Positions 1 to 64,000 of a stretch of 64,000 nucleotides of DNA are shown one piece after another. The stretch's first letter is position 1; the number at the start of each line of letters is the position of its first letter. The stretch is from Bacteroidaceae bacterium (GTDB lineage Bacteria > Bacteroidota > Bacteroidia > Bacteroidales > Bacteroidaceae). A program made the position numbers and the translations under genes. The stretch lies in assembly GCA_017451645.1 (NCBI GenBank), contig JAFTNZ010000030.1, forward strand, positions 124,001 through 188,000, read 5' to 3'. The notes under the pieces were generated by a model. That model was not told where the DNA came from. It worked only from the letters and a program-made list of their open reading frames with translations, and did not search any database.

Positions 1-214
1 CTATTTTTTTCTTATCAATTTCCAATTTGTTCGATTCTGTGATTGGTTCAGATATTGCCTCCAAGTCATAAAACATATCTTTTACTTTTCTTTCTGCCTT
101 TGACAATTCCATATCAGAATTGCTTGAAGCCACCAGTAAAGTATAGCACACTATACACAGAATCATTGTAATGGTTTGTTTGAATCTGTGCTTCTTTGTT
201 TGTCCTTTATTCAT
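1..214 (-). CDS. Partial membrane-anchored or secreted protein, cut by window edge
   Basis: This gene reads leftward and has no stop before the window edge; 71 residues are visible. It starts MNKGQTKKHRF, then has a hydrophobic stretch at about residues 13-30 that could be a signal or membrane anchor, then a polar Lys/Glu-rich segment. Its ATG overlaps the stop of the gene at 207-977 by 8 bases, so it is translationally coupled to it and belongs to the caspase operon. The family is not recognised. The coding call rests on the open frame, the overlap and the N-terminal hydrophobic segment. Confidence 0.6.
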   Translation of the reverse strand, partial: MNKGQTKKHRFKQTITMILCIVCYTLLVASSNSDMELSKAERKVKDMFYDLEAISEPITESNKLEIDKKKI

Positions 215-977
215 CTCTTCTTGAATCTGCTTGCTGTGGGGTAATTGTCCAAGTAATACCGATTGTCACATTCTTAAGTTTGGAGTCTCTGTATGAATCG
301 TTCCATAAATCGAAATGATTTATATCGGCATAAATACCTATGTTCTGCCACAGACCACGACTTGCAAATTTTACAGCATAGTGACTGACTAAACCATTAT
401 TCAACTGTTTTTTCTCTTCACCGAGAGGCGAAGTGTATCCTAGTCTCATACTGTAGCGACAACCTGCTTCTACGATAACACGTGAGGCTTGTCCCATATT
501 TCCAAATGAAAATAGTGCGGTTGCTCCGAATAGCATGCGTTGAGCACGGTGATAATCCATATTGTCATCGTTGTATCCGACTTCAAATTGTTCGACCTTA
601 TAATGGGCAGAACTATAAAGCCCAAAATTGAAAAATTCAGGCGAATAGGTTTGATAACCCAATTTCAGTCCTACTTGCATGTTATTGAAAAGTTCCCTTG
701 CCGTTATTCCCATAGGATTCAGAGTCTTTACTTTGAGATTATCTGTATCCGTAGAATATATCCCGTATGCAAATGAGTTCTCAAAGAAAGCATCATTCAA
801 AATATAATAGTTTGTCAAGCCTGTCAAGATGCTTGATGCCGCTATAGTATAAGGATTACCAGAAGCAATATCACAATTGAAAATCAGATTGTGATTTTTA
901 ATCCGCTCATACGACTGTGAATAGCTGTTTTGAAAAACAGAAATGCTCACCAATGCAAACAGTATTATTTTTTTCAT
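207..977 (-). CDS. Secreted protein, paralogue of the 4559-5380 product
   Basis: A 256-residue protein with a clear signal peptide (MKKIILFALVSISVFQNSYS, then Q). It shares an unusual pattern with the operon's 273-residue protein: NPxGxTAxxLFNNxxxGLKxGxQ in the middle, QLNNG followed by a YAV motif, and an aromatic-rich C-terminus ending in a TW-type beta strand. The alternating hydrophobic/polar strands and aromatic terminus suggest a small outer-membrane beta-barrel or beta-rich envelope protein, but the family is not recognised. It overlaps both neighbours (4 bases upstream, 8 downstream). Two paralogues in one operon suggest a two-component envelope structure, which is inference. Confidence 0.75.
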   Translation of the reverse strand: MKKIILFALVSISVFQNSYSQSYERIKNHNLIFNCDIASGNPYTIAASSILTGLTNYYILNDAFFENSFAYGIYSTDTDNLKVKTLNPMGITARELFNNMQVGLKLGYQTYSPEFFNFGLYSSAHYKVEQFEVGYNDDNMDYHRAQRMLFGATALFSFGNMGQASRVIVEAGCRYSMRLGYTSPLGEEKKQLNNGLVSHYAVKFASRGLWQNIGIYADINHFDLWNDSYRDSKLKNVTIGITWTITPQQADSRRDE

Positions 978-1792
978 CTTGTCAACAATTTATTTAATTC
1001 CCGTTCTTTCTCTTGTTCACTCACTTTTTTATATTCGGAGATTAACCATCCGGAATTTGACATCTTTCGGTCGAAGTGATTTACCCGAAATACATAGGAA
1101 GGAATATTAAAGAAGTGAAATGTAACATAAAGTCGTTTGCTATATTTCAAGCACCCACTTTCCACTAATGCAAAAAAATAACTTAATGCGTCCAAATCAG
1201 AATGATAACTTCTGAAACGGGAAAATTCTTTAGCATGATATTTAAAATCTCCATCCAATTCTGTAAAATCCGCTTCGTGCTGTTCCGGACTTATAACCAA
1301 TCGTGAAACGGTATCGGCTGCATTATACCCCAATTTTTCCAGTCCATTTATGCCTGAAATTGTCCAACACTCCAATTGTTTGGGAGTAATCTCTGGCTGA
1401 AAAACAACACCCAATTCTATCGTTTTTTTTTGAAAGATGAATTCCGTCCTTAATTCAGCATACCATTGGTCACTTTCATATGCCAATCGAATCTTGCTAG
1501 CCTGAACTTCATCATGAATTTGAGTGACTTCTTTGATAAAAGTGCTACTATCAGTCTTTGTTATCAATTGATAATCAAACAATAGTACAAAGTTTTTCCA
1601 CTTCCAAAGAGAATCTTTCCGATTCAGACCAGGGAATGATTCCTCTCCATTGAATCTACACATAAATTCGTCACATGACTTTACATATTCGGCGAACAAG
1701 ACATTGTGATAGTCTTGTCCACCAAATATGGATTGGGCATTGGCATTAATAACCAATAAAATAATTAATGAGAGGCAGGCGATCTTTTTCAT
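974..1792 (-). CDS. Secreted hypothetical protein
   Basis: A 272-residue protein with a signal peptide cleaved after about residue 19 (INANAQ). The mature part is rich in Trp, Phe and charged residues (DSLWKWKNFVLLFDY, ESDQWYAELRTEFIF) with no transmembrane segment, consistent with a periplasmic or surface protein. It ends in a charged coil (EYKKVSEQEKERELNKLL). Its stop overlaps the next ATG by 4 bases and only 10 bases separate it from the upstream gene. No family is recognised; its role is known only by membership of the caspase operon. Confidence 0.7.
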   Translation of the reverse strand: MKKIACLSLIILLVINANAQSIFGGQDYHNVLFAEYVKSCDEFMCRFNGEESFPGLNRKDSLWKWKNFVLLFDYQLITKTDSSTFIKEVTQIHDEVQASKIRLAYESDQWYAELRTEFIFQKKTIELGVVFQPEITPKQLECWTISGINGLEKLGYNAADTVSRLVISPEQHEADFTELDGDFKYHAKEFSRFRSYHSDLDALSYFFALVESGCLKYSKRLYVTFHFFNIPSYVFRVNHFDRKMSNSGWLISEYKKVSEQEKERELNKLLTR

Positions 1793-1802
1793 AGATGTAG
1801 TT

Positions 1803-2441
1803 TTACCAATCTGTTTTGATTTTGATATCTCCTAATTGAATAAGCCAATAATCTTTTTCACCATTGGGGGTGTCGATAGTGCGCTTCTCGACATAAATGG
1901 TTACCTGTTTGGCATCTACATCATTAACAACAAGTTTTCCATCTCTAGTAGCTCGAAAAGCTTGTATAAAGTAAGCACTTCCAACGTACTTCCCGTTTCC
2001 AAGATGATGCAATCTCTTATTGATACGAACTGCGGAGCAGGTATCAACCTCTACATGTTGATAAGGAAGAGCCATCAATCTTCTCAAATATCTCTTCATG
2101 GGCTGTGGCCTATTGGCACGCCCTCTAGACGTGGTTTGCATTGTCACCGCATCATGCCATCTCCAATTGCCAGCTTGGTCTTTATATTCGTAATTTTCTC
2201 CTTTACCTATAAAAAGTTCCAGAGCTTGATCTATATAATGATAAGCCAATTCTTTCTCTTCAGCAGACTTGTCGCTTTTAGCTGCAATATTAGGTAAATA
2301 AGAGAGAAAATCATTTATCTTCATTATCACATTTTGTTCAATGTATTCTCTCTCTTCTTCTGTCATTAATTGAGTTTGCGCCTTAATGCCTCCTGCTGTA
2401 ATGAACAGCAAGAACAAAAGTATTAGTTTGTTCGTCTTCAT
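1803..2441 (-). CDS. Secreted hypothetical protein
   Basis: A 212-residue protein with a signal peptide (MKTNKLILLFLLFITAGGIKAQ). The mature N-terminus is helical and acidic (MTEEEREYIEQNVIMKINDF). The central part has basic segments (RGRANRPQPMKRYLRRLM) and the C-terminal third looks like beta strands (GKYVGSAYFIQAF, KQVTIYVEKR, KDYWLIQLGDIKI). The fold resembles a small NTF2- or lipocalin-like periplasmic domain, which is only an impression. It starts 5 bases after the caspase gene stops, so the two are co-transcribed and may be functionally linked. Confidence 0.7.
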   Translation of the reverse strand: MKTNKLILLFLLFITAGGIKAQTQLMTEEEREYIEQNVIMKINDFLSYLPNIAAKSDKSAEEKELAYHYIDQALELFIGKGENYEYKDQAGNWRWHDAVTMQTTSRGRANRPQPMKRYLRRLMALPYQHVEVDTCSAVRINKRLHHLGNGKYVGSAYFIQAFRATRDGKLVVNDVDAKQVTIYVEKRTIDTPNGEKDYWLIQLGDIKIKTDW

Positions 2442-2445
2442 ATAC

Positions 2446-3594
2446 TTATCTTATTTCGCTTATTTCCAAATAATTATATTTTCCGCCTGATGTTTTGGTT
2501 GCATGTACGACATTGATACCCTTCACTGTTTTACTTAGTGCAAGTGCTTTCAAGTACTGAGATATGTTTTTGACTCCAACCTTTGTGGTAAGATTTCCGC
2601 CAAGCATGATAACTTGAGTTTCATTTTCAAAATACCTGTTAACGATTCCATTTACCATATTTAAACGTTCAGTATGACTGTATATAGGATTGACGATTTG
2701 CTTAAACACACCACTTAATTCGTTGTCTCCGACTGAAATAACTACCGGAGCCGGATTAGTAGGAGTTGGAACTACAGTTGTATTTGAGTTACTTAGCGTA
2801 TTGAGAGATACGTTATAAACAGGTTCTTGATCCCCATTGGTAGATGCCAACGTACCTTTCTTGGTAGCTTTCATAAGGGCTTCCCAATCTGCTGTGCCGT
2901 TTTTGTACTCAATGTTGTATATTTCATCCCAAAATGCCATAGAAAAGCATCCGCCTTCTTTGGGACCAAAAGAAACTTGTCCACGCTTACTACTTGTAGC
3001 GATAACTGTACCTTGGCTCTCGAAGAATAATTTCCTCAACTTTTGTGCGTTGATGTCATCTGTATTAGGTTCTCTACCATCTGACGCAACCAAGCCTTTT
3101 ACAGAGACCCAATCGGCTTCATTGTTACAGCAGTCAGTCAATATGATACACAGTCTTGCTCCTTTTTGAGCCAACTTATCTCTAACCCACGTGACAGGTA
3201 CGAATTTGTCTTGTTCATAGGACTTGTAATTCAAACACATCTGGGGCAACCAGCCATCCGCAGGGTCTGCTTTTGCATGAACTCCATGCCCAGTGTAATA
3301 GAAAAATATGACATCATTGGGATTACAACGTAATCCTGATACAGCACTTTCCAAATTAGGTTTGCTGCATTCTTTTCCTGTATAGACATTGTACCAATCC
3401 ACTTCACAACCTGTAGCGACTTCTATAATGCCCAATTGTTCTACAAATCGTCTTTGGTCATTCAGACAACTTTCGCCAATCGATTCGTCATCCGTATTAC
3501 AAAATGCAATTGCATGAATCTTAACATTCTCAGCTTTGGCTGCTGTGCAAAAGCCAATACAAATCAATATTGCTGTAAATAATATTCTTTTCAT
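2446..3594 (-). CDS. Secreted caspase-family (C14-like) cysteine protease
   Basis: A 382-residue protein with a signal peptide (residues 1-21, ending AKA). The caspase p20 core follows: strand KIHAIAFCNT near residue 25, the histidine motif YYTGHGVH with His103, and the cysteine motif LTDCC with the catalytic Cys at 155 or 156 (156 aligns with the usual D-[AS]-C). Thus the dyad is intact. A Pro/Thr-rich linker (about residues 275-285) leads to a roughly 100-residue C-terminal domain of unknown type. Secreted caspase-fold proteases occur in Bacteroidota, where they usually cleave after basic residues; the substrate here is unknown. The surrounding secreted proteins and lipoproteins may be substrates, inhibitors or anchors. 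Confidence 0.88.
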   Translation of the reverse strand: MKRILFTAILICIGFCTAAKAENVKIHAIAFCNTDDESIGESCLNDQRRFVEQLGIIEVATGCEVDWYNVYTGKECSKPNLESAVSGLRCNPNDVIFFYYTGHGVHAKADPADGWLPQMCLNYKSYEQDKFVPVTWVRDKLAQKGARLCIILTDCCNNEADWVSVKGLVASDGREPNTDDINAQKLRKLFFESQGTVIATSSKRGQVSFGPKEGGCFSMAFWDEIYNIEYKNGTADWEALMKATKKGTLASTNGDQEPVYNVSLNTLSNSNTTVVPTPTNPAPVVISVGDNELSGVFKQIVNPIYSHTERLNMVNGIVNRYFENETQVIMLGGNLTTKVGVKNISQYLKALALSKTVKGINVVHATKTSGGKYNYLEISEIR

Positions 3595-3597
3595 AAC

Positions 3598-4140
3598 TTA
3601 TCTGATTTTGTCTAAAGCATCACCTAATAACATCTTACAATAACGTTCCATCAAACGTTTGTTTGAGTAATTCCAATTTCCCAGTTTCTTATCATCATAC
3701 ATGATTGTCCAACTGAAATTGGACAAAGAAACAATCACATGAGCAACCTGCTTTTTCTTTTCAAAGCAGAGTTCAATGCATGGAACATAAGGGGCACGTA
3801 CCTTTACTGAATCTTGTCCGTAGTTCTCTTCGTCAGCTAACAAAGTGAATTGCAAAATACCAATTTCTTCGTCGTTAAGTTTGGCAATAAGAGAGTCACG
3901 CACATAGTGAGGTTCAAGTTCACAATCACCCTTTTCTACTGTTGCTTTCCCTTTTATAGTGTAACACGTTACTTTTTTGGGGCTAAACAATACATCAGAA
4001 ACCGTTTTCCCCAGATTACAATACACAGCAGAGTCAGGTTGGATGCTGTATATTGCCATTTTTTCATGAAGGCTTTGGCATGATACCAACGAAGGGATAG
4101 AGCAAAGTATCCCAAACAAAAACAAAATTTGCTTCCTCAT
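3598..4140 (-). CDS. Putative lipoprotein
   Basis: A 180-residue protein whose N-terminus (MRKQILFLFGILCSIPSLVSCQ) ends in a lipobox-like LVSC, so it is probably lipidated and held in the periplasm or at the outer membrane. The rest is a mixed alpha/beta domain with paired cysteines (PYVPCIELCFEKKK) and a C-terminal helix (NKRLMERYCKMLLGDALDKI). It ends 3 bases before the caspase start. No family is recognised. Its position next to the protease would suit an inhibitor or presenter, with no direct evidence. Confidence 0.7.
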   Translation of the reverse strand: MRKQILFLFGILCSIPSLVSCQSLHEKMAIYSIQPDSAVYCNLGKTVSDVLFSPKKVTCYTIKGKATVEKGDCELEPHYVRDSLIAKLNDEEIGILQFTLLADEENYGQDSVKVRAPYVPCIELCFEKKKQVAHVIVSLSNFSWTIMYDDKKLGNWNYSNKRLMERYCKMLLGDALDKIR

Positions 4141-4144
4141 AATC

Positions 4145-4540
4145 CTAATCTTTTATTGTTATCAATTCAGTGTGATTTGTACGTAAAAAAGTTTCATCAT
4201 ATCCGGGAACTTCGTATTTTATGATTACGGAGAAGGTATGTTTTCCGGCAGGTTTGTCTTTCAAACGTACCCCAAATGGACATACTAACTCATTCTTTAC
4301 CGTACCGATAACTATGTTTCCCAATCGGCAGTCAATCTTCTTGACATCCGTTCCTGTAATCAGAGAATCTTGAAGAATAGTGACACATCCATATAGTGAA
4401 TCCCCATTATGATATTGGAACAATGAATCGTTAAATTCAACTTTATAAGATATTGGAGGGCTAAAATCTTTATCGTCCTCACATCCTGACAAAATGCCAA
4501 GTATCATCAAACAGCATGTAATACAATTAATTGCTTTCAT
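4145..4540 (-). CDS. Small lipoprotein with Ig-like beta domain
   Basis: A 131-residue protein with a convincing lipoprotein signal (ILGILSGC, Cys20) followed by an Asp-rich tether (EDDKDFSPP). The mature part is a chain of beta strands with the feel of a single Ig-like or carbohydrate-binding-like domain (YKVEFNDSLF, KHTFSVIIKYEVPGYDETF). It ends 4 bases before the next start. No specific family is recognised. Confidence 0.7.
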   Translation of the reverse strand: MKAINCITCCLMILGILSGCEDDKDFSPPISYKVEFNDSLFQYHNGDSLYGCVTILQDSLITGTDVKKIDCRLGNIVIGTVKNELVCPFGVRLKDKPAGKHTFSVIIKYEVPGYDETFLRTNHTELITIKD

Positions 4541-4558
4541 ACACTTACACAGTTAAAG

Positions 4559-5380
4559 TTATTCAAAAAGAGAAAATGTCCATCGTAAACTAAAATTCAT
4601 ATCATTATTGGAAAAATTCGCATAAGGATACCAGAAACCGCCATCAGGAGTGTAGTCCTTATTAAAGAGGTCATAGTTGGCCATGTCCATACATACCATA
4701 ATGGCTTGTCTTCCTTCGGCCAATTGTATACCTACAGCATAAGACGTGCGCATTCCATTATTAAGTTGATTGATATCGCTACCGTTAGGACCTTTGTACT
4801 TTATGTTATGAACATATGTTGTTCCTAATTCAAAAATCGGACACCAATCATATTCGTCCATCAAGAACCTCAAAGGAGATATTCGAACGCCAATTCCCAT
4901 TTGAAGACTTTGGATCCTATGCTTATTGTAATTCAAATCTCCTAAGAAACGCAGTTTGTACTGATTCAGACAATATGCTCCATATACATATGCTCCAATC
5001 GGGGACTCAGCACCTTGCCATCCAAATTTCAATCCAGCTTCAATGTTGTTAAACAAATCATAAGCGGTAAAACCATAAGGATTGCTATTCTTTACGTCTA
5101 AAGATTCTCCGTTATCTTTCATACTCATATATGATATGTCCACAGGAACCCAGTCTGCCGTTGCAGCACCTTCTGTCGCATACGCTATAGGAACGTTTAC
5201 CAATAGCTTGGCATACTCCAATATATTATGAGTAATAACATGGTTACTTCTTGTGTATAAACCGAAAATCCAAGGATTATCTTGCCCTATAGCTGTCGGG
5301 ACAAAGGCTACTATGAAGACAAACAGCGCAACCAATCTTTTTTTATCAAAGAATTGCAAAGATTTCAACATTCGAGTCAT
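4559..5380 (-). CDS. Envelope protein, paralogue of the 207-977 product
   Basis: A 273-residue protein with an extended basic N-terminus and a signal peptide (RLVALFVFIVAFVPTAIG, then Q). It carries the motif NPYGFTAYDLFNNIEAGLKF, matched in the 256-residue paralogue, and the QLNNG...YAVG motif, and ends in FSLRWTFSLFE. A terminal Phe-x-aromatic strand is typical of outer-membrane beta-barrel proteins, so a small barrel or porin-like protein is the best guess. It is the first substantial gene of the caspase operon. An 18-base gap separates it from the lipoprotein that follows. Confidence 0.75.
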   Translation of the reverse strand: MTRMLKSLQFFDKKRLVALFVFIVAFVPTAIGQDNPWIFGLYTRSNHVITHNILEYAKLLVNVPIAYATEGAATADWVPVDISYMSMKDNGESLDVKNSNPYGFTAYDLFNNIEAGLKFGWQGAESPIGAYVYGAYCLNQYKLRFLGDLNYNKHRIQSLQMGIGVRISPLRFLMDEYDWCPIFELGTTYVHNIKYKGPNGSDINQLNNGMRTSYAVGIQLAEGRQAIMVCMDMANYDLFNKDYTPDGGFWYPYANFSNNDMNFSLRWTFSLFE

Positions 5381-5395
5381 GATAGTGGGATTTTA

Positions 5396-5590
5396 TTAAA
5401 TTGCATAAACATTTGTATTGACAGGAGATGCATCTCCATGCACACTAAAATCTTTGACACTAAATGAGTGGACATTTTTTTCATTCAAGACTGTCCTACA
5501 AATATACGGAATTTCTGTGATTGGGCTCACACTAAACAATTGACCCATAATAAGCCAATCAATTCCCAACAATCGTGTTCTTTTTTCCAT
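5396..5590 (-). CDS. Small ORF at the head of the caspase operon (uncertain)
   Basis: A 64-residue frame beginning MEKRTRLLGIDWLIMGQLF and ending in a polar tail. It has an A-rich upstream region like other Bacteroidota genes and lies 15 bases before the first envelope gene, directly after the structured leader RNA. No homologue family is recognised and composition alone cannot prove translation. It could instead be untranslated leader. Confidence 0.35.
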   Translation of the reverse strand: MEKRTRLLGIDWLIMGQLFSVSPITEIPYICRTVLNEKNVHSFSVKDFSVHGDASPVNTNVYAI

Positions 5591-5630
5591 TTTATTGCAT
5601 TTTTAAATTAAACTTCTCCGGAGTCTGGCT

Positions 5631-5828
5631 TTGCTCTTCCTTTTGGCAAATAAAAAAAGCGCAGCCTTCGTCGTATTCCGCTCAGGCCTACCACAGCCTT
5701 CATAATCCTACAGAGAAGTCTGCGCCTATGCGCATAACTCCTACGGATTATGAAATGCTCGATTTTCCTGTATCAAGGTGGTAGTTTGAGCGGAAATAGA
5801 GCAATAAAATGTCTTGTACTCATAAAGT
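5631..5828 (-). ncRNA. Structured leader RNA, copy 1 (five conserved helices, pseudoknot)
   Basis: Between the promoter and the first gene the minus-strand transcript can form nested helices (plus-strand coordinates): A 5799-5804/5631-5636, B 5787-5795/5676-5684, C 5778-5784/5688-5694, D 5745-5754/5699-5708. A fifth pairing, E 5715-5725/5659-5669, reaches from the D loop to a site beyond B and is followed by seven Us (5652-5658). E crosses D, C and B, so it is either a pseudoknot or an alternative terminator-like state. The second copy (11118-11369, plus strand) has the same helices in the same order with different bases in B, C and D, which is strong evidence for selection on structure. No promoter motif lies between this RNA and the genes, so a cis-acting 5' leader is the simplest reading. 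I cannot assign it to a named RNA family. Confidence 0.75.
5773..5823 (-). other. 16-codon ORF inside leader RNA copy 1
   Basis: An ATG about 5 bases after the expected transcript start opens MSTRHFIALFPLKLPP and then a stop. Its 3' half forms the 5' arms of helices B and C, so ribosome movement could alter folding as in leader-peptide attenuation. The peptide is not conserved in the second RNA copy, which argues that RNA structure rather than peptide sequence is selected. Confidence 0.3.
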
Positions 5829-5834
5829 ACGGTG

Positions 5835-5865
5835 CAAATGTACGGAAAGTTTTTTGATTTGCAAT
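5835..5865 (-). promoter_or_regulatory. Promoter of caspase operon
   Basis: On the minus strand, -7 box TACATTTG (5835-5842) matches the Bacteroidota TAnnTTTG consensus, with a TTG-type -33 element (ATTG, 5862-5865) 19 bases upstream. Transcription should start near 5828, giving a leader of about 240 bases that contains the structured RNA. Confidence 0.7.
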
Positions 5866-6238
5866 ACTAAAATCAAAAATAAATCAATTTGCAAAGAAAA
5901 TAACGTGCATAAATAGTTATAAGGGAGATTTTATAAATTTGTTTCTTCGTTTATTTGGGAAGGTTGTCTGCTTGGACGATATGCTTGTCTTTTTGGCCTT
6001 TTCTTTCTTATCTTTCTTATTTCTTTGATACGTAGCTCGCTACGCATCTTTGTAGATAAGAAGGAAAATCCTCAAAAATCAGAAGCAGATCCTCGCAAGC
6101 TAATTTATAGATCCTCCCTAAAATGAAATATAAACCCGTGTTAATCCGTGTCATCCGTGCCTGAATTTATTTTTGACACCCTCATTGCGGAAATATGGGG
6201 TTTTGGAAGTGATTTTTTTCTGAACTCCCTCCCCCCCC
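5866..6238. other. Intergenic region, 373 bases
   Basis: AT-rich and without a convincing gene on either strand. It contains a short perfect palindrome around 6031-6044 (CGTAGCTCGCTACG) flanked by partly complementary arms (ttatctttctta / gtagataagaagg), which may be a terminator-like hairpin, and a C-rich run near 6229-6236. Confidence 0.5.
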
Positions 6239-6457
6239 TTACGGCTCCCCCAATGCATCCACAATGAGGCGCACCTGATAGGGGGTGTATTCCTTGCTGC
6301 GCAGGGTGAGGCCGCTGCGGTGCAGGGCATCGCGCAGCTCCGGATTCCGCAGAATCCATGTCTGCAACTTCTTGCAGGCGGCACGCTCCCCCACCGTGGG
6401 GGCATAGAGTCCCGCCAATTCACTTTTTCCATAGGTTCGGAAGACAAATTTTTCCAT
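6239..6457 (-). CDS. DUF4248 family protein
   Basis: A 72-residue protein that reads as a complete DUF4248: N-terminal RTYGKSELAGLYAP, central LQTWILRNPELRDAL and C-terminal YTPYQVRLIVDALGEP. Members are small basic proteins found beside HU-like DNA-binding proteins in Bacteroidales, often near capsule or mobile regions; their function is not established. It is divergent from the HU-like gene here. The helical layout and family context suggest DNA binding or an accessory role in the cassette. Confidence 0.85.
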   Translation of the reverse strand: MEKFVFRTYGKSELAGLYAPTVGERAACKKLQTWILRNPELRDALHRSGLTLRSKEYTPYQVRLIVDALGEP

Positions 6458-6472
6458 CGTCGTAATTTTCTG

Positions 6473-6504
6473 TAAAGGTACTGAATTTTGCTGAGATAAA
6501 CAAG
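6473..6504 (-). promoter_or_regulatory. Probable promoter of the DUF4248 gene
   Basis: Minus-strand TACCTTTA (6473-6480) is one base off the TAnnTTTG consensus, with CTTG (6501-6504) 20 bases upstream, 16 bases ahead of the gene start. Confidence 0.5.
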
Positions 6505-6590
6505 TTTTTTTCTAAGGAATTGTCCGGTAAATTGTAAAGTTTATAGAACCTCCCGTAAAGAAATAGGTGTAATCTTCCAAACGAACTTTT

Positions 6591-6630
6591 TCGAACCGGT
6601 CGGAACCGTTCGGAACGGTGTGGAACCATG
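6591..6630. repeat. Four 10-bp phased repeats
   Basis: Four consecutive decamers (tcgaaccggt, cggaaccgtt, cggaacggtg, tggaaccatg) share the core CGGAACCG. The 10-bp period places each unit on the same helix face, a pattern expected of a cooperative protein-binding site between the divergent DUF4248 and HU-like genes. Confidence 0.55.
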
Positions 6631-6656
6631 CGGTCATTTCTGCTTTCTGCATGTCG

Positions 6657-6664
6657 TACCTTTG
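6657..6664 (+). promoter_or_regulatory. -7 element for the HU-like gene
   Basis: TACCTTTG matches the Bacteroidota -7 consensus, 111 bases before the HU-like ATG. No good -33 box is visible, so the promoter may need an activator such as a protein binding the phased repeats just upstream. Confidence 0.5.
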
Positions 6665-6679
6665 CATTGTCTTTCGGAA

Positions 6680-6740
6680 AGAATGGTAATCTTAGTGCAC
6701 AAAGAATGCTATTCTTATCACCGGAAGAATGGTAATCTTA
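6680..6740. repeat. Three palindromic iterons, 23-bp period
   Basis: AGAATGGTAATCTTA at 6680-6694 and 6726-6740, with AGAATGCTATTCTTA exactly between at 6703-6717. Each unit is a near-palindrome (AGAAT....TTCTT). The even spacing lies downstream of the -7 box in the HU-like gene's leader, which suits an operator or a DNA-bending site, possibly autoregulatory. Confidence 0.65.
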
Positions 6741-6774
6741 TTTTATTAACAAACCTATTAAAAACTGTACGATT

Positions 6775-7356
6775 ATGATTAATTATTCCATTGTGATGCG
6801 CCGTAAGAATCTGGCCGACAAGGAGAGTGAGAAGCTGGCTTATGCCACCGCTCAGTACAACAGTGTGATGACCCTCGACAAGTTTGCCGCACACATCGCC
6901 TCGCATGGCAGCGTGTATAGCCGTGCCGACATTGCTGCAGTGCTGACGCTGGCCGTCGATTGCCTGCACGAGCAGCTGCTGGCGGGCCAGAAGATAGAAT
7001 TGGGCGACTTGGGAGCCTTCTGCATCAGCCTGAACTGCACGGGTGCCGATAGTGCCGAGACGTTCGACCCCAGCGTGAACGTGAAGCGGGTGAAGGCCCG
7101 CTGGGAGATGGGCGACAAGTTTCTGAACCTGACGGAAGAGGCCGAGTTCAACCTCGTGGCCAACCGCGCCACACAGGCCGCTGTGCTCCGTGCCATCAAG
7201 GCGGGCGACACCACCGTGACGCTTGTGACGGGAACGGGTGGCACGGCTTCCGACTCCGGCTCTGACGCAGGCAACACCGATGCAGGAAACTCTGATGCCG
7301 GCAACACCGGCACAGGCAACACCGGCACAGGTGGCGACGACAGCAATCCGCTGTAA
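6775..7356 (+). CDS. HU-like DNA-binding protein (DNABII family)
   Basis: A 193-residue protein of the Bacteroidales HU-like family. The N-terminal 130 residues contain the family landmarks: INYSIVMRRK start, YATAQYNSVMTLDKFAAHIA, and the beta-arm region KIELGDLGAFCISL. The C-terminal 40 residues are a low-complexity Gly/Asp/Asn/Thr/Ser tail built from GNTDAGNSDAGN-type repeats, probably disordered. It should bind and bend DNA. It heads the smalltalk and amidase genes and sits downstream of three palindromic iterons. Codon use is GC-rich compared with the flanking AT-rich operons, which fits a cassette of different origin. Confidence 0.85.
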   Translation: MINYSIVMRRKNLADKESEKLAYATAQYNSVMTLDKFAAHIASHGSVYSRADIAAVLTLAVDCLHEQLLAGQKIELGDLGAFCISLNCTGADSAETFDPSVNVKRVKARWEMGDKFLNLTEEAEFNLVANRATQAAVLRAIKAGDTTVTLVTGTGGTASDSGSDAGNTDAGNSDAGNTGTGNTGTGGDDSNPL

Positions 7357-7408
7357 TATCCTGTGACTGGTGAACAGCGGCCGGTGACAACTTCGATGGA
7401 ACCAGTAA

Positions 7409-7453
7409 CTATCCACTATCCACTATCAACTATCAACTATCCACTATCAACTA
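7409..7453. repeat. Six tandem heptamers CTATC(C/A)A
   Basis: Six copies of a 7-bp unit (CTATCCA or CTATCAA) fill the space between the HU-like and smalltalk genes. Such short arrays are prone to slippage and could vary between strains. Confidence 0.7.
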
Positions 7454-7469
7454 ATTTATTTACACCATC

Positions 7470-7589
7470 ATGTCATTAGAAGAAAACAAAAAAGAGAACA
7501 TTTGGGGTACGGTGCTCCGTATAGTCGTAACCGTGTTGACTGCCCTTGCCACTTCGTTAGGTGTGGTGAGCTGTGCGCAACCTTTTTGA
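7470..7589 (+). CDS. Smalltalk protein
   Basis: A 39-residue ORF: charged N-terminus (MSLEENKKENIWG), one hydrophobic segment (about residues 14-33) and a cysteine near the end (VVSCAQPF). This is the layout of the small Bacteroidales smalltalk family, always found between HU-like and amidase genes. The Cys could be a lipidation site or the segment a single transmembrane helix. Function is unknown; position next to a cell-wall amidase suggests a holin- or anchor-like role, which is inference. Confidence 0.8.
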   Translation: MSLEENKKENIWGTVLRIVVTVLTALATSLGVVSCAQPF

Positions 7590-7598
7590 GAAATGTAA

Positions 7599-8144
7599 AT
7601 GAAGCAGATTATGTTTGAAAAAATTACACTCAACGACCCCGCATTCAATATGCGGGGTTTCCCCTCCCCTTCCCTCTTCCTTACGGGAGGTGAAGCGAAG
7701 GATGAAGAAAAGGTGGCGGTGCCCGGCAGGCGCTCCGTTTCCCTCGCCGTCATTCACTGCTCCGCCACGCTGCCAGGGCAGCAGGTGACGGTGCAGGATA
7801 TTGACAGATGGCATCGCCTGCGGGGATTCGATTCGATAGGCTATCACTTCTACATCACCGTAGATGGCAGCATCTGCATTGGCCGTCCTCTGAGTCGGGC
7901 GGGTGCCCATTGCAAGGGGTTCAACGCCCACTCTGTAGGCATCTGCTACGAGGGCGGACTGGATGCGGAGGGACACCCCAAGGACACGCGCACGCTGCTG
8001 CAGAAGGCAGCCCTTGTGGCTCTGCTGAACAAGTTGAAAGAAATTTACCCCGCGATGGATGTCGTAGGACACTGCGACCTCAACCCCCACAAGGCATGCC
8101 CCTGCTTCGATGCCAAAAGGGAATATGCCACTTCTGCCACCTAA
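7599..8144 (+). CDS. N-acetylmuramoyl-L-alanine amidase (Amidase_2 type)
   Basis: A 181-residue amidase with no signal peptide. Zinc-ligand motifs of the amidase-2/PGRP fold are present: VIHCSAT (first His), HRLRGFDSIGYHFYI (second region) and GHCDLNPHKACPCFD (third His and final Cys/Asp). It cleaves the MurNAc-L-alanine amide bond of peptidoglycan, with a T7-lysozyme-like fold. Part of the HU/smalltalk/amidase unit; lack of a signal suggests release by another protein or lysis, as for phage endolysins. Its last codons form the left arm of a large inverted repeat. Confidence 0.88.
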   Translation: MKQIMFEKITLNDPAFNMRGFPSPSLFLTGGEAKDEEKVAVPGRRSVSLAVIHCSATLPGQQVTVQDIDRWHRLRGFDSIGYHFYITVDGSICIGRPLSRAGAHCKGFNAHSVGICYEGGLDAEGHPKDTRTLLQKAALVALLNKLKEIYPAMDVVGHCDLNPHKACPCFDAKREYATSAT

Positions 8145-8265
8145 CGCGTGAAAAAGGCTTATAACGTGCGTGTGGGCGTAGAAAATTGTTAAAATTGGTA
8201 AAACCTATGCCCGCACGCGCGCGTATTACATATATTTTCACGCGTAAGTGGCAGAAGTGGCATAT
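8123..8265. repeat. Large inverted repeat closing the amidase gene
   Basis: 8123-8154 and 8235-8265 are reverse complements over about 31 bases with one small bulge and a single mismatch. Inside lies a second inverted pair (8164-8181 with 8205-8222). The left arm includes the amidase's last codons. The whole could form a cruciform or a very stable transcript hairpin between convergent genes, acting as a two-way terminator. Confidence 0.8.
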
Positions 8266-8339
8266 GAGCTACGAATTGTTAGCTACAGCTACAAGTCCTC
8301 CATCCGAATGGTCACCAGTCACTCGCAGCTCGTAACTAA

Positions 8340-8606
8340 TCACTCATTCATCACCTCTTCCCTCAGTTTGGCGGCCAGTGCGAGCAGCAGTTCCTGCTGT
8401 CGGGCAGCCGGGTGCAGGCTGATGCACCGGAAGACGACCCGCAGGTAGTTGTGCAGGTTGCCGTTCTCTCCCGCTGCCACTTGGCGGTAGATGCGTTCGG
8501 ACATGCCGATGTCGCGACACAGCCTGCGCACCGACAGTTTGCAGTCGTCTTGTTTCTTACTCTTTACCGTCACACTGCGGCGGAGCTTGTCCGCCCAAGA
8601 ACCCAA
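8340..8606 (-). CDS. Small HTH-like protein, start uncertain, possible frameshift
   Basis: As an uninterrupted frame it gives 88 residues from a TTG. Residues around CRDIGMSERIYRQVAAGE look like a helix-turn-helix. An ATG at 8632-8634 with an A-rich leader opens MKNLKKLPTIG in another frame, and it would join this frame (at GSWADKL) if one T were removed from the T pair near 8601 (GGGTTCTTGG on the minus strand). Either the true start is the TTG or the gene has a one-base frameshift close to its start. It lies between the amidase and primase genes, convergent with the former and divergent from the latter; a regulator role is plausible. Confidence 0.6.
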   Translation of the reverse strand: MGSWADKLRRSVTVKSKKQDDCKLSVRRLCRDIGMSERIYRQVAAGENGNLHNYLRVVFRCISLHPAARQQELLLALAAKLREEVMNE

Positions 8607-8663
8607 TTGTGGGTAGCTTTTTTAAATTCTTCATACGGTTGTTTGTTAAAATTGTAAAATATA

Positions 8664-8681
8664 CGTCACTCATGGGTGACG
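8664..8681. promoter_or_regulatory. Palindromic operator candidate between divergent genes
   Basis: CGTCAC-tcatgg-GTGACG is a perfect 6+6 palindrome lying between the small HTH-like gene and the primase/helicase gene, adjacent to the likely plus-strand promoter. Confidence 0.5.
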
Positions 8682-8687
8682 CACTGA

Positions 8688-8719
8688 TTTGCAAAGTACA
8701 GCGTTTTTCCTCAATTTTG
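8688..8719 (+). promoter_or_regulatory. Probable promoter of primase/VapE gene
   Basis: TTTG (8688-8691), 20-base spacer, CAATTTTG (8712-8719; one base off TAnnTTTG), 46 bases before the ATG. Confidence 0.55.
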
Positions 8720-8765
8720 CAAGCGAATCAGTCAAAAAAACTGAAACTTAAAAAACAAACATCGT

Positions 8766-10901
8766 ATGGAACTCCAACTGTTTCGTGGCTACACCGAATG
8801 CCGCCCCACATCCGTCACTATCGAAGAAGTCGTTGACCTGATCCGCAACGACGAGTCGCTCACCAACCTGACCCTGCGCCACCGCCTGCAGCTGCAGCAG
8901 CGCGGCACATCGCACGCATCGACCGCCGACAAACGGTCGTCGCCCTGCATAGCCGCTGCCGTGCGCTTCAGCGGTGGAAAGAGGCGCGAACACATCGTGG
9001 CATGGACAGGACTGTCGCTGGTGGACATCGATCAGGTGGAGGCCGGGAAGATGCCCCTCCTGCTCGACCTGATACGGCACGACCCGCACACCCTGCTGGC
9101 CTACACCACCATCAGCGGACAGGGGGTGCGAATCCTCTACCGGTGGCAGCTGAGGCAGGGTGAGGCCATGGACACCGGCAATCCGTCGGCACCGGAGAAC
9201 CTGCGCATCTACCTCCGGGCCTTCCAGGCCGGCAACACTCACTATGCCGGGCTGTTGGGGATGGAGACCGACGGGCAGTGCAAGAATGCCACCCGCCTGT
9301 GCGGACTGGCACACGATGCCGGGGCATACTACAACCCGGATGCACAGCCCTTCGAGCTGACGGTGGAGCGGAAACTGAAGGGACGGAACGGACGGAGCCA
9401 TACCCTGCAGCAGGTGTTGCCCGTGGTGAAGGGCGAACTGGCCGAGGCGGGCATCGTGTACAGGGCCGGACACCGCAACGAATACATCAGCCGTATGGGC
9501 TACCTGATGAACCTCTACGGGGTGGCTTTGGAGGAACTGACGGAATGGGCTGTGGGTGAGTTTGCCGACTACCGCGACGATGTGGCGGGCATCTTGCGCT
9601 CGTGCTATACCCACACCGACGAGCACGGCACGCGCCGCTTGTCGCGCAAGCAGAAGGAGACACCGGAGGACGAACGTCCGCTCTATCCCACCGTGGAGGA
9701 CATAGCCCGCCGGCTGACCGAACGGGGCGACTACCGCTACAATGTCATCACCGGCAAGTGCGAACACCGTCCGCACCCCGGCGCAGGGGACGAGGCGGAA
9801 GACTGTCCGGAGGAGGATGGATGGCGACCGATAGACAACCGTTTTGTGCACTCGGTGTGGAGAGACCTGGCCAACAACTTCAGGATGGTGCGCACGCAGG
9901 ACATACACCAGATGCTGATGTCGGAGTTTGTGCCCCCGTTCAACCCTTTCGAGCAGTACTTCGCCGGGCTGCCTGCCTGGGACGGACAGACCGACTACAT
10001 TGCTCAGGTGGCTGCTACCGTAGAGACCTGCCCCAACGAGGATGAGGAGGACGACGTCACCTTCGAATGGGCCTTCCGCAAATGGATAGTGGCTCTGGTG
10101 GCCGGACTGTTCGACCGCGATAAGGTGAACGAAGAGATACTGGTGCTCGTGGGCAAGCAGGGCACCTACAAGACCACCTGGCTCAACCACCTGCTTCCAC
10201 CCGTGCTGCGTAGCTATTTCCACACGAAGACCGACTGCGGGCGGTTCGACAAGGACGACAAGCTGGCACTGGCGGAGTTTGCCATCATCTGTCTGGAGGA
10301 GATTGAGGCCATGCGCCCCAACGAGCTGAACCAGCTGAAGTCGCTGGTGACTGAAAAGCAGATCAACGAACGCCCCGCCTATGCGCACTACAAGGAGGAG
10401 CGTACGCACATCGCTTCGTTCTGCGGCACGAGCAACAACCGGCAATTCCTCAACGACGAGAGCGGCGAACGGCGCTGGCTCGCCTTCAGCGTGGAGAAAA
10501 TCTGCAGTCCGCACGACCATCCGCTGCCCTACGAGGGACTCTATGCGCAGGCATACCACCTGTGGCGGGAGGGATTCAACTACTGGTTCGAAGGAGAGGA
10601 AATAGAGAGGCTGAACCGCCATGCACAGGCATTCCAGGTGCCCGACCTGGCCTATGAACTCATCCACACGCATTACCGTGTGCCTGTGCCCGGCGAGAAG
10701 GCGCTCTTCGTCACCACGGCAGACATTGTGGCCCGCATCAGCTATGCCTTCAAGGTGGCACCGTCGGCACACCTCATCTGCCCCATCATGTTGGAGGCCG
10801 GCTTCAAGATGGTGCGGCGTGCCAACCGGCGTGGCTACCTGGCCGTCGTCCTCAACAACGACCAGATAGAGGCTTCCCGCCGCCTGCTGGCCACGGTGTA
10901 G
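8766..10901 (+). CDS. BT4734-type primase-like / VapE P-loop helicase-like protein
   Basis: A 711-residue two-part protein. Residues 1-300 match the BT4734/BF3469 N-terminal family (primase-like start, GLSLVDIDQVE, YTTISGQGVRILYRW). Residues 390-650 are a virulence-associated-E ATPase: Walker A GKQGTYKT at 463-470, Walker B IICLEEIEAM, then ITE-like SLVTEKQINERPAYA and sensor segment CGTSNNRQFLND with Arg fingers (GERRWLAF). Such proteins are replication initiators or helicases of phage and satellite elements. It is the usual partner of HU/smalltalk/amidase cassettes. GC-rich codon use contrasts with the operon that follows, pointing to independent origin. Confidence 0.85.
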   Translation: MELQLFRGYTECRPTSVTIEEVVDLIRNDESLTNLTLRHRLQLQQRGTSHASTADKRSSPCIAAAVRFSGGKRREHIVAWTGLSLVDIDQVEAGKMPLLLDLIRHDPHTLLAYTTISGQGVRILYRWQLRQGEAMDTGNPSAPENLRIYLRAFQAGNTHYAGLLGMETDGQCKNATRLCGLAHDAGAYYNPDAQPFELTVERKLKGRNGRSHTLQQVLPVVKGELAEAGIVYRAGHRNEYISRMGYLMNLYGVALEELTEWAVGEFADYRDDVAGILRSCYTHTDEHGTRRLSRKQKETPEDERPLYPTVEDIARRLTERGDYRYNVITGKCEHRPHPGAGDEAEDCPEEDGWRPIDNRFVHSVWRDLANNFRMVRTQDIHQMLMSEFVPPFNPFEQYFAGLPAWDGQTDYIAQVAATVETCPNEDEEDDVTFEWAFRKWIVALVAGLFDRDKVNEEILVLVGKQGTYKTTWLNHLLPPVLRSYFHTKTDCGRFDKDDKLALAEFAIICLEEIEAMRPNELNQLKSLVTEKQINERPAYAHYKEERTHIASFCGTSNNRQFLNDESGERRWLAFSVEKICSPHDHPLPYEGLYAQAYHLWREGFNYWFEGEEIERLNRHAQAFQVPDLAYELIHTHYRVPVPGEKALFVTTADIVARISYAFKVAPSAHLICPIMLEAGFKMVRRANRRGYLAVVLNNDQIEASRRLLATV

Positions 10902-10932
10902 CTGTCCTTGTCTCGTCCGTATCCGCATCTGG

Positions 10933-10953
10933 AAAAACAAAGGGCATGCCCAT
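10933..10953. repeat. Short copy of the island-flanking repeat
   Basis: A 21-base stretch (core ACAAAGGGCATGCCCAT) identical to the start of the longer repeats at 18733-18789 and 27081-27135. GGGCATGCCC is itself a perfect palindrome. It follows the primase gene and precedes the GTPase operon. Confidence 0.7.
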
Positions 10954-11076
10954 CTATGAGAGCCTATTGCTGTTTTTACTTTCTTGTCGAAAAGTTACGG
11001 AGAATAATCCCATTAATAGCCTTCATGACCACTCTCCTGCTAAAATCGCATAAATTTTAGTACTTTTTCAGGGTAA

Positions 11077-11110
11077 TTGATGGTAAAACAAAGTTTTTTT
11101 TGTAATTTTG
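11077..11110 (+). promoter_or_regulatory. Promoter of GTPase operon leader
   Basis: -7 box TAATTTTG at 11103-11110 with a TTG at 11077-11079; the spacing of 23 bases is longer than the usual 19-21. Transcription should start near 11117, just before the structured RNA. No TAnnTTTG motif is seen between here and the first gene at 11528. Confidence 0.6.
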
Positions 11111-11117
11111 CTGCGTG

Positions 11118-11369
11118 TTCTTGGGAATACATGACATATTTGCTCAAATTCTCCATTCGAATTAGCACCTCAATATTGAGAAAGAGAGCATTACCTAACT
11201 GCATTTGGAGTGTGCGCATAAGCGTAGACTTCAACCATAGCAGTTAGGGGCCGTGCTAAGCCTGAATGGAGATATGGATGAAAGCCTGCGCTTTTCTTTT
11301 GCCCAAAAGTTAGTGCAGATGCCAACCGGAAAAACTTAAGTACTAACCAACAGGCAATGAGCAAATATG
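11118..11369 (+). ncRNA. Structured leader RNA, copy 2
   Basis: Helices: A 11135-11145/11359-11369 (11 bp), B 11150-11158/11264-11272 (9 bp), C 11162-11168/11253-11259 (7 bp), D 11194-11202/11240-11248 (9 bp), and crossing pairing E 11222-11232/11280-11291 followed by a U-rich tract (11292-11300). Order and spacing match copy 1 closely: D to E is 19 bases and D' to C' is 4 bases in both. The E arm keeps the near-identical core GCGCATA(A/G)GCG(T/C)AGACTTC and the same unpaired A, while B, C and D have changed on both sides. An insert of about 45 bases before A' is unique to this copy. A 38-codon frame from 11131 overlaps it but is not conserved in copy 1. Confidence 0.75.
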
Positions 11370-11426
11370 AATATTCCACTTGCGACCAACGACATATTAA
11401 TCCAGCAAGGATTCAAAGGATATAGA

Positions 11427-11482
11427 AGAAAGTCCTCAACGTTCTGCCAAACGGCAGACGTTGACGGACTTTCTGTGTTTTT
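11427..11482 (+). terminator. Strong hairpin terminator between leader RNA and GTPase operon
   Basis: Arms 11427-11448 and 11453-11474 pair over about 22 bases (AGAAAGTCC...CTGCC with GGCAG...GGACTTTCT) around a 4-base loop, followed by a T-rich tail (11478-11482). It ends the leader RNA 45 bases before the first gene. With no second promoter visible, operon expression would require readthrough, so this may be an attenuator. Confidence 0.8.
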
Positions 11483-11527
11483 GAATATGAGTAAATAACA
11501 ATATTAACAACTTAAAATCAAATTAAA

Positions 11528-12577
11528 ATGAAGACTGAGAATCTTAAAAATTGGGGGGCGTTCATTGCCTTCTTAATCTTGGCAGCTATCAGTTGCTGGG
11601 CAACAGAGCATTCATTTCACTTGCTGATTAAGTGGATGCCAGAACCTTTTGTATGGGGTCTTACAATCGCCTTCTTTATTGTTGCCTCGTATGGTACTAA
11701 AATGATTGTTGATGCACTCAACAAGGATTTGTGGATGGATCACCGCCGCCGAACTTTCTGGATTGGGGTAGTACTTGCGTTAATCTTTTGGCTGCTAATG
11801 AGTATGCCGACAAACACTCATACTTTCTTCTACAATCATAATATTGGAAATAAAGTACAGGAAGACTTGGCTACGACAAGTACGTATCTTGAGCAAATCA
11901 AGTCAAGGAAGAATGTTGATTCAGCATATTTTGTAGTCCATGATGACGTTCAAAAGAAGTTTACAGATCTGACAAATGAATTTGATGGAATTGGGAAAAG
12001 CGGGAAAAAGGGCAGTGGCGAATATGTTCGAGAAATCTTACGCAGCATCAATGAGGTTTTGGAAAAAGAACTCTCAGGGTCTTCTGTGAAGTTCAATGAT
12101 GCTGCATGGAACAAGTTTGACCCACATGTACTCTCCAATTATGAGAATCAGATGAATCGTGCTTTGGAGCAAATTAAAGACCAAAACTACAAGGTTTCCA
12201 AAACGGCTGCTGCCGAAGCTGCTGAGGATATTCGCAAAATAGGACTCATGACAGATACAATCAAAGTCATGGTAGAGACTGGCAGTATACATGAGGATGT
12301 CATCACACAAGCAGAGGGGGTAATCCTCAGTGGATATACATGTGTTAAGAATAATCAGAAATATGTAAAGTTCGACAATCAGAAAGACAAGAAACTCTAT
12401 ACGGCTGAAAATCTGGAAACCAATACGAAGCGAATGCTGTCTGTTATAGATGTATGGATAGACTTCTTCAAAGGAAAGTACCCCATTTCATTCCTTTTTT
12501 ATGTACTTCTGTCTATCCTTGTAGATGTGGCAGCATTTATATTCTTTGATTTTGCCTTCAAGAAGAGAGAAAACTAA
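11528..12577 (+). CDS. Multi-pass membrane protein of the GTPase operon
   Basis: A 349-residue protein with three N-terminal transmembrane segments (about 9-28, 40-60, 76-93), a hydrophilic helical middle of about 220 residues (NKVQEDLATTSTYLEQIK onward) and a fourth segment near the C-terminus (about 320-342), ending FKKREN. The large middle domain is probably periplasmic or cytoplasmic as one unit. No family is recognised. It is the first gene of a five-gene operon, 25 bases before the GTPase gene, and may be the membrane receptor or effector the GTPase controls. Confidence 0.75.
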   Translation: MKTENLKNWGAFIAFLILAAISCWATEHSFHLLIKWMPEPFVWGLTIAFFIVASYGTKMIVDALNKDLWMDHRRRTFWIGVVLALIFWLLMSMPTNTHTFFYNHNIGNKVQEDLATTSTYLEQIKSRKNVDSAYFVVHDDVQKKFTDLTNEFDGIGKSGKKGSGEYVREILRSINEVLEKELSGSSVKFNDAAWNKFDPHVLSNYENQMNRALEQIKDQNYKVSKTAAAEAAEDIRKIGLMTDTIKVMVETGSIHEDVITQAEGVILSGYTCVKNNQKYVKFDNQKDKKLYTAENLETNTKRMLSVIDVWIDFFKGKYPISFLFYVLLSILVDVAAFIFFDFAFKKREN

Positions 12578-12602
12578 TCATTAACATTAAAGTATTAAAA
12601 TC

Positions 12603-13538
12603 ATGGAACTGAATCCCCAACTTGGTACGGTTTCTAATGAAGAAACCAAGCCTGCAACAACGGAAACAAAAATTGAGACCCCCATTGTTAGTTCAACTAC
12701 AAATACAAATGATGAACCACAGGTGTTAGGTCTGACAAAGGAAGAAACCAAAGACCCCAATGAGATTAGTATAACGATAGCTGATAAAAGCACCCCTATC
12801 GTTGTTCTTTTTGGCCCACCATCTTGCGGAAAGACAATGACGCTTGTCCGTTTGACTCGCTACTTGCGCACAATTGGCTTCAAAGTTGAACCAATTACTT
12901 CATTCCGTCCTTCAGCTGACGAGCATTACGCAAAAATGTGCAAAGACTTTCCGGGAATGATTGGAAGTAGCGATGCTGCAAACAGTACAAAGAACATCAG
13001 CTTCATGCTTGTGCGTGTCCTTGACTCCGTTGGCCGGGTAAAATGCCAAATACTTGAAGCTCCCGGCGAATATTATTATAATCCGGATGACCCCGATGAG
13101 CCTATGGCAAATTTCCCAAGATACGTTAATGCCATCAAGAACAGTAGCAACAGAAAGATTTGGTGCTATATGGTAGAGCCTAGTTGGAAATATGCCGATC
13201 AAAGCGCGAATTATGTTACAAAGATTCACAGGCTGAAACACAATATGCGTCCTACTGATAAAGCAATCTTCATTTTTAACAAGATAGACCTTACCTCCTT
13301 TGTCATATCTCCAGGACAAGTAAATTTGAAATCGGCAAGGAAAGAAATTGAAGATCTCTATCCGGGCATCTTTACACCTTTCAGAGCAAAGGGGGTTTTC
13401 GGAATTTCGGATAATTTTGAGTTAGTTCCATTCCATACGGGTGACTATAGCAAGAAAATTGCCGGCGGTTACTCTTTCCAAGAGGGCCCTGCCGAATATC
13501 CGGAGAAGTTGTGGGATACCATTAAGTCCATGATATGA
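12603..13538 (+). CDS. P-loop GTPase-like protein
   Basis: A 311-residue cytoplasmic protein. A Thr/Glu-rich disordered N-terminus (1-60) precedes the nucleotide-binding domain: P-loop GPPSCGKT at residues 71-78, a switch-like EAPGEYYYNP in place of the usual DxxG, and a guanine-specificity motif NKID at 226-229 (IFIFNKIDLT). This combination marks a TRAFAC-type GTPase of the kind that anchors predicted bacterial conflict systems with GTPase-associated proteins; the assignment to that class is inference. The two coiled-coil membrane proteins downstream would be its partners. Confidence 0.8.
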   Translation: MELNPQLGTVSNEETKPATTETKIETPIVSSTTNTNDEPQVLGLTKEETKDPNEISITIADKSTPIVVLFGPPSCGKTMTLVRLTRYLRTIGFKVEPITSFRPSADEHYAKMCKDFPGMIGSSDAANSTKNISFMLVRVLDSVGRVKCQILEAPGEYYYNPDDPDEPMANFPRYVNAIKNSSNRKIWCYMVEPSWKYADQSANYVTKIHRLKHNMRPTDKAIFIFNKIDLTSFVISPGQVNLKSARKEIEDLYPGIFTPFRAKGVFGISDNFELVPFHTGDYSKKIAGGYSFQEGPAEYPEKLWDTIKSMI

Positions 13539-13552
13539 TAAAAGGGTAGCTT

Positions 13553-15037
13553 ATGAATGTCGAATTTCAAATACACGGTGTCTTGTCTTCTGGCCAGAAA
13601 ACATGGAAGCAGGAGGACAGAGACTATTATACACAATTTTATAGCGACCAAACGGAGGATGTCTTGATGATTGTTGAGGTTGTAAACCGTCCTCATGGTA
13701 TCTCAACCTATTACAATTATCTCCGAAATAACAATATTCTGTCAGCAAGAGTTGGGTCATATTTCGGTATGACTATGAGAATAGACGGTGCATTTTGTAG
13801 AGATGTGAAGAGTATCTACATGATGCTTGACAATCTTTTCAATAAGATGATGGTTGGCTCTTTACTTATTGCAAAAGGAGATAAATATGAATATGCCATT
13901 GATTCCTTCGATGCTCAAAATGATTATCTGTCACAAGTCGAAAGGCAATTCTCCAATATGCTAAATGCTTTTTGTTCGCCCCAAGATTTCTTTGAAATCT
14001 CGTCGGCATACATATCACAAGGCACAAAGCTAAGTGTGAATGCATCGGAAATCACAATTCCTACGGCTGTAGAAACAATCAAGCAAAGAGCCAAGCTATA
14101 TCTTTCTCCGACATATCAGTCTAAAGCTGCGCAAAAGAAAATCGCTGATGCAAAAGCAGAGGCTGATGCTGCTGTTGCTGATGCGAATGCGAGGATTCGA
14201 GCTGCAGAAGATGCTCACTCTAAATCCAAGCAAAGGCAAGAACGGGAATACGAGAATTGGGAGAAAGAGAGACAGTCTCTTGAAGAAGCAAGGAATGCCG
14301 CAATCAAAGATTACGAAGAATTAGAGGAAAAAATGCGGAAGGCAGGGCTGGACACTTCCATAAATGCTAAAATCTCGGAAATCAAAGAACCTTTAATACA
14401 ACTGGCAGGCCTTGTGGCCGGGCGATTTCAAGAAGATACTTACGGAAATGTTCAGTATGAGTCTCAATGTCATAAAAAAGATAGCAAAAAAGATAAACTC
14501 CAAGTTTGGCTTCCTTGGGCTATTTGCATTCTTCTTGGTATTGTTCTTGTTTGCACTATATGGTATATGGACAGTGCTAAAAATACTGATCAGTCTGATA
14601 CTATAAAGAAGCAATCTGAAAAGATTGAACAATTAGAGGATTCTGTCAGAAAAATGTCCAATCAGTCTGACATTATAAAGAAGCAATCTGAGAAGATTGA
14701 ACAATTAGAGAATTCTATCAGAAAAATGTCCAATCCCATAGGAGCAATGGAACAGCAAGTTAAAGTAGAAGAACCTGTAAAATACAATTTGGCAAAACTA
14801 CGTATTAACATCAAAGAATTAGCGGTACGTGCAGGAGGCTTGACTGTAGGTTCTACCTATACTTGCGAGATTACTGGTGGAGATTATCCGAAGGACGGCT
14901 ATTGGGTTATTTATGAGGGAGAGAATAGGATACCGGGAAATGTTTTCACAGTTTCTTCTCCCTCAGGGACACAAGTAAAAATAACATATTACAAAGGAAC
15001 AGATGTTATCAAAGAAAGAACTATAAAGGTGTTGTAA
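13553..15037 (+). CDS. Membrane-anchored coiled-coil protein with Ig-like C-terminus
   Basis: A 494-residue protein. Residues 1-180 form a globular domain of unrecognised type (MNVEFQIHGVLSSGQ start), possibly the GTPase-contacting part. Residues 200-275 are a charged coiled coil rich in Ala, Glu and Lys. A single transmembrane segment follows at about 320-341 (WAICILLGIVLVCTIW). Beyond it a 24-residue heptad unit occurs twice in tandem, then an Ig-like beta domain ends the protein. N-in orientation would put the unknown domain in the cytoplasm with the GTPase and the Ig-like domain outside. It resembles the 15560-16891 product in layout. Confidence 0.75.
   Translation: MNVEFQIHGVLSSGQKTWKQEDRDYYTQFYSDQTEDVLMIVEVVNRPHGISTYYNYLRNNNILSARVGSYFGMTMRIDGAFCRDVKSIYMMLDNLFNKMMVGSLLIAKGDKYEYAIDSFDAQNDYLSQVERQFSNMLNAFCSPQDFFEISSAYISQGTKLSVNASEITIPTAVETIKQRAKLYLSPTYQSKAAQKKIADAKAEADAAVADANARIRAAEDAHSKSKQRQEREYENWEKERQSLEEARNAAIKDYEELEEKMRKAGLDTSINAKISEIKEPLIQLAGLVAGRFQEDTYGNVQYESQCHKKDSKKDKLQVWLPWAICILLGIVLVCTIWYMDSAKNTDQSDTIKKQSEKIEQLEDSVRKMSNQSDIIKKQSEKIEQLENSIRKMSNPIGAMEQQVKVEEPVKYNLAKLRINIKELAVRAGGLTVGSTYTCEITGGDYPKDGYWVIYEGENRIPGNVFTVSSPSGTQVKITYYKGTDVIKERTIKVL
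14591..14734 (+). repeat. 72-bp tandem duplication within coiled-coil gene
   Basis: 14591-14662 and 14663-14734 are nearly identical and encode two 24-residue units (core KKQSEKIEQLE, then RKMSN). The in-frame unit lengthens the periplasmic stalk by a fixed amount; copy number may vary between strains. Confidence 0.9.
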
Positions 15038-15038
15038 A

Positions 15039-15557
15039 ATGAAGAAATTAACTATTGTACTACTATCAGTTGTCATGCTTGATGCCTTATTCTCATCGTG
15101 TGACAATAAACAAAAGAAGCCACCTGTTGACCTCAAAGAGCAGGTTGTACAGAATGGAGAAGTATCCGTTCCGTATTCAGAACTTGGAGGCGTAAAAACA
15201 ATTCCAGTAAAACTGAACGGAGTAAGTATGGATATGATATTCGATACGGGATGTTCAGGAATGAGCATTTCTTTGAATGAATTGCTTACTATGCAGAAGA
15301 ACGGTAAATTCTCAGAAAACGATATCGTTGGAATTACAGAAGCAACCATTGCAGACGGGAGCGTCGTCGAAAATGGGCTTATTAACTTGCATGAAGTTGA
15401 AATCGGAGGTAAGGATGGAATTATACTTCATAATGTTAAGGCCAGCGTTGCCCTCAATCAAATTGCGCCCATTCTTTTGGGCAATGGTGTGATAGATGCG
15501 GTTGCATCTGTTGAAGTAGATAATATAAATAAGATCATCAAATTCAAGCGTCGCTGA
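15039..15557 (+). CDS. Retropepsin-like aspartic protease, probable lipoprotein
   Basis: A 172-residue protein. The N-terminal hydrophobic segment ends FSSC (Cys21), a loose lipobox, followed by a polar linker. The protease motif MIFDTGCSGMSIS has the catalytic Asp-Thr-Gly at 69-71, and the second conserved element ILLGNGVID lies near residues 145-153. With one DTG per chain it should act as a homodimer, as do clan AA retropepsin-like enzymes. It starts 1 base after the preceding stop and ends 2 bases before the next gene, so it is an integral part of the GTPase operon, likely acting in the periplasm. Confidence 0.82.
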   Translation: MKKLTIVLLSVVMLDALFSSCDNKQKKPPVDLKEQVVQNGEVSVPYSELGGVKTIPVKLNGVSMDMIFDTGCSGMSISLNELLTMQKNGKFSENDIVGITEATIADGSVVENGLINLHEVEIGGKDGIILHNVKASVALNQIAPILLGNGVIDAVASVEVDNINKIIKFKRR

Positions 15558-15559
15558 GC

Positions 15560-16891
15560 ATGAATAGTTCTGTTTATATCTTTGGTAATCTTTTATCTGG
15601 ATACACACAATATCCAGATGAAGGATCTACATCATCTATTTTCCAAGAGTTTTGTACAAAAACAAAAGCTACTACTCAGATTGCCATCCACAGAGATGGC
15701 AATCTGATGTATTATGCCTATATAAGGAAGTTGGAGCAAGGAAAGCACATTGGGCTTTGTGTCCTTCTCAATGGAGTTGCACTAACCAAGTTTGAAGGAT
15801 TGTTTTCTCTATTTGAAAATGTCATTTCAAATCTTGTGACCAAGGGCTATCTGATTAAATATAATGAAAGCGGCAACTTGATTGCGAATACAGAACATCT
15901 GTATATGAAACGGGAAGAAATTGATTTGATTGCAGAATCTCTAAAAGGCGGATTTGATAGTATGAAATCCACAGCAATGAAATTACCTCCCGTTAATTAT
16001 GCAATCAGTAGTGAGTCCGTAAAAGAATATGTTGTTGAGGATGATGCCAAAGAAATATTGAAATCTTCCTATACGAATGGCTATACATACATCTATAAAT
16101 CAAAAGGCTTTAACACAGCGTTGATGAATAGCTATCAAGGGATACTTTCTAAAATCAGCAAAGAAAATGACTCTCTTAAAAAAGAAAATAGTAATCTGAA
16201 AGAAGAAAACAGAAAGATAAGGCTGCAAAAGAAACAATTCCTATATGTCATTATCTTATGCATAGCCGTTATAGGTTGTGGTGTAGGACTGCTTTTTTTG
16301 AATGATACGTTAGATATGACTCAAAACGAACTTGCGGCTGCCAACGATACTATAATAGTTAGGAATACAACAATTGATAGTCAGAATGCTCAAATTCTTG
16401 ATATGAACTCACAAATAAGTTCACTAAAAAAAGCATTGTTAAACGAAAAGGATAAGCGTGAATTAGCAGAAAGCAAACTGGAGAATTTGAATAGTTCTAT
16501 TTCATCTTCCATTCCCATGCTTATAACGGATATTGAAATCGCGAATGTTTATAATGATGGTTCATTTGAAACTAATTATGGCGGGGTTATCTATAGTTCT
16601 AACTCCATGTTTCTAAAGCCAAGAATAACATATACGGGAATCAAAACTGAAGAAGACATTACACTTTATGTAAAGCTTTACGGTATTTCAGGATCATTAC
16701 AAACAGGGAGTTCTTCACCGAGTGGGTACTCATTTTCTAGCAGTGTTACTGTTTCAAGTGGTAACAGCAATACATACGAACTTAAGGGTTGGGGAGGTTC
16801 TGATAAAGGTTTTTGGAGTCGCGGTACCTATCGCTATGAGATATGGTATGGAAACGTTTGCTTGAGAGCAAAGACATTTACAGTGTATTAG
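15560..16891 (+). CDS. Membrane-anchored coiled-coil protein, last gene of GTPase operon
   Basis: A 443-residue protein with an N-terminal globular domain (MNSSVYIFGNLLSGYTQYP start, residues 1-190), a Lys/Glu/Asn coiled coil (about 200-222), one transmembrane segment (about 226-247), a second coiled coil outside (TIDSQNAQILDMNSQISS) and a Ser/Gly-rich beta C-terminal domain. The layout of cytoplasmic domain, membrane, stalk and beta domain mirrors the 13553-15037 protein, suggesting a pair of related sensors or a heteromer. Not recognised by family. Confidence 0.75.
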   Translation: MNSSVYIFGNLLSGYTQYPDEGSTSSIFQEFCTKTKATTQIAIHRDGNLMYYAYIRKLEQGKHIGLCVLLNGVALTKFEGLFSLFENVISNLVTKGYLIKYNESGNLIANTEHLYMKREEIDLIAESLKGGFDSMKSTAMKLPPVNYAISSESVKEYVVEDDAKEILKSSYTNGYTYIYKSKGFNTALMNSYQGILSKISKENDSLKKENSNLKEENRKIRLQKKQFLYVIILCIAVIGCGVGLLFLNDTLDMTQNELAAANDTIIVRNTTIDSQNAQILDMNSQISSLKKALLNEKDKRELAESKLENLNSSISSSIPMLITDIEIANVYNDGSFETNYGGVIYSSNSMFLKPRITYTGIKTEEDITLYVKLYGISGSLQTGSSSPSGYSFSSSVTVSSGNSNTYELKGWGGSDKGFWSRGTYRYEIWYGNVCLRAKTFTVY

Positions 16892-17021
16892 TGGACGGCT
16901 ATAAATTCTATTACGAGAGAGAACCTGTGATTACGGTAGGTTTTTTTACGTCATCAACTGTTCCTTCCCAGTTTATACCGGCCATACCAATAATTTCAAA
17001 TCACTTTTTCCTGTATAAACA

Positions 17022-17048
17022 AAAAAAACACCCCGTTCGGTGCTTTTT
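17022..17048. terminator. Short two-way terminator
   Basis: A-run, CACCccgttcGGTG, T-run: a 4-bp (up to 5) stem with A and T tracts on both sides, between the GTPase operon and hipB. The stem is weak. Confidence 0.4.
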
Positions 17049-17062
17049 ATGATAATTATACG

Positions 17063-17127
17063 TATATTTGTACCCGAAAGGGGCGATTTTGCATCCCAGA
17101 GTTTGTTTTTATACCCGAAAGGGACGA
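17063..17127 (+). promoter_or_regulatory. hipB promoter with two operators
   Basis: -7 box TATATTTG (17063-17070) abuts the first of two copies of TACCCGAAAGGG(G/A)CGA, at 17071-17086 and 17112-17127, 41 bp apart. Each has the palindromic core CCCgaaaGGG. They flank the expected transcript start and lie just before hipB, so they are the likely HipB binding sites for autorepression. Confidence 0.75.
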
Positions 17128-17140
17128 ATAGAGAGATTGT

Positions 17141-17341
17141 ATGAATATAGGAGAATATATCCAAGCAAAGCGAAAGCTGCATGGCCTCACTCAAGTGGAG
17201 CTGGCCGAGCGCAGTGGTGTAGGCGTGCGCTTCGTGAGAGAACTAGAACGAGGGAAATCTACCGTACAACTCGACAAGGTGAATCAGGTGTTGGCCCTCT
17301 TCGGTGAGGAATTGTCGCCCACTAAAATCAAAATGTCATGA
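17141..17341 (+). CDS. hipB: HipB-type antitoxin, XRE-family HTH
   Basis: A 66-residue protein that is almost only a Cro/CI helix-turn-helix: GEYIQAKRKLHGLTQVELAE then SGVGVRFVRELERGKS. It should bind the repeated operators upstream and repress the module. Its last codons overlap the next ATG by 4 bases. It is close to the Y4mF/HipB group. In HipBST systems HipB lacks full neutralising activity, the small HipS doing that job. Confidence 0.85.
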   Translation: MNIGEYIQAKRKLHGLTQVELAERSGVGVRFVRELERGKSTVQLDKVNQVLALFGEELSPTKIKMS

Positions 17342-17652
17342 CACGGGCAAAGATATACATCAACGACACCCTCTGCGGCATCCTCACCGAGGATCATGAG
17401 GGATATCACTTCCAATACACCACAGAGTATGTGGCATCGGGCGGTACACCACTTGCTCCCACCATGCCATTGCAGGCTGAGGAGTACGTAAAGGAATTCA
17501 TGTTCCCCGTATTCGATGGTCTTATTCCCGAAGGATGGATGCTCGACATCGTAGATCGCAACTGGAAGGTCAACCCACGCGACCGCATGCGGTTGTTGCT
17601 CCTCTGCTGTAAAGATTGTATCGGAAACATAAGCGTGCGCGAATATGAATAA
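17338..17652 (+). CDS. hipS: HipA N-terminal domain protein (HipS-like)
   Basis: A 104-residue protein matching only the N-terminal subdomain of HipA (AKIYINDTLCGIL..., TPLAPTMPLQAEEY, FPVFDGLIPEGWMLDI). Separate expression of this subdomain ahead of the kinase is the HipBST arrangement, in which HipS acts as the antitoxin. It overlaps hipB by 4 bases and the kinase gene by 8, so the three are translationally coupled. Confidence 0.8.
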   Translation: MTRAKIYINDTLCGILTEDHEGYHFQYTTEYVASGGTPLAPTMPLQAEEYVKEFMFPVFDGLIPEGWMLDIVDRNWKVNPRDRMRLLLLCCKDCIGNISVREYE

Positions 17653-18613
17653 CAACAACAAACGATGCCTCTATTGCTACAAGGAGCTGCGAGGCATAGA
17701 GGGCGACTATCACCCCCAATGCGCCAGAAAACTGTTCGGTATGCCTAAAGCACCGATACTACCCTACACGCGGGACAACATCGAAAGCCTGGCACTGCAT
17801 ATCCTCGAGCGTAGCACCTCAGTCACTGGCGTGCAGCCCAAGCTCTCGCTCGACATCAACCGAGGTGGAAAGAACGAACCCGAGAAGCTGACCATCGTAG
17901 GGCTGTGGGGAAACTTTATCCTCAAGCCGCAAAGCCCTATCTACCGCGCCATGCCCGAGCTCGAAGATCTCACCATGAAGCTTGCCGCCACGGCTGGGAT
18001 AGCCACCGCTACCCACGGACTCATACGCATGGCCGATGGCGAACTTGCCTATATCACTCGCCGCATGGATCGTACCGCTGATGGACGCAAACTCTCGATG
18101 CTCGACATGTGCCAGCTTACCAACCGGCTCACCGAACACAAGTATCGCGGCGCCTACACACAGTTGGCCGAGACCATACATCGTTATTCCGCCACGCCCA
18201 TACTCGATGTGCAGCGATTCTGGGAGATGGTCATCTTCTCTTGGCTTACAGGCAACTCGGATATGCACTGCAAGAACTTTTCGCTCATCGAGCGCGACGA
18301 CATAGGCTACCAACTATCTCCAGCCTACGACCTGCTGTCTGTGCTACTCACGGGTATCAACGACCCCGACGAATTGGCCATGCCCCTCTGCGGGACAGCC
18401 GAGGAGGGCTCATCCTTCAGCGGTTTCAGCCGCTCCTCCTTCATCGAAGCTATGACATCTACAGGTATAATTGCCAGGATTGCCGAGAAGATAATAGACA
18501 AACTCGCTTCCTACCGCAACAAATGGTTCGTCCTAATCGACTCATCCTTCTTGACTGACGAGCTGAAGGAGGCGTATAAAACCCTACTGGATGAGCGATT
18601 GTCACGACTCTGA
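17645..18613 (+). CDS. hipT: HipT-like serine/threonine kinase toxin
   Basis: A 322-residue HipA C-terminal kinase. It starts with a zinc-ribbon-like C8-x2-C11 ... H23-x2-C26 extension. The Gly-rich loop SVTGVQPKLS carries the serine that is autophosphorylated in HipA/HipT. Catalytic residues are in GNSDMHCKNFSL (Asp206, Asn211), and the metal-binding Asp is in SPAYDLL. Known HipA and HipT kinases phosphorylate aminoacyl-tRNA synthetases (GltX, TrpS), halting growth; the target here is unknown. Fully intact. Confidence 0.85.
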   Translation: MNNNNKRCLYCYKELRGIEGDYHPQCARKLFGMPKAPILPYTRDNIESLALHILERSTSVTGVQPKLSLDINRGGKNEPEKLTIVGLWGNFILKPQSPIYRAMPELEDLTMKLAATAGIATATHGLIRMADGELAYITRRMDRTADGRKLSMLDMCQLTNRLTEHKYRGAYTQLAETIHRYSATPILDVQRFWEMVIFSWLTGNSDMHCKNFSLIERDDIGYQLSPAYDLLSVLLTGINDPDELAMPLCGTAEEGSSFSGFSRSSFIEAMTSTGIIARIAEKIIDKLASYRNKWFVLIDSSFLTDELKEAYKTLLDERLSRL

Positions 18614-18625
18614 TTCCCCCAATAA

Positions 18626-18667
18626 AATCCCCGAGGCTGCTCCGTGTGGGGTTGCCTCGGGGGGATT
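18626..18667. terminator. Hairpin after hipT
   Basis: AATCCCCGAGGC (18626-18637) pairs with GCCTCGGGGGGATT (18654-18667), a 12-bp GC-rich stem with one extra G. There is no clear T tract, so termination may be Rho-dependent or the hairpin may protect mRNA ends. Confidence 0.55.
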
Positions 18668-18732
18668 AGTGCTTATCTGTAGAAATCTAAAATATCGCTT
18701 GAAATATTTAAGGCGAACAGATGTTGGAATCT

Positions 18733-18789
18733 GAAAAAACAAAGGGCATGCCCATATTCCGGACACGCCCTTTCCTATTCACCGTCTGT
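18733..18789 (-). repeat. Island-flanking repeat, copy M, also minus-strand terminator
   Basis: A 57-bp sequence nearly identical to 27081-27135: shared AAAAAACAAAGGGCATGCCC, then GGACACGCCCTTTC and CACCGTCTGT. On the minus strand AAAGGGCGTGTCC...GGGCATGCCCTTT followed by TTTTTT is a good terminator for the WG-repeat gene. With the copy beside tRNA-Thr it bounds an 8.3-kb block. Confidence 0.75.
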
Positions 18790-18853
18790 TCGGAGGCGCA
18801 GGTGGGGGTGATATTTATCCAAATGCCCCCAATGTATTCACTTTCATGACAAC

Positions 18854-20020
18854 CTATTTTATCTGTTGGCCTTTTCCGTTGATAATGATACCTTGTGGCT
18901 GACAGAGGTACAAGTCTTCCGCAATGGCTTCGATAGAAGAGTATTCAGGCGGGGTGATCCGTTTCCCGTCTCTGTCTATCAGACCATAGTATTCATTGTA
19001 ATACCCGCTGCGCACCATGTATCTCTGACATTTGGCCACATCGTATATGGCAGAATTTGATGAATATTCATCTCCGTCTTTATCATTGTCCAGCTCGGTC
19101 GTAGCATAATGCATGTTTTCTATATCGTCTATTACGAAATCGACCAGAAGGTTGCCGTCAAAGTCATATCGCTTCGCTGTATGGTCAGGGTAACGGACCT
19201 CGATAACACCATCATAAATATCTATCAGTGAATTTTCCACATCGTACATCAGCTCCATGTTTTCCGAATACAATCCATATACATCGTCTTTCTTGACTTT
19301 CCAGAATCGGCATTCATGTTCGATGGCATCGTATTCTGGTGCCAACGCCCAGCAGCCTTGACGGTCTATCAAGCCGTACTTGTCATCCACTGTGTTTTTC
19401 ATCATACAATAGCCGTCGTGGAAGGCATATTGAGGTTCGTCATAATGGACTTCAAAATCCTTGTCTATGACAACATCACCGGAATGGTTGATGAACATGA
19501 GTTCATTATCCTTTTCCACTGCAGCCAGACCTTCGGAGAACACCCATGCTCTGGTATAGATGGCAGGGAGTGTCACTTCACCCGTGAATCTGTTCAAATA
19601 ACCTCTTTTCCCATTTTTCGAGAATACGGCAAGACTGTCCTTGTCATCTGACACAACAACCCAATCCACCTCTTCAACAATCACCTTTTTCAGATTCTTG
19701 TCATATACACGTCCTTTATCCCGATAATGGAGTTCCTGAAAGACAATGTGATTGCTCAGATAACTTATGCCACAAACTTCCTCAACGGTGTGAGGGCGAA
19801 TCCAATCACGGTACACCACCTCATAGCAAAAGACATAGACAAATGCAATGGTACATATCAGAAACAACAGTGTAAAACAAGTTGCGAATATTCGCCAGAT
19901 GACCTTACCGAAGGGTGTTCCCTCTTTATAGCCGAACAATCTGGCTATTTTCTGTAGGAACTGACAGATACCCCTGAAAAGAACAGTCAGCCATAATTTG
20001 AATGAGATTTTCTTTTTCAT
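18854..20020 (-). CDS. WG-repeat membrane protein
   Basis: A 388-residue protein with one strong transmembrane segment (about 46-68) after a basic cytoplasmic N-terminus. The large outer part has WG repeats (KNGKRGYLNRFTGEVTLPAIY, DDKYGLIDRQGCWALAPEYD, NEYYGLIDRDGKRITPPEY), each roughly 50 residues. Such repeats are found in extracytoplasmic proteins of unclear function, probably protein or ligand binding. It is the last gene of a three-gene set with a Sel1-like lipoprotein and a vWA protein. Confidence 0.82.
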   Translation of the reverse strand: MKKKISFKLWLTVLFRGICQFLQKIARLFGYKEGTPFGKVIWRIFATCFTLLFLICTIAFVYVFCYEVVYRDWIRPHTVEEVCGISYLSNHIVFQELHYRDKGRVYDKNLKKVIVEEVDWVVVSDDKDSLAVFSKNGKRGYLNRFTGEVTLPAIYTRAWVFSEGLAAVEKDNELMFINHSGDVVIDKDFEVHYDEPQYAFHDGYCMMKNTVDDKYGLIDRQGCWALAPEYDAIEHECRFWKVKKDDVYGLYSENMELMYDVENSLIDIYDGVIEVRYPDHTAKRYDFDGNLLVDFVIDDIENMHYATTELDNDKDGDEYSSNSAIYDVAKCQRYMVRSGYYNEYYGLIDRDGKRITPPEYSSIEAIAEDLYLCQPQGIIINGKGQQIK

Positions 20021-20024
20021 GATT

Positions 20025-20855
20025 CTAATCTTTAATGTTCGCTATTTTCTTCAATCGTTCCATTTCCTGCTCGTCACAACTTACCATGCCCTTTTTCCCA
20101 AAATGCCGATATATGCTGATTAGTCCATTGGCATATCTTGGAGTAAGCATAGCATAGGCATCTGCCTTGTAATAATACTCAATTGCCTTCTGTATGTCAG
20201 AGAAATCCTTGCTTTCCCAATATCTGCCGATATATGATTTGCCTATCTTCAGATTGAGGAATGGATATTTCCCGGCAAGACGGATAAGGCATTGTTCATA
20301 TTCATCTTTTCTGTCCTTCTCTTCATAGTATGCGATTTGGAACAGTGCAGCCAATTCGCTTCCTTCATTCTCTGCTTCTCGGATAACTCTCAAAGTACTA
20401 TCGGGTATTTCCTCAGATAGCATATTATTGCCAACAGCCTTTATCACCTTAGCTTCTGCAGGAATATGCATTTCGAGTTGCTCCAATTCCTTTAAAGCAT
20501 TTCTGTTGTAGGAAGAACTGAGTATTTCTGTAACCTTCCTGAATGGATGCCCCTCTTCGAAGAGTTCAACCACACTGTTGAAGTTCTCTCCTGTTTTGTC
20601 GCAATAATTGGCATACATGCAAATCATATTCAACCAACTCTTCTCAACACCGTCGCCATCACGATAACAGATAGCAAGTGATTTGTATGCATCAGCATCT
20701 CCGGTTCTCGCTTGTTGGACAAGCTGCCGAAACTTCATGCCGGCAGCTCGTGTCGTCAGTTCTCCATTCTGATTATCCAAGTTGATGGCATTGTCTTGAC
20801 ATGCATTGCACATCAACAAGACAATTCCGCAAATGGTTGCAAACAGTCTGTTCAT
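20025..20855 (-). CDS. Sel1/TPR-like repeat lipoprotein
   Basis: A 276-residue protein with a lipoprotein signal (LLMCNAC, Cys19) and paired-helix repeats: TGDADAYKSLAICYRDGDGVEKS is a classic Sel1-like unit, and weaker ones follow (SELAALFQIAYYEE, DIQKAIEYYYKADAYA). Such repeats scaffold protein complexes. It ends 4 bases before the WG-repeat gene begins, so the two are co-transcribed. Confidence 0.8.
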   Translation of the reverse strand: MNRLFATICGIVLLMCNACQDNAINLDNQNGELTTRAAGMKFRQLVQQARTGDADAYKSLAICYRDGDGVEKSWLNMICMYANYCDKTGENFNSVVELFEEGHPFRKVTEILSSSYNRNALKELEQLEMHIPAEAKVIKAVGNNMLSEEIPDSTLRVIREAENEGSELAALFQIAYYEEKDRKDEYEQCLIRLAGKYPFLNLKIGKSYIGRYWESKDFSDIQKAIEYYYKADAYAMLTPRYANGLISIYRHFGKKGMVSCDEQEMERLKKIANIKD

Positions 20856-20893
20856 GTCAGTTTTATCCTTATCAATTGTGTCACATTTTATAT

Positions 20894-21736
20894 TCAGACA
20901 TCATTCCTTTCTTTCCGATAGCTTCTATAAACAGCAGACATTTCCTCGTCAGCACATTTTTCAGCCATCATATCGAATTTCATTCTTGATTCCATTGACC
21001 CGCGAGACATCGTAGCGGCTTCAACCAAACGTGCGGTTTTATATCCGCTCTCGAATGGGACACTGATGCCATTGGTCATCTTCGACAACTCCTTGTACCA
21101 AGGTTCGTCTGTAATGGTCACCGTGTCAATCTTGATCTTCTCATGAGCAGCTTTCTCTGCTTCCTTACGCCAGTCTATCTGGTTGCCTACGACATAGTCC
21201 CTGTATGTGTAGCCCAATGGGTGCGGATTGGCGTCAGAAATCAGGAGTATGGCTTTGGTCGCATCTTCACGCCATGAGGTTTCCTCCACAATTTTTTTGA
21301 TGACAAGTTCGTAGAATTCGTCGCCATCGCCACCGCTTGTATTGCGGCTTTCACGTATGAACTTGATTATGTCGTTCTCATTGTCTGTCGGCATCAGGCA
21401 TTGATATGCATCGCCAAATTCTGAGGCACTCTTCATGTCGCAGTAATCGCCAAAGGCTACAATTCCAAGACGCAGGTTCTTGTTGTCTTTAAACAATCGG
21501 GGAACAAGTTCCGACACTTCCTTGCGCACTGCATCGATATAGGCAGCCATCGAACCGGTCGTATCGAAGGCAATCACCATGTCAAGCACTCCTATTTCCT
21601 TGGGAGCCACCTTGTTCAAGGATTTTTCATCCTTTGTTCCCTCCACTTTCGCATCTTCAACTTCCACGGTAGTCTTAACAGTTGTCTCTACCACGGTCTT
21701 CACGTTCTTCTTTCCAAAAATGTCTTTTAGTTTCAT
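20894..21736 (-). CDS. von Willebrand factor A domain protein
   Basis: A 280-residue cytoplasmic protein; the ATG at 21736 (MKLKDIFGKK) is preferred to a TTG 9 bases upstream. A Thr/Val/Glu-rich N-terminus precedes a vWA domain: the MIDAS metal motif FDTTGSM, the adjacent RLGIVAFGDYCD, and a third loop in KAILLISDANPH. It resembles vWA proteins of tellurite/stress and conflict operons, which bind partners through a Mg2+ ion. No ATPase partner is adjacent. The Sel1-like gene follows 38 bases later. Confidence 0.82.
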   Translation of the reverse strand: MKLKDIFGKKNVKTVVETTVKTTVEVEDAKVEGTKDEKSLNKVAPKEIGVLDMVIAFDTTGSMAAYIDAVRKEVSELVPRLFKDNKNLRLGIVAFGDYCDMKSASEFGDAYQCLMPTDNENDIIKFIRESRNTSGGDGDEFYELVIKKIVEETSWREDATKAILLISDANPHPLGYTYRDYVVGNQIDWRKEAEKAAHEKIKIDTVTITDEPWYKELSKMTNGISVPFESGYKTARLVEAATMSRGSMESRMKFDMMAEKCADEEMSAVYRSYRKERNDV

Positions 21737-21952
21737 AATCCTCAAATCACTTCATTAATACTTCCTTAATATATTTCAAACTGTTCAAATTCAACTTCAA
21801 TCACGTTTTTTTTCTCATTTATGCCATAAGAGAGCTGAAAGTAACCACATTTCTATCAATTATGCTACCAATCATTCTACTTTTCTTGCTTCGAAGACAC
21901 CCGGGTGCTCATTTACTTGACTTACGTTTCTACTTGCGAAACTTGAGTTAAA
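21737..21952. other. Intergenic region between vWA and DraG-fusion genes
   Basis: About 216 AT-rich bases with no ORF of note and no TAnnTTTG motif on the minus strand. A 10-bp palindrome CACCCGGGTG lies at about 21899-21908. It cannot be decided whether the vWA set has its own promoter. Confidence 0.4.
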
Positions 21953-24493
21953 TTACTTTGAGCCAATGCCTGCTGGTTTCATCTCACAGTAGCGCTCGTA
22001 CCACTGCAGTTTCTCGGGAGTATCGATAGGGTCATACTCACTGATGATGCAGCCCGTCGAGAGGTCGTCGGCAAGAGCAAGGATAATCTCCGATAGTTCG
22101 AGTGTATCTTCTAATTGCTTGCCCTCGGGGCAGAATATATGACGCTCTTTGATATGCCTGTAGCCATAAATTGCACCCATAATATTGCCGCAAACGGAGC
22201 CCGTCGAGTCGCTATCACCGTTGTGGTTGACCGAGGCAATAAGCGCATCCTCTACGCTGTCGATATGGCGAATGGCACAGAAGAGTGCAATGGCCCAAGT
22301 TTCCTCCGCAACCCAACCTTCACCAAGCTCACGGATGGCGTCAGCATCTGGGATATTGGAGTGTGCCAACTGTACAGCTTTCTCGGTCAGTTCCTTTAAG
22401 TATCGTTTGTCGGATTCATACTTGCCTTTATAGATCTTGTTAAGAATCTTCACAGTGTCGGCTACAATGTTGTCTATCTCCTCACAGACCTGTTTAGGCG
22501 ACATTGGGACAACTTTATATAGCAGCACCGTAAGTAGTGATGCGGGCAGGAAACCGAGTGGGTGCTTGTGGGTAACCTCTGCTATCTCACCACCAGCCTC
22601 TGCAAGCTCTTCGATAGAATAGCCATTTTCGTTTCTTGAAGCATATCCGGTATCAAGCAGAGCCATAGGAGCAACACGCATAATGCCACCGCAACCCTTA
22701 CTGTTGTTTTGCACCCTTTCGCCCCTGAACAGATTCTCACAAGCATTCAAACAGGTATTACCCGGAGCGCGAAGTTGCGCCATTTCGGGCAGGTCACGAA
22801 GCCAAGTTGGATGCCAATCGTCAATTAACATTTCGCGTTTCTTGCCTGTTTGCGTGTAATACCAATCAAGGTATGCTCCATCGACGTACTTTTCAGGACG
22901 ACCACCGATACCACGCATATATCCACGAGTAAGCCCCATCAGCATACCATTGGCCGTGAAAAGCGTCATCTGCGTATCATCGCTGATAAGAGCCTTGCCA
23001 TTACTATCAAGAGCAAACTTGGTTATCCCCTGCTCTCCAAAGCGTGAGAGGATTGCTCGACGACTCATAAACTCCACTTCGTAGCCAAGTGCATCACCCG
23101 CTGCACCAGCCATCAGCGAACCACGAATGGAGTCAGCGACTCGTCTGGCTTTATCTTCCTTGTATGACTTGCAGGTATTTATGAATTGCCCGATAAAGTC
23201 TGTCTGTTCCTTCGTCTCAGGGGTCTCTCTATAGGCAGATTTTGGCATCTGAGAGAAATTTCTGCGAAGGACCTCTAAAGTATGATTCAAGTCAGGCTCG
23301 TCCCAATTTTGTGACAGGTAACATGCCACAATCGTTCCGGTGCGACCTACACCGCCCCAGCAATGTATATACACATAACCATCCATCCTCTTGAGTTCCT
23401 CTATGCGTAGCAACAAGCGTTGGACGCTTTCGACACTTTTGGGTGCGCCACAATCCACTATCGGGAAACGGGTGTATGTTGTGTCACTTGGCAACAAGTG
23501 ATTATAAGGGCGAAGTTCGCCTTCCTCGGTAAGGTCGATGAAGTGTCGGATGCCAAAGTGATACATCTGCTCAATCTTGTTTTGGGCAAGTTCACCATTC
23601 TTATCACCGGGATATTCGCCTGCATAGAGAATTCCGTTGCCACAAACTTTGTATGACTGATTCAATGGGCGATTGATAAAAGCCAGGAAGCGGTCGTTGA
23701 TGTCCAATAAGTCGGATGGGAGAAGTTCTCTGCATCGCTCTTCAATCTCTGAAGATAGGCTACTGCTGCTTATCACGTGCGGTCTTTCTGTTGTTGCGAT
23801 TGATGCGGTCATACAGCCTATAGTATCAGAATCGCCACCCATTGACACTGCCAGGCGTATAGCCTTCTCTGCGCGATGCGGCTCTTGCAGGTATGCCATA
23901 ATAGCAATGGGTACACTTCCTTGACAAGTGACATCAAACGTGTAGTCTTGGCGAATCTCCCTTAAGTCAATATCAAGGTTATATCCGAAATTCTTTTCAA
24001 CAAATCGTTTGATTTTGCCTTCTACATCAAACATCTCTGTTCGCTTCAGATAGATAGCGGCAGCTATTGCTTGTGCACCCTTGATACCTTCGGGGTGATT
24101 ATGACTCACAGATGCTGTGATGCGAGCAAGCTCCAATGCCTCCTCCATTGAGTTGGCATATAAGCCCACCGGGCTCACACGCATAGCCGAGCCATTGCCA
24201 AAGCTATTGTATGGCTCAGGATTGTCGGTTACGAGCCACCTGCGGAACATTCCGCCATAGCCTGCATTGGGATACTTGCGCCCCAATCGTTGCATACACT
24301 CAACAAGACCTCGCTCGCTATGCGAAGGGTCGGTCATTAACCATTCGGCAACTGCCAATGTCATCACCGTATCATCGGTAAAGCGACTACCTTGGGGCAG
24401 TAACTCGAAATCCTCGGTCTTGACATTGTGCCACTCACGGGTAGAGCCGACAATATCACCGACTATTCCACCTAATATTTTATTGTAGTACAT
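21953..24493 (-). CDS. ADP-ribosylglycohydrolase - phosphatase - ADP-ribosylglycohydrolase fusion
   Basis: An 846-residue three-domain protein. Residues 1-280 are a DraG-type ADP-ribosylglycohydrolase (GDIVGS, FTDDT at 38-42, GGDSDTIGCM). Residues 285-430 are a dual-specificity phosphatase with HCWGGVGRTG: His377, Cys378, Arg384 of the HCx5R loop and an upstream Asp in FPIVDCG. Residues 445-830 are a second DraG domain (GAAGDALGYEVE, ISDDTQMT, HNGDSDSTGS). DraG enzymes remove ADP-ribose from Arg or from nucleic acids or small molecules; the phosphatase could act on a phosphorylated ADP-ribose product. All three active sites look intact. It lies 11 bases after the macro-domain gene and is its operon partner. 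Confidence 0.9.
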   Translation of the reverse strand: MYYNKILGGIVGDIVGSTREWHNVKTEDFELLPQGSRFTDDTVMTLAVAEWLMTDPSHSERGLVECMQRLGRKYPNAGYGGMFRRWLVTDNPEPYNSFGNGSAMRVSPVGLYANSMEEALELARITASVSHNHPEGIKGAQAIAAAIYLKRTEMFDVEGKIKRFVEKNFGYNLDIDLREIRQDYTFDVTCQGSVPIAIMAYLQEPHRAEKAIRLAVSMGGDSDTIGCMTASIATTERPHVISSSSLSSEIEERCRELLPSDLLDINDRFLAFINRPLNQSYKVCGNGILYAGEYPGDKNGELAQNKIEQMYHFGIRHFIDLTEEGELRPYNHLLPSDTTYTRFPIVDCGAPKSVESVQRLLLRIEELKRMDGYVYIHCWGGVGRTGTIVACYLSQNWDEPDLNHTLEVLRRNFSQMPKSAYRETPETKEQTDFIGQFINTCKSYKEDKARRVADSIRGSLMAGAAGDALGYEVEFMSRRAILSRFGEQGITKFALDSNGKALISDDTQMTLFTANGMLMGLTRGYMRGIGGRPEKYVDGAYLDWYYTQTGKKREMLIDDWHPTWLRDLPEMAQLRAPGNTCLNACENLFRGERVQNNSKGCGGIMRVAPMALLDTGYASRNENGYSIEELAEAGGEIAEVTHKHPLGFLPASLLTVLLYKVVPMSPKQVCEEIDNIVADTVKILNKIYKGKYESDKRYLKELTEKAVQLAHSNIPDADAIRELGEGWVAEETWAIALFCAIRHIDSVEDALIASVNHNGDSDSTGSVCGNIMGAIYGYRHIKERHIFCPEGKQLEDTLELSEIILALADDLSTGCIISEYDPIDTPEKLQWYERYCEMKPAGIGSK

Positions 24494-24504
24494 ACGTTTT
24501 CCTC

Positions 24505-26136
24505 TTATAATGACAAAATTTCACCATCTTTTGTTATTCCAACAACATTAAAGAACTTGCATTCTATGCACGCGATATTTCTCCATTCTACTGCTGCATA
24601 TCTCTCATTTCTATGATCAATCATCTCTATTGTTCCATCACTTTTCAGGCCGACAATAACATCCGCGCCCACTGATATCTGAATAATATCATTCCATTTT
24701 TCTACACCCTCAAAAGTGTCGGATATAACAGTTCCATCTCTATGGAGAACAGCCGACGAATCCGTGCCGTAGTAATGGCTATAGCAGTCTATTTGAACAA
24801 CATCTCTGCATTTGTCATAAAAGTGAGGATTGGTGTATCCATCTACACTATGATACAGAACCGTCCCTGCCTCGGTTAGACCCATAATATTGCTAAAACC
24901 TACCGCAACTTGCTTTATCTCACGCCAATCTTTTACTACTTTGTGATGTTGAGGAACACCTTCCCAGCCGCCAGGCTCATCTATTGACTTTACAGTACCA
25001 TCACCGAACAATACTACAGTATGCCCCTCGCTTGCGACAACATCTTTCACTCTGCACAGGCACTCAATCTCACGGGAACAATCAAATTCACGCGTATTTC
25101 CACATGTTATTACATTTCCACTCTCTGTTAAAGCCATATATCCACTAAATGCAGCAGCTACTTTGTTGATACGATCCGAAGAGTTCAATTGCTTAAAGTC
25201 TTCATTTCCCCCAATCAATGTCTGATGACCATTGTCATTAAGTACAATTGCAAAGTCTCGGGCAATAGCAATTTGTCCCTTGGGAATAGGTCTTTTATCT
25301 TTAATATTATATAGATAATTGCTTAAACCGCAATTAGTTCTGTTATCTCTATTTGCTTTTTCTTTTTGCTCTTTCAAAAACTTTTCTTCATCAAAGTCTA
25401 CACATTTGTAGCGTAGCTTATTCTTCTTTGCGAAATTATACGCATAACCACGATAGTCCACAAGCATTATTGGAGAGCACCATTCAGATTCAAACGCCTT
25501 ATCATCTATATCTGAAACAGATGACGGGATTCGCAAACAATAATCAAAACCACCCATATCGCTAAATGCCCATTTACCTATTCGCTTAAGTGTCTCGGGC
25601 AGCACCAAATCACAAGAACAGCCCATAAAAGAACTCTCGCCCAAGCACTCAATTCCTTGTGGTACGACATACTTTCCACGCCATTCCATTGGGAATCTTA
25701 TAATTGTCGAACAATCATCGCTGATTTGAACACCAACCTCTCTGTATTTATTGAGTTCGTCAACAAATAGTTTAGGCAATATTACATTTTGTAATTCAAC
25801 AGCACCCCTAAACATTAGTGCAACAAATGCGGGATCCATACCAGCTGCACCACACCCTATAGGTAACACAATAAACTTCTTATTCTGATTTTCGCGAGCG
25901 TATTGTATAAAGCGTTCCACTGCACTTACCATTTTTTGACGACGATGCTTATGTACTGGAAGAGCATAAGATTGTCCACTCATACCTTCACTGACACCCA
26001 TTTTTGCACCAAAATTGTTAACAGCATATAATGCAGCCCTGGAACTATGATTTCCTTCTGGATTTGTGCCAAAGACTATTATCTCATTATCGTTTAGATG
26101 TGAGACTTTTTCGGGAGTAAATTCTCTATTATACAT
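24505..26136 (-). CDS. Macro-like domain fused to LRR_5 and RCC1-like repeats
   Basis: A 543-residue protein. Residues 1-140 match the A1S_2505-type macro-like family (EIIVFGTNPEGNHSSRAAL and VLPIGCGAAGMDPAFV), predicted to bind ADP-ribose. Residues 150-250 hold a BspA-like leucine-rich unit (GIECLGESSFMGCSC, KRIGKWAFSDMGG). Residues 270-543 are RCC1/BNR-like blades (YMALTESGNVITCGN, GHTVVLFGDGTVKS, VGLKSDGTIEM), a beta-propeller likely to bind a protein. No signal peptide, so cytoplasmic. Between the Nudix and DraG-fusion genes with gaps of 15 and 11 bases, it fits as the ADP-ribose reader of the operon. Confidence 0.85.
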   Translation of the reverse strand: MYNREFTPEKVSHLNDNEIIVFGTNPEGNHSSRAALYAVNNFGAKMGVSEGMSGQSYALPVHKHRRQKMVSAVERFIQYARENQNKKFIVLPIGCGAAGMDPAFVALMFRGAVELQNVILPKLFVDELNKYREVGVQISDDCSTIIRFPMEWRGKYVVPQGIECLGESSFMGCSCDLVLPETLKRIGKWAFSDMGGFDYCLRIPSSVSDIDDKAFESEWCSPIMLVDYRGYAYNFAKKNKLRYKCVDFDEEKFLKEQKEKANRDNRTNCGLSNYLYNIKDKRPIPKGQIAIARDFAIVLNDNGHQTLIGGNEDFKQLNSSDRINKVAAAFSGYMALTESGNVITCGNTREFDCSREIECLCRVKDVVASEGHTVVLFGDGTVKSIDEPGGWEGVPQHHKVVKDWREIKQVAVGFSNIMGLTEAGTVLYHSVDGYTNPHFYDKCRDVVQIDCYSHYYGTDSSAVLHRDGTVISDTFEGVEKWNDIIQISVGADVIVGLKSDGTIEMIDHRNERYAAVEWRNIACIECKFFNVVGITKDGEILSL

Positions 26137-26151
26137 AATAATGTACTACAT

Positions 26152-26850
26152 TTAAAATTCCAATCTAAATCCTTTTTGTTTCAGTTCGGCATATTTCTCA
26201 GCATTGAATCGATACTTGCTCGGAGTTCTACGAGTAGCATTGGCCGGGCGCGGTTCAGCCTCCGATAGTATGCCGAGTTTGAGCATCTTGTTGTAGAAGT
26301 TGCGACGGTCGAACTTAACCTCCAAGATTGCTTCGTAGAGATTTTGCAATTCGGTCATAGTAAACACCTCGGGCAACAACTCAAAACCGATAGGTTCAAA
26401 GCATATGCGCTCTTTTAATATATTTACGGCCATACGCAAGATGCGGTCGTGGTCGAAAGCAAGGCTTGGTACCTCATCCATAGAAAACCAACGAGCCGAA
26501 GCGGCATCATCGCCCCCTTTAACCTCAGAGAGTCTTACCAACGCATAGTGCGCCACACTAATCACTCGCTCACGAGGGTCGCGGTTTACATCCGAAAAAG
26601 TGTAGAACTGCTCGACAGCAGCATTCTTCAATCCTGTTTCCTCCTCCAACTCGCGCCTTGCACACTCCTCGGCAGTTTCATCAATCTTCATAAAACCACC
26701 GGGGAATGCCCATTTACCCTTAAATGGTTCGATGCCCCGTTGAATCAGCAATACCTTAATGCTTACCCCATCAAAGCCAAAAATCACACAATCGGTCGTG
26801 ACAGCCGGGTGTGGATATTGGTAAATATATGTTCCTTTGTTTCCTCCCAT
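26152..26850 (-). CDS. Nudix hydrolase / NrtR-type regulator
   Basis: A 232-residue protein starting at the ATG at 26850 (MGGNKGTYIYQYPH). A longer TTG start at 26901 is rejected because it would place the operator and -7 box inside the gene. Residues 15-145 are a Nudix domain with a complete box, G-x5-E-x7-REL-x-EE-x-G-L (GGFMKIDETAEECARRELEE), so catalysis on ADP-ribose-like substrates is possible. Residues 150-232 are the winged-helix domain typical of NrtR and AraR regulators. Family members sense ADP-ribose or arabinose. It heads the ADP-ribose operon and is likely autoregulated through the two palindromes upstream. A GH51 arabinofuranosidase lies 0.5 kb away, so an AraR-like role is an alternative. 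Confidence 0.85.
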   Translation of the reverse strand: MGGNKGTYIYQYPHPAVTTDCVIFGFDGVSIKVLLIQRGIEPFKGKWAFPGGFMKIDETAEECARRELEEETGLKNAAVEQFYTFSDVNRDPRERVISVAHYALVRLSEVKGGDDAASARWFSMDEVPSLAFDHDRILRMAVNILKERICFEPIGFELLPEVFTMTELQNLYEAILEVKFDRRNFYNKMLKLGILSEAEPRPANATRRTPSKYRFNAEKYAELKQKGFRLEF

Positions 26851-26883
26851 AACTACTATTTTTTGATTCTTATCTTTTATCAA

Positions 26884-26952
26884 TGCGTTATTTTTACGCA
26901 AAATTACACAAAGATTTTAAACTATCAAAACTTAATGCGTTATTTTTACGCA
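26884..26952 (-). promoter_or_regulatory. Promoter with two operators of the Nudix regulator
   Basis: Perfect consensus promoter on the minus strand: TTTG (26926-26929), 19-base spacer, TAATTTTG (26899-26906). The 17-bp palindrome TGCGTTATTTTTACGCA occurs twice, at 26884-26900 and 26936-26952, 52 bp apart (five helix turns). One covers the -7 edge and transcript start and the other lies just upstream of -33, a layout for repression by a bridging dimer pair. Confidence 0.85.
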
Positions 26953-27080
26953 AAAAGGGTGTATTTTTACATTTATCTTGTATTGAAATAGTTTTTTTAG
27001 GAAAAGATACATGATTTTAGAAGACGAGGGAGTAGAGTTCTTAATTTTTATATCCGGCAGGTTATCATTCATCCGCGTCA

Positions 27081-27135
27081 GAAAAAACAAAGGGCATGCC
27101 CATTTTCGGACACGCCCTTTCTCTGCACCGTCTGT
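27081..27135 (-). repeat. Island-flanking repeat, copy R, and tRNA-Thr terminator
   Basis: A 55-bp near copy of 18733-18789, beginning 8 bases beyond the 3' end of tRNA-Thr. Read on the minus strand, AAAGGGCGTGTCC...GGGCATGCCCTTT then TTTTTT forms the tRNA's terminator. Confidence 0.8.
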
Positions 27136-27142
27136 CTTTGTG

Positions 27143-27215
27143 AGCCGAAAGCGGGACTCGAACCCGCGACTTGCTCATTACGAATGAGCTACTCTACCAA
27201 CTGAGTTATTTCGGC
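27143..27215 (-). tRNA. tRNA-Thr (anticodon CGT)
   Basis: 73 bases that fold as a full cloverleaf: acceptor GCCGAAA/TTTCGGC, D arm ACTC/GAGT with AGTTGGTA loop, anticodon stem GCTCA/TGAGC with loop TTCGTAA (anticodon CGT, reads ACG), and T arm GCGGG-TTCGAGT-CCCGC. Discriminator base U, and CCA is not encoded. Confidence 0.95.
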
Positions 27216-27243
27216 AAATCAGACCGACTGTCTGAACCGGGTG

Positions 27244-27274
27244 CAAAAGTAATGCTTTTCCCTGAATTGGCAAA
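27244..27274 (-). promoter_or_regulatory. tRNA-Thr promoter
   Basis: Minus-strand TTTG (27271-27274), 19-base spacer, TACTTTTG (27244-27251): exact consensus, ending 28 bases before the tRNA. Confidence 0.8.
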
Positions 27275-27277
27275 AAG

Positions 27278-27310
27278 AAAGTGGAGATTTTTGCGTCTCC
27301 ACTTCCTTTT
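27278..27310 (-). terminator. Terminator of the arabinofuranosidase gene
   Basis: AAGTGGAGA (27279-27287) pairs with TCTCCACTT (27296-27304); on the minus strand the stem is followed by TCTTTTT. It overlaps the -33 region of the tRNA promoter. Confidence 0.75.
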
Positions 27311-27358
27311 TTGTTCTCTGATTGGGGGGCAAATGAAATAGCATCCTTACCGCTTTTC

Positions 27359-28921
27359 CTACTTCACTTCCAATGTGACGATGCCCATGGCGGGGAGCTT
27401 CACCTTCAGCACACCCTTGCTGAGCTTGGCATCCTTGAAAGGCTGTGGCTTCACGAGGGCGGGGTTCTCGAACGTGTTGTGGTCGTCGATGTGGCCGGAT
27501 GTGAGGAGCGTGCCCGTCACTTCCTTGACTTTCAGACCACCGAGGTCCAGTTCGATCTCAGCTTTCTCGGTGAGGCTCACGTTGGCCAATGAGATGTGCA
27601 CGATGCCGTCCTTGTTGCGCGAGGCAGTGGCACTGACGGCAGGCAGCGGACGGTGTCCTTCGTCGCGTCGTCCGAAGTAGTCCTTGCGGGCATTGAGGGT
27701 GTCGCAGCTGAGTGTGAGCGGCAGGTGGGTGGCTTCCTGGTGCACCTTGTACATGTTGAACACATGATAGGTGGGTGTGAGCACCATCTTGTCCCCCTTA
27801 GTGAGTATCATGCTTTGGAGCACATTGGCAATCTGTGCGATGTTGGTCATCTTCACGCGGTCGGTGTATTTGTGGAAGACGTTGAGCGTGAGTGCAGCTA
27901 CAAATGCATCGCGCATAGTGTTCTGCTGGTAGAGGTGCCCGCGCACGGTGCCGGGCTCTTCGTCCCACCATGTCCCCCACTCGTCCACCATCAGGCCGAT
28001 GCGTTTGCGCTTGTCATACTTGTCCATGATGGCGATGTGCTTCTGCAGTACCTCTTCTATTTCAAGACATTTGCCGAGTGCCCAATAGTACTGCTCGGTG
28101 TCGAACTCCGTGGCAGAGCCTTTGCTGCCCGACCATCCGGCACAAGTGTAGTAGTGGAGCGAGAGTCCGTGCATCTGGTGTCCCACGTTCTTCATCAGCA
28201 CTTCCGTCCAGTTGTAGTCGTAGTCGCTGGCTCCGCTGGCAATCTTGAAGAGGTGGTTGCCGTTGTAGTTGCGGCAATAGGTCTGATACCGGCGGTAGAG
28301 GTCTGAGTAATATTCCGGACGCATGTTTCCTCCACATCCCCAGCTCTCGTTGCCTATGCCCACATATTTCACTTTCCAGGGTTTTTCACGCCCGTTCTGC
28401 TTGCGCAGCTTGGCCATCGGTCCATCTTCTGCAGTCATGTACTCCACCCATTGGGCTGTCTCCTGCACGGTGCCACTGCCCACGTTCATGCTGACGTAAG
28501 GTTCGCAGCCGAGCAGTTCGCAGAGATTGAGGAATTCGTGTGTGCCGAAGCTGTTGTCCTCCACCGTTCCTCCCCAGTTGTTGTTTACCATACGCGGACG
28601 GTTCTCCTTGGGACCGATGCCGTCCATCCAGTGATACTCGTCGGCGAAGCATCCGCCCGGCCAACGCAGGTTGGGGATTTGTAGCTCTTTGAGTGCTTCG
28701 AGCACATCGTTGCGGTAACCTTGGGTGTTGGGTATGGGTGAATCCTCCCCTACCCACAGGCCGCCGTAGATGCAGGTGCCGAGGTGCTCGGCAAACTGGC
28801 CGTAGATGTGTTTGCTGATGATTTCCTTTCCCTGTTCGGGGTGCAGTCCGATGGTGGCCTTCTGCTGTGCCCACAAGGGAAGGGCAGCCAACAGTGCAGT
28901 ACCTAAAATAGCTTTTTTCAT
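27359..28921 (-). CDS. GH51 alpha-L-arabinofuranosidase
   Basis: A 520-residue secreted enzyme. The start at 28921 ([19 protein letters not shown]) is chosen because a signal peptide begins there; an upstream in-frame ATG would bury it. The TIM barrel has the acid/base Glu192 in GIGNESWG and the nucleophile Glu314 in VDEWGTWW, plus substrate motifs NLRWPGGCF and YGGLWVG. A C-terminal beta-sandwich completes the GH51 layout. It releases terminal arabinofuranose from arabinan and arabinoxylan. Divergent from the alpha-xylosidase gene, with separate promoters; together they suggest hemicellulose side-chain removal. Confidence 0.93.
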
Positions 28922-28973
28922 GTCTCTTGTCATTAAATAATTGAATAAAGGTATAAAATGTTTCTTTCGAAAG

Positions 28974-29004
28974 CAAAGGTAATCCAAAAGAAGCGTAGTA
29001 CAAA
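28974..29004 (-). promoter_or_regulatory. Promoter of GH51 gene
   Basis: Minus-strand TTTG (29001-29004), 19-base spacer, TACCTTTG (28974-28981): exact consensus. On the other strand a TATTTTTG at 29015-29022 may serve the alpha-xylosidase gene, but its -33 box is poor. Confidence 0.8.
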
Positions 29005-29055
29005 ATAAAAATTGTATTTTTGCCGAAACATTTGTAATTTGACAGAAAAAGAATC

Positions 29056-31908
29056 ATGAACAGACTGGCCAAGCATTTTATTTTCGGATGTATATCCTGT
29101 TGTATAGCATTACCCTCGGACGCACAACGACGCATTGTAGCCGACCCTTCGGCTAAGACTCTGACCGTGACACCGGCTGATGGCAGCGGCAAAGTGCGCC
29201 TGCAGGCTGTGGACAGTGGAATTGTGCGAGTGGACATCACACCCGACCAGACATTTGCCCGACCGGACACGAGCTTGGTGGTGGTAGGCGGAGGTTCCGG
29301 TGCCCGGTTCGATGTGGTGGAATGCGATACGGCGGTGACACTCAGCACCGGCAAGGTGGTGGCGCAGGTGAGGCTCTCAGACGGACGTGTGGCCTTCTAT
29401 CGTCCTGACGGTACACCTGTGATAGCTGAAGAGCGCACGTTGCGCACATTCACCCCCATTGAAGTGGAAGGCACACATGCCTATACCACCTGCCAGAGTT
29501 TTGACACCCCAGATGGGGAGGCTCTCTACGGCTTAGGACAGCATCAGGCAGACGAGTTCAACTACAAGGGGTTGAGCGAGGAACTGTTCCAGTACAACAC
29601 CAAAGTGTCCGTACCCTTCATTGTTTCCACCGCCGGCTACGGTATCTTGTGGGACTGCTATTCGATGGGACGCGTAGGCGACCCGCGCGACTATGCCCAA
29701 CTGCACCGTGCCTTCACCCTGTATGATAAGGAGGGGAAAAAGGGAGGGTTGACGGGTACCTATATCCATCGCGACCGGCCTGCTCCGCTGGTGCGTACGG
29801 AGGATTCGCTCTATTTTGAAAATCTCAAGACCATCAGGCATCTGCCGGAGGACTTTCCCCTGAGTGGTGCCCACGTGGTGTACGAGGGGGAACTGGAGGC
29901 ACACACGACGGGTGTGCACGACTTCCTGCTCTATTATGCAGGCTATGTGAGCGTCTATGCCGATGATTCGCTGGTGGTGGCCGAACGGTGGCGGACGGCA
30001 TGGAATCCGAACAGTCACAAATTCTCCCTCGCAATGGAGCGTGGGGAGCGTACACGCTTGCGCATAGAATGGAGACCTGATGGCGGAGAGTCGTATTGCG
30101 GACTCAGGGTGCACACACCGCGTAGCAAGGAAGCACGCAACCGGCTGACCATCTGGAACGAGATGGAGCACCAGATCAACTACTACTACATTGCCGGGGA
30201 GACGATGGACGAGGTCATCAGTGGCTATCGGCAACTCACCGGCAAGGCTCCGGTGATGCCCCGTTGGGCCATGGGCTACTGGCAGAGTCGTGAACGGTAC
30301 AAGACACAACAGGAGGTGTTGGAGACTCTCCGTGAATTCCGTCGCCGCCGACTGCCCATTGACAACATTGTGCAGGACTGGAGTTATTGGCCGGAAGATG
30401 CCTGGGGAAGTCACGAGTTTGACCCGGAGCGTTTCCCCGATCCCAAAGGAATGGTGGACAGTGTCCATGCCTCCCATGCCCGGCTGATGATTTCCGTCTG
30501 GCCCAAATTCTATGCTTCCACCGACCACTTCAAGGAGTTTGACCGTCAGGGGTGGATGTATCGTCAGGCGGTGGAAGACAGCATCCGCGACTGGATCGGG
30601 CCTGGCTACATCGGTTCGTTCTACGATGCCTATTCGCACGGGGCACGCCGCTTGTTCTGGAGCCAGTTGCGCGACCATCTCTACCCGTTGGGTATCGATG
30701 CCTGGTGGATGGATGCCAGTGAACCAAATGTGCGCGACTGCACAGACATGGACTACCGGAAGGCACTATGTGGTCCCACGGCCCTCGGGCCATCGGCGCA
30801 ATATTTCAACGCCTATGCGCTGATGAATGCACACGCCATCTATACAGGTTTGCGCGAAGAGGCACCCGACCGCCGGGTGTTCCAATTGACCCGCTCGGGG
30901 TTTGCCGGACTGCAACGTTATTCCACTGCCACATGGAGTGGAGACATCGCATCCCGCTGGGAGGACCTGAAGGCACAGATTCCTGCCGGCATCAACTTTT
31001 CGCTCAGCGGCATTCCCTTCTGGACTATGGACATCGGTGGATTCTGCGTGGAGAACCGCTATGTGAAAGCCTATAAAGACTACATCAAGAAAGGGAAAGA
31101 GGGACCCGACCTCGACGAATGGCGCGAACTGAATACCCGGTGGTTCCAGTTCGGAGCCTTCACCCCACTCTTCCGAGCACATGGACAATACCCTTATCGC
31201 GAACCGTGGATGATAGCCCCTGACAGCCATCCGGCCTATCGTTCGATGAGCTATTATCTGAACCTGCGTTATTGTCTGATGCCTTACCTCTACAGCTTGG
31301 CTGGGGCTGCGCATTTCGATGACTACACCCTGATGCGTGCTTTGGCTATGGACTTTGGAGAGGACAAGGAGGTCTATGACATCGGAGACCAGTATATGTT
31401 CGGACCCTCGCTGATGGTCTGCCCTGTCTATACCTACGGTGCACGTAGCCGCTCCGTATATTTGCCGGAGACAAGGGGATGGTATGACTACTATACGGGA
31501 TGCAGTCTGGCTGGCGGACAGACCATTGAGGCCGGGGCACCTTATGAACGTATCCCCCTCTTTGTGCCTGAAGGAAGCATCATCGTCAGCGGAAAGCCGA
31601 TGCAATATACGGGCGAACTTCCTGCCGACACATTGACCGTACACATCTATCAAGGGGCTGATGCGGCTTTTACCTATTATGAAGATAATGGGGAAACCTA
31701 TGCTTATGAGTGTGGCGAATGCCTGCGCATACCATTGGTGTACGATGAGAAGGAACACCGCCTCACCATCGGCAGGCAGCTGGGGGACTATCCCGAGGCT
31801 CTTGAGGAACGCATCCTGCACATAGTGACCACTTCGCCTGATGCTCCGAATCGCACGGTGAAGACGGTGAAATACAAGGGGAAAAAGGTGAAAGTCGATA
31901 TGCGCTGA
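29056..31908 (+). CDS. GH31 alpha-xylosidase with PA14 insert
   Basis: A 950-residue secreted enzyme (signal peptide ending about residue 23, SDAQ). An N-terminal beta-sandwich (25-230) is interrupted at about 230-365 by a PA14-like domain (GTYIHRDRPAPLV... VYADDSLVVAERW). The GH31 barrel follows: nucleophile Asp553 in WWMDASEPN, acid/base Asp630 in TWSGDIAS, and GYWQSRERYKTQQE at the barrel start. C-terminal beta domains close it. The PA14 insert is characteristic of Bacteroides xyloglucan alpha-xylosidases, so removal of xylosyl side chains from xyloglucan oligosaccharides is the likely role. Confidence 0.92.
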   Translation: MNRLAKHFIFGCISCCIALPSDAQRRIVADPSAKTLTVTPADGSGKVRLQAVDSGIVRVDITPDQTFARPDTSLVVVGGGSGARFDVVECDTAVTLSTGKVVAQVRLSDGRVAFYRPDGTPVIAEERTLRTFTPIEVEGTHAYTTCQSFDTPDGEALYGLGQHQADEFNYKGLSEELFQYNTKVSVPFIVSTAGYGILWDCYSMGRVGDPRDYAQLHRAFTLYDKEGKKGGLTGTYIHRDRPAPLVRTEDSLYFENLKTIRHLPEDFPLSGAHVVYEGELEAHTTGVHDFLLYYAGYVSVYADDSLVVAERWRTAWNPNSHKFSLAMERGERTRLRIEWRPDGGESYCGLRVHTPRSKEARNRLTIWNEMEHQINYYYIAGETMDEVISGYRQLTGKAPVMPRWAMGYWQSRERYKTQQEVLETLREFRRRRLPIDNIVQDWSYWPEDAWGSHEFDPERFPDPKGMVDSVHASHARLMISVWPKFYASTDHFKEFDRQGWMYRQAVEDSIRDWIGPGYIGSFYDAYSHGARRLFWSQLRDHLYPLGIDAWWMDASEPNVRDCTDMDYRKALCGPTALGPSAQYFNAYALMNAHAIYTGLREEAPDRRVFQLTRSGFAGLQRYSTATWSGDIASRWEDLKAQIPAGINFSLSGIPFWTMDIGGFCVENRYVKAYKDYIKKGKEGPDLDEWRELNTRWFQFGAFTPLFRAHGQYPYREPWMIAPDSHPAYRSMSYYLNLRYCLMPYLYSLAGAAHFDDYTLMRALAMDFGEDKEVYDIGDQYMFGPSLMVCPVYTYGARSRSVYLPETRGWYDYYTGCSLAGGQTIEAGAPYERIPLFVPEGSIIVSGKPMQYTGELPADTLTVHIYQGADAAFTYYEDNGETYAYECGECLRIPLVYDEKEHRLTIGRQLGDYPEALEERILHIVTTSPDAPNRTVKTVKYKGKKVKVDMR

Positions 31909-31930
31909 GAGGCTTGAGGACACACCTCCG

Positions 31931-32806
31931 TCACTTCCTTTGTCCGCTGACGATGTCGAGCAGTTCGTTGGTGATGGCTTGTTGTCGTCCCTTGTTGTAG
32001 GCAAGGTTCAGTTCCTGCAGGAGGGAGTCGCCGTTGTCGGTGGCCTGTTGCATGGCAAAAGTGCGTGCGGCATGTTCGGCAGCCGAAGCATCGAGCAGCA
32101 CAGAGAACATCCGCATGGAGAGTGCCTTCGGAATGAGGAGGTCCGACAGTTGCCCGATGGTCGGTTCGATGAGGTAGTCTATATTCTCCTCTTCCTGCGG
32201 TTTGCGGTCGGTGGAATTGATCTCTATCGGCAGGAAGTCTTCACGCATGAGCACCTGCACGGCCATGTTCTTGTAGTGGGTATAGAGCAGTTCGATGCGG
32301 TCAACTTCGTGATTCAGATACATTTTCATCAGGTGTCCGGCCAAGCCGGAAGCTTCGTCGTAACGGTTTTTTTCGCCAATAAGTGCATAGCTGTCCTCAA
32401 CGTGGCATACGTCCGTTTGGGCAAACGCCTGCACCATCTTCCGTCCGATGGGGATGAGGGTCAGATTGTCGCGCCCCAACGCAGCATACTCTTCCAGTGT
32501 CTTTTCTGCCAGCCGGATAACGTTGGCATTATACCCTCCGCACAGACTGCTGTTGCTGGAGATGGCCACTATGGCCACACGCTCCACCGGCCGTTCACCG
32601 ATGAAAGGAGAAGAGAGCCCCTGCTCGCTATGGTTGAGCAGGTGATTGATGATTCCGGTCAGCTTTTCGCTGTAGGGTAGCATGCCCTCGATGGCTGTCT
32701 GTGCCCGATGGAGTTTGGCTGAAGCCACCATCTTCATGGCCGAGGTAATCTTCAGTGTATTCTTGACTGAATTTATGCGTCCCTTGATTTCTTTTAATGA
32801 TGCCAC
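31931..32806 (-). CDS. atpG: F1 ATP synthase gamma subunit
   Basis: A 291-residue gamma subunit forming the rotating central shaft. The conserved start MASLKEIKGRINSVKNTLKITSAMKMVASAKLH is read from a GTG, and the C-terminal helix has the usual NKGRQQAITNELLDIVSG. Last gene of the operon, 54 bases after atpA; that gap is filled with imperfect repeats of GAGTTxxGAG. Convergent with the alpha-xylosidase gene 22 bases away. Confidence 0.96.
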   Translation of the reverse strand: MASLKEIKGRINSVKNTLKITSAMKMVASAKLHRAQTAIEGMLPYSEKLTGIINHLLNHSEQGLSSPFIGERPVERVAIVAISSNSSLCGGYNANVIRLAEKTLEEYAALGRDNLTLIPIGRKMVQAFAQTDVCHVEDSYALIGEKNRYDEASGLAGHLMKMYLNHEVDRIELLYTHYKNMAVQVLMREDFLPIEINSTDRKPQEEENIDYLIEPTIGQLSDLLIPKALSMRMFSVLLDASAAEHAARTFAMQQATDNGDSLLQELNLAYNKGRQQAITNELLDIVSGQRK

Positions 32807-32860
32807 GGATGAGTGATGAGAGTTTTGAGTTAAGAGTTATGAGTGCTGGGTTGAGAGGGT

Positions 32861-34438
32861 TCAGAGGACAATTCCCTTGGCCACTTGTTCGATGATGGTT
32901 GTCACTTCGTCATTGATGGTGCCCGATGCAAGAACGTCAAGCACATCGGCCTGATGCCTCGTGCGGAGTGTATCGAGGAAGAGAGCCTGAAAGTCGCGTA
33001 CCCGTTCGATAGGGATACCGGACATCAGTCCTCGTGTTCCGCAATAGAGTATGGCCACCTGTTCGCCTACCGGCATGGGGGTGTATTGTGGTTGGATGAG
33101 CAGCTGGTTGTTCTTCCGTCCGCGGTCGATGGTCTGTGCTGTCACGGGATCCATGTCGCTGCTGAACTTCGAAAAAGCCTCCAGTTCACGGTATTGGGCC
33201 TGATCGATTTTCAGTGTACCGGCCACTTTCTTCATTGACTTTATCTGCGCACTGCCTCCCACACGGGACACGGAGATACCCACATTGATGGCAGGGCGGA
33301 AACCTTGGTTGAAGAGGCTTGTTTCCAAAAAGATTTGTCCGTCGGTGATGGAGATGACGTTCGTGGGGATGTAGGCCGACACATCTCCCGCCTGTGTCTC
33401 GATGATGGGCAGTGCTGTGAGCGATCCTCCTCCTTTGACTACATCGCGCAGGCTTTCCGGCAGGTCGTTCATCCGTTCGGCCACCTCCTGTTGGTGGATA
33501 ATCTTGGCTGCACGCTCCAACAGACGGCTATGCAGGTAGAATATGTCGCCGGGATAAGCTTCGCGTCCCGAAGGGCGGCGCAGAATAAGGGAAACTTCGC
33601 GATAGGCCACAGCCTGCTTCGAAAGGTCGTCATACACTACCAGAGCATGGCGTCCGGTGTCGCGGAAATATTCGCCGATGGCAGCCCCAGCAAAGGGGGC
33701 ATAGTACTGCATGGCGGCAGGGTCGGCAGCTGTTGCTGCCACTATGATGGTGTAATCCATCGCCCCCTTTTCGTGCAGGATGTTCATGATGTTGGCCACG
33801 GTAGAACCTTTTTGTCCGATAGCCACGTAGATGCAATAGACGGGCTCTCCCTTTTCGTAATTTTCCCGTTGGTTGATGATGGTGTCGATGGCTATGGCTG
33901 TCTTTCCCGTTTGTCGGTCGCCGATGATGAGTTCGCGTTGTCCACGTCCGATAGGAATCATGGAGTCAACAGCTTTCAATCCCGTCTGCAGTGGTTCGTT
34001 CACAGGTTGTCGGAAGATGACGCCTGGCGACTTCCGTTCAAGTGGCATCTCGTAGAGCTGTCCGTCAATATCCCCCTTTCCGTCGATAGGTTTCCCCAAA
34101 GGGTTGATGACACGACCGAGCATCTTTTCGCCGACCATGATGCTGGCGATGCGTCCGGTACGTTTCACGGTCATTCCCTCCTTGATGAGGTCGGTAGAGC
34201 CTAAAAGGACGGCTCCCACATTGTCCTCTTCGAGATTCATGACGATGGCCATCACTCCATTTTCGAACTCTAACAGTTCTTCTGCTTCGGCGTTGTTCAG
34301 ACCATAGATGCGAGCCACACCATCGCTCACTTGGAGAACGGTGCCCACTTCGTCAAACTTCAGGCTGTTGTCGATGCCTCTGAGTTGTTCGAGAAGCACT
34401 TCCGACACTTCGCTGGGTCTTATGCTGTTTTCTGACAT
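32861..34438 (-). CDS. atpA: F1 ATP synthase alpha subunit
   Basis: A 525-residue regulatory/nucleotide-binding subunit of the F1 hexamer. The P-loop GDRQTGKTA and the arginine-finger region ([13 protein letters not shown]) are present. Standard length. It forms alternate alpha/beta interfaces with AtpD. Between atpH and atpG. Confidence 0.97.
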
Positions 34439-34477
34439 GATTGGATATACGTTTTACGTTTTTTACACATTACATTA

Positions 34478-35032
34478 TTAGAGTGGCTGGTTCCGATGGT
34501 TGAACTCGCTGAATTTCCGGCGCAGGTGTTGCAGTTGTCCGGTGATGCTGGCATCCATTCGCTGAGATCCTACTTGCAGGATGAACCCTCCTCCGATGCC
34601 GGAATCGACTTTCGTCTCCAATTCAACTGTACCGGACATCGAATCGGTTATCAGGTTGCGTATCCGTTCACAGCCTTTCTCCGTGAGCGGTACGGCAGTA
34701 GTGAGCTTGCCCACATGAATCTGCTTTTGCTCGCGGTAGAAGTCTATGAATGAGTGAGCGATGAAGGGCAAGCATGCTTCGCGCCGCTGTGTGAGCACAA
34801 GCTCCATGAAGCGGTTGAATACGGCATCCTCCCCTCCCCCTGAAGCCTCTATAAGCAATGTCAGCTTGTGTTCCTTCTCCAGTATCGGATTCTCTAACGT
34901 CTTCTGCAGTTCTTTCAGCTTTTGAAGGTTGTCCATGAGTCGCTTCATCCGTGTGTATGCCTTCTCTTCCACCCCATTCTCTTTGGCATAGAGATAGAGA
35001 GCTTTGGCATAACGTTTAGAAATGGTTCCCAT
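34478..35032 (-). CDS. atpH: ATP synthase delta subunit
   Basis: A 184-residue delta (OSCP) subunit that fastens F1 to the peripheral stalk. The typical N-terminus ISKRYAKALYLYAKENG and C-terminal GIGGGFILQVGSQRMDASI are recognisable. It ends 39 bases before atpA. Confidence 0.94.
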   Translation of the reverse strand: MGTISKRYAKALYLYAKENGVEEKAYTRMKRLMDNLQKLKELQKTLENPILEKEHKLTLLIEASGGGEDAVFNRFMELVLTQRREACLPFIAHSFIDFYREQKQIHVGKLTTAVPLTEKGCERIRNLITDSMSGTVELETKVDSGIGGGFILQVGSQRMDASITGQLQHLRRKFSEFNHRNQPL

Positions 35033-35049
35033 AAGCTCAGATTCCTTGT

Positions 35050-35565
35050 TTAGTCTTTTTTCTCCTTTGCCATTCCGTTCTGTGCCTCTTCCACAAGACG
35101 TTCGACCAACTCCATTTGCTGGTGTTCGTCTTCCAGTTTGTGTCGCATGATTTTTTCCGCTACCAGCATCGACAGTTCGGCTGTCTGAAAACGGATCTCC
35201 CGCAAGGTATTCTCCTTCTCCTTCAGAATCTGCAGGCGTGCCTCCTCCATGATGCGTTGGCTCTCGGCATGGGCTTTTTCCCGTGCTTCTTTCACTATCT
35301 GGTCGCGGGTAGCCGCAGCTTCCTTGAGTATGTTCATCTGTTCGTTGCGGGCTTCCATGAGGATGCGTTCGCTTTCCTGCTTGATGTTGGCCAATTTTTC
35401 ATTTGCCTCGCGTGCAGCATCGAGCGACTGGTCGATGTACCGCTTGCGGTCATCTACCATACGGGTGATGACCGGAAAGCCGAATTTCGCCAACACGAAA
35501 AGCACCACTCCGAACGAAAGGAGCATCCAGAACAGCAATCCGCTGTCGGGCATGAATAATGACAT
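35050..35565 (-). CDS. atpF: ATP synthase b subunit
   Basis: A 171-residue peripheral stalk subunit: one N-terminal membrane helix (LLFWMLLSFGVVLFVLAKFG) followed by a long charged coiled coil. Length and layout are normal for a single homodimeric b subunit. It ends 17 bases before atpH. Confidence 0.95.
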   Translation of the reverse strand: MSLFMPDSGLLFWMLLSFGVVLFVLAKFGFPVITRMVDDRKRYIDQSLDAAREANEKLANIKQESERILMEARNEQMNILKEAAATRDQIVKEAREKAHAESQRIMEEARLQILKEKENTLREIRFQTAELSMLVAEKIMRHKLEDEHQQMELVERLVEEAQNGMAKEKKD

Positions 35566-35596
35566 AGTGTTCTCTCCTGAAAAAAGTTAAAAACTG

Positions 35597-35851
35597 TCAG
35601 AAAGAGGCAAGCAGGCACACTACGATGGCAAACAAGGCTGCACCTTCGACAAGTGCAGCGATGATAATCATGCTCGTGCGGATGTCTCCTGCTGCTCCCG
35701 GTTGGCGAGCAATGGCTTCCATAGCCGAACTACCGATTTTACCGATACCCATACTTGCACCGATGACTGCGAGACTGGCACCGATGGCGGCACCAACTTT
35801 TCCCAAACCTACAGCTCCTGCGGCTGCTTGCAATGCTACTAATGACAACAT
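35597..35851 (-). CDS. atpE: ATP synthase c subunit
   Basis: An 84-residue hairpin of two membrane helices with the polar loop ARQPGAAGDIRT. The ion-binding carboxylate is in ALVEGAALF. The residues that make the Na+ site in sodium enzymes (Gln in helix 1, Ser/Thr after the Glu) are absent, so H+ coupling is inferred. Confidence 0.95.
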   Translation of the reverse strand: MLSLVALQAAAGAVGLGKVGAAIGASLAVIGASMGIGKIGSSAMEAIARQPGAAGDIRTSMIIIAALVEGAALFAIVVCLLASF

Positions 35852-35876
35852 AGTTCTTTATAAATTAAATTATTGA

Positions 35877-36977
35877 TTATGAGTTCTGAGATTTTTCACT
35901 TTTCACTCTCGCCATCCCTATGAATACCGCTGAAAGCATGGTGAAGACGTAGGCTTGAATGAAGGCTACGAGCAGCTCCAGAAAATTCATGAAGATGCTG
36001 AACAACACTGATACTACCGTCATCGATCCTCCGAGGACGGCTCCCATCCGGTGAGTGATGAAGATGATGCATACCAGGGCAAGGATGACCGAATGGCCTG
36101 CCATGATGTTGGCCAGCAAGCGGACGGTCAGCGCGAAAGGTTTGGTGAAGATACCGAACAACTCGATGACGGGCATCAGTGGCACGGGACATTTCATCCA
36201 TGTGGGTACCTCCGGCCAAAGGATTTCCTTCCAATATTCGCGTGTGCCGAACAAGTTGACGGCCAAGAAAGTGCAAATGGCGAGAGAAAGGGTGACGGCA
36301 ATGTTGCCCGTTACATTCGCCCCGCCGGGAAAGATGGGCAAAAGTCCCATCAGATTGCTCAGGAAGATGAAAAAAAAGGCCGTCAGCAGGTAGGGAGCAA
36401 AGCGTTCGCTGTCCTTTCCGATGCTGGGCTTGATGACACCATCGTAGATAGACATGATGAGCATTTCCATTACTCCGGTGAATCCCTTTGGTGCGTTGTC
36501 CCTATAGGTGTGGGTGCGATACCAACGGCTGATGTAAAGGATGATGCCTGCCAGCAACAGGCTGTTGATGAGTATGCCCAAAGCTATCTTTGTCAGTGAA
36601 ATGTCAATCAGCGGACGCACCTCTTCACCTGTAGGAAGGGTTTCCACCACCTTCCCTTTGTAGTCGCCGCCGGTGGCGATGCGAAGCCCTTCGTAGCTCT
36701 CGCCGTGTGTCAGGCGCGATGAGAGGAATGTTTGCCATCCGCTTGTCCGACTATAGACAATGATGGGCAGCGGCAGGCTCACATGGGTGTTGCCTACCGT
36801 AGTGATGTGCCACTCGTAGCCATCGCCGATGTGTTCGAAGATGAACTCCTTGACGTCCATTTCCCCTTCCTGTCCGGAGGACTCCGAGGCAGACAGGGAC
36901 AGGGGCATCAGGGTAATGGCCAGCACCATCATCAGCAGTTGCAAGTGCCTCTTCATTATGTCCATAGTCAGTTTCAT
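35877..36977 (-). CDS. atpB: ATP synthase a subunit, with long N-terminal extension
   Basis: A 366-residue membrane subunit forming the proton half-channels. The essential Arg lies in PFALTVRLLANIMAGH. The N-terminus has a signal-like segment (LQLLMMVLAITLMPLSLSAS) and a further 110 or so polar residues before the first channel helix, as in other Bacteroidota. The stop of the preceding small gene overlaps its start by 4 bases. Confidence 0.94.
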   Translation of the reverse strand: MKLTMDIMKRHLQLLMMVLAITLMPLSLSASESSGQEGEMDVKEFIFEHIGDGYEWHITTVGNTHVSLPLPIIVYSRTSGWQTFLSSRLTHGESYEGLRIATGGDYKGKVVETLPTGEEVRPLIDISLTKIALGILINSLLLAGIILYISRWYRTHTYRDNAPKGFTGVMEMLIMSIYDGVIKPSIGKDSERFAPYLLTAFFFIFLSNLMGLLPIFPGGANVTGNIAVTLSLAICTFLAVNLFGTREYWKEILWPEVPTWMKCPVPLMPVIELFGIFTKPFALTVRLLANIMAGHSVILALVCIIFITHRMGAVLGGSMTVVSVLFSIFMNFLELLVAFIQAYVFTMLSAVFIGMARVKSEKSQNS

Positions 36978-37420
36978 TGTTTTTTTAACCTCCTATATCT
37001 TTTTCGTGAATGGTTATCCCGCTCTATCATTTTCTTTATCATCTCTATGCGGCAGAAGAACCAGAGTTCGTAGCCCATATTCAAGAAATAGTAAGCCAGA
37101 TAAGTGAGCAGGAAGGCTTTCCTGTTTGCCTCGTCAAAATAGGCATAAGAAAGGATTATCACCATACTCAGGAAAAACTTTACCCCCTTCTGTATCAAGT
37201 GATAATGAACCGTGAGGTGCGGCATCATCCGCTCTACGAAGATGTAGGTAGCTCCGGTGAAGAGGCCGAAGAGATAGAACCAGATGGGTATCAGCCAGAA
37301 AGCCTTGAATGCATAGTGTGGCGCACACACGTGATAGAACACGGCTCCTGCTGCTGTGCACAATGCCATATAGAGGCTGTAGTAGAGGAAGTATTCCCTT
37401 TTAATCCGTCTGATGAGCAT
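36974..37420 (-). CDS. Small membrane protein in atp operon (AtpI/AtpZ position)
   Basis: A 148-residue protein with four predicted membrane helices and a basic C-terminus (DNHSRKRYRRLKK). It lies between atpC and atpB, where other bacteria have atpI-like assembly factors for the c-ring or Mg2+ channels. Sequence similarity to AtpI is not obvious; the role is inferred from position. Confidence 0.75.
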   Translation of the reverse strand: MLIRRIKREYFLYYSLYMALCTAAGAVFYHVCAPHYAFKAFWLIPIWFYLFGLFTGATYIFVERMMPHLTVHYHLIQKGVKFFLSMVIILSYAYFDEANRKAFLLTYLAYYFLNMGYELWFFCRIEMIKKMIERDNHSRKRYRRLKKQ

Positions 37421-37473
37421 CTTTAATCTTTACTTCTTTCTTCCTTATTTTTATTTTGAAGTTTCCTGTTCCG

Positions 37474-37770
37474 TTATTTTATCTGTTCTTCTTTTTTCTC
37501 AATGCATACGACGATGTGGTTGTGATTCACTTCCACGAAACCACTGTCGATACCGATGAACTGCTCCGTACTCTCGTTACGGTGTCCGTCGGGGTTGGTG
37601 GTGAAAGTGATGACTCCCTTGCCCAGTGCGGTTATCAGGGGCGCATGGTGAGGCAACACGGTGAAGAGTCCTTCCACACCGGGCAGGGTGACTTTGCTTA
37701 CCTCACCCTTGAAGAGGGTCTTTTCGGGTGAGAGTATCTGCAGGCTTATCTGTGTATCCGTTTCAGCCAT
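37474..37770 (-). CDS. atpC: ATP synthase epsilon subunit, short form
   Basis: A 98-residue protein covering the N-terminal beta-sandwich (LQILSPEKTLFKGEVSKVTLPG, FTVLPHHAPLITALGKG) and little more. The C-terminal helical pair, which in many species inhibits ATP hydrolysis, is missing; this is usual in Bacteroidota. It ends 53 bases before the small membrane gene and follows atpD by 8 bases. Confidence 0.92.
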   Translation of the reverse strand: MAETDTQISLQILSPEKTLFKGEVSKVTLPGVEGLFTVLPHHAPLITALGKGVITFTTNPDGHRNESTEQFIGIDSGFVEVNHNHIVVCIEKKEEQIK

Positions 37771-37778
37771 CTCTTCCT

Positions 37779-39329
<1,551 letters not shown>

Positions 39330-39433
39330 TCAGGTTAGTCCTCTTCTTTTTCTTTGTATTTCAATCGTTGCCATTTTTTCTGTATGCAGCAGATGTTTTT
39401 TTCAAGTGCGGCAGAAAATCATGGAAAACTTTG

Positions 39434-39441
39434 CAAAGATA
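39434..39441 (-). promoter_or_regulatory. -7 element of the atp operon
   Basis: Minus-strand TATCTTTG matches the consensus, 128 bases upstream of atpD; the -33 region is poor. The rest of 39306-39675 holds no gene, only this and the opposite promoter at 39597-39627. Confidence 0.6.
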
Positions 39442-39596
39442 AACAAAATACCTGTCTTGTTGTATTAAACCATTTGCTTTTTTTAATCCAAAGGGGAAAA
39501 AAGAACATATAAAATGAAAAAGATGCAGTTTTTTCATTTTTGCAGGTTTAAAAATAACACTTTTAATAAAAAATTGATGTTTTTACTTTCTTTCTG

Positions 39597-39627
39597 ATTG
39601 AAATTCCAATTAAAAACTTTATATTTG
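39597..39627 (+). promoter_or_regulatory. Promoter of the beta-eliminating lyase gene
   Basis: ATTG (39597-39600), 19-base spacer, TATATTTG (39620-39627), 48 bases before the ATG. Confidence 0.75.
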
Positions 39628-39675
39628 CAACTCCTATTTGAAAAAGAACAAAATAATCAAATTTATTAGCAACAA

Positions 39676-41124
39676 ATGAGCGTAAAATTTTATCAATCGG
39701 AGAACCAGGTTCCCTTGGAAATGCACAAGGTGCGTGTAGTACAGAAACTTAATCTTTTGCCCGTTGAGGAACGCCTTCGTTCCATACAGCAGGCAGGTAA
39801 TAACACTTTCCTGTTGCAGAACAAAGATGTCTATCTTGATATGCTCACCGATTCGGGAGTGAATGCTATGTCTGACCTCCAGACTGCAGCCATGCATGTG
39901 GCTGATGATGCCTATGCCGGCAGTGAAACCTTCAACCGCCTGAAAGCTGCCATGAAGGAGGTGTTCGGCGTTGACAACGTATTGCCTGCCCATCAGGGAC
40001 GTGCCTGCGAGAACATCCTGGCCGAGCGCTTTGTCAAGCCCGGTATGGTGGCCATCATGAACTTTCACTTCACCACTACCAAGGCACACGTGACCCGTTG
40101 TGGAGGCGAAGTGCTGGAGTTGGTACAGAAGAAAGGCCTTGTTCCCCAAAGCAATGATCCCTTCAAGGGAGATTTCGACCTGAAGGAACTGAAGAAAACT
40201 ATCCGTGAATACGGACCGGAGCGAGTGGCCTACGTGCGTGTGGAAGCCGGTACGAACCTCATTGGCGGACAGCCCGTCAGTTTGGAGAACATGTTGGCCG
40301 TGGCCGACATCTGCCACGATTTCGGTGTGCCCAGTATCCTTGATGCATCACTTCTTCAGGACAACATCTACTTCATGAAGACCCGTGAGGCACAGTGCAA
40401 GTACATGACACCGAAGGAAATCTATCACCTTTTGGCCAACAAGATGGACATCATCTACTTCTCTGCCCGCAAACTCGGTTTTGCACGTGGTGGTGCCATC
40501 ATCAGCCACAACACCGATCTCATCAAGAGCATGATGGAGTATATTCCCCTCTACGAAGGATTCCTCACATACGGTGGTATCGATGTACGTTCTATCGAAT
40601 CGATGGCCCAAGGTCTGTACGAGTCGCTTGATATGGACTATCTGAGCCATGGCCCCGAATTCATTGCCTATCTGGTGAAGGAACTCGACGATTACGGTGT
40701 GCCCATGATCAAGCCTGCCGGAGGACTTGGTGCCCACCTCGATTGCCAGGGCTTTGTGCCCGACATGCCACACGACCAGTATCCTGCCGCCGCTGTAGCC
40801 GCCGCCCTCTATATAGCCGGAGGTATCCGTGGTATGGAGCGTGGTACACTCTCTGAGCAACGCGAGCCGGATGGCTCCGAGCGCTTTGCCGAACTCGAAC
40901 TGATGCGTCTGGCCGTACCTCGTCGCGTATTCACCCTGTCGCAAATCAAGTATGTGGCCGACCGTGTGAAGTGGCTTTGGGACAACCGTGAACTCATCGG
41001 AGGTCTCAGTTGGGTGGAAGAGCCTGCTGTGCTCCGCTTCTTCTTCGGACGTTTGAAGGAAATCGGCCATTGGCAGGAAGAACTTGTTGCCAAGTTCAAG
41101 GAAGACTTCGGCGACTCGTTGTAA
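39676..41124 (+). CDS. Tryptophanase / tyrosine phenol-lyase family enzyme
   Basis: A 482-residue PLP enzyme of the beta-eliminating lyase family. Landmarks: DVYLDMLTDSGVNAMSD, LPAHQGRACENIL, the PLP lysine in YFSARKLGF (Lys266), YEGFLTYGG and the C-terminal GIRGMERGTLSEQ. Compared with tyrosine phenol-lyase (SGKK at the lysine) the residue before the PLP lysine is Arg265 not Lys. The Arg in MERG, linked to tyrosine specificity, is kept. It probably releases indole or phenol, pyruvate and ammonia from an aromatic amino acid, but the substrate cannot be told from sequence. A single gene with its own promoter and terminator. Confidence 0.85.
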   Translation: MSVKFYQSENQVPLEMHKVRVVQKLNLLPVEERLRSIQQAGNNTFLLQNKDVYLDMLTDSGVNAMSDLQTAAMHVADDAYAGSETFNRLKAAMKEVFGVDNVLPAHQGRACENILAERFVKPGMVAIMNFHFTTTKAHVTRCGGEVLELVQKKGLVPQSNDPFKGDFDLKELKKTIREYGPERVAYVRVEAGTNLIGGQPVSLENMLAVADICHDFGVPSILDASLLQDNIYFMKTREAQCKYMTPKEIYHLLANKMDIIYFSARKLGFARGGAIISHNTDLIKSMMEYIPLYEGFLTYGGIDVRSIESMAQGLYESLDMDYLSHGPEFIAYLVKELDDYGVPMIKPAGGLGAHLDCQGFVPDMPHDQYPAAAVAAALYIAGGIRGMERGTLSEQREPDGSERFAELELMRLAVPRRVFTLSQIKYVADRVKWLWDNRELIGGLSWVEEPAVLRFFFGRLKEIGHWQEELVAKFKEDFGDSL

Positions 41125-41160
41125 TCTCTCGTGACATTCAACGGAGTATATGTATTAAAT

Positions 41161-41196
41161 AAGGTGGGGCTATGTTGAAATGTCCCACCTTTTTTC
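41161..41196 (+). terminator. Terminator of the lyase gene
   Basis: AAGGTGGG (41161-41168) pairs with CCCACCTT (41184-41191), then a T run to 41196. Confidence 0.85.
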
Positions 41197-41464
41197 ATCT
41201 CTTTCGGCCAACGCGAACGGTGTGCTTTGAGTGGAGGCGGAAGATTTGGATCTTCAAACGATTAAGATTTATATCTTCAGTGCCCGACGTCCTGAATAGC
41301 TTCGAGTGGTGTCGATTTGTTAAAGAAGCGTTCTGCCCATATATCGGCAGATGTATGACGGATACTTGGCAGGGAACTACAGGATATAGGGCAGTTGTCT
41401 GCCACCCTATTGGCAGAAAGGTCGGACAAACCGTGGTTTCCCTATCGAATTTGACTTGCATCTG
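41197..41464. other. Intergenic region upstream of AmgK-like gene
   Basis: About 270 bases with no supported gene. It holds several GGCAG-containing short repeats (41340-41430, e.g. atcGGCAGatg, ttGGCAGgg, ggGCAGttg, ttGGCAGaaa). No promoter or RNA structure that I recognise. Confidence 0.4.
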
Positions 41465-41495
41465 TTTGCCCTGTTTCACTTTTTGCGTATATTTG
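41465..41495 (+). promoter_or_regulatory. Promoter of AmgK-RapZ gene
   Basis: TTTG (41465-41468), 19-base spacer, TATATTTG (41488-41495): exact consensus, 62 bases before the chosen ATG. Confidence 0.85.
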
Positions 41496-41557
41496 CAGAA
41501 AAATAGGGGAGCAGGTACGATGTGGATGCTCTCTGCAGGTGTAATGAACAGACTGAT

Positions 41558-42991
41558 ATGAAATCTGAAATAGCGGAGATACTTGAGAAATACCTGCCCG
41601 ACTATCGGGGCAAGGTGGAGCAAATTACCGGTTCGGGAAGCAACCGCATCTATCTGAGATTGGAGGGCGGCCTGATTGCAGTCTATGGGGCATGTGTAGC
41701 CGAGAATCGTGCATTCGTGCAGATGGCCAGACATTTTGCTGACAAAGGATTGCCTGTGCCACAGGTGATGGGCGACTTGAGTGCAGACGGACACTTCTAT
41801 CTGCAAGAGGACTTGGGCAAGCGTTCTTTGTATGATGCACTGGCCGGAGGACGGGCGAAAGGAGGTGACTACAACGAGGAGGAAATTGGGCTGTTGCACC
41901 GCACCATTGCTGAATTGCCACGCATGCAGTTTATGGGCATTGAAGGACTGAGAGCCGAATGGTGTTACCCTGTGGCGGAGTTCGACCGCGAAGGTGTCTT
42001 CTTCGACCTCAACTACTTCAAGTATTGTTTCCTGAAAGCAGCTGTGCCTGATATTGATGAAATACGGTTGGAGAGGGAGTTCGGGCGCTTGGCGGAAATG
42101 TTGTTGGATGAAGGATCCAGAGTTTTTCTCTATCGCGATTTCCAAGCACGCAACGTGATGCTTACCCCCGAAGGTGGACCGCGTTTCATTGACTTCCAAG
42201 GTGGACGCCGAGGCCCCATCTACTATGACATCGCTTCGTTCCTTTGGCAAGCGGCAGCAAAGTACTCTGATGAACTGCGCCATAGCCTTATCGACACCTA
42301 TCTGACGCATGCCAAGCCCTTTGTCGGTGAAGTGGATAGAGAAGAATTCGACAAACAATTGAAACTCTTTGTCCTCTTCCGTCTGATGCAGGTATTGGGG
42401 GCATACGGCTTTCGCGGATACTTCGAAAAGAAAGCTCATTTCCTGACAAGCATACCGCCCGCCGTCGAAAACATCAGGTCTCTGATAGAGTCAGAAGAAA
42501 GCCCACTCAGAGACTTCCCTTACCTTCGTGAAGTATTGGCCGAAGTATGTGCCAAACCAGAATACCAACATCGTGAGAAGAGAGAAGGACTGGTGGTCAG
42601 AGTATTCAGTTTCAGTTACAAGAAAGGAATACCAGATGACCTCAGTGGCAATGGCGGAGGCTATGTGTTTGATTGTCGGAGCACCCACAACCCCGGCAGA
42701 TACGAGCCATACAAGCAACTGATAGGACTTGACCAACCTGTAATAGACTTTCTGGAAAAAGACGGAGAAATACTCATCTTCCTCGAAAGCGTATATAAAC
42801 TGGCCGATGCCCATGTGGAGCGCTACCTCGAACGCGGATTCACCAACTTGATGTTCTCCTTCGGATGTACAGGTGGGCAACACCGCTCGGTATATAGTGC
42901 CGAACACCTGGCTCACCATCTGCACGAGAAATTTGGCATCACTGTAGAACTGACACATCGCGAACAGAAAATACACAAGACATTGGAATGA
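41558..42991 (+). CDS. AmgK-like sugar kinase fused to RapZ C-terminal domain
   Basis: A 477-residue protein from the ATG at 41558; an in-frame GTG 36 bases earlier is less likely. Residues 1-330 are an aminoglycoside-phosphotransferase-type kinase: ITGSGSNRIYLRL loop, YRDFQARNVM (catalytic Asp194, Asn199) and metal Asp212 in FIDFQGG. This group includes AmgK, which phosphorylates N-acetylmuramate at the anomeric position. Residues 345-477 match the RapZ C-terminal domain (VRVFSFSYKKGIP, FSFGCTGGQHRSVYSAE), which in E. coli RapZ senses glucosamine-6-phosphate. Overlaps the MurU-like gene by 4 bases. Confidence 0.87.
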   Translation: MKSEIAEILEKYLPDYRGKVEQITGSGSNRIYLRLEGGLIAVYGACVAENRAFVQMARHFADKGLPVPQVMGDLSADGHFYLQEDLGKRSLYDALAGGRAKGGDYNEEEIGLLHRTIAELPRMQFMGIEGLRAEWCYPVAEFDREGVFFDLNYFKYCFLKAAVPDIDEIRLEREFGRLAEMLLDEGSRVFLYRDFQARNVMLTPEGGPRFIDFQGGRRGPIYYDIASFLWQAAAKYSDELRHSLIDTYLTHAKPFVGEVDREEFDKQLKLFVLFRLMQVLGAYGFRGYFEKKAHFLTSIPPAVENIRSLIESEESPLRDFPYLREVLAEVCAKPEYQHREKREGLVVRVFSFSYKKGIPDDLSGNGGGYVFDCRSTHNPGRYEPYKQLIGLDQPVIDFLEKDGEILIFLESVYKLADAHVERYLERGFTNLMFSFGCTGGQHRSVYSAEHLAHHLHEKFGITVELTHREQKIHKTLE

Positions 42992-43722
42992 AAGCACTTA
43001 TATTTGCCGCAGGACTTGGCACCCGTCTGAAACCGTTGACCGATACCCGACCCAAAGCATTGGTGGAGGTAAACGGCAAGCCACTGCTTGCCCATGTACT
43101 TGAGAAATTGACACGAAGCGGATATACCGAAATAGTCATCAACGTACATCACTTTGGCGAGCAGATTATCGACTACGTGGCCAACCATCCCATCGAAGGT
43201 GTGACAATACGCATCAGCGATGAGCGCACCGCACTTCTCGACACAGGCGGAGGCATCCGTCAGGCAGGCCCCTTGTTCACACCTGACGGCACACCTTTCC
43301 TCATCCACAACGTCGATATCTTCAGTAACCTGAACTTGAAAGATTTCTATACCCAGCATCCCACCACCGAGGGAGCGACTTTACTCGTAAGCGAACGCAA
43401 GACCTCACGCTACCTGCTCTTCAACCCTGCAGACAACCGGCTTGTGGGATGGACAAACATCCAGACAGGCGAAGTGAAGTCGCCCTACCCCAAGCTCCGA
43501 GTTGAAGATTGCCGCATGTATGCCTTCGCAGGTATCCATCTGTTCAGCCAGTCTCTTTTGACATACATGGGCGAATGGCCTTCGCGCTTCTCCATCATTG
43601 ACTTCTACCTCTCAGTAGCCGACAAAGTGCCCATCATCGGAGTCCCCAGGGCAGACCTTCAACTCATCGATGTGGGCAAACCTGAGACTTTGGCACAAAT
43701 CCCAGAGAACGGCATTTCTTAA
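42988..43722 (+). CDS. MurU-like sugar-1-phosphate nucleotidyltransferase
   Basis: A 244-residue nucleotidyltransferase: nucleotide loop AAGLGTRLKPLT with Lys in RPKALVEVNGKPLL, LDTGGGIRQA, and the metal Asp in HNVDIFSNL. Pairing with an AmgK-like kinase gives the anabolic recycling route MurNAc to MurNAc-1-P to UDP-MurNAc. Translationally coupled to the kinase (ATGA overlap). Confidence 0.87.
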   Translation: MKALIFAAGLGTRLKPLTDTRPKALVEVNGKPLLAHVLEKLTRSGYTEIVINVHHFGEQIIDYVANHPIEGVTIRISDERTALLDTGGGIRQAGPLFTPDGTPFLIHNVDIFSNLNLKDFYTQHPTTEGATLLVSERKTSRYLLFNPADNRLVGWTNIQTGEVKSPYPKLRVEDCRMYAFAGIHLFSQSLLTYMGEWPSRFSIIDFYLSVADKVPIIGVPRADLQLIDVGKPETLAQIPENGIS

Positions 43723-43771
43723 TAAATACTAATTAAAAAAACAGTTTCGATACCCCTAAAAGAATAAGTCG

Positions 43772-43779
43772 TATATTTG
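43772..43779 (+). promoter_or_regulatory. -7 element of purT
   Basis: TATATTTG, 39 bases before the ATG; the -33 box is weak (TTTC at 43745-43748, spacing long). Confidence 0.6.
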
Positions 43780-43818
43780 GCAGAAAGAAATCATAATTCA
43801 TAAATCATAAATCCTCTC

Positions 43819-44988
43819 ATGACCAAGAAGATCCTTCTCTTAGGCTCAGGCGAACTCGGTAAGGAGTTCGTGATTGCCGCCCAACGCAAGGGACAATACG
43901 TCGTTGCATGTGATTCGTATGTCGGTGCACCAGCTATGCAAGTAGCCGACGAGTGTGAAGTTTTTGATATGCTCGATGGCGATGCATTGATGGCAGCCGT
44001 AGAGAAGCATAACCCCGACTTGATAGTACCCGAAATCGAAGCTATCCGCACGGAGCGACTTTACGATTGCGAGAAGATGGGCATTCAGGTAGTACCCAGT
44101 GCGCGTGCCGTTAATTTCACCATGAACCGTAAGGCCATCCGCGACCTTGCCGCCAAAGAGTTGGGATTGAAGACAGCCAAGTACTTCTATGCCAAGAGTT
44201 ACGAAGAGTTGGTAGAAGCCAGCAAAGAGATTGGTTTCCCCTGCGTGGTGAAACCTTTGATGTCCTCATCAGGCAAAGGCCAGTCCTTAGTCAAGACAGC
44301 TGACGACCTCCGTCATGCTTGGGAATACGGATGCGAAGGTAGCCGTGGTGACATCAAGGAGATGATTATCGAGGAGTTCATCCACTTCGATAGCGAGATT
44401 ACCCTGCTTACCGTTACCCAAAAGAATGGGCCTACCCTCTTCTGTCCCCCTATCGGACATATCCAGAAAGGCGGTGACTATCAAGAGAGTTTCCAACCAG
44501 CCCCCATCAGCGACGAACATTTGAAAGCCGCACAAGAGATGGCTGCCAAAGTGACCGAAGCTCTGACTGGTGCCGGTATCTGGGGTGTAGAGTTCTTCCT
44601 CAGCAACAAGGATGGTGTCTATTTCAGCGAACTCTCACCTCGTCCGCACGACACAGGTATGGTGACCCTTGCCGGTACACAAAACCTCAGCGAGTTCGAG
44701 CTCCATTGCCGTGCCGTACTTGGTCTGCCCATCCCCGGTGTAACTCTGGAGCGCATGGGAGCCAGTGCCGTTATTCCTTCTCCTATTGCCAGCCAAGAGC
44801 GTCCGCGTTATCGTGGCGAAGAAGAGGTTTGTGCTATGGAGAACACCTACCTCCGCATCTTCGGCAAGCCCACTACCCGCGTTAAGCGTCGCATGGGTGT
44901 AGCCCTTTGCTATGCCCCACTTGGTAGCGACCTTGATGCCTTGCGTGACAAGTGTAAAGCTGCAGCAGCCAAAGTGGAAGTTTATTGA
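43819..44988 (+). CDS. purT: Formate-dependent phosphoribosylglycinamide formyltransferase
   Basis: A 389-residue ATP-grasp enzyme. Recognisable from [19 protein letters not shown], the ATP-grasp loop MSSSGKGQS and [17 protein letters not shown]. It converts GAR, formate and ATP to formyl-GAR in purine synthesis, without folate. Standard length, own promoter and terminator. Confidence 0.96.
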
Positions 44989-45012
44989 TATTTCTTGCAA
45001 TAAGATTTTTGA

Positions 45013-45057
45013 AAGAGGGTATGTATCCGGTTTGTCCGGCAACATACCCTCTTTTTT
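45013..45057 (+). terminator. purT terminator
   Basis: AAGAGGGTATGT (45013-45024) pairs with ACATACCCTCTT (45042-45053), then a T run. Confidence 0.9.
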
Positions 45058-45102
45058 ATGACAATATGGCCGTTGTATTCATGGATGTGGATGTACGGAT
45101 AT

Positions 45103-45155
45103 AAAAATGGCCGTCACAATGTAGGAGATAGGGAAGACTCCTTTCTGTGACGGCC
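45103..45155 (-). terminator. Terminator of OmpA-family gene
   Basis: GGCCGTCACA (45109-45118) pairs with TGTGACGGCC (45146-45155), with an inner AGGAG/CTCCT pair; read on the minus strand it is followed by ATTTTTA. Confidence 0.8.
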
Positions 45156-45193
45156 TGGGGGGAACTTGATTATTCCTCAGATAGATGAATATC

Positions 45194-45862
45194 TTACTTC
45201 AGTGTTCCGTTGTTGGCAGCTTCAATCATCTCAGCACTTGCATAGAGATAGATTTCTACGCGGCGGTTTTCGGCTGCAGTCTTGGCTTCATCATACTCCT
45301 GATAGTCGCGACCTTCAACGGTAACAATCTGGTCACCTGCTACACCAAGGCTCTTCAGGTAAGTCTGTACGGCCTGAGCACGCTGCATAGAGATGCGCTG
45401 GTTCACTTCCAAAGAACCGGTCTTGTCTGTGTGTCCGAAGATGGCAACATCCATATCGGTATTGTTCTTCAATACGTTAGAGAACTGAGACAGAGAGTTG
45501 CGTGCTGCAGATTTCAATGTGCTTGAATTGAGGTCGAACAGGATACCGCTGTCGAAGGTCACCTTCACAGCCTGCAGACCATTGTTGTCTGTCACACTTT
45601 CCACTTGAGCAGCAGCCACTTGCTCGGCAGCAGCTTTAGCTTTATCCATTTTCTTTCCGATAAGCACACCGGCACCAGCACCTACAGCAGTACCCACAGC
45701 TGCACCTACGGCAGTGTTTCCGGCCATTTTACCAACCAATGCTCCAAGGGCAGCACCAGCACCAGCACCAATCAAACCACCTTTGGCAGTATTGTTCATG
45801 CCACAACTTCCCAGAATGAGCAGTGCGCTCATAAACAGGGACATAACTTTCATTTTCTTCAT
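45194..45862 (-). CDS. OmpA-family lipoprotein with glycine zipper
   Basis: A 222-residue lipoprotein (LILGSC, Cys20). Residues 27-72 are a glycine-zipper segment (GLIGAGAGAALGALVG and similar), which can insert in membranes. Residues 105-215 are the OmpA peptidoglycan-binding domain: FDLNSSTLK, FGHTDKTGS, NQRISMQRAQAV, NRRVEIYL. It tethers the outer membrane to the cell wall. A -7 box TATATTTG lies at 45905-45912 on the minus strand. Confidence 0.92.
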   Translation of the reverse strand: MKKMKVMSLFMSALLILGSCGMNNTAKGGLIGAGAGAALGALVGKMAGNTAVGAAVGTAVGAGAGVLIGKKMDKAKAAAEQVAAAQVESVTDNNGLQAVKVTFDSGILFDLNSSTLKSAARNSLSQFSNVLKNNTDMDVAIFGHTDKTGSLEVNQRISMQRAQAVQTYLKSLGVAGDQIVTVEGRDYQEYDEAKTAAENRRVEIYLYASAEMIEAANNGTLK

Positions 45863-45961
45863 GATGTTTGTTGTTTTTAATAAATGAGATTTTTAATTTG
45901 GCTGCAAATATAAGAAAAGGATTGTAAATATACGCATAATTTGGATAAATTTTCATGGGAT

Positions 45962-45995
45962 TTTGTCAGATGCAAAATAATTCTGTGTAAATTTG
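45962..45995 (+). promoter_or_regulatory. Promoter of cysK
   Basis: TTTG (45962-45965), 22-base spacer, TAAATTTG (45988-45995), 55 bases before the ATG. The spacer is a little long. Confidence 0.65.
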
Positions 45996-46050
45996 CAAGT
46001 ACAAAATCTTCATACAACAGACAAGTAACAACAACAGAACACCTTATCGT

Positions 46051-46998
46051 ATGGCAAGAATATATAACAACCTGACGGAGTTGATTGGTGGTACACCGCT
46101 ATTGGAAGTGCAGAACATCGAACAGGCAGAAGGGCTCAAGGCAAGGCTTCTCGTCAAGATAGAATCATTCAATCCGGGAGGCAGTGTGAAGTGCCGGACA
46201 GCTCTTTCCATGATAGAGTCTGCTGAAAAGCAAGGATTATTGGGTCCGGGTTCAGTCATCATTGAACCGACGAGTGGAAACACTGGTATAGGACTGGCTT
46301 GGGTGGCTTCGGTGAAGGGGTACAAGGTGATACTTACCATGCCCGAAACAATGAGTAGAGAACGTCAGAGTCTGCTCAAAGCAATGGGTGCTACATTGGT
46401 GCTCACTCCCGGAAGCGAAGGTATGGGTGGAGCTATTCGTCGTGCCAACGAACTGCATGCGGAGTACTCCGATTCCATCATCCTTCAACAGTTTGAGAAT
46501 CCTGCTAATCCTGCCATTCATCTCCATACCACGGCTGAAGAAATTTGGCAGGATACGGATGGAAAGGTGGATATATTTGTAGCAGGAGTCGGTACAGGAG
46601 GTACACTCTGTGGGACATCCAAAGGACTGAAATCTCATAATCCGGCAATCAAGGCTGTGGCGGTAGAACCGGAAAATTCCCCCGTGTTGAGTGGTGGTAA
46701 GCCCGGTGTTCACAAATTGCAAGGTATCGGAGCGGGTTTTGTTCCAAAGAATTTCGATGCCAGTGTAGTTGATGAAATCATTCCGGTAAATGGTGATGAT
46801 GCCATCCGTGCCTCGCGCTTGCTTGCCCGCACAGAGGGCTTGTTGGTGGGTGTCTCTTCGGGAGCAGCTTTTCATGCAGCTCTCCAATTGGCGCGAAAGG
46901 ACGAAAACTTCGGAAAGACCATTGTTGCCCTGCTGCCAGACACTGGCGAACGCTATCTCTCTACCCTACTCTATGCCTTTGAAGAATATCCACTTTGA
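46051..46998 (+). CDS. cysK: Cysteine synthase A
   Basis: A 315-residue PLP enzyme that makes cysteine from O-acetylserine and sulfide. PLP Lys47 is in NPGGSVKCRTA; the substrate loop is EPTSGNTGIGLA, and the phosphate-binding loop is GVGTGGTLCG. Full length and intact. Confidence 0.95.
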   Translation: MARIYNNLTELIGGTPLLEVQNIEQAEGLKARLLVKIESFNPGGSVKCRTALSMIESAEKQGLLGPGSVIIEPTSGNTGIGLAWVASVKGYKVILTMPETMSRERQSLLKAMGATLVLTPGSEGMGGAIRRANELHAEYSDSIILQQFENPANPAIHLHTTAEEIWQDTDGKVDIFVAGVGTGGTLCGTSKGLKSHNPAIKAVAVEPENSPVLSGGKPGVHKLQGIGAGFVPKNFDASVVDEIIPVNGDDAIRASRLLARTEGLLVGVSSGAAFHAALQLARKDENFGKTIVALLPDTGERYLSTLLYAFEEYPL

Positions 46999-47076
46999 TG
47001 ACAGAGCCTCTGTAAGCACATGGCAAGCGGTCAGGTATTTGCATATCAATGGTTTCGGAACTGATGCACTTTTCCA

Positions 47077-47433
47077 TCATTGTTTTCTGAGTGCATCAGC
47101 TGCCCATCTCAAATACATGGCAGCTTTGTCATCTGCTTGAGCAGCATATCTCAGTTGTGTTTCATACTTGTCCATTTGGTTTTCTGCATAGCGAGAGTAT
47201 GTTTTAGCGCGGTCCAAGTCTCCTCGTTTGGTGTAGTAAGCCGCTTCACGCTGATATCCTTCGGCTTTTTTGAGATAATATGCCGCTTCGCGCCGGTGTC
47301 CATCAGCTTTCTTTTGATAATATTCGGCTTCACGCTGATAGCTCTTTGCCTTTTTCACATAGTAGTCACTCTGAGCCGACAGAGTGAGGGCTGAAACGAA
47401 TATAACAGCAATCGTAAAGATAAGTCTTTTCAT
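47077..47433 (-). CDS. Secreted coiled-coil repeat protein
   Basis: A 118-residue protein from the ATG at 47433 (MKRLIFTIAVIFVSALTLSA, signal peptide, then QSDYY). The mature part is built of a repeating 14-residue unit of the form YYxKKAxxYxREA, about five copies, then an Ala-rich helical tail. It is all helix and strongly amphipathic. Function unknown. It lies about 100 bases left of the CRISPR array and is not part of it. Confidence 0.75.
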   Translation of the reverse strand: MKRLIFTIAVIFVSALTLSAQSDYYVKKAKSYQREAEYYQKKADGHRREAAYYLKKAEGYQREAAYYTKRGDLDRAKTYSRYAENQMDKYETQLRYAAQADDKAAMYLRWAADALRKQ

Positions 47434-47530
47434 CTGCATGAATGATTGGTTTCCTGTATAGAGTAAGTTTTGCAATGAATACTATCAGAGGAAATAGAAA
47501 AATATTTGACCGACGCCCTCGAACTTGGCC

Positions 47531-48885
47531 GTTGTGATTTGCTTTCAAATTAGTATCTTTGCAGGATAAAAGACAACAAATAACAGGGACATGGATAGAT
47601 GATAGCGGTTGTGATTTGCTTTCAAATTAGTATCTTTGCAGGATAAAAGACAACATCTTTACAAAGATATAAAATTGTACTTTTGTTGTGATTTGCTTTC
47701 AAATTAGTATCTTTGCAGGATAAAAGACAACATATTATTCTGTGATAGTCCTATTTTTGTAGTTGTGATTTGCTTTCAAATTAGTATCTTTGCAGGATAA
47801 AAGACAACTTCTTCAAATTGAAGAGCAATGCGCTCTCTGTTGTGATTTGCTTTCAAATTAGTATCTTTGCAGGATAAAAGACAACCGTATTTGGCTATCT
47901 TTGCAGCGGTCACTTGGTTGTGATTTGCTTTCAAATTAGTATCTTTGCAGGATAAAAGACAACTCTTATCCTGTTGCTTTCTGTAGTTTGTAGGTTGTGA
48001 TTTGCTTTCAAATTAGTATCTTTGCAGGATAAAATACAACAGTGTATATAAAAAATGAAGGTATTCATGGTTGTGATTTGCTTTCAAATTAGTATCTTTG
48101 CAGGATAAAAGACAACGCACGTGCAGCCCGTGCACATTGCGAAAATGTTGTGATTTGCTTTCAAATTAGTATCTTTGCAGGATAAAAGACAACATTCAGG
48201 AGTACATTTCTAAGGGTTACGTTGTTGTGATTTGCTTTCAAATTAGTATCTTTGCAGGATAAAAGACAACACTTCGCTAAGACGACCTATTATGCGGATG
48301 GTTGTGATTTGCTTTCAAATTAGTATCTTTGCAGGATAAAAGACAACCAGGATGCCTATATGTCGTTCAATATATCGGTTGTGATTTGCTTTCAAATTAG
48401 TATCTTTGCAGGATAAAAGACAACTCTCTCTCATGTTCTTCGCTATCCTCATCGGTTGTGATTTGCTTTCAAATTAGTATCTTTGCAGGATAAAAGACAA
48501 CCTGTTAAGAATTCGTTTTCATTTTCTTTCGTTGTGATTTGCTTTCAAATTAGTATCTTTGCAGGATAAAAGACAACTTGGCTCTGTCGTTGAGCCGTTG
48601 AGCGCGAGTTGTGATTTGCTTTCAAATTAGTATCTTTGCAGGATAAAAGACAACGTCTCACCACATCTTCCATATCGGGCGGCTGTTGTGATTTGCTTTC
48701 AAATTAGTATCTTTGCAGGATAAAAGACAACCACGATACCCCCCCCCCCACAATCGTATCGGTTGTGATTTGCTTTCAAATTAGTATCTTTGCAGGATAA
48801 AAGACAACTTTTCCGTTCCCAACACTTTAACCACTCTGGTTGTGATTTGCTTTCAAATTAGTATCTTTGCAGGATAAAAGACAAC
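47531..48885 (+). CRISPR. CRISPR array, 18 repeats of 47 bp, 17 spacers
   Basis: Repeat GTTGTGATTTGCTTTCAAAT + TAGTATCTTTGCAGGATAAA + AGACAAC. Repeats begin at 47531, 47608, 47685, 47762, 47839, 47917, 47994, 48070, 48147, 48224, 48301, 48378, 48455, 48531, 48608, 48685, 48762 and 48839. Spacers are 30 bases except 31 (47886-47916) and 29 (48041-48069, 48502-48530). Only the seventh repeat differs (G to T, position 42). The strand is set by the tracrRNA: its anti-repeat pairs with repeat positions 2-15, so crRNAs read on the plus strand. Repeat positions 2-31 (TTG...TATCTTTG) form a Bacteroidota promoter. Spacer targets are unknown. Confidence 0.98.
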
Positions 48886-48961
48886 TGATTCTTCATATTA
48901 AATTGAGAATCAATAACCTGCAAGCAAAAGTAGAAAAAGAAAAACGAATGTCTTTTATGTG

Positions 48962-48989
48962 ACAAATCCCGCTATTCGGCGGGATTTGT
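48962..48989. terminator. Hairpin between array and cas2
   Basis: ACAAATCCCGC (48962-48972) pairs perfectly with GCGGGATTTGT (48979-48989), then TGTTTTA on the plus strand. It lies 4 bases beyond the cas2 stop and may end the cas transcript and the array transcript. A smaller hairpin TGATTCT/AGAATCA (48886-48912) follows the last repeat. Confidence 0.65.
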
Positions 48990-48993
48990 TGTT

Positions 48994-49329
<336 letters not shown>

Positions 49330-49343
49330 TTATTATATATGCG

Positions 49344-50282
49344 CTATCTTTCGGGATAAGCAACCTTGCGCAGTTCACCGCTGAAACACTTATAGAGTGA
49401 AGCTGTAGTTTGTCCTACGGCAATCATCAGCGGACTTCGTTTTCCTGAGATGACAACGTCAAGTGTAGGAATAACTAATAGTTCCGCCTTCCAATCGCGT
49501 GTAAGTTCTCCTGTAGGCAATCCCTTGTTCTTTACCAACCGATACACCAGTTCATCTACGTATGGTCGGTAAGGTTCCATGATATCATCGGCCAGACAAT
49601 AGGCATTGTATCGGTTATGATGATGAATACCCAATGTAGGAAGAAGTCCGCTTGATACCAAGGCCCTTGCAACCACGGCCCGAAGGATGGCATAACCATA
49701 GTTCAGCAGATTGTTAGGAGGTACACCATCGCGGTCGCGTGTGAAACCTGCAATATGTTGTCCGAACAAGTACTTCCAATAGTATGCTGCAGCTCTCCCC
49801 TCCAAATTGTCAGGGTCTCCACTGCGTACATCCTTTGCCCACACGTGCATACACCTGATTTCTTCGTTCCGGCAATCGTGCAATACCGATGCCTGATTGA
49901 TGATTTTCGCTTGTATGGTCTGTTGCCAAAGTTGCTTTTTCAGTGGCAAGGAAGCATCTAACTGATGGCGGAAACGCTCATTCTGTGTTGTATTCCCATA
50001 AAGTGGGAGCATCAATCCCACGGGCATACTCCGACTGTCGCAAGTAATCACGGCACAATTGTTTTCCAGTAAAGCCTCCATGGCTCCCGAGGTGATGGTT
50101 ATCTGTTTGTTGTCGAGCACCACCACCCCTATGTCCTCTATCGGCTTGGTCACTTCCGTTTGCCTTTTGAAACTCTCAGGCAAAGCATCGCATTTCTCCA
50201 CCTCTGGTAATTTTATCACCAGTTGGTTGTTGCGTAACGACAGGTACGCAGGATTTCCGAAATAGAGGGTCTTCTTGATCAT
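49344..50282 (-). CDS. cas1: CRISPR-associated integrase Cas1
   Basis: A 312-residue type II Cas1. Conserved parts: KKTLYFGNPAYLSLRNNQLV, the metal-binding Glu in DNLEGRAAAYYW, the His in LGIHHHNRYNAYCLADD, and the Asp/Glu of the active site in YCLADDIMEPYRPYVD. Integrates new spacers with Cas2. Confidence 0.95.
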   Translation of the reverse strand: MIKKTLYFGNPAYLSLRNNQLVIKLPEVEKCDALPESFKRQTEVTKPIEDIGVVVLDNKQITITSGAMEALLENNCAVITCDSRSMPVGLMLPLYGNTTQNERFRHQLDASLPLKKQLWQQTIQAKIINQASVLHDCRNEEIRCMHVWAKDVRSGDPDNLEGRAAAYYWKYLFGQHIAGFTRDRDGVPPNNLLNYGYAILRAVVARALVSSGLLPTLGIHHHNRYNAYCLADDIMEPYRPYVDELVYRLVKNKGLPTGELTRDWKAELLVIPTLDVVISGKRSPLMIAVGQTTASLYKCFSGELRKVAYPER

Positions 50283-50300
50283 GGTTTAAAGGTTATTTAA

Positions 50301-50333
50301 GTTGAACTGTTGCATTTTTTGCAACAGCTCAAC
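50301..50333. repeat. Hairpin between cas9 and cas1
   Basis: GTTGAACTGTTGC (50301-50313) and GCAACAGCTCAAC (50321-50333) pair with one G-U. On the minus-strand transcript it lies 9 bases after the cas9 stop and could lower cas1-cas2 expression or protect the message. Confidence 0.6.
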
Positions 50334-50341
50334 ATCGATTT

Positions 50342-53300
50342 TTAATATTCTCCTACAGAAACGATTTGACCTATATGGTTTACACGAACTTTAACAATAC
50401 CTTTAAGATTTGCGAAAGATGTTAATCTCTTCCATGCCATATCTTGCAGTTCCTTCTTAGAATCAACATTAGTTTCTAAATGATGTCTAAAAGTATAGTC
50501 TTTTGATGAAAACTTCTGTACCCTGAACAAATTAGGACTAATCATTGCATAATTATTAGGGTTTATTAAATCCACATCCTTAGGATTAAATCCTGTTTTT
50601 TCATTCGGGAATACGAAATACTCATTTTGCTTCATAGTGAAAAGAAATTGCCAACCCTCTTCTTGTCTATAGGTTTTATCAATAACGGCTAATCCTTCGT
50701 TGATACGTGCTACAGCCTCATAAAATGAAACAACTTTCTCATCCAATTCATACAAAGGATTACCTTGTTCGTCATATGTGGGCAATCCTTGTTTGTCCAA
50801 AACAGGTTTCCGATAGATTGCGACATGATGATTATTGCCTGTATTTACAAAATCGACAGGGATATGGTTACCTTTATTGTCAAGTATATAGTTTCCATCC
50901 TTATCCCGTTTCTCATGGATAGCTTGTGCATTACTGATGCCATAGATTGTAACACGCTTCAACTGTATTCCCTTTTTTTGATTCAGCCATATGGGATCAT
51001 CCTCAAGATTGGCAAAGGCCAATTTGGCATTACCATATTTGGCTATGCGCTCTTCAAGCAAACGACGAATTTTGGCATCAACTACCTTTTCGATATTCAA
51101 ATTGGCATCAATGGGTTTACGAACAGTATATACGGTTTCCATGGTGACGGTTTTTACCTTCACAGGGACAGCCTTTGATTTCTCTTCATTCAGCCATATC
51201 GGATTTTTCTCCAAAGAGTTTTTTCCTGTAAATGCTTTCTTCGGATCATTACCATTATCCTTCAAACGTTTCAACAAAGCATCTCTGTAAATTCGTTTGC
51301 AAACCGTCATGATTTTAGTTTCATCAAAAGACGCATTTACCTTTTCCTCTTTGGTTACATACTCTTTGTGGCTACCATAAACTGTTTCAAGATGTAATTG
51401 TCCACGTGGGGTCTGTTGTACACGTTGGTTTACTCCCCCTTTTCGTTTGCTAAAATTTATGTTATTGGTAACGACTTTGTTTTTTGCTTTTATGGAGACG
51501 AGGATATCTTCCATCTCTCTTTTTGCTTCGGAACGGAATTCAGACAGTGGTATAGGTGCTATGGCTTTACCTTCATTGAAGTATTTGTTCTTGATGGCAA
51601 ATTCATTACTATTCGGTTTGTCACTGGCATTCTTGTTATTAAAGTATTGAACAAATACGTCCTTAGTAAAAGCAACAGTCAAAGCATCCATGGCATGATG
51701 CCGATGGTCATTTCGCTTTGTCCAATCTCTGATGCGTCCTATCCGGCGTCCGTCCTTATCTTCAAAATATTCTACAGCTCCAATAGTGGCATATTTATCC
51801 CAATTCAATTCTTTCATCACATCGACAAGCTGCCAATCTTCGCGTAGCTTATCAGTGACACTTCCTGTTGTAGCCACCACTCTCCGGCAGATTTCATTCA
51901 GCATTGCTAATGCTTTCTTGGCGATGTATTGGGTGTTCCGCAAATCACGTTCAATAAAATCTGACGGTATTTCACTCTCTGTCATTTTCAGTTTGCGTAG
52001 TTTGGTCTTTTTGTTTTTGAATAAAGCTTCACATCTATTGATGTATTTTTGTAATGTGTCTTCACCATATTTATCTGCGACAAAATCATAGGCAGTCTTA
52101 TTGCCCTTTTCAATATTGATGCTACGTACTTCCAACGTCTTATTGGAGAATGAATCATCAAACAATCGGGATTTGGGAATAATGTGTTCGATATCAAATT
52201 TCTTGCTAAAGATATCTTCGCGAGGAATGTAAGTGTCAGAATACAAGGTCTTATACCCATTATCCTTCAATTCCTCGTACAAACGGTAACGAAGAATATC
52301 ATTGCGGCTAACATGTGCCATGCCAAACTCCGTTTGCAGAATCTTGCGAATGGCCTCTGTTTCCTTTGTTGCATTAGCTATGGATTTGGTCAATTCTTCA
52401 CGTTCTTTCTGGTTCTTTTTCAATTCGCGTGCCAATTCTATACGTATCTCATCAGGTTTGCCATAGGTCGTAATTATCTCATTGATAACATTGACCATTT
52501 GATTGAGAATCTTTTCTACAACAGGATTACGCAAACTGTTTTTAGGTAGTAATTCCAGTTTCTCTTTCAATTGTTTGTTCTCAATTTCTTCTTTTGTTAA
52601 AGAAGAAGCTGAATGCCTATACCCGGCATAAGTACAAGCAATGTCATATTGGTTACCTTCTTTCATAAAAGGTAAAATCTTACGAATGGCTTTTGCACTT
52701 AAGTTCCCGTAATCATCAATGAATGTTACCGCACTTAATGCTGGCGCATATTCTAAATCAAAGCCACAGAGCATTGCTATTTTTTGCTTAAGATTACCAT
52801 CACCAGTTATAGTGTTGTCTCCTTCGAAAGAGTACAGCAAGTGCCAAAGTTTATAATAATCCTGTTCATCCAGCTTTTTGCTTGAATCAAAAGACAAAAC
52901 ATTGGTATTCCAACCTAATGAAGAGAATACAGATTCAGTATGTTCCATTATTTCGTCAATGGGTTTCTTGAAATCAATGGGTTCATGTCCTGACAATTCA
53001 AGGACTTTGCTATATGCTTGGAAAAGTTGATATCCGGTTTTATTGCCATCAATCTGTTTAAAGTTCATGTCCAACTCTTGTGGATTCTCAAACAATATTT
53101 TCAGGACTTCCGATTTTGTCAGTCTTTCACGGATAAAAAGTTCCTTTGCCAATAACTCTTTTTCCTCTTGTGTCAATCCTCTTTTACCTGTCAATTCAAA
53201 TTCGTCAGGTTCACTGAATAGAGATAATGTATCTTCTTTCTTTTTCTTGCGTTTTATTTGTCTGTCAGCAACGGATACTTCTATGTTATTCAGTGTTTGC

Positions 53301-54616
53301 CATATTTTAAATTCTTGGAATAAAGGTGAAGAACGAGGGATGACGCGAAGCCCTATTATTATAGTTTTCTCTTCACCATTTTTGATTATAGTTTTCTCTT
53401 TATTCTCAAATTCACAGATACTAATTAGACTCTTTTGGCTTTTTAAACGACGTTGATAGAATATCACCACATCACGAATTTTAGCTTTTAATTCAGGTGT
53501 CAGTTCTTTATGATATTCAACTTGTTTTTCCCAAATAGTTTCAAATTCATCCAAATAATCTTGTCGGTAATAAACAGTGTTTTTCAAACTCCTATTTGGA
53601 TTTTCATCTAACGACTCCATCAGCGCTTGACCGACGGTCTGTTTTTTGAAATAGAGGGACTTACTACGGTCGCTGATTGCTCCTAAATAACCACTCGAAG
53701 AGTTTATCTCACCATTGATATTTTGCAACACAATAGCTAATTCTTCCAATCCAAGCTGTTTAGATAAAGCTTTTACGCGCCATTGATAGTCTTCCACCTT
53801 TTGTTCAAGCCCTTTGGTCGTACGTTTTATTCCTGTCAGCTTAAACTGTCTTTCTGTATTTTTTGTTTGATTCGTATCCTCGTTCCATGTAGTAACGGTT
53901 TCGTTCCATATAAAGAACTTTTGTAAGATAGCCCATGTCTGCGATTTGTTTTTCCCTCTGATTTCCTCTTTGGCCTCTTCAAGTAATGTTTGTGGGTAAA
54001 ACTGTTTTTGGAAATCCCATATTCGATTTAATTCGTTTTGTAAATCCGAACGATAAAAATCTGGAAAATGTCTCTTTCCATTCATTAAAAGTTGTAAGCA
54101 TAGTTCTCCTGGAGTAAGTTCTTCTTCATAAAGTTTTTTAGCAACTTCCATATCATCAATTAAAGTGCCATCTTCTTCACCTTTTGCCTTACGACTACTC
54201 TTATATCCACGTTTCTTGTTTATCATCAACAAAACGCGGGCAAACTCTTCCAGTGAAATTTCATCCGTTACAGCTTTAGCCCTTAATCGATAGGTCTCAA
54301 AAGTTGTTTTGTTTCCATTTTCTGAAAGTATAGTACCATCAGTTATAAATCCTACTTCGCGCAAAATCTTAATTAACTCTTCACGCCGTAGTTTATAGCG
54401 TTGTAGGTTACGGCGCATACTTCTTTTGAGAGTACGAGCTGTATTCGTTTCAATACTTTTACCTTTTTCAAAGTTCTGCAATTCGTCAACAGTTAAAGGG
54501 TTAACCCTTACCCCTAACTTGATAATCGAAGATTTTTCATTCGTGTTCTCCGCTTCATCCACTACCGCCCAACCGATACTATTTGTTCCTAAATCAAGGC
54601 CTAAAATACGTTTCAT
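50342..54616 (-). CDS. cas9: Cas9 endonuclease, type II-C
   Basis: A 1424-residue Cas9. RuvC-I: RILGLDLGTNSIGW with Asp8. Arg-rich bridge helix at about 60-80 (RTLKRSMRRNLQRYKLRREE). RuvC-II: DEIRIELAREL with catalytic Glu. HNH: FDIEHIIPKSRLFDDSFSN with Asp808, His811 and the Asn. RuvC-III: DHRHHAMDALTVAF. All nuclease residues are intact. Length and the lack of csn2 or cas4 fit type II-C as found in Bacteroidota. A C-terminal region of about 350 residues reads the PAM, which cannot be predicted here. The minus-strand -7 box TAATTTTG lies at 54642-54649. Confidence 0.97.
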   Translation of the reverse strand: MKRILGLDLGTNSIGWAVVDEAENTNEKSSIIKLGVRVNPLTVDELQNFEKGKSIETNTARTLKRSMRRNLQRYKLRREELIKILREVGFITDGTILSENGNKTTFETYRLRAKAVTDEISLEEFARVLLMINKKRGYKSSRKAKGEEDGTLIDDMEVAKKLYEEELTPGELCLQLLMNGKRHFPDFYRSDLQNELNRIWDFQKQFYPQTLLEEAKEEIRGKNKSQTWAILQKFFIWNETVTTWNEDTNQTKNTERQFKLTGIKRTTKGLEQKVEDYQWRVKALSKQLGLEELAIVLQNINGEINSSSGYLGAISDRSKSLYFKKQTVGQALMESLDENPNRSLKNTVYYRQDYLDEFETIWEKQVEYHKELTPELKAKIRDVVIFYQRRLKSQKSLISICEFENKEKTIIKNGEEKTIIIGLRVIPRSSPLFQEFKIWQTLNNIEVSVADRQIKRKKKKEDTLSLFSEPDEFELTGKRGLTQEEKELLAKELFIRERLTKSEVLKILFENPQELDMNFKQIDGNKTGYQLFQAYSKVLELSGHEPIDFKKPIDEIMEHTESVFSSLGWNTNVLSFDSSKKLDEQDYYKLWHLLYSFEGDNTITGDGNLKQKIAMLCGFDLEYAPALSAVTFIDDYGNLSAKAIRKILPFMKEGNQYDIACTYAGYRHSASSLTKEEIENKQLKEKLELLPKNSLRNPVVEKILNQMVNVINEIITTYGKPDEIRIELARELKKNQKEREELTKSIANATKETEAIRKILQTEFGMAHVSRNDILRYRLYEELKDNGYKTLYSDTYIPREDIFSKKFDIEHIIPKSRLFDDSFSNKTLEVRSINIEKGNKTAYDFVADKYGEDTLQKYINRCEALFKNKKTKLRKLKMTESEIPSDFIERDLRNTQYIAKKALAMLNEICRRVVATTGSVTDKLREDWQLVDVMKELNWDKYATIGAVEYFEDKDGRRIGRIRDWTKRNDHRHHAMDALTVAFTKDVFVQYFNNKNASDKPNSNEFAIKNKYFNEGKAIAPIPLSEFRSEAKREMEDILVSIKAKNKVVTNNINFSKRKGGVNQRVQQTPRGQLHLETVYGSHKEYVTKEEKVNASFDETKIMTVCKRIYRDALLKRLKDNGNDPKKAFTGKNSLEKNPIWLNEEKSKAVPVKVKTVTMETVYTVRKPIDANLNIEKVVDAKIRRLLEERIAKYGNAKLAFANLEDDPIWLNQKKGIQLKRVTIYGISNAQAIHEKRDKDGNYILDNKGNHIPVDFVNTGNNHHVAIYRKPVLDKQGLPTYDEQGNPLYELDEKVVSFYEAVARINEGLAVIDKTYRQEEGWQFLFTMKQNEYFVFPNEKTGFNPKDVDLINPNNYAMISPNLFRVQKFSSKDYTFRHHLETNVDSKKELQDMAWKRLTSFANLKGIVKVRVNHIGQIVSVGEY

Positions 54617-54669
54617 GATATCTCATTTTTTATTAATGCTACAAAATTATGTATTATTTTCTATAAATC

Positions 54670-54701
54670 CTTGCTTTACATTAAAAAACTGTATATATTT
54701 G
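54670..54701 (+). promoter_or_regulatory. tracrRNA promoter
   Basis: CTTG (54670-54673), 20-base spacer, TATATTTG (54694-54701). Start expected near 54708. Divergent from cas9. Confidence 0.8.
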
Positions 54702-54707
54702 CAGCAC

Positions 54708-54786
54708 TAATTGAAGCAAATCACAATAAGGATTATTCCGTTGTGAAGACATTAGGTTCCCTCGTCCTTCAACGGGGGATTTTTTT
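54708..54786 (+). ncRNA. tracrRNA
   Basis: The anti-repeat GAAGCAAATCACAA (54713-54726) pairs with repeat positions 2-15 over 14 bases with one G-U. It is followed by TAAGGATTATTCC, a small hairpin, and the AAGACAT segment also seen in II-C tracrRNAs. The end is a terminator: TCCCTCG (54758-54764) with CGGGGGA (54773-54779), then a T run. About 79 bases, on the opposite strand from cas9. Needed for crRNA binding and processing by Cas9. Confidence 0.92.
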
Positions 54787-54796
54787 ATATACATAA

Positions 54797-54899
54797 CATT
54801 CATCCGCAGGCAACGTTGGTGACGCGGGGCAATCATTTCCTTTTCAGGTATATGATAAAAATAGACTTTGGCGTCATCTGCGCTATCTGCGGATGAATG
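54797..54899. repeat. Spaced inverted repeat
   Basis: CATTCATCCGCAG (54797-54809) and CTGCGGATGAATG (54887-54899) are perfect reverse complements about 77 bases apart. Related ATCCGCG text occurs at 27068-27080. Nature unknown; perhaps a degenerate dispersed element. Confidence 0.55.
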
Positions 54900-54940
54900 G
54901 AATGTGTGTGTATCTTCCCTAATCTTTAAGGGAGGCAGTG

Positions 54941-55438
54941 TCAGTGCTTTTTCATCAGTTCTTCCACTTCTTGAGAGGCTTGGGTGTAGGCTTTTTCCCA
55001 GTCAGTGTCGAGGCTGAAGGGGGTCAGACAACCGGCCTCTCCGACAAAAGCTTGCACCTTTCCGGTGTCGGTGTCGCCGAACAACGGATTGTTGACAGAT
55101 GCATCCACATAGGCCATCAGTACTCCGTGTTGGCATTCGGCAGACACTTGGTGTGCACGACTCAGGTTGCGGAAGAAACTGCCCACAAACTCAGACAGAT
55201 AGTATGCCTGTGTGTCGAGGAAGGTGGTAGTCACCGTCTCCATCCGGGCTGAGGCTGTACCCTTCAGATAGTTGAGAGCCGTCACATAGAAGTGGTTCAC
55301 GTCTGTCTTGCTTTTGGGAGATTCGGGGTCGTTCAGCACTTGGCTGGCCGACTCATAGAGCCGGTTGTACACTTCTTGTCCATACGATTGCGTAGCGGCA
55401 GCCACCGCCAGCAGAACCACTGTCAATGTCTTTCTCAT
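54941..55438 (-). CDS. Secreted helical protein
   Basis: A 165-residue protein from MRKTLTVVLLAVAAATQSYG (signal peptide); a start 3 codons upstream is possible. The rest is helical with no membrane segment (VYNRLYESASQVLNDPES... DTDWEKAYTQASQEVEELMKKH). No family recognised. It follows the DUF4301 gene by about 38 bases on the same strand. Confidence 0.75.
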   Translation of the reverse strand: MRKTLTVVLLAVAAATQSYGQEVYNRLYESASQVLNDPESPKSKTDVNHFYVTALNYLKGTASARMETVTTTFLDTQAYYLSEFVGSFFRNLSRAHQVSAECQHGVLMAYVDASVNNPLFGDTDTGKVQAFVGEAGCLTPFSLDTDWEKAYTQASQEVEELMKKH

Positions 55439-55476
55439 TTCCAGCATATTGTTTCCTTATTTTTTTATACGATGAT

Positions 55477-56994
55477 TTACTGTTTGTGCTGTTCGCGCAG
55501 CAGGTCGTTCACGGTCTTCACGGGGTTGAATGTGCCGAGAGGTACTTCTACGAAGATGGTGTTCCAGTCGCTCATCGCTCCGTTCCACAAGCCCGGCAGT
55601 TCGAGTGCTTTCAGTTCGCGTCCGTTCTTCGACTTGTAGCTGATGAATCCTGTAGCCTTGTCCACGTGTCTGGTGAGGTCGAATTTTTCACCCTTGTAGT
55701 TTTTCACGGCACATACGAGATCCACGGGGTTGAAGTGTGTGCCCTGTTCGAACATGGCTTTCTTCTTCGGGTCGTTCATGTCTATCTGCGAACTTTCGAG
55801 AATTTGCAGCGACACTGTGCCATCGGGGTTGTATGCAAGGAATGGTCCTCCACCGGGTTCGCCCACATTTTTCACCATGCCACACACACGCATCGGACGG
55901 TTCAGCTTCTTGCGCAGATAGATAGCCAGTTCACTGTCTTCCAGTTCCTTGATGTCAGTCTTCCGGCAGCAGAGCTGTTGTTGTACGAAGCGGATAATCT
56001 CCTCCATCTGTTCGTGTGTATATTGCCCGCTATCGAGCAGTTTCAGGTATTCGAAGGCTTGTTGTTGGAGTGTGACGAGCACACCGGCCAAGAGGTTCTT
56101 GTAAGTGACGGTTTCAGCTTTCAGCCGGTCGGGTACCACGTTGTCAATGTTCTTGATGAAGATGATGTCGGCATCCAAATCGTTGAGGTTCTCGATGAGT
56201 GCTCCGTGTCCGCCGGGTCGGAACAACAGCGAGCCATCTGCATTGCGGAAAGGTTTGTTTTCCATGTCGGCAGCTACGGTGTCAGTCGAACTCTTCTGTT
56301 CCGAGAAGCTGATGTGGTAGTCTATTCCGTAGTGTGCGGCATACTCCCCGGCCTTTTCCTCTACCAGTTTTTCGAAGAGAGGTCTGTGTTCGGGCGACAC
56401 GGTAAAGTGTACGTTCACCTCTCCCCCATTGCCGTTGGCATAGAGTGCACCTTCTACCAGATGCTCTTCGAGCGGTGTGCGCGAGCCCTCTCCGTAAGAG
56501 TGGAATTTCAGCAGTCCCTTTGGCAGTTGTCCGTAGTTGAGTCCGGCCTGTTCGAGCAGTGCGGACACAACGGCTTTATATTCCCCTTCATCCATCAGTC
56601 CGTCTATGCCTTTTCCATACAGTTTGTGGCAAGTGTCATCAAGGTCTTTGTAGAAGGCGAAGCGGTGGATGTCTGCAAAGAATTTCTGTTCGAAGGCAGT
56701 AGTGGGCTGGTTGTTCTCTCCACCGAGGAATTCGAACAAGTTCTTGAACATTCGGCTGGCTGCACCTGATGCCGGCACGAATTTGACGACGCGCTTTCCG
56801 GTTTGCTGTTTATACACTTCCCAAGCCTTCAGATATGCATCGGGCATGGGGGAGATGATGCCTTTTTCCAACGATGCGGCTCCTTCCAGTTGCAGGTAGG
56901 GGAAACCGTTTTCGAAACTCTTCAGCTGGTCTTCTATCTGTGCTTCAGAGATGCCCTTGGCTGCCAGCTGTGCTTTGTCTTGTTGTGTCAACAT
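55477..56994 (-). CDS. DUF4301 family protein
   Basis: A 505-residue cytoplasmic protein matching DUF4301 throughout: FVPASGAASRMFKNLFEF near residue 75, LKFHSYGEGSRTPLEEHLVE, LFRPGGHGALIENLND and DADIIFIKNIDNVVPDRL. The Gly-rich loop and the FIKNIDN motif resemble sugar nucleotidyltransferases (UDP-sugar pyrophosphorylase-like), so it may act on a sugar nucleotide; function is not established. A minus-strand -7 box TAATTTTG lies at 57042-57049. Confidence 0.88.
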   Translation of the reverse strand: MLTQQDKAQLAAKGISEAQIEDQLKSFENGFPYLQLEGAASLEKGIISPMPDAYLKAWEVYKQQTGKRVVKFVPASGAASRMFKNLFEFLGGENNQPTTAFEQKFFADIHRFAFYKDLDDTCHKLYGKGIDGLMDEGEYKAVVSALLEQAGLNYGQLPKGLLKFHSYGEGSRTPLEEHLVEGALYANGNGGEVNVHFTVSPEHRPLFEKLVEEKAGEYAAHYGIDYHISFSEQKSSTDTVAADMENKPFRNADGSLLFRPGGHGALIENLNDLDADIIFIKNIDNVVPDRLKAETVTYKNLLAGVLVTLQQQAFEYLKLLDSGQYTHEQMEEIIRFVQQQLCCRKTDIKELEDSELAIYLRKKLNRPMRVCGMVKNVGEPGGGPFLAYNPDGTVSLQILESSQIDMNDPKKKAMFEQGTHFNPVDLVCAVKNYKGEKFDLTRHVDKATGFISYKSKNGRELKALELPGLWNGAMSDWNTIFVEVPLGTFNPVKTVNDLLREQHKQ

Positions 56995-57091
56995 AATGGC
57001 TTTATTGTTACAGTTTGTTTTTCCTTGGATAAAAATGTGCTCAAAATTACAAAAACTTCTTTTTCCTTGATAATAAATAAAAGAAAAAATG

Positions 57092-57099
57092 TACCTTTG
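57092..57099 (+). promoter_or_regulatory. -7 element of relA
   Basis: TACCTTTG, 21 bases before the ATG, with CTTG at 57066-57069 (spacing 22). Confidence 0.6.
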
Positions 57100-57120
57100 A
57101 CCTCAAATTTCATCTGAATT

Positions 57121-59358
57121 ATGGAAGATAAAGCATTTTTTACTCCTTCGGAAGTGGAGTTGGTCTTTACACTATACAGGCGGTTGCTTGGCCTTTCGGG
57201 CGACACATTGCAACCTGCAGACTGCCGTAAGTTGAAGCATCAGCTGGTGTGTGCGGCTCAGGCAGGTGCATTGGTGCGCGACAATTTTGGGCTGAACCCC
57301 ATCATCAAGGATATGCAGACGGCGGTCATCATTGCCGACGAGATAGGTATGCGCCGGGCTTCTATCCTGGGTATCATGCTGCACGGATGTGTACAGGCAG
57401 GAGTGATTACTGCCGAAGAGACTGAAAAGATGTTTGGCGAAGATGTGGCAGGCATCATCCGTGGTCTTGTGCGTATCAACAGGCTCTACGAGAAGAGTCC
57501 TGCCATTGCCAGTGAGAACTTCCGCAACCTCTTGCTTTCGTTTGCCGAAGATATGCGGGTGATACTGATAATGATAGCCGACCGTGTGAACCTGATGCGC
57601 CAAATCAGAGACACGACTGACGAAGAGGGACGTCTGCGGGTTGCACATGAAGCGGCCTATCTCTATGCTCCGTTGGCGCATAAGCTGGGACTCTACAAAC
57701 TGAAGTCGGAGCTGGAAGACCTTTCGCTCAAATACACCGAACACGACATCTACTACCACATACGCGAAAAGCTGAATGCCACCAAAGCTGCACGCGACCG
57801 CTACATAGCATCCTTCATTGCGCCCATCGAAGAGAAACTGCGCGAAGCCGGACTGCACTTCCACATCAAAGGACGGACGAAGAGCATACACTCCATCTAC
57901 CAGAAGATGAAGAAGCAGAAAACGGCTTTCGAAGGTATCTACGACCTCTTTGCCATCCGTGTGATACTCGATTCGGTGCCCGAACGCGAAAAGATGGAGT
58001 GCTGGCAGGTGTACAGCATCGTCACAGACATGTATCAGCCTAACCCGAAGCGTCTGCGCGACTGGCTTTCGGTGCCCAAGAGCAACGGATACGAGTCGTT
58101 GCACATCACTGTGTTGGGGCCTGAAAACACTTGGGTAGAGGTGCAGATACGCACCGAGAGGATGGATGCTGTGGCCGAACGCGGACTGGCTGCACACTGG
58201 CGATACAAAGGCATCAAAGGTGAAACGGGGCTTGATGAGTGGCTGACCTCCATACGCGAAGCTTTGGAAAGTGCCGATGGCGACGACATGCAGATGATGG
58301 ACCAGTTCAAGATGGACCTCTACGAAGACGAAGTGTATGTGTTCAGTCCCAAAGGAGACCTTTACAAGCTTGCCAAAGGAGCCACCGTACTCGACTTCGC
58401 CTTCCACGTACATACCAACGTAGGCAGCCGTTGTGTGGGTGCACGCATCAATGGCAAGAATGCCACCATCAGACAAAGGCTCAACAGCGGAGACCAGGTA
58501 GAGATACTCACCTCGAACAATCAGACGCCCAAACCCGGATGGCTCGACATTGTAGCCACTTCGAGGGCTAAAGCCAAAATACGGCAGGCTCTGAAGGAGA
58601 TAAGCAGCCGGCAGGCAGCCTTCGGAAAAGAGACCTTCGAGCGGAAACTGAAAAACCGCAAGATGGACTACGAGGAAGCCGTCACCATGCACCTTATCAA
58701 AAAGATGGGATACAAGGAAGTGAACCCCTTCTTCAGAGACATTGCCGACGAAGTGCTCGACATCAACGACGTCATGGAACGATATGCCGCCCAACTTCGC
58801 TACGAGACAGACCCCTTGCAACGGGCTGCAGAAGATGCTCCGGCAAGAAGTGCAGACTCTTTCAACCTGAGGCCTGACGAAGAGATGCAGAGCCGTATGG
58901 GAGCCGGTAGCGATGTGCTCGTCATAGATCAGGACCTCAAAGGCATCGACTTCACCCTGGCCAAGTGTTGCAATCCCATCTATGGCGACGATGTCTTCGG
59001 CTTCGTTACCTCGGGAGGAGGCATCAAGGTACACCGCACAGATTGCCCCAATGCACGCGAACTGCATTCACGCTTCGGCTACCGCATCGTCAAAGCACGA
59101 TGGGCAGGCAAACACAGTGGTTCGCAATACGAGATACGCCTTCGGGTAGTGGGAAACGATGACATAGGCATCGTCAACAACATCACCTCCATCATCTCCA
59201 AAGAGCAACACCTCATGCTGCGGGGCATATCCATCGATTCGCACGACGGACTCTTTTCAGGTACACTCACCGTGATGGTGGACGACACAGCCAAACTGGA
59301 ACTCCTCATCAAGAAACTCCGTACAGTGAAAGGTGTGAAGCAGGTGAACCGATGCTGA
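57121..59358 (+). CDS. relA: RelA/SpoT (p)ppGpp synthetase with degenerate HD domain
   Basis: A 745-residue long RSH enzyme. The N-terminal HD domain has lost its metal triad: the usual HD reads His88-Gly89 (GIMLHGCVQAG), and the DRxHNM motif reads DRVNLM (154-159), so ppGpp hydrolysis is unlikely. The synthetase domain is intact (GRTKSIHSIYQKMKKQ, YDLFAIRVI, SNGYESLH, VEVQIRT). A TGS domain (DEVYVFSPKGDLYKLAKG), a zinc-finger region (KCCNPIYGDDVFGFV) and a C-terminal ACT domain follow. It should be a ribosome-linked alarmone synthase of the stringent response. Overlaps or closely abuts rsmG. Confidence 0.92.
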   Translation: MEDKAFFTPSEVELVFTLYRRLLGLSGDTLQPADCRKLKHQLVCAAQAGALVRDNFGLNPIIKDMQTAVIIADEIGMRRASILGIMLHGCVQAGVITAEETEKMFGEDVAGIIRGLVRINRLYEKSPAIASENFRNLLLSFAEDMRVILIMIADRVNLMRQIRDTTDEEGRLRVAHEAAYLYAPLAHKLGLYKLKSELEDLSLKYTEHDIYYHIREKLNATKAARDRYIASFIAPIEEKLREAGLHFHIKGRTKSIHSIYQKMKKQKTAFEGIYDLFAIRVILDSVPEREKMECWQVYSIVTDMYQPNPKRLRDWLSVPKSNGYESLHITVLGPENTWVEVQIRTERMDAVAERGLAAHWRYKGIKGETGLDEWLTSIREALESADGDDMQMMDQFKMDLYEDEVYVFSPKGDLYKLAKGATVLDFAFHVHTNVGSRCVGARINGKNATIRQRLNSGDQVEILTSNNQTPKPGWLDIVATSRAKAKIRQALKEISSRQAAFGKETFERKLKNRKMDYEEAVTMHLIKKMGYKEVNPFFRDIADEVLDINDVMERYAAQLRYETDPLQRAAEDAPARSADSFNLRPDEEMQSRMGAGSDVLVIDQDLKGIDFTLAKCCNPIYGDDVFGFVTSGGGIKVHRTDCPNARELHSRFGYRIVKARWAGKHSGSQYEIRLRVVGNDDIGIVNNITSIISKEQHLMLRGISIDSHDGLFSGTLTVMVDDTAKLELLIKKLRTVKGVKQVNRC

Positions 59359-59417
59359 AAAAAATACAAAAAGACGACAAGCAAGAAGAAACTGACAAAA
59401 CGGAAAAAGAAACAGAA

Positions 59418-60044
59418 ATGACAATGGAAACAATCGAAAAATACTTCCCCACACTGACTGACGACCAGCGGACAAAGTTCCAAGCACTGCAAGCACTCTA
59501 CGAAGAGTGGAATGCCAAGATAAACGTCATCTCACGCAAAGACATCGGCAACCTCTACCTGCACCACGTGTTGCACTCGTTGGGCATAGCCAAGGTCATC
59601 AACTTCCGTCCCGGTACCAAAGTGATGGACTTGGGTTGTGGAGGAGGTTTTCCCGGTATCCCGTTGGCCATCCTTTTTCCCGAAACCACTTTCCACCTCG
59701 TTGACAGCATAGGAAAGAAGATACGCGTGTGCAACGAAGTCATATCCGGAGCCGGACTCACCAATGTCACTACCCGACATTGCCGTGCCGAAGAAGAAAA
59801 AGGCAAGTTCGACTTCGTGGTAAGCCGGGCTGTCATGCCATTCATGGACCTCGTCAAGCTTGTTCGCAAAAACATCTCCAAAGAGCAGCACAACGCTTTG
59901 CCGAACGGACTGATATGCCTGAAGGGAGGCGAACTCGAAAACGAAACCATGCCAATGCGCAACCGCGTGATGGTGACCGACCTGAAGGAACACTTCACCG
60001 AAGAATTCTTCGAAACAAAGAAAGTGGTATATATTGACTTATGA
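59418..60044 (+). CDS. rsmG: 16S rRNA (guanine527-N7)-methyltransferase
   Basis: A 208-residue SAM methyltransferase from MTMETIEKYFPTLTDDQ. An upstream ATG at 59352 that overlaps relA would add a 22-residue Lys/Glu-rich tail absent from the family. SAM loop VMDLGCGGGFPGIPLA, EEWNAKINVISRKD and DFVVSRAVMPF are diagnostic. It methylates G527 of 16S rRNA; loss gives low-level streptomycin resistance in other bacteria. Confidence 0.93.
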   Translation: MTMETIEKYFPTLTDDQRTKFQALQALYEEWNAKINVISRKDIGNLYLHHVLHSLGIAKVINFRPGTKVMDLGCGGGFPGIPLAILFPETTFHLVDSIGKKIRVCNEVISGAGLTNVTTRHCRAEEEKGKFDFVVSRAVMPFMDLVKLVRKNISKEQHNALPNGLICLKGGELENETMPMRNRVMVTDLKEHFTEEFFETKKVVYIDL

Positions 60045-60059
60045 TAAATTGCACATCAC

Positions 60060-60704
60060 ATGACAATCCGACGATTTGTATTCAATATGCTCGAGGTCAA
60101 CACCTATGTGCTGGCCGATGAAGAGAGCCGCGAAGCCGTAGTGATAGATGCCGCCTGCATGTCGCAAAGCGAATGCCTTGCCTTGGACAAGTACATCACT
60201 GACAACCGTTTGCAACCGAAACACCTGCTCAACACGCACCTCCACTTCGACCACATCTTCGGCAACCGCCACATCTACGAACACTATGGATTGAAGACCG
60301 AAGCCTCTGCCTACGACGAAGACTGGCTGGTCGAAGCCCCCAAACGCACCCGTATGTTCGGACTCTCCTTTCCCGGACACCCCGTAGCCATAGGCCGTTA
60401 TCTCAACGAAGGCGATACAGTGACCTTCGGACAATGCACCTTGCAATGTTTGGCCGTACCCGGACATTCACGCGGAAGTCTTGTCTTCCACTCCATCGGA
60501 GAGAAATGCATCTTTTCAGGCGATGCCCTGTTCAAACGCAGCATCGGACGTACCGACCTTCCGGGTGGTGACCACCAGACACTGTTGCAATCCATTCGCG
60601 AAAAGCTCCTCGTCCTGCCGGACGAAACCATTGTCTATCCCGGACATGGCGACTGTACAACCATTGGCGAAGAGAAGCGCAGCAACTGGTTCCTCACCTG
60701 CTGA
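60060..60704 (+). CDS. Metallo-beta-lactamase-fold hydrolase, glyoxalase II-like
   Basis: A 214-residue protein with the metal motif HLHFDH (His60, His62, Asp64, His65), later ligands in VPGHSRGS, FSGDALF and the final PGHGDCTTIGEE. This pattern is the YcbL/glyoxalase II-like group, hydrolysing thioesters such as S-lactoylglutathione or related; Bacteroidota lack glutathione, so the substrate is unclear. Lies 15 bases after rsmG. Confidence 0.9.
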   Translation: MTIRRFVFNMLEVNTYVLADEESREAVVIDAACMSQSECLALDKYITDNRLQPKHLLNTHLHFDHIFGNRHIYEHYGLKTEASAYDEDWLVEAPKRTRMFGLSFPGHPVAIGRYLNEGDTVTFGQCTLQCLAVPGHSRGSLVFHSIGEKCIFSGDALFKRSIGRTDLPGGDHQTLLQSIREKLLVLPDETIVYPGHGDCTTIGEEKRSNWFLTC

Positions 60705-60711
60705 GAAGCGT

Positions 60712-60792
60712 TTATTCCATTCCGCTCTTATGACCGGTCATTACTCCAAGAACATCTACTACAAGCGCGATAATAACCATAATCATAAACAT
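60712..60792 (-). CDS. 26-residue membrane peptide with strong ribosome site
   Basis: An ORF reading MFMIMVIIALVVDVLGVMTG then HKSGME. Residues 2-19 are a hydrophobic helix. The start is preceded by AAAAGGAGGAAACGAGTT, an unusually strong Shine-Dalgarno sequence (GGAGG 9 bases from ATG) in a genome that rarely uses one. A minus-strand -7 box TAATTTTG lies at 60854-60861. Composition resembles type I toxin or regulatory membrane peptides; no homologue recalled. Confidence 0.6.
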   Translation of the reverse strand: MFMIMVIIALVVDVLGVMTGHKSGME

Positions 60793-60870
60793 AACTCGTT
60801 TCCTCCTTTTACTTTAATCGTTAGACAACATGTTTCTCTTTCTCTTTTTGCCGCAAAATTACACGCATGT

Positions 60871-60889
60871 TGTCCCAAATCGTGGGACA
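60871..60889. promoter_or_regulatory. Palindrome upstream of the small peptide promoter
   Basis: TGTCCCA-aatcg-TGGGACA, a 7+7 palindrome just upstream of the minus-strand -7 box and upstream of the divergent DUF3791 promoter; a possible operator for either. Confidence 0.5.
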
Positions 60890-60914
60890 TGTAGGAGGAA
60901 ATTCCATACAAATG

Positions 60915-60945
60915 TTTGGAAACTCAAAAACAAAGTGTAAATTTG
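60915..60945 (+). promoter_or_regulatory. Promoter of DUF3791-DUF3990 trio
   Basis: TTTG (60915-60918), 19-base spacer, TAAATTTG (60938-60945): exact consensus. It rules out an upstream start at 60916 and supports the ATG at 60976. Confidence 0.85.
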
Positions 60946-60975
60946 CAACGTTCAATGAATTGGAAAAAGAAAAAT

Positions 60976-61200
60976 ATGAGTGAGCTAACAAAAAACAAGA
61001 TTGAATACATCATTGCCATTGTCAGTGACTTTGCTATGGCACACTCATTGACAAACATGCAAGCCTATCGCTATTTGGAACGGTACCAAGGCATCGACTT
61101 CATTGACCGTTTCTACGATGTGGAACATACCTTCTCGTTTGAAGATGTCATCGAAGACCTTACCGCTTATTGTCATCGGAAAGGAGGAGCTTTGGCATGA
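60976..61200 (+). CDS. DUF3791 family protein
   Basis: A 74-residue protein from MSELTKNKIEYIIAIVSDF; central MQAYRYLERYQGIDFIDRFYD is typical of DUF3791. All helical. It precedes and overlaps (ATGA) the DUF3990 gene. Family members are found beside DUF3990 proteins and are thought to be antitoxin-like partners, which is not proven. Confidence 0.82.
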   Translation: MSELTKNKIEYIIAIVSDFAMAHSLTNMQAYRYLERYQGIDFIDRFYDVEHTFSFEDVIEDLTAYCHRKGGALA

Positions 61201-61676
61201 AACTCTACCATGGCACAAATTGCGAAATAGATTACATTGACTTGAACAAGTCGAAAGTGGGGAAAGACTTCGGTTGTGGTTTCTATCTTTCAGCAGAAAG
61301 GTCGCAAGCAGAAGAAATCGCCAATCGTAAGTTTGAGCAGCAAGGCATCGGTGTGGCCAAAGTTTATGAATACGAATTTGACGAAGAATTATTGCAGAAT
61401 GGGGGACTTGCAGTCTGTCACTTCGAAGATTATAGCAAAGAGTGGGCAGAGTTTGTATTGCAAAACCGAAAGAACAGAACACGGAGCCAACTCCACGCTT
61501 TCGATGTCGTGATTGGTCCCATAGCCAATGATACCGTAGGTTTTCAGATTCGTAAGTTCACTTCGGGAATTATCAATCTTGAACAATTTGTAGAAGAGCT
61601 CCGATACATGAAAGGCATAACTTTCCAATACTTCTTTGCAACGGAAAAAGCCATCAAACATTTAAAGCCATTATGA
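61197..61676 (+). CDS. DUF3990 protein, ADP-ribosyltransferase-like
   Basis: A 159-residue protein from the ATG at 61197 (MKLYHGTNCEIDYIDL). The YHGTN start, DFGCGFYLS and FxxRxxxx patterns are those of the DUF3990 family, predicted to adopt the ADP-ribosyltransferase fold with H-Y-like motif positions (YHGT, GFYLS). Target unknown; NAD-dependent modification is inferred from the fold. Flanked by two small DUF3791-type genes with 4-base overlaps on both sides, which is a toxin-antitoxin layout. Confidence 0.82.
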   Translation: MKLYHGTNCEIDYIDLNKSKVGKDFGCGFYLSAERSQAEEIANRKFEQQGIGVAKVYEYEFDEELLQNGGLAVCHFEDYSKEWAEFVLQNRKNRTRSQLHAFDVVIGPIANDTVGFQIRKFTSGIINLEQFVEELRYMKGITFQYFFATEKAIKHLKPL

Positions 61677-61897
61677 CCCGAGAACAGCAGAACTGGATGA
61701 TAGAAGACATATCGAAAGAGCTTGTCATGCTTTTGATGGAAGAGCATCACATGGATATGCGTGAAGCCCTTCGTACCCTTTATACTTCCGACACCTATGC
61801 CCGTTTGACTGAAACCCATAATGGCCTTTATTCCCAAAGTACGGCATATATCTACGAATACCTCGAAACGGAATTGGCAACGGGAAAAATGGTGTGA
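61673..61897 (+). CDS. Second DUF3791-like protein
   Basis: A 74-residue helical protein (LVMLLMEEHHMDMREALRTLY, DTYARLTETHNGLYSQST, YIYEYLETEL). It has the same length as the first DUF3791 but diverged sequence. Overlaps the DUF3990 gene by 4 bases. Probably a second partner or antitoxin. Confidence 0.75.
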   Translation: MTREQQNWMIEDISKELVMLLMEEHHMDMREALRTLYTSDTYARLTETHNGLYSQSTAYIYEYLETELATGKMV

Positions 61898-61919
61898 AAT
61901 GAAATGTCAATAAATAATC

Positions 61920-61959
61920 AATGCCACCCTTCCAAGTGCGGAGGGGTGGCATTGTTTTT
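61920..61959 (+). terminator. Terminator of DUF3791/DUF3990 operon
   Basis: AATGCCACCC (61920-61929) pairs with GGGTGGCATT (61944-61953), then TGTTTTT. Confidence 0.9.
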
Positions 61960-61969
61960 GTTAGTATGT

Positions 61970-61995
61970 TTATCCGCATTTTGTAATGCGGATAA
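61970..61995. repeat. Perfect hairpin near the end of the SHOCT gene
   Basis: TTATCCGCATT and AATGCGGATAA, 11 bp, separated by 4 bases. It lies 31 bases beyond the stop of the minus-strand SHOCT gene and may end that transcript, though no T tract follows. Confidence 0.6.
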
Positions 61996-62025
61996 CCTGA
62001 GTCAAGCGTTTGCAACGTGGTATAT

Positions 62026-62811
62026 TTATGACAATAATTTGCTCTTTTGCATTTGGAATTCCTCTTCTGTTAGTATTCCCTTTTCTTTTAAAGAACAGAG
62101 CTTTTCAAGTTCATCTGCAATAGATTTTGTTTGTGAAGTTGCTGCATTTTCTCTATCAATCATGTCAATGATTACACTCACATGATCAACAATGCTTCTT
62201 GCTTCTTTAATAGATTGAGAATCACTGGTCATATCAATTGGTTCGCCTTTATAACAATCTATAGTAATGGACGGGGTTGATTGATTTCTGATAAGTATTT
62301 TTACACTAATTCTTGATGTCTTCTTTTTTCCTTTACTGTCTCCAGACAAACCTCCGACTATAGCACCGACGCCTCCTGCTAAGACACCACCTACAACTCC
62401 GCCACCAATAGTCCGCATGGTAGATTTTGAAAACGTTGTATTACTATCTTCAAGTAATTCTACGGAAATGATATCCGCGAAATCAATTATGGTTTTATGT
62501 TCATTATAGTCAGCAAAAGCAATCAATACTTTTCTTCTTTCTTGGTCGATAGAGAAAGAATATCGTGCATCATAACCTTGTATGGTTGTTGACGCAGTAA
62601 AATTAATTGTTGAGTCAATTGCACTATTGAGTTTGGTCGCCCTTTCGTTTTTATTAGATATTTCATAAGATATAGCTATAATAGCTATAATTATGAATAT
62701 TATAATCCATACTACGAGTTCCATTGGTTCTCCTGTTATGAACGAACCTCCTGCAATTAATCCAAAAATAACAAATAATAATGCCGATGTTGAATTTCTT
62801 TTTGTTTTCAT
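62026..62811 (-). CDS. Membrane protein with glycine zipper and SHOCT domain
   Basis: A 261-residue protein with two N-terminal membrane segments (about 8-27, 32-48), a beta-rich domain, a glycine-zipper stretch (GGGVVGGVLAGGVGAIVGGL) and a C-terminal SHOCT motif (IADELEKLCSLKEKGILTEE). SHOCT pairs with oligomerising membrane proteins. Function unknown. Its start overlaps the stop of the next gene upstream by 4 bases. Confidence 0.8.
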   Translation of the reverse strand: MKTKRNSTSALLFVIFGLIAGGSFITGEPMELVVWIIIFIIIAIIAISYEISNKNERATKLNSAIDSTINFTASTTIQGYDARYSFSIDQERRKVLIAFADYNEHKTIIDFADIISVELLEDSNTTFSKSTMRTIGGGVVGGVLAGGVGAIVGGLSGDSKGKKKTSRISVKILIRNQSTPSITIDCYKGEPIDMTSDSQSIKEARSIVDHVSVIIDMIDRENAATSQTKSIADELEKLCSLKEKGILTEEEFQMQKSKLLS

Positions 62812-63245
62812 TGTAATTTCGTTTTAATGATAAATATTATGATAGCACCTACATAGCACGTTAAATCCATTACATCAAATGTTCCGAATTGTTTACCACA
62901 TATTTGTATGATTTCTGAAGACACAGCAATAAAAGGTAGCATATAGAGCCAAATTTTAGATGTCTTATTATCTGTATTTATCCATACCGATTGAATGAGC
63001 AGCATGTATGAAAACAGCCACAAGCCATCAGGTAAAGCATAAGTAATCCATTCAGGTGGTGAATATGAAGAACAAATATTTCTCCAATGAGTTATATAAC
63101 CATTCAGATGCATTCTTTCGCCCCATTCAAACATTAATAATCGTTCACTTCTGAAACCAAGATACAATAGTCCACCAACTAATAATGAACTTATTGAAAG
63201 TAATATATTACTAAATATAAGTATTTTATATTTGTTGTCATACAT
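62808..63245 (-). CDS. VanZ-like small membrane protein
   Basis: A 145-residue protein with four predicted membrane helices. The C-terminal segment SSEIIQICGKQFGTFDVMDLTCYVGA resembles the VanZ-like pattern (E..Q...G..FD..D.....G). Function unknown. Overlaps the SHOCT gene by 4 bases. Confidence 0.7.
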   Translation of the reverse strand: MYDNKYKILIFSNILLSISSLLVGGLLYLGFRSERLLMFEWGERMHLNGYITHWRNICSSYSPPEWITYALPDGLWLFSYMLLIQSVWINTDNKTSKIWLYMLPFIAVSSEIIQICGKQFGTFDVMDLTCYVGAIIIFIIKTKLQ

Positions 63246-63265
63246 ATATTAACAGTCTTTTATTA

Positions 63266-63952
63266 TTATATAATCTTCACTGTCACCTTTATGCCAAGAG
63301 CTTTAGCTATGGCTTCTATCTGTCTTTTTTTGGCGGGAGTGTTTGAACATGTAAAGACTAACCAACCATTACCTACTTCATGTTGTCTGTTTCCATATTG
63401 AGCATCTCTCTTTCTTGTCACAAGATTCACTTTATTAAGTTGTAATATAGAATCATAGGGTGCAATGCAGAGTTGTGCAACCTTTTCAACTCCAAACTTT
63501 AAAATAGTTTTTTTGAGTGTATCTACAGCTTTACTTTCACTAATGACGGTTCCGTCACCGAATTTAACTTTTAATCGAGTAGCTTTTCCCATGTTACTTC
63601 CGCGTTCGCGGGAAATGATTTTTGTTTTTTCCACTTTTTGCAAAGATTCATTGTTTGATACAGTATAAGTATTAGATAATGTTACAGCATCACTCAGTGC
63701 ATTTGTTATATTACGTTTACGTGACAGATGAACACTAACCCCCTTTTCCGGATGATGTTCAACCACCAAAACCAGTTCACGTTTCACCTGCTTTAATACA
63801 GGTTCTACAGTATCTGTAATTATTGGCACAATTTCATTCTTAATGATTTCTTCTTCCAATGCTGCCAACTGCCTTTCGAGGTCAGCATTGGGTTCTATCC
63901 CTAAGTTCTGTAGCTTCTTGCGGGTTTCGTAGAGTTCTTGTAGTTTGGTCAT
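63266..63952 (-). CDS. Hypothetical cytoplasmic protein
   Basis: A 228-residue protein: an N-terminal coiled coil (MTKLQELYETRKKLQNLGIEP... AALEEEII), a middle part, and a C-terminal mixed domain beginning KVKFGDGTVISESKAVDTL and ending GIKVTVKII. No signal or membrane helix. The C-terminal domain recalls small DNA-binding or modifying-enzyme accessory domains; unassigned. A 48-base tail to the window edge holds no feature. Confidence 0.65.
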   Translation of the reverse strand: MTKLQELYETRKKLQNLGIEPNADLERQLAALEEEIIKNEIVPIITDTVEPVLKQVKRELVLVVEHHPEKGVSVHLSRKRNITNALSDAVTLSNTYTVSNNESLQKVEKTKIISRERGSNMGKATRLKVKFGDGTVISESKAVDTLKKTILKFGVEKVAQLCIAPYDSILQLNKVNLVTRKRDAQYGNRQHEVGNGWLVFTCSNTPAKKRQIEAIAKALGIKVTVKII

Positions 63953-64000
63953 AGGTAAATTATTTTATTGCATCATAGTCGTCAGTATAACTAAAACTAT

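Follow-up and report, generated by a model that had tools for sequence, protein, structure and literature searches.

Relation to described leader RNAs

To our knowledge, few regulatory RNA classes have been assigned in Bacteroidota. Attenuators of the trp type follow a strand logic in which the pairings 1:2 and 3:4 alternate with the pairing 2:3, the terminator being followed by a U tract. Terminating riboswitches are structured 5' leaders with conserved unpaired bases in which antiterminator and terminator are exchanged, a single class serving many genes. The RNA class described here, found as two leaders within a window of 64,000 nucleotides from a Bacteroidaceae genome (contig JAFTNZ010000030.1), is probably a cis-acting transcription attenuator that is widespread in Bacteroidota. 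It displays the same 1:2, 2:3 and 3:4 strand logic as trp-type attenuators, with the terminator and its U tract, but differs from them in the lack of a common leader peptide among those listed, in the extra wrap-around helices B and C and in the many unrelated genes, mostly coding for exported proteins, that it precedes. Similarly, the features of terminating riboswitches listed above are common to this class and, as far as the excerpts of PMC10043782 go, to orphan riboswitch candidates; in contrast to riboswitches, its conserved unpaired bases are few (GAA and ACCUC) and it stands outside Rfam.

Flavo-1 (RF01705) is likewise a Bacteroidetes motif, presented in excerpts of PMC9723704 as widespread and partly located in 5' regions, but its model comprises only 76 positions. 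It was absent among the Rfam hits for the window and 37 loci, and a search of the genome from which the window derives gave no Flavo-1 match (0/1), the 14 control genomes being silent too. The DUF805 and DUF805b RNAs (RF03081 and RF02914) are cis-regulatory and sometimes share a leader with the present class, although they are short separate elements positioned past the U tract, outside its fold. A DUF805 RNA above cut-off lies at L137:1780-1845, about 125 nt past the copy in that locus, while two DUF805b matches, both scoring below cut-off, follow copies at L143:1727-1765 (about 28 nt past the copy) and L146:1-31; these elements and the attenuator may work in one leader. In a search of Rfam release 15 at the gathering score with the window, both leaders and 37 distinct loci, no family covered a copy, and both leaders taken down to an E value of 10 gave chance-level matches only, such as BTnc231 (13.6 bits, cut-off 80.4).

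The fold is not described in the portions available of the literature searched, which included PMC8040213, PMC2864571, PMC7366714, PMC10043782 and PMC9723704. PMC8040213 reports 3161 candidates and PMC9723704 64 structured 5' regions; since supplementary lists fell outside the literature search, an earlier unnamed prediction is possible. Within these bounds the class is new to Rfam release 15 and was not met in the literature searched. Mobile elements were searched with patterns and single copies only. Copy 2 had no match among plasmids and copy 1 none among phages, and the viral-contig patterns returned 2, 1 and 0 stretches, none of them a member, which gives a phage or plasmid origin no support within that scope.

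The two leaders of the window and the spread of their class

The leaders lie at 5631-5828 on the minus strand (copy 1) and at 11118-11369 on the plus strand (copy 2), as an earlier note on this DNA had placed them. A pairwise alignment of both gives a mean column identity of 77%, and their folding energies are well below those of shuffles, with z values of -5.87 for copy 1 and -6.73 for copy 2 and 0/200 shuffles as low in either case. Both copies present the order B, C, D, E5', D', C', B', E3' and U tract (Table 1). Helix B is formed by TTCCGCTCA/TGAGCGGAA in copy 1 and by TCTCCATTCG/TGAATGGAGA in copy 2, which is a genuine compensatory change, and compensatory changes are also displayed by helix C. 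Helix D differs from copy to copy. The pairing of helix E proved genuine, and it crosses B, C and D in both leaders as had been proposed. A local hairpin, F, uses the 5' strand of E as its own 3' arm; E and F therefore exclude each other. Two further helices, PK1 and H, had been missed earlier, the latter being established by GGC and GCC on either side of C'.

The earlier note had described the same five helices, in the same order, for both copies. This holds for B, C, D and E and for the U tract. Helix A/A', formed by the P0 5' strand with GAGCAAA far downstream, is also present in both window copies but is not family-wide: an exact 6-nt complement at the place of A' occurs in 10/93 copies, with 2.4 expected from shuffles, and A was rejected as a family feature. 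The family-wide partner of the P0 5' strand is GAGCAA immediately 5' of D, with which it forms helix P0.

Table 1 Coordinates of the leaders, helices, promoter boxes and operons in the window
Feature	Position	Paired strands or content	Strand	Basis
Copy 1 Bacteroidetes -7 box	5835-5842	TACATTTG	-	read from sequence
Copy 1 two-state leader RNA	5650-5806	P0 5' strand to U tract	-	R2, 126.1 bits
Copy 1 helix P0 (fold 2)	5755-5804	TTGCTC 5799-5804 with GAGCAT 5755-5760	-	family alignment
Copy 1 helix B (fold 1)	5676-5795	5787-5795 with 5676-5684	-	family alignment
Copy 1 helix C (fold 1)	5688-5784	CTACCAC 5778-5784 with GTGGTAG 5688-5694	-	family alignment
Copy 1 helix D core (fold 1)	5705-5748	5745-5748 with 5705-5708	-	longer D in single-sequence fold
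Copy 1 hairpin F (fold 1)	5717-5739	5730-5739 with 5717-5725	-	family alignment
Copy 1 helix E (fold 2)	5658-5726	5717-5726 with 5658-5667; then U tract 5647-5657	-	
Copy 1 helix PK1 (fold 2)	5671-5713	CTGTA 5709-5713 with TACGA 5671-5675	-	family alignment
Copy 1 helix H (fold 2)	5685-5698	GGC 5696-5698 with GCC 5685-5687	-	family alignment
Operon after copy 1	207-5590	64-aa ORF, six small ORFs, caspase-domain protein	-	
Copy 2 Bacteroidetes -7 box	11103-11110	TAATTTTG	+	read from sequence
Copy 2 two-state leader RNA	11138-11300	P0 5' strand to U tract	+	R2, 132.3 bits
Copy 2 helix P0 (fold 2)	11140-11191	TTGCTC 11140-11145 with GAGCAT 11186-11191	+	family alignment
Copy 2 helix B (fold 1)	11150-11272	11150-11159 with 11263-11272	+	family alignment
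Copy 2 helix C (fold 1)	11162-11259	TTAGCAC 11162-11168 with GTGCTAA 11253-11259	+	family alignment
Copy 2 helix D core (fold 1)	11199-11243	CTGC 11199-11202 with GCAG 11240-11243	+	longer D in single-sequence fold
Copy 2 hairpin F (fold 1)	11209-11230	11209-11217 with 11222-11230	+	family alignment
Copy 2 helix E (fold 2)	11221-11292	11221-11230 with 11283-11292; then U tract 11293-11300	+	
Copy 2 helix PK1 (fold 2)	11235-11277	CCATA 11235-11239 with TATGG 11273-11277	+	family alignment
Copy 2 helix H (fold 2)	11249-11262	GGC 11249-11251 with GCC 11260-11262	+	family alignment
Operon after copy 2	11528-16891	membrane protein first, aspartyl protease last	+	

In the operon after copy 1 most of the six small ORFs have export-like starts, and the caspase-domain protein is encoded at 2446-3594. 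Between the first and last genes of the operon after copy 2 lie those of a P-loop GTPase-like protein and two coiled-coil membrane proteins. Homologues of its first gene are found behind copies in the loci L022 (38% identity) and L034 (36%). A second strong terminator-like hairpin, GAAAGTCC..GGACTTTC, followed by a T-rich stretch, occupies window positions 11428-11483 between copy 2 and this first gene and is preceded by a short ATGAGCAAATATG ORF, an arrangement similar to that in L034. The region between the divergent leaders (6775-10901) codes for HU-HIG, amidase and VapE/BT4734-type proteins.

A covariance model of the two window copies (R1), holding the pairs of B, C, F and part of D, found matches in 96/301 genomes of the same family (E<=1, own genome counted), with up to 7 per genome. 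The 93 copies aligned by sequence alone (alignment A6, in which 60 fetched stretches were added to 29 returned loci and scored) are mostly the better-scoring portion of the R1 matches listed; A6 may thus lean towards the R1 pairs, while no such lean exists towards P0, E, PK1 and H, which are not R1 pairs. A third close copy is located 4.5 kb beyond the window (L051:4001-4176, positions C23:192517-192686 of the own genome). The model made from the 93 copies (R2) gave weak matches, namely in the own genome of the window, in 22/295 genomes of other families of the order (E<=0.001, own genome counted) and in few across the phylum (4/395 genomes, E<=0.01, own genome counted). The distant R2 matches retain, by eye, the order of the parts, and 19 distant copies were aligned. 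With R3, the model built from distant members, 16 matches were obtained in the own genome (E<=0.1), an assembly estimated to be 72.6% complete; together with copy 2 these make 17 places, 5 of which were training sequences of R3, the weakest having an E value of 0.03. In a sample of the phylum R3 found matches in 40/296 genomes (E<=0.01); among these are the own genome and G336, both sources of training sequences. Judged from the matches in this sparse sampling, the class extends to several families within the phylum.

Scanning named genomes with a pattern returned 43 stretches, of which R2 confirms 32 (E<=1e-11). The record titles of all 32 read Bacteroidaceae, Prevotellaceae, Prevotella, Paraprevotella or Bacteroidales, and rumen or gut is the source of many; the remaining 11 stretches are weak, cut off or due to chance. 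An early core pattern with mismatches, applied to the own and related genomes, was discarded, its hits beyond the window copies being judged chance by eye.

Two exclusive folds and a terminator-like end

The helices of the family divide into two sets. In fold 1, helix B surrounds C, within which lie D and, innermost, F; a side hairpin, CUC/GAG, accompanies them. Fold 2 consists of P0 (UUUGCUC/GAGCAAA) and a hairpin in which E encloses PK1 and PK1 encloses H and which ends directly at the U tract. The two sets are mutually exclusive, because one strand serves both F and E and one GAG serves both the side hairpin and P0. An unsupervised scan of A6 for paired columns puts E, C, B, P0, PK1, F and H, in that order, in the top seven places and D in the tenth; two runs ranked above D were disbelieved because they pair with the U tract. 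When A6 is read with F, 93.2% of the cells are paired, compared with 78.1% after shuffling and 31.7-44.1% after sliding, and both sides change in 34/40 pairs. When E replaces F the corresponding values are 93.9%, 80.1% and 33.4 to 42.5%, with both-side changes in 34/43 pairs. The covariation scores of the F and E folds are 0.502 and 0.480, against 0.219 and 0.216 for the shuffled alignments, and 0/500 shuffles scored as high. All seven pairs of helix C are formed in 93/93 copies. The middle position of helix H pairs in only 70/92 cells of A6, which is put down to an alignment offset, and the side hairpin (G) is devoid of covariation support since it hardly varies. The two CUC strands, one in the P0 5' strand and one after C5, complement a single GAG (A6 columns 6-8, 35-37 and 54-56), and a base triple is possible besides competition.

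Each set is also recovered from one of its own helices. Enforcing C alone recovers 537/668 pairs of B, 275/316 of D and 374/422 of F, while enforcing E alone recovers 396/448 pairs of P0, 337/356 of PK1 and 135/185 of H; in the E-enforced fold copy 1 forms 5/5 P0 pairs and copy 2 0/5. In the 19 aligned distant copies the unsupervised scan places C, F, E, B and PK1 on top, and the cells are paired to 85.6% with F and to 84.6% with E and PK1, both folds including B and C, compared with 66.8% and 67.4% after shuffling. Conserved unpaired bases are few; they include GAA between B and C and ACCUC after C5, both of which fall within the P0 loop in fold 2.

The U tract is well preserved, as 87/93 copies carry 6 or 7 U within the 8 nt that follow E3. 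Of the distant copies (R3 matches in fetched loci), 40/45 pair the F3 strand with the arm adjoining the U tract, while 4/45 have no U tract by the rule used and 1/45 lacks the stem. The strand logic was evaluated in 41 distant copies, leaving out the window, L051 and two copies with too short a strand. Compared with permuted strands, own strands pair with energies lower by 11.4 sd for 1:2 (-11.4), 12.5 for 2:3 (-12.5) and 3.9 for 3:4 (-3.9), and similarly F3:E3 stands at -5.1 sd and F5:F3 at -10.0 sd. The control pairs are flat, with -1.0 sd for 1:4, -0.2 for 1:3 and -0.5 for 2:4. As expected of an attenuator, two mutually exclusive folds are each kept by covariation, and in one of them a hairpin runs straight into the U tract.

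The earlier note had left a choice between a pseudoknot and a two-state switch. A single compact pseudoknotted RNA, acting as a sensor, ribozyme or protein-binding element, would contain E, PK1 and P0 together with B, C and D, with F merely a folding intermediate, and would account for the covariation of E, PK1 and P0 and for the way in which they cross B, C and D throughout the alignments used. It is improbable, however, since the helices fall into two nested sets and E and F, both of which covary, occupy the same bases of a common strand. Moreover, in distant members strand 2 has two partners, 1 and 3, and in most copies a U tract terminates the hairpin of E, PK1 and H. Thus, the switch is the favoured half of that choice.

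Equilibrium folding gives the order in which the helices of the switch replace one another. The probability of P0 is 0.94 when the transcript ends after F, 0.95 after D3, 0.28 after C3 and 0.0 after B3, so that P0 is lost by B3, ahead of the synthesis of the last terminator strand. Fold 1 is the best fold in 83/93 copies and fold 2 in 0/93, suggesting readthrough as the equilibrium default. The median energy gap by which fold 1 is favoured over fold 2 is 12.5 kcal/mol and the probability of E at full length is 0.0; termination would thus need kinetics or a factor, with P0 being held or the polymerase moving ahead faster than the exchange.

Promoters, downstream genes and the proposed switch

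A Bacteroidetes -7 box (TAnnTTTG) is located within 90 nt upstream of 83/93 copies, at a median distance of 38 nt, compared with 5/93 shuffled sequences. Downstream, 87/93 copies are followed by a same-strand ORF starting within 135 nt (median 61.5 nt), and one of the 93 has no downstream ORF by the rule used. What is read directly from the DNA comprises both folds, their covariation and the strands that they have in common, as well as the U tract, the promoter boxes and the ORFs that follow. A free-standing, trans-acting small RNA with its own terminator, to which the downstream gene would be incidental, could equally be accompanied by a promoter box and a terminator-like end, and a short terminated RNA would arise anyway. 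Such a small RNA is nevertheless very unlikely to be the function of the class, as the ORFs follow so closely and on the same strand, a conserved antiterminator fold would have no evident use in a pure small RNA and the helix sequences vary widely from copy to copy. A mechanism of the trp operon kind, in which ribosomes translating a leader peptide control attenuation, would match the 1:2, 2:3 and 3:4 topology, and an ORF of at least 6 codons with an ATG, GTG or TTG start runs through the P0 5' strand in 48/83 leaders with a -7 box, but it is very unlikely and was rejected, because the start is ATG in only 22/83, no common sequence exists among the 25 peptides listed and the genes that follow do not belong to a single type of biosynthesis.

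In the attenuator reading, each copy would begin just past its promoter. During transcription strand 1, the P0 5' strand, would pair with strand 2, the P0 3' strand, to form P0, and hairpin F would form; the P0 3' strand adjoins D5 or, in distant members, forms part of it. The emerging C3 and B3 may then displace P0 and build the long hairpin of B, C, D and F, which would occupy the F/E strand. With this strand tied up in fold 1 no terminator would form and the gene would be read (ON). If, in contrast, P0 were kept in place by a ligand, by a protein or through fast transcription, C3 and B3 would remain free and the last strand, composed of PK1' and E3, could capture the F3 strand, and the hairpin of E, PK1 and H with the U tract would then stop transcription (OFF). 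We infer that termination takes place in the cell and that ON and OFF are assigned in this direction, with an effector that would act on P0 or its loop. The GAA and ACCUC segments around C5 are the best candidate effector site.

The proteins encoded downstream are predominantly of exported or membrane type. By a hydrophobicity rule under which membrane proteins count too, a signal-peptide or membrane-like start is displayed by the first protein at 84/101 loci (the 93 plus 8 distant ones), compared with 95/243 background ORFs (39%, or 49% with alternative starts). Lipobox-like motifs occur in 30/99 first proteins and in 25/243 of the background. In the R3 set 23/37 first ORFs pass the export-like test, several being SusC-like by eye, and 6/43 loci gave no ORF. 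For the 86/93 first proteins with 90 residues or more, Pfam matches include BspA-type repeats in 15 and outer-membrane barrels in 4, with many further families of one to three members each. One first protein has an AIPR domain, the L051 copy precedes a 1061-aa SNF2/helicase protein and, among the matches listed from a defence library (25 of 59 families), one member matches DrmD, the hits being in single members. The class therefore precedes BspA-like repeat proteins, lipoproteins and outer-membrane proteins, with defence-like genes in single cases.

The homologues, the covariation on 93 copies and the diversity of the downstream genes strongly support the claim of the earlier note that one RNA class leads unrelated operons, the caspase and GTPase/protease operons being two among many different contexts. 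The procedure it had suggested, a covariance model of both copies followed by a genome search, yielded homologues with covariation, whereas the test against known Rfam families that it had suggested and its refuting case of a mobile-element RNA produced no match, the latter as far as plasmids, phages and viral contigs were covered. Tentatively, the class could be a phylum-wide orphan sensor RNA, present in many copies per genome, through which one signal sets surface and secreted proteins and some defence proteins; a metabolite, a second messenger or a conserved RNA-binding protein would be candidates for this signal. The class provides a switch whose two folds are both readable from covariation. 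It also makes testable which single signal may govern the surface proteome of Bacteroidota living in gut and rumen.

A CRISPR array with 18 listed repeats of 47 nt (RF01362) is located at window positions 47531-48885, and an ORF of 1424 aa at 50342-54616 may be Cas9, as judged by its size and place only. The tracrRNA of this CRISPR was considered for the leaders and rejected, no anti-repeat being found and the longest exact complement reaching 6 nt in copy 1 and 7 nt in copy 2. Elsewhere in the class, an rteR sRNA (L187:42-124; 79.6 bits, cut-off 72) lies about 1.4 kb from an attenuator copy. In the window, a HipA-like protein at 17338-18613 is split into two overlapping ORFs that carry the HipA N and C domains.
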